Part shown: positions 1-22,447 of the stretch, one piece after another
Position numbering within the stretch: position 1 is the first letter of the stretch
Layout of the letters: every line of letters starts with the position of its first letter
Origin: a virus
Strand: one strand, 5' to 3'
IMG/VR virus record: IMGVR_UViG_3300037264_002784
Location: 1-22,447 of that record
DNA: 22,447 bases
Made by a program: the position numbers and the translations under genes
Notes under the pieces: model-generated
Told to the model about the DNA's origin: nothing
The model's database searches: none
Seen by the model: the letters and a program-made list of their open reading frames with translations, nothing else

Positions 1-36
1 ACGGGCTGTTGGTTGCAGTCAAATACTAAAAGTCTT

Positions 37-90
37 GAATCAGAGACGTTTCTGATTCTCGGAATTTGGATTCACCGGATTTTAGAATCC
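37..90. repeat. Inverted repeats in the leader of the capsid gene
   Basis: Two inverted repeats lie in the 121 bases before the capsid gene. The first is an 8-bp perfect stem, GAATCAGA (37-44) and TCTGATTC (51-58), with a 6-base loop. The second pairs GGATTC (68-73) with GAATCC (85-90). The stems are AT-rich with no U-tract, so they do not look like terminators. They could be RNA structure in the 5' leader or a protein site. Bases 3-29 can be read as the last nine codons of an upstream gene ending in TAA, but too little is present to call it. Confidence 0.4.
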
Positions 91-121
91 TCGTTAGTTT
101 TGACAATTAGAAAGTCTTATC

Positions 122-1435
122 ATGGCTTCTCCAACTTTAAACACCTGTGACAGTCCAGTCGATATTTCGGATTTGGCTTCCAGGGACACCAGCCGTTTGC
201 AAGGCACTATCGCTAAAGCCCTTGCTGCCAACTCCCCTTTCATTAACGTCATCAGCGGCGGCACCTTCCCGTCTGGTGTCTCGGATGAAATCCGAACCGT
301 AGTCCAGATGCAGGCTGCTCCTGGCGACTCCCTCGCTATTCCGACATTCGTCTGTGATACGGAGCTCTGCGGCAATCTCGGCATCCAGGATTTGACCGAC
401 ACGATTGATTTTACCACGCGCCTGGAAAGTTTCCGTGGCAAGGGTCCGAACGTTTGCGTCAAGAAGGGCTATTCTGCCTTCAAGGGCAGCTACCTCATGG
501 CGGAGGACTCCATGAAGAAACTTGTTACGCAATATGTCAACTCCGACATTCGTGCGCAGCTCTATCTGCGAAGCGCGTCAAAGTTTGTGGCTGCGTCCGG
601 TTACGACTTCGATTCTCTTTTCACGGGCGGTGCGGAATGCACGCTCGGCGTTAAGTTCGCCCCGATCCTCCCCACCGGGCCCATGACATTCAAGGCGCTC
701 CACTATCTGGCCCGCTACATGAAGGAAGTTTTGCTCGGTGAGTGGTATGCGTCGGACAAGGGTATGCCGCATTACCGCGTCATCGCCAGCTCTGACCAAA
801 TCGAATACTTCCGCAACGAGGTTGGTGTCCAGAACATCATGATTGCGTTGACCACGGGCGGATACAAGCTCGGTGAGAACTCGCTTTCGGCGTATTCTTT
901 CGAGACAAGTCCTGCTTACCGGGGCATCGCATTCGGCTGCGATCAGCGTCCCCTTCGGGCTACGGGATACAACGGCGACGGAACTCTCGCCCTTGTGGAC
1001 CCTGTGACCATCGTCAGCAACGCCTGCAAAGGCACGGCTTATGCCAAGGTCAATCCTGCGTGGCTCGCCGCCCCGTATGAAGTCGGTTTTCTCATTGCGG
1101 ATGGTAGCTTTGAGCGCCTCGTTCCGGAACGGTATGTCGGCGAGGGCACCTTTAAGTTCGCCCCGCAGCTTTACATGGGTGAGCTTGATTGGCACTATGT
1201 CGTTGACAACGGCTGTAATACCTGGGGCGACTTCGGTCATCACAAGTACCAGATTACCCGTGCTTACAAGCCTTTGCGTCCACAACATAGCGTGCCGTTT
1301 TTGTATAAACGCTGCCAGTCCGACCTCGGCTTGGTTGAATGCGTCGATGACGTGACGAACTCTTATACGGGCAGCGACTCATTTGTCACGCTGAATGCGT
1401 GTGACGAAACTGTCTGTGACCCTAGCGGTTGCTAA
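122..1435 (+). CDS. Putative major capsid protein
   Basis: This 437-aa protein probably forms the icosahedral head. No single motif proves it. The call rests on length (HK97-fold capsid proteins are commonly 300-450 aa), a mixed alpha/beta sequence without signal peptide or TM segment, a central stretch resembling capsid proteins (KALHYLARYMKEVLLGEW followed by YRVIASSDQIEYF), the hairpin terminator just after it, and the downstream late genes. The ATG at 122 has only a weak purine run upstream and no clear SD. The protein is unusually rich in Cys, with 13 residues and five in the last ~45 positions, ending ...CDPSGC. Disulphide or metal stabilisation of the shell is an inference. Another abundant structural protein is the main alternative. 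Confidence 0.6.
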   Translation: MASPTLNTCDSPVDISDLASRDTSRLQGTIAKALAANSPFINVISGGTFPSGVSDEIRTVVQMQAAPGDSLAIPTFVCDTELCGNLGIQDLTDTIDFTTRLESFRGKGPNVCVKKGYSAFKGSYLMAEDSMKKLVTQYVNSDIRAQLYLRSASKFVAASGYDFDSLFTGGAECTLGVKFAPILPTGPMTFKALHYLARYMKEVLLGEWYASDKGMPHYRVIASSDQIEYFRNEVGVQNIMIALTTGGYKLGENSLSAYSFETSPAYRGIAFGCDQRPLRATGYNGDGTLALVDPVTIVSNACKGTAYAKVNPAWLAAPYEVGFLIADGSFERLVPERYVGEGTFKFAPQLYMGELDWHYVVDNGCNTWGDFGHHKYQITRAYKPLRPQHSVPFLYKRCQSDLGLVECVDDVTNSYTGSDSFVTLNACDETVCDPSGC

Positions 1436-1466
1436 ACGTTCAAGACCCTGTTCAGGGTAGTTCGAC

Positions 1467-1497
1467 AGGGCCGCACACAAAAATAGTGTGCGGCCCT
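1467..1497 (+). terminator. Hairpin terminator after the capsid gene
   Basis: GGGCCGCACAC (1468-1478) pairs perfectly with GTGTGCGGCCC (1486-1496) around an A-rich 7-base loop, and A1467/T1497 extends the stem to 12 bp. The following TTCACTTT is only a weak U-tract. A smaller hairpin, ACCCT/AGGGT (1445-1458), precedes it. Position matches the T7 late terminator behind gene 10, which allows partial read-through so that capsid is made in excess over tail proteins. Here that role is inferred from position. Confidence 0.75.
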
Positions 1498-1504
1498 TCA
1501 CTTT

Positions 1505-1696
1505 ATGAGTCAAAATTCTGTTGAACACGTCAAAGTTGCTGCCGCCGCCGTTACGAATGTGCCGCTGGCTGGCGCATCGCATTTTTTCACTGTGTCCGAA
1601 CCAATCTTGCAATGGTTTCTGACCGTGGTGCAGCTCGTCGTCGCGTCGGCGTCGGCATACTATATTTTTCGCAAGGCGCGAAAGCCAAAGAAATGA
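1505..1696 (+). CDS. Holin-like single-TM protein
   Basis: This 63-aa protein has one clear TM segment (about residues 33-55) and ends in a basic tail, KARKPKK. Its N-terminal third is Ala/Val-rich and could form an amphipathic helix. Size and plan resemble the T7 gp17.5 class II holin (67 aa, one main TM, charged C-terminus), so a role in timed permeabilisation of the inner membrane is plausible. It starts 8 bases after the terminator stem without a recognisable SD. Its TGA overlaps the ATG of the following lipoprotein gene (ATGA), pointing to coupled translation and joint action. No endolysin is seen in the window, so the lysis role is an inference; a small membrane-anchored virion protein is an alternative. 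Confidence 0.5.
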   Translation: MSQNSVEHVKVAAAAVTNVPLAGASHFFTVSEPILQWFLTVVQLVVASASAYYIFRKARKPKK

Positions 1697-2250
1697 AAGT
1701 TGGACTTCTGTTGGCCGCTTGCTTGGCGCTCACTGGGTGCGCCGGGTATTCAACTAAGGGTGGAAAATCTTACCTCAAAGCCCCTTCGGGGATCCAAGCC
1801 GGGGTTAAGCAGTCCAACGACCCGAAGGCAGCCACCACGCAGGAATACGTCAAGACGACGGAGACCACTGTTCAGGTGCCGGGCGTTGGGCCGGTCACGA
1901 CCCGAGTTGTCGAGCGTGTCGGAACGGTCATCGGTCCGGCTCAGAAAAATACAATCGCGGAGACCGGGGCCAAGTTGGCGTCACTTAGGCCGGTGATGTA
2001 TGTTGGGATAGCTGTTTTTCTTTTTGGCGCGGCGTCTCTTTTCTGGCCCCCGCTCAAACTTATTGTGGGCAGCACTACTACAAGCGTCGTCGCCTGTGTG
2101 GCCGGGGTAGCAATGATTGCGCTTCCGTCGCTCATCGCGGGCAATGAGGTTCTCATCATGTGTATTGGAGTGGGCGGCGTCGCGGCATATTATTTTGCGC
2201 ATCGGCATGGCTCTCTCCGGGGTAAGGTTCAGGTTTTGGAAAAATATTGA
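1693..2250 (+). CDS. Putative lipoprotein with three TM segments
   Basis: The product is 185 aa when started at the ATG at 1693, which overlaps the previous stop (ATGA). This start gives a good lipoprotein signal: MK, a hydrophobic run, then LTGC with the lipidation Cys at residue 16. An upstream in-frame ATG at 1612 would bury this signal and run through the previous gene, so it was rejected. After a hydrophilic Thr/Val-rich segment (about 20-98), three hydrophobic stretches follow at about 101-125, 129-149 and 152-169. Pairing with the holin candidate suggests a lysis or envelope function; a spanin-like job is possible, but known o-spanins lack three TM helices. No family was recognised. 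Confidence 0.55.
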   Translation: MKVGLLLAACLALTGCAGYSTKGGKSYLKAPSGIQAGVKQSNDPKAATTQEYVKTTETTVQVPGVGPVTTRVVERVGTVIGPAQKNTIAETGAKLASLRPVMYVGIAVFLFGAASLFWPPLKLIVGSTTTSVVACVAGVAMIALPSLIAGNEVLIMCIGVGGVAAYYFAHRHGSLRGKVQVLEKY

Positions 2251-2251
2251 T

Positions 2252-3298
2252 ATGGCTTGTTCGACTTGTTCAAATGGTAGTTGCGGAGGGTGCTGTAGCA
2301 ACCCGTGCGAAACAACTGCTAATACCGCGGCATGTGAGACGCTGCCGTCTCAGATCGAAAATTTCACAAAACAGTTTTTTGGATCGGTTGTAAAGACAGA
2401 GGTCAACAGCGTAGTAACCTGGACACTTCCCTGCAACCTCGACATCGGTTTGGAGAATAATCCTCGTCTTGAGGGCGAGGGACTCGCTTGCTATTTCCTT
2501 CGGATGTTCGAGAATGGAATTATCGGGCTTACGGGTCCGGTGGGTGATGATGGAGCGGCTGGCGCGGATGGGTTTAACAGCTTCACAGTCACTTTGCAGT
2601 CGTTCACGCAGCCGACCGCGGGGAGTCCCAACGTTACAGTCTTTACAGCACTGAACCCGGCTATCGTGGTCGGCATGACAGTTTTTATTTCCACCTCCGG
2701 ATGGTATACGGTCAATGCCGTCGAATCCACCGGAGCTCTTTTTCTGACGCTCGTCCAAAAGCTCAGTAGCGCGTCTGGGACCATCACGGCAGGCAAGCTG
2801 GTTGTTCCTACGGGACCCCAGGGCGTGTCAATCACGGGGCCGACTGGCGCGACAGGGGCCACGGGACCGCAGGGGACTCCAGGAGAGACCCTCACGGCCT
2901 CGAATGATATGTTTTCCACGGACATCGGCGTAGATTATGCGCTCCCCGTCATCTACACTAAGGTCGATTTTAACAATGCGATCCCGGAACTTTTGCTTCC
3001 CGCGGAGGGCACATATCTTATCACCGCGGCGGTTGCGATCATCGGGAATGCGGGGGTATTGACGACTGACACGTCAAATTTCAAACTCCGCGATACCACG
3101 ATTGGCGCAGACTTAACCGGGTCTGAAAAGACAATCAACGGACTTCAGAATACCGACTTGCGGCACGTAGTCATCAACGTCATTTATGATAGTGACAGCG
3201 CGAATCATTCGGTGGCTCTTTTTGGCAAATGCTCGACCGCCAGCAAAGTTTCTGTAGTGGCGCTGCAAACAACGATCACTTTCGTCCGCATTGCATGA
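2252..3298 (+). CDS. Collagen-like appendage protein, Cys-rich N-terminus
   Basis: This 348-aa protein begins with a Cys cluster (C3, C6, C11, C14, C15, C19, C28). It has two short Gly-X-Y stretches, at about residues 92-107 and 188-213, separated by a beta-rich region. The C-terminal ~135 residues look like a compact beta domain of the kind that trimerises fibre tips. Phage collagen-like proteins form trimeric fibres or head decorations, so a surface appendage is likely. The start at 2252 was chosen because it sits one base after the previous TGA; an in-frame ATG at 2117 overlaps the lipoprotein gene heavily. Its stop overlaps the next ATG (ATGA). The Cys cluster may staple the N-termini of the trimer, or bind metal; this is inference. 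Confidence 0.65.
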   Translation: MACSTCSNGSCGGCCSNPCETTANTAACETLPSQIENFTKQFFGSVVKTEVNSVVTWTLPCNLDIGLENNPRLEGEGLACYFLRMFENGIIGLTGPVGDDGAAGADGFNSFTVTLQSFTQPTAGSPNVTVFTALNPAIVVGMTVFISTSGWYTVNAVESTGALFLTLVQKLSSASGTITAGKLVVPTGPQGVSITGPTGATGATGPQGTPGETLTASNDMFSTDIGVDYALPVIYTKVDFNNAIPELLLPAEGTYLITAAVAIIGNAGVLTTDTSNFKLRDTTIGADLTGSEKTINGLQNTDLRHVVINVIYDSDSANHSVALFGKCSTASKVSVVALQTTITFVRIA

Positions 3299-3519
3299 GT
3301 CTGAACAATAACAAACGCTGCACTCATCCGACGATCTTCGACACGGAAGGCAATCTATCCGGGAGTTGTGACGGACTCCGTGGTGGGGTAGTTGCTCCCA
3401 GCGTCCCGTCAATTACCGTAACCTTACAGAACGAAAATATCCCCACTTTTTGGACAGAAGAGAATTTGATTCCTGTGCTCAACGAGGACGGGAGCTTTAT
3501 CATTTTCGACAACGTATAA
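3295..3519 (+). CDS. Small conserved-looking phage protein, function unknown
   Basis: This 74-aa protein starts with an ATGA overlap with the collagen-like gene; a longer in-frame start at 3229 would lie inside that gene. It has two Cys residues in the first 25 positions, a Gly-rich turn (LRGGV), then alternating hydrophobic residues suggesting one or two beta strands (SITVTLQ, SFIIFDNV). There is no TM segment or signal peptide. Packing between two collagen-like genes with a one-base gap downstream suggests a small partner or chaperone of these appendages. No family was recognised. Confidence 0.55.
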   Translation: MSLNNNKRCTHPTIFDTEGNLSGSCDGLRGGVVAPSVPSITVTLQNENIPTFWTEENLIPVLNEDGSFIIFDNV

Positions 3520-3520
3520 A

Positions 3521-4201
3521 ATGAAGACGAGCGAAATCCCCCTATTTGAAGGCACAATTCCAGAAGATGCTTCCGCGATTTTTTTCATCCCTGAAGTGTC
3601 GGGAGACGAGAAGCTGCGCCGAATTTTGAAAAGTGCTTTTGGCGGCGAACAGGGGCCTCCTGGGGCAACCGGAACCAACGGGACCAACGGGACCAACGGA
3701 ACCAACGGGACCAACGGGACCAACGGGACCAACGGGACCAACGGGACCAACGGGACGGTGTGGAGAAGCGGCTCTGGAGTGCCGTCGAATGGATTAGGGG
3801 TCAACGGGGATTTTTATCTCGATACCGCTACCGGCAACGTGTATGAAAAGGCAGCGGGAACCTATTCGGTTACTGCCAACATCCAGGGGCCGCAGTTTAC
3901 ACACTCGGTGCTGGCTTATTCGGCGACGACGAACATTGACTTCACGCTCGCCGACTACCGGAGTGTAACCCTTGCGGGAGATATAACTTTCACGACCAGC
4001 AATCGAGCCGCCCCCAGGTCAAGATCGGTTCGCATCATCGGGGACGGAAGCTCCAGAACGCTCGCTTTTCCCGCAGGTTGGAAGTTTATCGGCGCGGCGG
4101 CTCCAACAACACTCGCAGCAAATAAAATTGCTATCCTGAGCGTGACTTGTTTCGGGGCTAACGATTCTGACATTGTGGCAGCATACAGCGCCGAACCATA
4201 A
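3521..4201 (+). CDS. Collagen-like fibre/decoration protein with GTN repeats
   Basis: The protein is 226 aa. Residues 1-44 form a polar N-terminal segment, probably the virion attachment part. Residues 45-80 are a Gly-X-Y tract: GPP, GAT, nine consecutive GTN triplets and GTV. The remaining ~145 residues are a beta-rich C-terminal domain, starting with a WRSGSG... segment typical of phage fibre domains after collagen stretches. Collagen-like tracts in phage proteins form trimeric stalks, so this is likely a fibre or head decoration. The start lies one base after the preceding TAA with no SD. The repeat is encoded by nearly identical 9-bp units, so stalk length could change in frame. Confidence 0.65.
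3671..3757 (+). repeat. In-frame 9-bp tandem repeat (GTN codons)
   Basis: Nine tandem copies of the unit GGRACCAAC run from 3671 to 3751, followed by a partial copy (GGGACG). Seven copies are identical (GGGACCAAC) and two, the first and the fourth, differ only in the third codon base (GGA). Because the unit is three codons, gain or loss of copies changes the collagen-like stalk by three residues without a frameshift. The opposite strand gives a long Val-Pro-Leu frame that is only a shadow. Confidence 0.95.
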
Positions 4202-4202
4202 A

Positions 4203-4577
4203 ATGAGAAGTTTATCTCTTTTTGATTTGCCGTTTGTCGCCACTATGGCGTCCCGTATCTATGACTCGATGGAAAGCTACACCGACATGGCGGCAGTCAA
4301 CGGTCTGAATGGTGGGACGGGATTCTCGATTGCATACGTGGATCGGAGTTACCCGACCGGAATTCAGGCACTCGACACAATTGAAGATTATTCAGACGGG
4401 GCAGCAGTAAACGGGCTTAATGCAGGGTCCGGGTTTAATGCAGCATACGTGGACCGCGCAGAGTATACGGGTCCTCAAGCAGCAGATGATATGGAGAGTT
4501 ACTCAGATGGAGCGGCTTTGGACGGGCTATCTGGTGGGACGGGGTGGGCGACGAATTACGTGAACAGGAACAATTAA
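4203..4577 (+). CDS. Protein of three 37-residue repeats, probable appendage subunit
   Basis: This 124-aa protein is almost entirely repeats. After a ~20-residue leader, units begin near residues 21, 58 and 95, with a core of the form D..ESYSDGAA.NGLNGGTGF...YVDR. The third unit ends at the C-terminus. Similar ESYxDGxxLxGLxGGTGW motifs are common in environmental phage and bacterial surface proteins, but I know no assigned function. The start at 4203 is one base after the previous TAA. An in-frame ATG at 4173 overlaps the preceding gene, and an ATG at 4245 would remove the hydrophobic leader, so the true N-terminus is uncertain. Position among fibre genes suggests a tail or head decoration role. 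Confidence 0.6.
   Translation: MRSLSLFDLPFVATMASRIYDSMESYTDMAAVNGLNGGTGFSIAYVDRSYPTGIQALDTIEDYSDGAAVNGLNAGSGFNAAYVDRAEYTGPQAADDMESYSDGAALDGLSGGTGWATNYVNRNN
4263..4574 (+). repeat. Three diverged 111-bp (37-aa) coding repeats
   Basis: The period is seen from aligned residues: E24, E61 and E98, and Y45, Y82 and Y119, are exactly 37 apart. The DNA copies have diverged, so the duplication is older than the 9-bp and 57-bp tandem repeats in this window. The third copy is truncated after its YV motif. Confidence 0.85.
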
Positions 4578-4578
4578 T

Positions 4579-5250
4579 ATGGCCAGTGTAATCAAAGAAA
4601 GAACAATTTCCGCAGCGACGGAGCGGGCCATTCAGATGGCAAACAGCCAGTGGGCAAGAACGCTAACCATCGGCACGACTTGGAATGTGTTGAGGGTGGG
4701 AGTGCGAATGCACATGGCAACCATCAGCGCCAACCTTACCGGAACTCCCCGATTGTTTATCGGGGTGTGTTCTGGCACGGCGAACATTTTCGGAGACGCC
4801 ACTACCACACATGCTGTAGGCATGGTCACTAATGCTGCGACTTGGCTTGACAATGCTGGGGGCGGATATTATGACACAAGTTTTTTTTATCCAGCAAAGC
4901 GGGTAGGTTCGACCCTCACTACAGGAACCTCTTTTGGCCAGACGCTGATTGCTGCTCCGGCGTCCAGCGCCAATCGAAATCTTTTCTTCATTGACATCAC
5001 AAAAGGCTCACCAAATTTCTCGATGAAGCACTTTGGGCAGTCAACTGGGGTGACGACGGACGTTTCAGCGGCTACGTTTTTGACGCAGATGGAGGCTTCG
5101 ACGCCTGCTTTGGCAAACCACACTTTTTACGGGCCCCAGACGCTCGCAGTCGATGAAGTGGACGGGACTCTCGACTCCGTATGTGTTGCCTTTGACCGAG
5201 TCTCAACCCCAATTGAAATTTGCGATTTGGCAGTTACTCGCTTTTCATGA
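4579..5250 (+). CDS. Beta-rich structural protein, function unknown
   Basis: This 223-aa protein starts one base after the repeat-protein stop and has no SD, signal peptide or TM segment. It is rich in Thr, Ser, Ala and Gly with alternating hydrophobic residues, as expected of a beta-sandwich. Its first ~25 residues look helical. It follows the 37-residue repeat protein immediately; in many phages such repeats sit next to beta-sandwich carbohydrate-binding or decoration domains, so it may be the partner or distal domain of the same appendage. This is inference from neighbourhood and composition; no family was recognised. Confidence 0.55.
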   Translation: MASVIKERTISAATERAIQMANSQWARTLTIGTTWNVLRVGVRMHMATISANLTGTPRLFIGVCSGTANIFGDATTTHAVGMVTNAATWLDNAGGGYYDTSFFYPAKRVGSTLTTGTSFGQTLIAAPASSANRNLFFIDITKGSPNFSMKHFGQSTGVTTDVSAATFLTQMEASTPALANHTFYGPQTLAVDEVDGTLDSVCVAFDRVSTPIEICDLAVTRFS

Positions 5251-5281
5251 TGAAATTTGTTTGTAAAAGCCACACTCAGAA

Positions 5282-5635
5282 ATGACTATGAAATCAATTT
5301 CACTTGCTGAAAAGAACAATCTCGCGGTAATCAACCGACTGTCCGATGCCCAGGAGTATTTCCCAAGCGTCACGCTGCGCGAAACCGGGGGCGTAAAACT
5401 TCCCGACGCGGGCACCATCACTTTCGAGTTTCGCAAGGTCCGCTCTGAAGAGGATCTTCAGGACGGTGATAAAAAATATCGTTGCACGCTCGAACTGCGC
5501 GCGATCAACGATATAATTGAGGACGAGAAAGACTCTAAACCGGCATCGAATAAAAATAAAGATGCCAGTGATGCCCTCGACAAGCTGAGGGAGAAAAAGA
5601 TGAAGGAGTTAGACAACGAAGAAGGGGACTACTAA
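5282..5635 (+). CDS. Small charged protein before the tail tube genes
   Basis: The protein is 117 aa from ATG 5282; a second ATG at 5288 is equally possible, as neither has an SD. Residues ~25-80 alternate hydrophobic and polar residues, suggesting a small beta domain. The last ~40 residues are highly charged, Lys/Glu/Asp-rich and probably helical. Its stop abuts the GTG start of the tail-tubular-A-like gene directly, so the two are likely co-translated. A head-completion or head-tail joining role fits the position, but the sequence does not show it. Confidence 0.5.
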   Translation: MTMKSISLAEKNNLAVINRLSDAQEYFPSVTLRETGGVKLPDAGTITFEFRKVRSEEDLQDGDKKYRCTLELRAINDIIEDEKDSKPASNKNKDASDALDKLREKKMKELDNEEGDY

Positions 5636-6595
5636 GTGTTTACCGTCGCCGAAGTTTGGGACGAGAGCGCCAAAATAATCGGCGCGTGCCCGGAGGTTAC
5701 GCGCTATCGCTGGCTGACGGACGCGGTCGCGTTAATCGCGAATAAGTTAGAGCCAGAGGCGCTCCGGGGATACTGCGACATCTGCACCACGAATTCGGGG
5801 CGCTGCCTGAGCCTGCCCCCAGAAATCTCGACCGTCCTTGCGATCAACATCTGCGGGCACCCGTCGCTTGGTAAAGATGTTCTTTTCAATTTTCACCTTA
5901 ACGGGCCGGGCGATGGATGCGGGGACAAGTGTGAGTATTCGTGGCAGGACCAGGGCGGGGCGCACAGCACCTATCGCGACATCGTCGAACCGGCGAAGCT
6001 CGTGGCTTATCTGCAACGTCAAGAAGACACCGGGTCGTCCTTTATCGTTTACGGCTTTGACTCGTCTGGAAACCGCCTGCGGCATCAAGTTTCTGGCGCG
6101 TGGCGGGAGGGCTACCCGATTCCTACTATCTACGGCTTTGCAATCCCAGACTCGGCGATGCCAGCGATTGCTCGCATAACCGGAGTGCTGAAGGCAGTCA
6201 CGAGCGGCACAGTGCGTCTTAGCACAATTGACGACAGTGGAGCGACTGGGACTACCCTGGGGATTTATGATCCTCTGGAAACGCTACCCCAGTATCGCCG
6301 GATTAAGCTCGGGCGCTGCGCCCCCTGGGTTCGTATTGCATATCGAATCACGAATCCAAAGCTACAGTCCCAGACCGACCGCATTCCGCTGCGCAGCCGA
6401 ACCGCCTTTTTGTTAGGCTTGCGGGCACTGCAATTTTACAACAATCAGGACCTTGCCCTCGCCCAGCAATACGAGGCAAACGCGATGCGGATGGAGATTG
6501 AGGCCCAGCAGGCCGCGGAGTCGCCGACGCTCGCCCCGATCCAGGTCGTCGATTACAACAACCTTCAGGATAAAACGGACGTTTGTATCGTCTAA
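5636..6595 (+). CDS. Tail tubular protein A-like (head-tail adaptor)
   Basis: This 319-aa protein starts at GTG directly after the previous TAA, with AAGGGG (5622-5627) as SD. The first ~45 residues are helical (AEVWDESAKIIGACPEV...), as in adaptor proteins that open with a helical bundle. Near residues 249-267 is IPLRSRTAFLLGLRALQFY, followed by a long helix with QQYEANAMRMEIEAQQAA. This C-terminal pattern is typical of podovirus gp11-type tail tubular proteins, which form the ring under the portal. The next gene is the expected gp12/nozzle-type partner, supporting the call. Cys is enriched in the N-terminal half, including C47-x-x-C50 and a CGDKC motif, raising the possibility of a metal site or disulphides. 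Confidence 0.65.
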   Translation: MFTVAEVWDESAKIIGACPEVTRYRWLTDAVALIANKLEPEALRGYCDICTTNSGRCLSLPPEISTVLAINICGHPSLGKDVLFNFHLNGPGDGCGDKCEYSWQDQGGAHSTYRDIVEPAKLVAYLQRQEDTGSSFIVYGFDSSGNRLRHQVSGAWREGYPIPTIYGFAIPDSAMPAIARITGVLKAVTSGTVRLSTIDDSGATGTTLGIYDPLETLPQYRRIKLGRCAPWVRIAYRITNPKLQSQTDRIPLRSRTAFLLGLRALQFYNNQDLALAQQYEANAMRMEIEAQQAAESPTLAPIQVVDYNNLQDKTDVCIV

Positions 6596-6598
6596 CTT

Positions 6599-8599
6599 GT
6601 GCCTCACATATTCGACATAGATTCCACTTTTTTCAGTGGAATGAAATCGGACACTGACCCGGCGATTGTTCCGCTCGGCGGGTATTGGAGTTCGATCAAC
6701 ACGATAAACGTAGGCGGGCTTCTCTCCTGCCGCCCCGGCTACAAGTGCATAACCAGTCTCCCAGAGGGCAAGCTTCAAGGAGGCGCTCTCTTCCGCCCCC
6801 GCGTCGGCCTCGACCAAGTGGTGATTGTTATCGCGGGGCAGGTCTACGTCGCCCCGTTTCCCTTTACGAGCTTTCGGCTTCTTGAAAACTTGTTGTTCAG
6901 CCCCTTTGCAAAGCAGATTTTTTTCTCGCTCGCGGAGCAGTCGGCGAACCGGCTGACGGGAGACTTCGCCTCAGCTATCGAGCTGATCGACACGCGCCGA
7001 ATTTTATTCATGCAGGACGGCGCAAATACGGCGGCTGCTTGGTATGATGGCAGCAACTCCGGGCACCTCAGGGACGATCCGTTCGGCACCCCAATCGGGG
7101 GCCCGATGGTTTGGTCTGGGGACAGGCTTTGGGTTGCCAACGGTTCGAGCGTATTTGCTTCTGACATCGCCAACCCGTTCAGCTTTCGAGAACAAGTTTA
7201 TCTTGGCGGGAAGACGAGTTTTACTTTCGCCGGAGACGTTACTGCTTTTGCGATTACTCCCAGCGTGGATACGCCCCAGCTCATCGTTTTCACAGACCAC
7301 AACACGTCGATCTTGCAGAGCAACATCCGAGAGCGCGATATGTGGCTGACAACTAATGATTTTCAGCGCGAAATATTCCGGATTGGTTGTGCCTCCCAAC
7401 GCTCTGTTGTGTCCCATTACGGAAGCTTGTCCTGGTTCAGCCAGTCAGGTTTCGTCAACTTCAACGCCGCCGCGACTACCTACATTTCTTCTTATCTGCC
7501 TCAACGGGACAATGAGATGATGATAAGCAAGCGGGCGATGTCTGAAGATTTAAGTCTGGTTGCCGGAGCAGCGTATGGTCAATTTGTGTTGATGAGTGTG
7601 CCGAGTGAGGATAGCTACAACAAGCACACTTGGTGCCTTAACGGCGCGTCATTCCAAACGCTCAATGACGCCTCGCAGCCGAGTTGGAACAGTGTTTGGC
7701 TCGGGACGCGGCCTGTCGAGTGGATTTACGGTCAGATAGTCGGCCAAGAGCGCATCTATCATATCAGCTTTGACTCCGACGGCCAGAACAGGCTTTGGGA
7801 GGCGTTCCGGCCAGAGAGGCTCGATAATGATTGCCCGATCATGTGGGCCGTTCAGACGAGGGGATACTTCGGGCCAACATCCGGGAAAAAACCCCCCACG
7901 CAGCCTTGCCGATTGAATTTTTTCGAGGTGGCCTTGACGAGCATCGAGGAACAGTTGGACGTTGCTATCTTTTGGGCAGGCAGCCAGCGAGGCGCTTTCA
8001 AACGATGTTTTACCAAACAAATCTCTGTCGCCCGCGGCTCGATGGATTTTGAGACCATAATCGACGCATCTGCTAACGTGTTCGCGTTTAAGCCGCAGTC
8101 GCGAAGGCACCGTTCGGAAGAGGTCACGCTACAGACTGATGACACCGACACTATGTCCTGCCCTCCGGAGGACCGGGCTATCGAAAATCGAGATGACTCT
8201 TTCCAGGCGCTCATCGTCGGTCACGGCCCCGCGACAATTCGGTGGATCAAATGCTTTGCGAGTCCCGAGCCCGAAGAGAATGATGCTGGCGAGGCTCCGT
8301 GTGAGGACGAGAACCCCGTAACCGGATCCCGGTATGACGGTGTTCTCGTCTCCGCGGAATCCATTTCGGAAGTAATTGCTGCTCTTGACGCTTTCCGGGA
8401 GGACCATTTTGAGAGTCATGAGACTCTGACGATGACTGGCTTTGGCCTCGCCGCGACGGGGGTCGGCAACTCTGAGAGCATCGTCAGCCAGGAAGCGGCT
8501 GACCGGGTTGCGCTAAGAATCGCGGAGAAGCAAGCCGAGTATGAAATTCTGCGGAGCACGGCTCCGACACTCAGTCTGGGCCTGGGGGACGCACAATGA
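6599..8599 (+). CDS. Tail tubular protein B-like (tail nozzle)
   Basis: This 666-aa protein starts at GTG 6599, three bases after the previous stop, with no obvious SD. It has many short beta segments with W/G-rich turns (AAAWYDGSN near residue 145, then GPMVWSGDRLWVANGSSVF), the look of a beta-propeller as found in gp12-type nozzle proteins of T7-like phages. Those form the distal tail tube through which DNA leaves, with fibres attached around them. Order after a gp11-like gene and length (T7 gp12 is about 790 aa) support this. The last ~70 residues form a helical tail (SQEAADRVALRIAEKQAEYE). The stop overlaps the next ATG (ATGA). Confidence 0.65.
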   Translation: MPHIFDIDSTFFSGMKSDTDPAIVPLGGYWSSINTINVGGLLSCRPGYKCITSLPEGKLQGGALFRPRVGLDQVVIVIAGQVYVAPFPFTSFRLLENLLFSPFAKQIFFSLAEQSANRLTGDFASAIELIDTRRILFMQDGANTAAAWYDGSNSGHLRDDPFGTPIGGPMVWSGDRLWVANGSSVFASDIANPFSFREQVYLGGKTSFTFAGDVTAFAITPSVDTPQLIVFTDHNTSILQSNIRERDMWLTTNDFQREIFRIGCASQRSVVSHYGSLSWFSQSGFVNFNAAATTYISSYLPQRDNEMMISKRAMSEDLSLVAGAAYGQFVLMSVPSEDSYNKHTWCLNGASFQTLNDASQPSWNSVWLGTRPVEWIYGQIVGQERIYHISFDSDGQNRLWEAFRPERLDNDCPIMWAVQTRGYFGPTSGKKPPTQPCRLNFFEVALTSIEEQLDVAIFWAGSQRGAFKRCFTKQISVARGSMDFETIIDASANVFAFKPQSRRHRSEEVTLQTDDTDTMSCPPEDRAIENRDDSFQALIVGHGPATIRWIKCFASPEPEENDAGEAPCEDENPVTGSRYDGVLVSAESISEVIAALDAFREDHFESHETLTMTGFGLAATGVGNSESIVSQEAADRVALRIAEKQAEYEILRSTAPTLSLGLGDAQ

Positions 8600-9708
8600 G
8601 TCTCGACACGCTACAATATTTCTTTCAGCGGGTCCCGCGGCTGGACTATGTCAGCCCGCCGATCTGTGAGGTGGAGTTTTCAAGCAGCGCCACGCCGACG
8701 ATTGTGCTGAATCCGCACGCTCGGAAACTCGGCCCGACCGGGCTTGAATACTTCGTCCAAGACGGCAGGATTTTCTTGCGGTGGAACAACTATCCAGGGG
8801 CGATTTGCTTTAGCATCTACAAAGCGGTGGATGAACTTGACCCCTTTGGGGATTTCCACCTCGTGGCGGAGTGCGTTCAGAGTCCCTTCGACATCGACAG
8901 TTTCGGTCCCGGACTTTTCCGAGTTACTGCCATTACACTTGAGGGCGAGACGGCATTCTCTGAGCCAATCTCTGTTCCTGAAGGTGGCGGTGGTTGCGAA
9001 GCTCCCACGGTCCTCAACGGACCCCTTGACGTGGAAAAAGAGGAAGGAGACACGGCGATTTTCTTTGTCGATGTCAGCGGCACGCAGCCTTTTATCTACC
9101 AGTGGAAGAAAGACGGCATCGACATTCCCGGAGCAAATAGCAGTCAGTTGAATATCGAGGACGTGATGGAGAGCGACGAGGGTCTCTACTCTGTCCACGT
9201 AGAGAATGCGTGTGGCTTTGCTCAAAGTCCGGACGCAGAGTTGACTGTCGATGCGTTTAGCTGCGGGGCTGTGCCCGCTTCGATCCAGGCCGCCGTGTGG
9301 GAAGATAAAGAAGTTCTGTTTCCGTTTGGCGGCGACATCGTCGGCGGGGATGGGTCATTTTCCATCACAGTTACCACTTCGAGCACGGCAGCCAGCAAGA
9401 TAACTTCGGTTTGCAATCCCGGCGCAGAGTATGAAATTGAAGTCAAACTTGTTTGGAATACTTCTGGAACTGTCGTGTTTAATCCAGGCGGCTACCCCGT
9501 CAATGTCGTGCTCATAATAAACGGGATACCAAAAGATGAAGACATCCGGGACGCAGTGACGGGTCCTTTTACCGACATGGTTGTCAATGCAATGCTCCCC
9601 GCTACGTCTACCAGCGCAATTGAAATAAGAGTTGGCTTCTTGGCTATCGGTGCGCCGAGTGCCACTTTCGACGGGACACTCACAGTCCGCCCACTTACAC
9701 CCCCTTAA
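8596..9708 (+). CDS. Tail protein with FN3-like and Ig-like domains
   Basis: The protein is 370 aa and starts by ATGA overlap with the nozzle gene. Residues ~45-130 look like a fibronectin-III-type beta-sandwich, ending FRVTAITLEGETAFSEP. Residues ~135-217 are a clear Ig-like domain of the bacterial Ig_3/I-set pattern: W170 in YQWKKDG, then LNIEDV, and the D194-x-G196-x-Y198 tyrosine corner. The canonical Cys pair is absent, as is common in bacterial members. Residues ~220-370 are another beta-rich domain. Ig-like domains on phage virions typically sit on exposed surfaces and are thought to bind carbohydrates or the host surface weakly. A tail-tip accessory role is inferred. Confidence 0.7.
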   Translation: MSLDTLQYFFQRVPRLDYVSPPICEVEFSSSATPTIVLNPHARKLGPTGLEYFVQDGRIFLRWNNYPGAICFSIYKAVDELDPFGDFHLVAECVQSPFDIDSFGPGLFRVTAITLEGETAFSEPISVPEGGGGCEAPTVLNGPLDVEKEEGDTAIFFVDVSGTQPFIYQWKKDGIDIPGANSSQLNIEDVMESDEGLYSVHVENACGFAQSPDAELTVDAFSCGAVPASIQAAVWEDKEVLFPFGGDIVGGDGSFSITVTTSSTAASKITSVCNPGAEYEIEVKLVWNTSGTVVFNPGGYPVNVVLIINGIPKDEDIRDAVTGPFTDMVVNAMLPATSTSAIEIRVGFLAIGAPSATFDGTLTVRPLTPP

Positions 9709-9712
9709 GATT

Positions 9713-10534
9713 ATGGCCCTTCAAGACACAAATCTGTTACTCCAAGTCGGCAAGCTTCCGCTGCGGTTTCGCGGGACTCCTCAACAATTCGCAGATGAGA
9801 TTGTGCATCGGTCTAAGATCGTTTCACCGTCCGGCGTGAGCTTCATTTTCACGGGCGACGTGGAACCTTCGTCCAACGTGGGGCCTTGGTTCAGGACCGA
9901 CGGCTCGATCTACATTTTTGATGATGTCACGAAACGCTACATCCCGCTGAACATAACGGCGTCGGAGGTGCATTGGTTCTGGACTGGCCCGGATGCTCCG
10001 CCGTCGTCCACGCCCGCGATATGGCTGAAGACCTTTGCGGGTGGCACGACTGACGCCCCTAACACGGGCCAACCGGTAGGATTCTACCAGTTTAACGGCA
10101 CCTCGTGGGTCCCAGTTGGTGTCGTGACGTTGAGCGGTTCGACGGCCTCGCGGCCCGGCGCTCCGTTTGATTTGCAGCAATACTATGACACGGACATCGC
10201 CTGCTTGATCTGGTATGAGCGTGGGTCGTGGCGGACTGTAGCTGGGACTCCCGGCGACGTGAAGGCGTCGATTATCTCGACGTTGACTGAGGCGCTGCGA
10301 TTTAATCCTGGGTGGGAAGTTCTCGGGGCATCAAACGCTCAGGTGCGCGGACGCATTGTTATGCAAGCTTGTAAAGACCCAGGCGGTTCTCCAGAAACTA
10401 GCCTTACTCCGCCTGCGGGGGTGGCTTCGAGGGCGGCGGGGGAGACGTTTGGTGAGACCGACGGTGTCGATACTGGCGCGTTTGCTGTCCCGTATCCGCC
10501 CCAGTATGCCTTATGGCATCTGGTGAAGCTCTAA
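9713..10534 (+). CDS. Tail fibre protein with collar-like C-terminus
   Basis: This 273-aa protein begins at ATG 9713, four bases after the previous stop; an upstream in-frame ATG at 9632 lies within the Ig-protein gene and was rejected. Residues ~20-150 contain Trp/Gly/Asp-rich modules (GPWFRTDGSIYIFDD, WTGPDAPPSST, FYQFNGTSWVPV) typical of phage fibres. Near the end, RGRIVMQA...ASRAAGETFGE resembles the tail-collar motif (GRVPVG...RxxGxxGGE), and YPPQYALWHLVKL matches the usual PPYYALxxIMKL ending of collar and fibre tips. It probably binds the host receptor. Confidence 0.65.
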   Translation: MALQDTNLLLQVGKLPLRFRGTPQQFADEIVHRSKIVSPSGVSFIFTGDVEPSSNVGPWFRTDGSIYIFDDVTKRYIPLNITASEVHWFWTGPDAPPSSTPAIWLKTFAGGTTDAPNTGQPVGFYQFNGTSWVPVGVVTLSGSTASRPGAPFDLQQYYDTDIACLIWYERGSWRTVAGTPGDVKASIISTLTEALRFNPGWEVLGASNAQVRGRIVMQACKDPGGSPETSLTPPAGVASRAAGETFGETDGVDTGAFAVPYPPQYALWHLVKL

Positions 10535-10553
10535 TATTTTACGCACTCAGGTA

Positions 10554-10988
10554 GTGACTGTCCAGGAACTAAAGCCCGATGAACTAGAAGCGCACTTGCT
10601 GCCGCTGGCTCGTTTTATCGCAGGCAGCACGCCGTATCCGGTAAAAACCGATCCGGAGGGCACCGTGAAGCGGTGGAAAGCCTACACGGAGCTCGGCATC
10701 GCCCGGACGTGGGCCCTGCCGGGCGTGGCTATCGGCTGCACGGTCACAGAGCATTTTTTCTCCGGCCTGCCCAGCGGGACGGTTTGTTTTTGGTGGGCGG
10801 ACGAGGCGGCACGGAAGCAGGGACTGGCCCTGTCGGTGTTTAAACACGCCGAGCAACAACTCCGCGAGTCCGGCGTGAGTCTATTGTATTCCTCGGCGCA
10901 CTCCGATCACGAGCACGACAGAATTTGCCGATTTCACGAGCGCAACGGGTTTGAGCGTTGTGAAACAGCGTTTCGTAAACTTTTGTAA
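10554..10988 (+). CDS. GNAT-family acetyltransferase
   Basis: This 144-aa protein fits the usual GNAT size. The acetyl-CoA-binding motif A is seen as EAARKQGLALSV (84-95, the R/Q-x-x-G-x-A/G loop) followed by a helix (FKHAEQQLRESG). Motif B follows as RFHERNGFERCE (126-137), the usual F-Y/H-x-x-x-GF element. Only the N-terminal ~60 residues are unassigned. The substrate cannot be read from the sequence. The GTG start at 10554 is 19 bases after the fibre gene and has no SD. GNATs are often lodged among phage tail genes; targets could be a virion protein or a host molecule. Confidence 0.8.
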   Translation: MTVQELKPDELEAHLLPLARFIAGSTPYPVKTDPEGTVKRWKAYTELGIARTWALPGVAIGCTVTEHFFSGLPSGTVCFWWADEAARKQGLALSVFKHAEQQLRESGVSLLYSSAHSDHEHDRICRFHERNGFERCETAFRKLL

Positions 10989-10994
10989 GTCATT

Positions 10995-11963
10995 ATGGGT
11001 GAAATATTTACAGCCGGTGGTAACATAGCAGCGGCGTCGATCTCCGCGGGCGCGGTCAAAGATGCGACGAACAAACAGATTTCGGCGCTTGAGCGGCAGC
11101 GCCAATTCGTGTATGACGAGCTTTCGCCCGGCAAAATTGGTGCCGTAGCGACCGCGCAGGACGTTCAGCGAACGAAAGACCGGTTGGCGTTGCAGGCCGT
11201 GACTGACCCGGCGCTGCTAGCGACACGTTATGCAGCGTCGCAGAAAATACAACAGGGAGTCGAAGGGCTTGGCGCGGGCGCGGGCGACGTAGTCGCGGCC
11301 CAGGCAGCGACGGAGGCACTAGCGAGTCAGGCCGGGCCGAATGCGCTCAAACAAAAGTTGATCGACGCCGCCCTCGCAGAAATTGATGCCGGTGCGTCAC
11401 TGCCGAACGATTTGCAGGCCGAGCTGGTGAAGTCCGGCCTTGAGCGTGCGGGCTCTGTCACCCCCGGCGCGTCCCCGAATGGGGTGGGCGGCACCATCGC
11501 CAGAGAGCTTATCGGCAAAGCTGGCATTGAATTAAAGGCCCAGCGGCAAGGGCGGGCGGCGGCTTTGGCCAACGCCGCGCAGGGACTCGAAGCCCAGCGG
11601 GCCTCTCTGCTTGGCTCACTTTTCCCGTCGCTAAAACAGACTCAGATTGCAAATTTGCAGGAGTCACAGAGGGCTTTCGGCACTTCGAACACCGCTGTCC
11701 CGGAAGCGGGCATCGGCGGTTCAGACGTAGCCAACCTCTGGCTGGCTCGTGTCGGTGCCACGAATCAACTCGCGCAGAGTGCGGCTGACGCTGCGGCTCG
11801 TGGAGGTATGGCCAACGCCCAGATTTGGAATCAGGGCATCGGATCTGCGACGGAAGCGATTGGGAGTGAGCTGCCCAAGACAGATTATGGGAAGCTGTTT
11901 GGTAACATTTTTTCGTCCCCCAAGACCGACTCTAACGCGTCCATCGCAGCCGCCTTCGCTTAA
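10995..11963 (+). CDS. Internal virion protein, gp14-like
   Basis: The protein is 322 aa and very Ala/Gln-rich. It opens with a short Gly/Ala-rich hydrophobic segment (about residues 7-20, GGNIAAASISAGA) followed by long predicted helices, including TNKQISALERQRQFVYDEL and QRQGRAAALANAAQGLEAQR. The first of three consecutive ejection proteins in T7-like phages, gp14, is a small helical protein that inserts in the host outer membrane. The position ahead of a 516-aa and a 1912-aa protein, the size and the composition fit that role. A family signature was not seen, so the call rests mostly on order. Confidence 0.55.
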   Translation: MGEIFTAGGNIAAASISAGAVKDATNKQISALERQRQFVYDELSPGKIGAVATAQDVQRTKDRLALQAVTDPALLATRYAASQKIQQGVEGLGAGAGDVVAAQAATEALASQAGPNALKQKLIDAALAEIDAGASLPNDLQAELVKSGLERAGSVTPGASPNGVGGTIARELIGKAGIELKAQRQGRAAALANAAQGLEAQRASLLGSLFPSLKQTQIANLQESQRAFGTSNTAVPEAGIGGSDVANLWLARVGATNQLAQSAADAAARGGMANAQIWNQGIGSATEAIGSELPKTDYGKLFGNIFSSPKTDSNASIAAAFA

Positions 11964-12697
11964 TGCCCTCTCGATTTTCAATCTCAGGCTGGAGAACGAG
12001 CACGATTGCCCCGAAGTTTAGTGTGCAGCCGTCGGTGCCGCGGCCTTCCTCGTCCGTAGGTCCAGTCAATGCTCCGGCCACAGCCGCGAGCTTTGCGCTC
12101 ACCCCTCAAACGTTACGAGACCCCGTGTTGGGCAGTCGTGCGTATGGCTCGACAATCCCAGGCACGGTCAAACCGGCATTCGCGGAGTCTGTGTATCAGC
12201 GACCTGAGGTGCCCGCATACTTGGCGCAAGCAGTGACCGATCTGAACACTGAGCAGGCGCTCAAACGCAGCCTGCAAAGTGAGTGGAACAGCAAAATCCT
12301 CGGACTCGCCCAGGGCGGGGGCCCGAACAACTACTTGTTTCAGGAGGCGCTCCGTGCGGCTTCCGTGTCGCCGGGAGCTCACGTAAACTTCGGGGCCGCT
12401 GTTCAAAATCCAGACATCGGCACAGGCTATTTGCAGGCTGCTCAAGGCCAGAGGGCCGAAGCCACGGCCAGAGCCGCGGCAATCAGTGCTCCGCAGCAAC
12501 ACCAACAGCAGATTGCCGCTTTGCAAAAAGAACGTCAGCAGCTAGGGGCCAATTCGTTTGGAATGTATAGTGGCTCGCGTCAAAAAGCTATTGACGATCA
12601 GCTTTTTCAGTTGCAAACTCAACTCGCCGGGGCAAATCAAGTGGCTTCGGGACAGAATCGAACTTCTGGCTGGACCCCCGCACCGCTGCCCTATTGA
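11963..12697 (+). CDS. Coiled-coil virion-associated protein, function unknown
   Basis: The protein is 244 aa and starts by TAATG overlap with the previous gene. The first ~75 residues are rich in Ser, Pro, Ala and Thr and likely disordered. The middle is helical (VPAYLAQAVTDLNTEQALKR). Residues ~170-225 look like a coiled coil with many Gln (QHQQQIAALQKERQQLG...DDQLFQLQTQLAG). There is no TM segment or enzyme motif. Its place inside the ejection cassette suggests an internal virion or DNA-ejection component, possibly a partner of the gp14-like protein. Confidence 0.55.
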   Translation: MPSRFSISGWRTSTIAPKFSVQPSVPRPSSSVGPVNAPATAASFALTPQTLRDPVLGSRAYGSTIPGTVKPAFAESVYQRPEVPAYLAQAVTDLNTEQALKRSLQSEWNSKILGLAQGGGPNNYLFQEALRAASVSPGAHVNFGAAVQNPDIGTGYLQAAQGQRAEATARAAAISAPQQHQQQIAALQKERQQLGANSFGMYSGSRQKAIDDQLFQLQTQLAGANQVASGQNRTSGWTPAPLPY

Positions 12698-12701
12698 TTT
12701 T

Positions 12702-12800
12702 ATGACGGAGACACAACGAATCTGCTTTCATTATTCAAACCTTCAACCAATGTGGGCGAAGGACAACATTTCTAAAGGAGCAAAATATCATGGGTCTTGA
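12702..12800 (+). pseudogene. Remnant of an HNH homing endonuclease C-terminus
   Basis: In the 92-base gap between two virion genes, ATG 12702 opens a 32-codon frame with the core FHYSNLQPMWAKDN followed by ISKGAK, and TGA at 12798-12800. The pattern C/F-HYTNLQPLWAxDNxxKG is the well-known C-terminal end of HNH (His-Me finger) endonucleases of phages, where the Asn follows the metal-binding His region. The catalytic part is missing: upstream in this frame lies only the preceding virion gene. It therefore looks like the scar of a deleted endonuclease gene. Its last 11 bases overlap the start of the next gene, and it contains that gene's SD. It might still be translated as a 32-aa peptide. Confidence 0.6.
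12774..12780 (+). promoter_or_regulatory. Strong ribosome binding site for the 516-aa virion protein
   Basis: AAAGGAG lies 9 bases before ATG 12790. It is the clearest SD in the window; most other genes start with weak or no SD directly after the preceding stop. It fixes the start of the 516-aa protein and lies within the endonuclease remnant. Confidence 0.85.
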
Positions 12801-14340
12801 GAGCGCCCCCACGCGAGGGATAACGGTTGAGCCGCGCAGTTTAGTGTCTGCGGGCGATACAAATTTGGTGACTCCTACAGCGGTCGAGGCTCTCACAGAC
12901 GCCTTCAGAAAAGGCGCAATCACTACTTCGGACATCGCTCTTCGCCAACAACAGAAGCAAAAAAATCAAATTGACATCGAAGCTGCCCAGCGCGAGCAGG
13001 ATTTTCAGAACGACCCGATGATCCAGGAAGTCCGCAAGACTGTCGCAATTGCTGCCGGGGCGAAGGCGAAGTCGGACACTGAGAGGGCCAAGCGCGAGGC
13101 GGACCTCGCACCGCTGCTTGAAACTGCGGAGCGGGCGAGAACAATCCGCGCCATCGACGCAGACAGAACCCTCGGCGAGTCCGAGAAAATGGCGGTAAAA
13201 TTTCAGGCCGCGGGCGTCGAACTGCCAAAAACTCCAGAAGGTTTTGTGGATGTCGCCGCGGCTCGGCAGAGCGAAGACGAGATCAACGAGTGGGCCCGCA
13301 GTGTGATTCACGATGCTGAGGTCGCAAAATCTGTGAAGTTCGAGAAGCGCAAGGCTGCGAACGGCTCTGTCCAGGTCGCCCCCTTTTCTGAAACGCTGGG
13401 CCGATTCCTGACAGATACAGAATTTACTTCGATAAAATCAAAGGAGGGCCAGCCCCAGACGTTTAATGCGTGGAGGAAGGCAGGGCGCGTGGTCGCGGAC
13501 GCTCCCCCGGTCGCGCAGTTGTCCCCGGAAGAGGCGGCGATGCACCGGGCGAACTTGGTGAACTCCGGTCAGATTGCTCCCGAAGATGGACTCAGTGACT
13601 CCGCTGTGTCGGAGTTAGTCCAGCGCCGGACAACCCCGAAGGTGGATATTTTTTCGACCGCTGCACCGGGGTTAGCCCAGCGCCGGACAACCCCGAAGGT
13701 GGATATTTTTTCGACCGCTGCGCCGGACAGAACAATCGAAGAAGCCCCTGACAAGGTGGTTGTCGAAAAACCAATACCGGGCGAGGGAGTGAGAGAGTTG
13801 GCGCTGGCGCGTCAGGCTGTTGGCATCGGCGAGCGACTGAAACAGCGATACGAAGACTTGCTCAAGTCTGAGCCAAACCTGGTTGGGTTTTTGCAAGGTC
13901 GCGTCGCATCCTGGGCTTCGACGCGGCAGTGGAATGAAAAGGTCGCTGCGTTCGAGCGAGACTCTACCGCGATCCTCGCCCCGCTCGCAAAGGGTATTTT
14001 TAATGAGACCGGCGTCCTTTCAGATAAAGACATCGCACGGTATCAGTCAGTCATACCTGACATCCGGGACAACCCGAAAGTCGGTGTCCAAAAGGCCAAC
14101 GATTTGCTCGGTGAAGTTTTTGAGTCATTTGCAAACAAAGTCGAAAGCTGGAGTCAGGCCGGATATAACGCTGGCGGATTTGCTGATCTGGCGGAGACGA
14201 ATAGGGCTAAGTTAAAACAGCTTCGATCTGAGACTGGAGCTGCACAGCCAGTGCCCGCGACAGCCAACAAGCCCGTGACCCTCAGTAGCGGACGGAAAAT
14301 AGTTAGAGGCAGCGATGGTAAACTTTACGAGGTTCAATAA
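12790..14340 (+). CDS. Internal virion / ejection protein (516 aa)
   Basis: The protein is mostly helical. Residues ~35-135 are highly charged coiled-coil-like sequence (ALRQQQKQKNQIDIEAAQRE...). A Pro/Thr-rich linker with a 19-residue duplication follows at 278-315. Residues ~335-480 form a helical domain with F404-N-E-T-G408-VLSDKDIARY, an element common near the C-terminus of internal or DNA-ejection proteins of podoviruses. It ends with a small SGRKIVRGSDGKLYEVQ module. Size and place correspond to the middle ejection protein (gp15-like), which with gp16-like proteins makes the conduit across the envelope. Its TAA overlaps the ATG of the giant gene (TAATG). Confidence 0.6.
   Translation: MGLESAPTRGITVEPRSLVSAGDTNLVTPTAVEALTDAFRKGAITTSDIALRQQQKQKNQIDIEAAQREQDFQNDPMIQEVRKTVAIAAGAKAKSDTERAKREADLAPLLETAERARTIRAIDADRTLGESEKMAVKFQAAGVELPKTPEGFVDVAAARQSEDEINEWARSVIHDAEVAKSVKFEKRKAANGSVQVAPFSETLGRFLTDTEFTSIKSKEGQPQTFNAWRKAGRVVADAPPVAQLSPEEAAMHRANLVNSGQIAPEDGLSDSAVSELVQRRTTPKVDIFSTAAPGLAQRRTTPKVDIFSTAAPDRTIEEAPDKVVVEKPIPGEGVRELALARQAVGIGERLKQRYEDLLKSEPNLVGFLQGRVASWASTRQWNEKVAAFERDSTAILAPLAKGIFNETGVLSDKDIARYQSVIPDIRDNPKVGVQKANDLLGEVFESFANKVESWSQAGYNAGGFADLAETNRAKLKQLRSETGAAQPVPATANKPVTLSSGRKIVRGSDGKLYEVQ
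13621..13734 (+). repeat. 57-bp in-frame tandem duplication
   Basis: Two copies with a 57-bp period start at 13621 and 13678. The first ~50 bases of each are nearly identical, including a T6 run; one difference is CTGCACC versus CTGCGCC. Similarity also extends a few bases to the left (GTTAGTC versus GTTAGCC). The unit encodes QRRTTPKVDIFSTAAPGLA. Such high identity suggests a recent event, probably replication slippage. Confidence 0.95.
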
Positions 14341-17300
14341 TGGCACTAATTCCCGCCAATCTCACGCCCGCCGAACAGGCGGAGTTCGACAGCCTTTCGT
14401 CTGATGCCGGAGTGCCCCCTGGGGCGAAGCCTTTCGACCCGGTCGCCGAACTCGATGCCGCAGGACTCGCGGAGCTCGCCGACAATAAACTTTTCGACCC
14501 AGTTGAATGGGCGTCCGGGAATTACTCTGCGGCCCTCGATCCAGCTACTCTTCAAAAGCTCGCCGATGCCAACGCGATAATCCGCCAGAAAGGTTTTCAG
14601 CTCAAGGACCTTCCGACCGTCAAGGAGGCCGTCGGCGGGGTGGGGCACCTGTTCAAGGGGGCCGCAAAGGTTATCCGGAACGTCGGCAGCATTGCGACCG
14701 CACCCCTTGTCAGTCTGGCGGGAGATATTACGGGGCAGGGGCCGGAGTTTGGGGCAGAGGTGGGGAACATCGTGACCAAGCAGGCGGGAGAATCCGTTGC
14801 AGGAATCGAGCAGGCGGGTCACGGCTTGGTTGAGTTGGGACGGAAGACAGGAGGAAAACTCATCCGGAAAACCATCGGAACGAACTATGGAGAGATGACG
14901 CCCGACCAGCGGAAAGACGCTTTTCTAGCGGATCTCGGAAACGCCCAAGTGGCGCAGGAAATTTCAGTTGGCCAGGGACCATTCACGCAGGCCGTCGCCG
15001 GTCAGTTCATCGAAGACTTGGGCAAGCAGGGCATCAAACTCGATCCTGCGGAGATTGCCGATCTGAGCGCCGGAGACCCGATCACGTTCATCGCATTCGG
15101 CAAAGGTTTTCACCTCCTCGGGAAGTCCGGCAAGGTTCTCGGGTTCGCTCCAACAGTTCAGAAGGCGCAGCAGGCCGTCGCCACACTCAGTCAGCGGGTC
15201 GCTGGCAAAGTCGTCCAAGCCGCGGGCGTGACCGCAGAGGGCGCGGGAAAAACTGTCGGGGTTGTCAGCCCGGCGCTGCCGGTCGCGGGCGCAGTTGTGG
15301 GCGGCATCAAGGGCGGGCCCATTGGGCTGCTTGGCGGGCTGAAGACTGGCGAAATCGCAGCCAAGACCGTCGAAAAATTCAGCGAGCAGGCCCAGTCGGT
15401 CGGCGGTAAAATCACTCAGTTCGGGAAACAGATTGGCGGCGAGGCAGCCGTCACGTCGCCCTACGCTCAGGCCATCCGGGACGTTATTAAGGTCGCCCCG
15501 CCCGTCATCACGGAACTCGCGAAGGGCGCGGGACTCGACCTTGGACTGGCGGCAGTGTCGTCTGAAACCCCGCAGGAGACCGCGGCTACATCGGCCTTCG
15601 GGACACTTTTTGGGCTAGCCGGTGCTGCCGGACGGGTCGTCAAAGCCGGAGTGCAGGGCCAGCTCCTCACCGCTCGCCCCTGGGGCACCGCTGCCGAGTC
15701 GAAGCCGTATGGAACGAGTGCTTCTCTCGACGCGAAGCACGCTGCCGCCCAGCAGACTCTACCGCCTGCCGTCACCCAGCGGGCCAATTCAATCCGCGAG
15801 TTCTTGCGGGCTCTTCCCGGAAACGTTCAAGCGTATCTGATGCCCGACAAGGCGGCGACGGAAAGTTTCCTCGTCGAGGACTACACACGGCGATACGGCG
15901 TCGCGCCCGCGGGCGAGGCGCTGGCTAACATCAAGAATGCGGCCAGCCAGCGGGGCATGATTAATTATGATACCATCGCGGATGACGGGAGCCGGAAGCG
16001 AGTCGTGTTGCTCAACGACGTTGAAGCGGCCCCGCACGAGGCATTCCACGGAATCCAGGACGTGCTCGGTGACTCGGGCAACGCGGCGATTGACCGGATT
16101 ATTTTTGACCAATACTTCGACCGTTGGGAAGACATCGGAGAAAACTACGCCCAGCGACTGACTGGTGGAAACATGCAAGGCAAGGCGTGGCGCGACATAA
16201 TCACGGAGCGAACTGGCACCGCCAATCCCGACCGCTATATGGCCCGGGAAATTGCGGCAGAGAACTTCGACACGGTTTTCAAAAATCTCGGAGGCTCGCT
16301 GACCGAAGGAAACTCGCTGCCACAGAAACTCGCCCGCGTGGTCGCGAAGACAATGAATCTGTTCGGTGCCGAACCTTTTTCTGGCGGTCAAACCGCAGGT
16401 CTTCGGCTTGAGCCAAAGTTCGGAGTGTCTGAAGAGGTCAAGCGACTGGTGAGCGGCGTTACCGAAGTGGACGCCACGCCCCTCGTGGTGCCGCGGGCCC
16501 CCGTGACCCCGACGAAGCCGGTTATTGTCCCCGCCGCGCCCGCGCCAGCGCCAAAGGCGGCTGCTCCTCCGACTTCGAGCGTCGTCGGCGTGTCGCCGGA
16601 CGCCAAAGCTGCCCAAGTTTGGGCTGCAAACACAAACGACCCGCGACTCGTCGGCGTAGTCAATAATATCGTGGCGAATCAGTTACGGGCCGCGCCGGGC
16701 GAGGCCGCGCCTGTTCGCCTGAAGTATCTCAGCGTCGCCGGGGCCGAAGGCGCAACACGAACTCCGCGACGGTCTGAGCAGGAGGCTGCGTATCTCCGGG
16801 AAGCTCTCGGCGCAATGCCTGCGGAAACTCGCCAAGAGGTCGAGAAGACGCACGCCCACGTCCGATTTGATCCGGTGAAAAAAGGCAACGAGATGCAGTC
16901 GATCGGCTACAGCCTCGAAAAAATTGTCGAGAATGCGCAGAGGGCCGCGAAGTGGCTGGCGGGAAACGAAAAGGCCCGGTCGATTTCACCATATGCGGTC
17001 GATGTGGCCGCGGGGAGCTTCACGCCGGACGCGTGGAAGCAACTCGTCTCGGACATCCAGACCTACACGGTGAACCAGCAGGCGGGCGGAACGGGGGCCG
17101 GTAAGACGCTCAAGCTGCCGAAGAACGCCGCGGAGCTCAAGATCAGCGTTCCGCCCGAGCAAGCCGCAAAGCTCGCCCCGCTTGAACAGAGCCGGGCCGA
17201 CTTCATCAACACGCTGATGGGCCTCAAGCTGCCAGAGACGACTCGGGTGTCTCGCGCCGGGGGCACCCCAGGCAACATCGTTGGGCAGGAGATTTCAAAG

Positions 17301-20078
17301 GCTAATGAGCAACCGTTCATTCAGCCCCGCGTTTCAGAACCCGCCGTGCAGCGTGCAGGCGGCAAAGAGTTTCCAGGTTTTGCCGGGAAGACCATCAAGG
17401 AAGTCAACCCACTGCGTCGGCAGCTCGAAGAGGCCGGTTTTCCCGTCAACGAATTGACGGAAGTGGTCGAGCGGGTCAACCTGAAGAACCTGGAGGGCGT
17501 AACGCCCGCTCCGGAAGTCCAGTTTCGACCGGGCGTCACCGACACCATCCGCGCCGGGTTCTTGCCCTTGGCACCGGTAAAAGATAAGCCGAAGTGGTTG
17601 GTGAAGGGACAAAAGGGAGGTCTGAAGACCCAGGCAGAATTTGAAGGCGCTGACCCGATAGAGGCCCGCAAAAAGGCCGAAGCTAAAGGATTCCGCGTGT
17701 CCTCAGTTGAGCGGTCTGCCGCGACGGCGTTGTCGATTGACAAAGAGTCTAGCTTTCAGTTCTCCCCGAAGGAGAGCATCAAAAGCGTCGATGAGGCCGC
17801 GGACGTGAGCGAACTTATCCGGCGCTGGGAAGGCGGACAGACAGGCGAATCTTTCAGAGTCGGAGAGTCGGTCCGGACGATGGAAGAGGTAAAAGCTCTC
17901 CGCGAGGCAGAGAAAAAATGGACAGACATCGGGTTGAACGCCCGCAAGTTGCGAGACTACCAGGCCATGATCACGGCGGGAGTGAAGAGCCAATTTTTCC
18001 GGGAGGCCCGGGAGGCGGCTACTGGCGAGGGCGGAGCCGTGGATTTTATCCGGAAAACTAATCCGGATTACGTTCCACCAGTGCCCCACGAGGACTTTGG
18101 GACGAAGTTTATTTCACAGAGTCCCGCAAAACAGATCGACGTTGCAGCTAACCTTACGCTGGAAAGTTTCCGCGATTGGGCGAAACAACAGAAGGGCGGA
18201 TTCACTACGTCGGCCATAAAACTCGGCGAGGCAGCCTCCCGAGACCCCGAGTTGCTGTTCAAGATTCGCGAGCAGCACGAGGCCGCGGATGCCCGGTTTC
18301 AGGAAGCGGCAGCCAAGGAGGACATCGACACCATGATGTTGTCCTCGATGCAGACTCAATTTTTCAGAGAGGCAGACCAGTCGGCCACAAACACCGGAGG
18401 CATCGGTGAATTTAAGCGCGGCGAGCAGCAATTCTCGCCGAAGGAAGAGGACCCCTACGCCAAATATAACGTCGATTTTGAGAAGGCCGTCACCAAGCGG
18501 AAGACCAAAGGCGGGACAAGGGGCATCACGGGGTGGATTCTGCCGAATAACAAACTCGTCCCGCTGTCTACCAATTTCCATGAGCAGTATCTGGCTGAAA
18601 ATCATGCAGACCTGAACAAAAAGTTTGGAACTAAATTCAGCGAAACCGCTGATGTCGATGAGCGGCAGCAGGCGCTTGACCAGGGCTTCATTCGGCTGCG
18701 TATGCAAAGCGGCACACTGCATGTCGAGGCGGGGCAAGCCGGTTGGACAAAGGCGGCTCGCGACAAAGTTTTTGAGACGGTCGCCGACAATATCGACAAC
18801 ATCGACCAAATCACGGTCAGCTTGCTAGACAAGAACGGCATAGTCAAGCGCCAGGGACACGAGCGCCTGATGGACTATGACACGGACGCCGAGAAGCTAG
18901 ACAACCTGCCGCTGATTAATGAGGGCCGCGGGGCATTTTTACCGGCTGAGGCCGAGAACCTGCCGGGCATGGACGTAGGTCGCGAGTTCAACAGGGCTGC
19001 GATCCAGCAAATGAACAAGCAGGAATTGCGGGCGCACTTTCCAGAAGCCATCGTGCCGCGCAGCAGCGACGAACTGATTGCGTCGAACATCGTCGGCTCG
19101 CCGCTCGCGAAGCAGGAGGGTGGCCGCGAGGCGGGTGTCGAGGCGTTCGCGAGCACGCTCGCAGATTTTTACAAGTCTGTTGCTGACCAACCAGAGGTAA
19201 AAGCAGGAGCGGAGTGGTATTCAAAGTTCACGCCGATGCTCAAAAAGGAGTTTGGAAAAGACGCCCCGATTTTTGCAGAGTTGCTCGCGGCTACGTCCCC
19301 GCAGACCGATCCTACCGTGAATTTCGGATATGCCTTCGATGCTTACGAAGGTTTCAAGGCCGGAAAATACGACAAGCAAATCGAGAAGTTCCAGGAAGGT
19401 CTGACGCGCCTTGAGGACGGCTCATTGGCTAAAATCTACGACCGCGATGTGAAATCTGGAAAGGTTAATAGTCCTCCAGAGAGTCCGAGCGATTCTACTT
19501 ATCTGGCCCACTGGATAGCGAAACACAATCTCGTTCCAAAAAGCTCCAACGACAAACTTTTCGGAACTCACTCGATTCGCGTTCTCCAGGTGCTTGCTCG
19601 AAAGTGGTTGGAACTTAATGCCGGGCCGAAGACGAGTAACTTTGTGAAAAATTTGCTTGGCACCGGCTCAGAATCCACGATTGATCTCTGGGCGGCACGC
19701 ACGATGCGCAGAATTGGATACTCTGGATTCAAAGACCGGTGGCGTATTTTGCCAGAAAATGCGACAGGGGTTTCAGATGAAGACTTCGCTTTTTCTCAGG
19801 AAGCTTTCCGCGCAGCCGCCGACAAACTCGGTATGAAACCGTCTGCACTTCAAGGCGCTCTCTGGTTCGCGGAAAAGCGACTATGGGCAGACCGAGGTTG
19901 GGGGCGTCTGAATTTAGGAGATTACCGGAATGAAATGAAGAAGATTCCACTCTTGCGCCGGGGTATCAAGCAGCGAGAAGAAGCGGTTCGGTTGGGCCAG
20001 AAGGCAGGGTCCGCCGAACAAGAAGCTTTGAATCTCGGTTTGACAATCGAGCCAAGGCAGAGTAAGGTTGGACGATGA
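14340..20078 (+). CDS. Giant multidomain ejection/polyvalent protein (1912 aa)
   Basis: This protein is likely packaged in the virion and ejected with DNA, like gp16-type proteins. It begins by TAATG overlap with the 516-aa gene; GAGG (14329-14332) is an SD. Visible parts: residues 100-440, Gly/Ala-rich hydrophobic stretches (e.g. about 310-340 and 391-437) that could insert in membrane; 505-690, a metallopeptidase-like domain with H566-E-A-F-H570 and a possible third ligand at E637 or E641; 711-755, a Pro/Ala linker; 1083-1122, a small alpha/beta module; QFSPKE at 1140 and 1364, and QFFREA at 1218 and 1340; 1372-1540, a domain starting GWILPNN...; about 1600-1830, an HhH-GPD DNA-glycosylase-like domain with SPQTDPTVN (1653-1661), GPKTS (1762-1766) and D1782. 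No lytic transglycosylase motif was found. Enzyme assignments are by eye. Confidence 0.7.
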   Translation: MALIPANLTPAEQAEFDSLSSDAGVPPGAKPFDPVAELDAAGLAELADNKLFDPVEWASGNYSAALDPATLQKLADANAIIRQKGFQLKDLPTVKEAVGGVGHLFKGAAKVIRNVGSIATAPLVSLAGDITGQGPEFGAEVGNIVTKQAGESVAGIEQAGHGLVELGRKTGGKLIRKTIGTNYGEMTPDQRKDAFLADLGNAQVAQEISVGQGPFTQAVAGQFIEDLGKQGIKLDPAEIADLSAGDPITFIAFGKGFHLLGKSGKVLGFAPTVQKAQQAVATLSQRVAGKVVQAAGVTAEGAGKTVGVVSPALPVAGAVVGGIKGGPIGLLGGLKTGEIAAKTVEKFSEQAQSVGGKITQFGKQIGGEAAVTSPYAQAIRDVIKVAPPVITELAKGAGLDLGLAAVSSETPQETAATSAFGTLFGLAGAAGRVVKAGVQGQLLTARPWGTAAESKPYGTSASLDAKHAAAQQTLPPAVTQRANSIREFLRALPGNVQAYLMPDKAATESFLVEDYTRRYGVAPAGEALANIKNAASQRGMINYDTIADDGSRKRVVLLNDVEAAPHEAFHGIQDVLGDSGNAAIDRIIFDQYFDRWEDIGENYAQRLTGGNMQGKAWRDIITERTGTANPDRYMAREIAAENFDTVFKNLGGSLTEGNSLPQKLARVVAKTMNLFGAEPFSGGQTAGLRLEPKFGVSEEVKRLVSGVTEVDATPLVVPRAPVTPTKPVIVPAAPAPAPKAAAPPTSSVVGVSPDAKAAQVWAANTNDPRLVGVVNNIVANQLRAAPGEAAPVRLKYLSVAGAEGATRTPRRSEQEAAYLREALGAMPAETRQEVEKTHAHVRFDPVKKGNEMQSIGYSLEKIVENAQRAAKWLAGNEKARSISPYAVDVAAGSFTPDAWKQLVSDIQTYTVNQQAGGTGAGKTLKLPKNAAELKISVPPEQAAKLAPLEQSRADFINTLMGLKLPETTRVSRAGGTPGNIVGQEISKANEQPFIQPRVSEPAVQRAGGKEFPGFAGKTIKEVNPLRRQLEEAGFPVNELTEVVERVNLKNLEGVTPAPEVQFRPGVTDTIRAGFLPLAPVKDKPKWLVKGQKGGLKTQAEFEGADPIEARKKAEAKGFRVSSVERSAATALSIDKESSFQFSPKESIKSVDEAADVSELIRRWEGGQTGESFRVGESVRTMEEVKALREAEKKWTDIGLNARKLRDYQAMITAGVKSQFFREAREAATGEGGAVDFIRKTNPDYVPPVPHEDFGTKFISQSPAKQIDVAANLTLESFRDWAKQQKGGFTTSAIKLGEAASRDPELLFKIREQHEAADARFQEAAAKEDIDTMMLSSMQTQFFREADQSATNTGGIGEFKRGEQQFSPKEEDPYAKYNVDFEKAVTKRKTKGGTRGITGWILPNNKLVPLSTNFHEQYLAENHADLNKKFGTKFSETADVDERQQALDQGFIRLRMQSGTLHVEAGQAGWTKAARDKVFETVADNIDNIDQITVSLLDKNGIVKRQGHERLMDYDTDAEKLDNLPLINEGRGAFLPAEAENLPGMDVGREFNRAAIQQMNKQELRAHFPEAIVPRSSDELIASNIVGSPLAKQEGGREAGVEAFASTLADFYKSVADQPEVKAGAEWYSKFTPMLKKEFGKDAPIFAELLAATSPQTDPTVNFGYAFDAYEGFKAGKYDKQIEKFQEGLTRLEDGSLAKIYDRDVKSGKVNSPPESPSDSTYLAHWIAKHNLVPKSSNDKLFGTHSIRVLQVLARKWLELNAGPKTSNFVKNLLGTGSESTIDLWAARTMRRIGYSGFKDRWRILPENATGVSDEDFAFSQEAFRAAADKLGMKPSALQGALWFAEKRLWADRGWGRLNLGDYRNEMKKIPLLRRGIKQREEAVRLGQKAGSAEQEALNLGLTIEPRQSKVGR

Positions 20079-20257
20079 AAAAGATTGAATTTACACAGGC
20101 CGACCAGTCCGCCGCGAAAGTTGCAACTCAAGATGTAGTTGCCAATTTAACCTTCTGGGACCAGATGCAAGAACAATGGGAAAAGATGACCAGTGGGCCA
20201 GACATACGCCCCAGGCAGGAACGCCCGAAATCTCACACTCAGAGTAGTAATGCCTGA
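20075..20257 (+). CDS. Small protein after the giant gene, function unknown
   Basis: This 60-aa protein starts by ATGA overlap with the giant gene, with TAAGG (20061-20065) as a plausible SD. The first ~40 residues look helical and amphipathic (SAAKVATQDVVANLTFWDQMQEQWEKM), and the last 20 are polar and basic, likely disordered. No signal peptide, TM segment or known motif is present. The coupled start suggests a virion or assembly partner of the giant protein. Confidence 0.55.
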   Translation: MKKIEFTQADQSAAKVATQDVVANLTFWDQMQEQWEKMTSGPDIRPRQERPKSHTQSSNA

Positions 20258-20277
20258 TACTGTTGAAAAGAAAAATT

Positions 20278-20964
20278 ATGCCAAACGAACAAGACCTGAT
20301 ACAGCCGAAAGCGCCAGCGGCAAACGAACAAGATCTGGTTCAGCCAAAAAATCCTACCCCCAAGCCTGCCGTCGTCGAACCTACGACTCCCGATGCGGCA
20401 CCCCCCGCGCAAGATACTAAATCTCAAGAGAGCGGTCTTTCGGAGGAGGTTTTGCGAATTCCCACCGTGGCCGCATTGATGGCGGGTAATCCCCCTGCTG
20501 CAAGCGGATCAATCCAGGATTTTTCTAAGCGTCCAGAGGGAGTCGCAATTTCCAAGAACAAAGATGCACTGCTGTCCGCGGGTTTCTTTTTCTATAAAAG
20601 CTTGGACGGGTCAACAGGAGTCCTGGGGAATGGCCTCTACATTCATCCAGAGCAAATCAAGCAAGCCGACCAAACCGGGAATCTGCAAGCAGTCGCCCCA
20701 AACTTCGACACCGTGGGACAAGCCGTCGCTACATCCGGCGACAAGCATCCCGTTCTCGCGCACGGCGGGAAGCCCCCAGAGGGTTTTGCTACCGCGCCAG
20801 CAGCGGATGTCCCCCAGACGGCGAACGCCCCCGCCCCGCCCGCTGGCGTTCAGAATAAGCTGACCCGGGCGAGGTTGGCCACAATCGCCCCAGGGCCCCC
20901 GACCTCGGGGCCAAAGCCCGGCGCAGGGCGGCTTATCAACAGTATCCTCAAGAACCCCGTCTGA
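20278..20964 (+). CDS. Pro/Ala-rich low-complexity protein, possible virion component
   Basis: The protein is 228 aa from ATG 20278; a TTG at 20263 is possible but less likely. It opens with a 13-residue duplication, NEQDLIQPK and NEQDLVQPK, encoded by a 39-bp DNA repeat (from 20282 and 20321). Residues ~65-165 look folded, with hydrophobic core segments (VLRIPTVAALMAG, DALLSAGFFFYKSLDG, GNGLYIHPEQIKQAD). The C-terminal ~60 residues are Pro/Ala/Gly-rich, ending GAGRLINSILKNPV. No family was recognised. It is the last + strand gene, and its 3' end overlaps the convergent HNH gene by 17 bases. Confidence 0.6.
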   Translation: MPNEQDLIQPKAPAANEQDLVQPKNPTPKPAVVEPTTPDAAPPAQDTKSQESGLSEEVLRIPTVAALMAGNPPAASGSIQDFSKRPEGVAISKNKDALLSAGFFFYKSLDGSTGVLGNGLYIHPEQIKQADQTGNLQAVAPNFDTVGQAVATSGDKHPVLAHGGKPPEGFATAPAADVPQTANAPAPPAGVQNKLTRARLATIAPGPPTSGPKPGAGRLINSILKNPV

Positions 20965-21430
20965 AGTTGGGACAGGCGAATTCCCCGAAGTGTTCCAGGG
21001 CCGCAGCGTCGTAGGCGCGGGCTGCGTCTTCTTCATTGTGGAAACGCCCTAGAAAGAACTGCTTTCCATTTGTCTCCAGTTTTGAAAACCATCGTTTGCA
21101 TCTGGCGTCCCAGCTAACCCCTCTGAACTTCGACGTGGTGGCATAGGTGTGCGGTTTGGAGCGGAAGGAGAAACAGTTTTCCTGATGGGCGCAGATTCTC
21201 AGATTGTGCCTGCGGTTGTTCAATCCGTCTCCGTCGATATGATCCACGCTCTGGCCAGGTTTCGCACCAGTAATTAGTCGGTGCATCTTGGCTTGTTTAC
21301 CGACCTGTCCGCAACAAGCGTAAAATTTTCCTTGCTTGTTTTTACGGGCACACCAACGACGTCCTGCAATCAATCCCACGTCTTTTAGGTCGATCTCTGC
21401 CCACTGCCCTTGGGTAAGGTGAATCCTCAT
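20948..21430 (-). CDS. HNH homing endonuclease with AP2 DNA-binding domain
   Basis: This 160-aa free-standing endonuclease has both expected domains. The HNH_3-type nuclease centre is at 50-78: H50-R, then D63-H64-I-D66-G-D68, with N71/N72-R-R and N76-L-R78. The AP2 domain fills 98-160: KFRGVSWD, then RWFSKL, then FLGRFHNEEDAARAYDAAA. All key residues are present, so it appears intact. Such enzymes cut related phage genomes lacking the gene and so spread by homing. The ATG overlaps the stop of the upstream phosphoesterase gene (ATGA), so it is translated from that mRNA. The 3' end overlaps the convergent + strand gene by 17 bases. Confidence 0.9.
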   Translation of the reverse strand: MRIHLTQGQWAEIDLKDVGLIAGRRWCARKNKQGKFYACCGQVGKQAKMHRLITGAKPGQSVDHIDGDGLNNRRHNLRICAHQENCFSFRSKPHTYATTSKFRGVSWDARCKRWFSKLETNGKQFFLGRFHNEEDAARAYDAAALEHFGEFACPNFRRGS

Positions 21431-22447
21431 TGTGCGGCAAAGTTCTCCGGCAGTTCAAAATCATGGGGTGTGGAATCACCTAAATCAACGCGAATGTCGT
21501 AGCAGGCGCTTCGACCATAAGCTGGATGCACCAGAAACAGCTTTTGCGACGGGAAGCTCGGCACGAAGCCGGACATCAGCGCGTATCCGTCGAGTCCAGG
21601 GAAGCCGCCATTGATGATGACTTCACCAAGGGCGTGCGGTAAGGTAATCGGACGATGTAGATGTCCGAACAAGTAGTAGTTCGGCGCTCTGCGGTTCGTC
21701 GTGGCAAACATTTGCACGGTGCTGGACACACTTCGACCAACCGAATGGTTCGGGATGCCCAGCGCCTTATCCCCGCCCTTGAGGTGGTCCCCGTGACCGC
21801 CATAAAAGGCATACCCCTGCACGTCAAAGAGTGCGAATGGCTGTGTGTCCAGCTTGAAGCTGACCCGCTCATTGTCTCGGAGCAGCGCGGCGACGTAGGC
21901 GTAGAGAAACTGATCGAGGTTCGAGTAGCGGTTCTCGGTCGGCATCTTGTGCTGCGTGCCCCAGCGGGTGTGGTTGCCGACGGCGGTCACGATGCGGAGC
22001 GGTGCCAGATGACTGAGGCGTTGGAAAAACTGGGCGATTGCGTGCCCGGCGCTATAGAACTGAGTGAACAGCGTATTATGCTGACCCGCCTCCGCGGCGT
22101 GGTTCAGGCTGCCGTCGAGCATGTCGCCGAGCATGGCGACGACGATTTCTGGCACCGTGGTCGTGGTATGATCCTGCAAAATCGAAGTGACCGACCGCTC
22201 CAGGCGCTTGAGGCGGCGAAGGAAAAGGTCGTAATTGTAGCCGCCGAACCCGAGCGTCTGGTCTGGTTTCACCACTTTGCCGACGTGTGTGTCACTGAAC
22301 ACGAGAAGGGCGCTCTGCGGGCTACCGTTCTTGCCGACCTTGCGGGCGAGCATCGCATTGCCGTCGGGCGTCTGATAGGACTTTGGCGCGAGTTCGACGG
22401 CGTGCTCAACGAGAACATCTATTGCCGTCTGGTTTTTCTGCGACTTT
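21427..22447 (-). CDS. Calcineurin-like metallophosphoesterase, 5' end outside the window
   Basis: All core motifs of the family are present, numbered from the internal ATG at 22353: D21-T-H23, G76-D77-M-L-D80-G, G126-N-H128, G186-H-G-D and G230-H-L-H233. These bind two metals and hydrolyse phosphodiesters or phosphomonoesters. The frame stays open for a further 31 codons to the window edge and reads like ordinary protein (VLVEHAVELAPKSYQ...), so the true start lies beyond 22447 and the 308-aa version is N-terminally short. Phage members are often called Mre11/SbcD-like, but the substrate is unknown. It lies on the opposite strand to the virion genes and is transcribed leftwards together with the HNH gene. 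Confidence 0.85.
   Translation of the reverse strand, partial: KSQKNQTAIDVLVEHAVELAPKSYQTPDGNAMLARKVGKNGSPQSALLVFSDTHVGKVVKPDQTLGFGGYNYDLFLRRLKRLERSVTSILQDHTTTTVPEIVVAMLGDMLDGSLNHAAEAGQHNTLFTQFYSAGHAIAQFFQRLSHLAPLRIVTAVGNHTRWGTQHKMPTENRYSNLDQFLYAYVAALLRDNERVSFKLDTQPFALFDVQGYAFYGGHGDHLKGGDKALGIPNHSVGRSVSSTVQMFATTNRRAPNYYLFGHLHRPITLPHALGEVIINGGFPGLDGYALMSGFVPSFPSQKLFLVHPAYGRSACYDIRVDLGDSTPHDFELPENFAAQ

Follow-up and report, generated by a model that had tools for sequence, protein, structure and literature searches.

OGG2 DNA glycosylases carry a strictly conserved C-terminal lysine, the carboxylate of which senses 8-oxoG, and C-terminally truncated OGG2 loses 8-oxoG excision while keeping its AP-lyase activity (PMC3397491). 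Phage polyvalent proteins are described as conflict proteins injected with the phage DNA (Iyer et al. 2017, PMC5512222), and the word "glycosylase" is absent from the main text of that paper. Phages also encode solo proteins of ~200 residues that belong to the family DUF7178. Some of these already carry depositor labels in GenBank that read "N-glycosylase", "glycosylase" or "N-glycosylase/DNA lyase" (for example, "N-glycosylase" for Mycobacterium phage Kumao gp115 and "N-glycosylase/DNA lyase" for Synechococcus phage S-CRES3 gp63), and the glycosylase idea is therefore not new for the solo form. DUF7178 and the corresponding PHROG family, phrog_3842, have no function assigned in Pfam or PHROGs, and we found nothing on DUF7178 in the open-access literature.

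Here, we analyzed a 22,447-base virus fragment (IMG/VR record IMGVR_UViG_3300037264_002784), referred to below as the window, the DNA of which has no near match among 50,697 phage records. It encodes a giant protein, P0001, in which a DUF7178 domain forms the C-terminal part (Table 1). To judge from the open-access literature that we searched, no OGG2-like HhH-GPD domain has apparently been described in a phage protein of this giant, probably ejected kind.

Table 1. Coordinates of the features of the window discussed in the text.
Feature	Position (nt)	Strand	Residues	Basis or remark
Virion-type gene block ahead of the giant gene	5636..14340	+		PHROG matches, gene order in relatives; members 5636-6595, 6599-8599, 8596-9708, 9632-10534, 10554-10988 (GNAT), 10995-11963, 11963-12697, 12790-14340
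Giant polyvalent-type protein gene (P0001)	14340..20078	+	1912 aa	ORF; blocks shared with the 2000-3000-aa proteins of relatives
HEAFH	16035..16049	+	566-570	HExxH motif, known from the zincin metallopeptidases in polyvalent proteins; motif only
DUF7178 / HhH-GPD (OGG2-like) glycosylase domain	19113..19925	+	~1592-1862	Pfam match, AlphaFold2 model, VIA-align
ELLAATSPQTDPTVN	19278..19322	+	1647-1661	Helix end and loop equivalent to endonuclease III LLSAQATDVSVN
GPKTSNF	19623..19643	+	1762-1768	Helix-hairpin-helix loop; holds the predicted catalytic lysine, K1764 (nt 19629-19631)
IDLWAAR	19680..19700	+	1781-1787	Helix start; holds the predicted catalytic aspartate, D1782 (nt 19683-19685)
C-terminal segment	19851..19904	+	1838-1855	Like the OGG2 C-terminal segment until W1842, then extended

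The giant protein carries a conserved DUF7178 domain with glycosylase-type motifs

When the giant protein was scanned against Pfam and PHROG families, its C-terminal part matched Pfam DUF7178 (PF23802) with an E-value of 3e-13 and 50.6 bits, against a curated cut-off of 27, and phrog_3842 with an E-value of 2e-11. The Pfam HhH-GPD and Ogg-HhH models did not match the domain even at an E-value of 10, and an NCBIfam scan gave no match. An earlier note on this DNA, made from its letters, had proposed an endonuclease III-type HhH-GPD glycosylase at this place. Its three motifs lie where it had put them, with K1764 and D1782 indeed 18 residues apart, and its location of the domain was right, the extent being slightly wider than it had assumed. 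Within the GxG hairpin, the second glycine is kept in most proteins (GPK), and the first is replaced.

The two catalytic-type residues are conserved among homologues, as the earlier note had required. K1764 and D1782 are invariant in 76/76 giant-protein domains, a set collected with a search pattern that included the aspartate and not the lysine, and the equivalent residues are invariant in 79/79 solo homologues, for which the search pattern lay far from both. Given this conservation, together with the predicted folds and the profile alignment described below, the resemblance to glycosylases is more than chance. Further invariant positions in the giant set include W1626, Y1627, S1653, N1661, F1768, N1771, G1774, T1780, W1784, A1785, R1787, Q1838 and W1842.

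Predicted structures and profiles place the domain in the HhH-GPD superfamily, nearest to OGG2

An AlphaFold2 model of residues 1570-1889, built from 32 rows, reached a pLDDT of 93.8 and a pTM of 0.90. In it, K1764 opens helix 194-203, and D1782 immediately precedes helix 214-224. In HhH-GPD enzymes, the catalytic aspartate and, in the bifunctional members, the catalytic lysine occupy the same places. Foldseek alone gave no meaningful match for this model. After re-alignment with VIA-align, which only re-ranks Foldseek candidates and gives high Z-scores more commonly with helical folds, ranks 1-13 were all HhH-GPD glycosylases, with Z falling from 11.0 to 5.2, and the next, unrelated, row had a Z of 4.6. 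MjOgg (3KNT) came first (Z 11.0, rmsd 3.7 over 181 residues, model residues 38-293), followed by TmOgg (Z 10.6) and then by endonuclease III, MutY, AGOG and others. A separate AlphaFold2 model of a solo phage protein, made from different sequences (pLDDT 91.6), was re-ranked in the same manner, and glycosylases took 50 of the 50 matches listed, headed by MjOgg (Z 13.2), SsOgg (12.7) and TmOgg (12.7). Foldseek alone ranked human OGG1 (hOGG1) first for this solo model, with a probability of 0.97 and an E-value of only 0.057. The relation to glycosylases thus surfaced only after VIA-align re-alignment and with the shorter solo model.

For comparison at the level of sequence profiles, we collected OGG2 proteins (PF22175) from the genomes of archaea and endonuclease III/MutY-type proteins (PF00730) from those of bacteria. 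Using hhalign, the combined DUF7178 profile aligned to that of OGG2 over 160 columns with a score of 36.5 (P 2e-4), with the two lysines, the two aspartates and the C-terminal tryptophans each in register, against scores of 12.0 for the reversed profile and at most 16.3 for 30 column-shuffled profiles. The alignment to endonuclease III scored 25.1, also with lysine and aspartate in register. The hhalign probability for OGG2 was only 46%, so sequence alone is insufficient to settle this relation.

Considering these results, we are nearly certain, as far as predicted models can tell, that the domain has the two-domain helical fold with the HhH-GPD core and belongs to the superfamily; the structure prediction that the earlier note had proposed as a check returned HhH-GPD glycosylases as the best matches of both models. 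We consider it highly improbable that an unrelated all-helical domain mimics the GPD motif by chance. Such a resemblance would account for the weak evidence from sequence against the PDB, where profiles of three alignments found no glycosylase among the chains, and for Z-scores inflated by helical folds. It would leave unexplained, however, why HhH-GPD proteins fill the best rows of both models, with Z dropping at the unrelated rows in the first, why the catalytic residues fall in register with those of OGG2 by profile, and why the solo chain end is placed as in OGG2.

The label "endonuclease III-type" holds for the superfamily but not for the nearest relative, and the domain is better read as OGG2-like, because OGG2 leads both the model matches and the profile scores, whereas endonuclease III, MutY and AGOG are more distant. 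With endonuclease III and MutY (PF00730), the domain shares the HhH-GPD fold, the Lys-Asp spacing of 18 and an LLSAQATD-like helix end, whereas its structural (Z 7-8) and profile scores are lower than with OGG2. The four-cysteine Fe-S cluster motif of endonuclease III, which is not universal in that family, is absent from the domain sequence. OGG2 proteins (MjOgg 3KNT/3FHF, SsOgg 3FHG, TmOgg 3N0U; PF22175) are the best structural match of the giant and solo models alike, and they share with the domain the Lys-Asp spacing of 18, an LW segment near the C-terminus and the lack of the OGG1 A-domain. They differ from it in sequence (~10-16% identity), in the first hairpin glycine, which is lost in the domain, and in lacking the insert that giant forms have between the SPQT loop and the HhH.

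Giant and solo forms mostly separate within one family

A scan of viral contigs yielded 245 relatives, of which 80 loci were retained. The proteins of these loci range from ~930 to 4150 residues, and the domain is sometimes C-terminal, as in P0001, and sometimes central. Solo relatives were found in 128 of 50,697 phage records and in 359 confirmed stretches of viral contigs. The giant-type query retrieved only 8 contigs from cellular genomes, all metagenome-assembled and themselves probably from phages, and we therefore rejected a cellular origin of the giant-type domain.

Solo and giant forms have the family, the catalytic lysine and aspartate and a key tryptophan in common. The solo proteins, such as Kumao gp115 and S-CRES3 gp63, differ in consisting of a single, unfused domain and in being encoded mostly in early-type gene clusters. 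Several phages have the solo gene in their first or last cluster of genes, or next to the phage RNA polymerase gene, a position that suggests early expression. In some records of Gordonia phages (ClubL, Smoothie, Cucurbita and others), the solo match covers two annotated genes, perhaps a split or frameshifted copy.

In a tree of the family, 32 of 33 giant-type rows group together on a single branch with full support, away from the solo rows. The giant protein of Virus Rctr197k (KX853510, 146011-152130), which also carries the domain, sits among the solo rows and is possibly an independent fusion; its branch is long, which makes the placement unsure.

Giant forms run past the chain end at which OGG2 senses 8-oxoG

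The OGG2 chain ends exactly 9 residues past the conserved tryptophan in 25 of 25 proteins. Solo DUF7178 proteins stop at the same position in 69 of 93 cases, many of them close relatives, and nearly all others end 6 to 13 residues past the tryptophan; the terminal residue is usually valine or isoleucine, and the C-terminal lysine of OGG2 is not conserved in DUF7178 proteins. None of the 80 giant proteins ends there. They extend 36 to 2148 residues past the tryptophan, with conserved residues E1845, K1846, W1849 and W1854 in the extension beyond W1842. Because their chains run past its position, giant forms would have to be cleaved at that point to make use of the OGG2 sensor, and their substrate therefore probably differs from, or is broader than, 8-oxoG. 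The comparison of chain ends thus yields a concrete prediction, namely a change of substrate between the solo and giant forms.

The same comparison bears on whether the fold has been kept without glycosylase activity, as a DNA-binding module or an abasic-site-binding or AP-lyase module that pulls in, compacts or protects DNA. The HhH is a DNA-binding motif, and every giant protein runs past the point at which truncated OGG2 retains only its lyase activity (PMC3397491). The strict invariance of both lysine and aspartate, however, exceeds the needs of DNA binding, and we regard such a loss of function as quite unlikely. We consider the domain rather likely to be active, as a glycosylase or as an AP lyase.

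The giant gene lies behind tail genes and resembles polyvalent protein genes

The series of genes preceding the giant gene is largely the same in the window and in three related phage contigs (G208, G210 and G213), and in several related phages the giant gene is placed behind tail genes. A further contig (G219) has the order terminase large subunit, head-tail adaptor, tail protein (phrog_376), two genes and the DUF7178 protein. In T7-like phages, internal virion proteins are encoded at this position, after the tail genes; the location therefore fits ejection of the giant protein.

Polyvalent proteins combine several disparate enzymatic domains in a virion-gene context, and P0001 has a glycosylase-like domain, an HExxH motif and neighboring virion genes; its remaining parts have no family assignment. 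It resembles phage polyvalent proteins in its giant size near virion genes and in the HExxH motif. Its sister proteins resemble them in their partner domains, which comprise ART-PolyVal and, with weaker matches, GNAT and methyltransferase domains. It differs from them in that no named LPD domain was detected in P0001. The region around HEAFH has no Pfam match in P0001; HEAFH also occurs in the N-terminal part of a close relative (L001), and HExxH is missing from many other relatives.

From these features, we infer that P0001 is quite likely packaged and ejected with the genome. Alternatively, the domain may be real and the giant protein unpackaged, being made late and acting in the cell or during assembly. 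A tblastn search with two giant-type domains (L034 and L049) against the 50,697 phage records matched no cultured phage, which is compatible with such a protein, whereas the gene position, the large size, the HExxH motif and the polyvalent neighbors fit ejection, and we hold this alternative to be unlikely.

A putative glycosylase that would enter the cell with the phage genome

Combining these lines of evidence, we consider it likely that the C-terminal domain is an OGG2-like HhH-GPD glycosylase of an ejected polyvalent-type protein, the likeliest role of which would be repair of the incoming genome. The DUF7178 domain would most likely work as OGG2 glycosylase/AP lyases do: the hairpin (GPK) would hold the DNA backbone, the target base would be flipped into the pocket, and K1764, assisted by D1782, would attack C1', so that the base is released and the abasic site subsequently nicked. 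Since the polyvalent-type protein of which it is a module probably travels in the particle and is ejected with the genome, the domain would be active within minutes of the onset of infection; phages that encode the solo form seem to achieve this timing through early expression. Damaged or deaminated bases of the incoming genome could in this way be cleared or nicked before replication, with later repair steps supplied by the host. A search of 13 related phage contigs, which may be incomplete, detected neither of the AP endonuclease families PF03372 and PF01261, and repair would therefore need host enzymes. Repair of the incoming genome would be the simplest use of such an enzyme.

The main rival of a repair role is counter-defence or an attack on host DNA, in which the same fold and active site would serve to excise a modified or normal base, or to break abasic sites, in the DNA of the host or of a rival phage, hindering host replication or defence. 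Several observations agree with this use: the description of polyvalent proteins as injected conflict proteins (PMC5512222), the effector-like partner domains of sister giants such as ART-PolyVal, the location of several solo genes in early-type gene regions, and the giants' lack of the chain-end sensor for 8-oxoG. On the other hand, the chain end of the solo proteins still resembles that of OGG2, as would suit damage repair, and we judge the offensive use possible but unlikely. It is similarly a tentative idea that this phage clade injects a glycosylase in which the OGG2-type sensor has been replaced by the conserved extension (E1845, K1846, W1849, W1854), which would confer a new base specificity, for example for a modified base of host defence or of rival phages.

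A family that is widespread in phages and has no assigned function is thereby given a predicted fold and a testable active site, and base excision is indicated as an activity that phages bring in at entry or turn on early. The results suggest that, in some phages, a base-excision enzyme is delivered along with the genome.

Other features of the giant protein and the window

The best conserved part of the giant protein outside the glycosylase domain is a block at 16743-17567 (residues ~802-1076), with 35-39% identity in several relatives and no match to a known family. A second block, at 18534-18944 (residues 1399-1535, TRGITGWILPNNKLVPLSTNFHE...), is conserved at 42-43% with two other giants (L008 and L010), likewise with no family match. 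The GNAT acetyltransferase gene among the virion genes before the giant gene has weak relatives (23% identity) at the same place in two of the related contigs (G213 and G210). Elsewhere in the window, a presumed fibre protein with collagen-like GTN repeats is encoded at 3521-4201, and the protein encoded at 8596-9708 has an Ig-like domain. Directly after the giant gene, on the opposite strand (20948-22353, -), lie an HNH endonuclease and a phosphoesterase/exonuclease (phrog_284).
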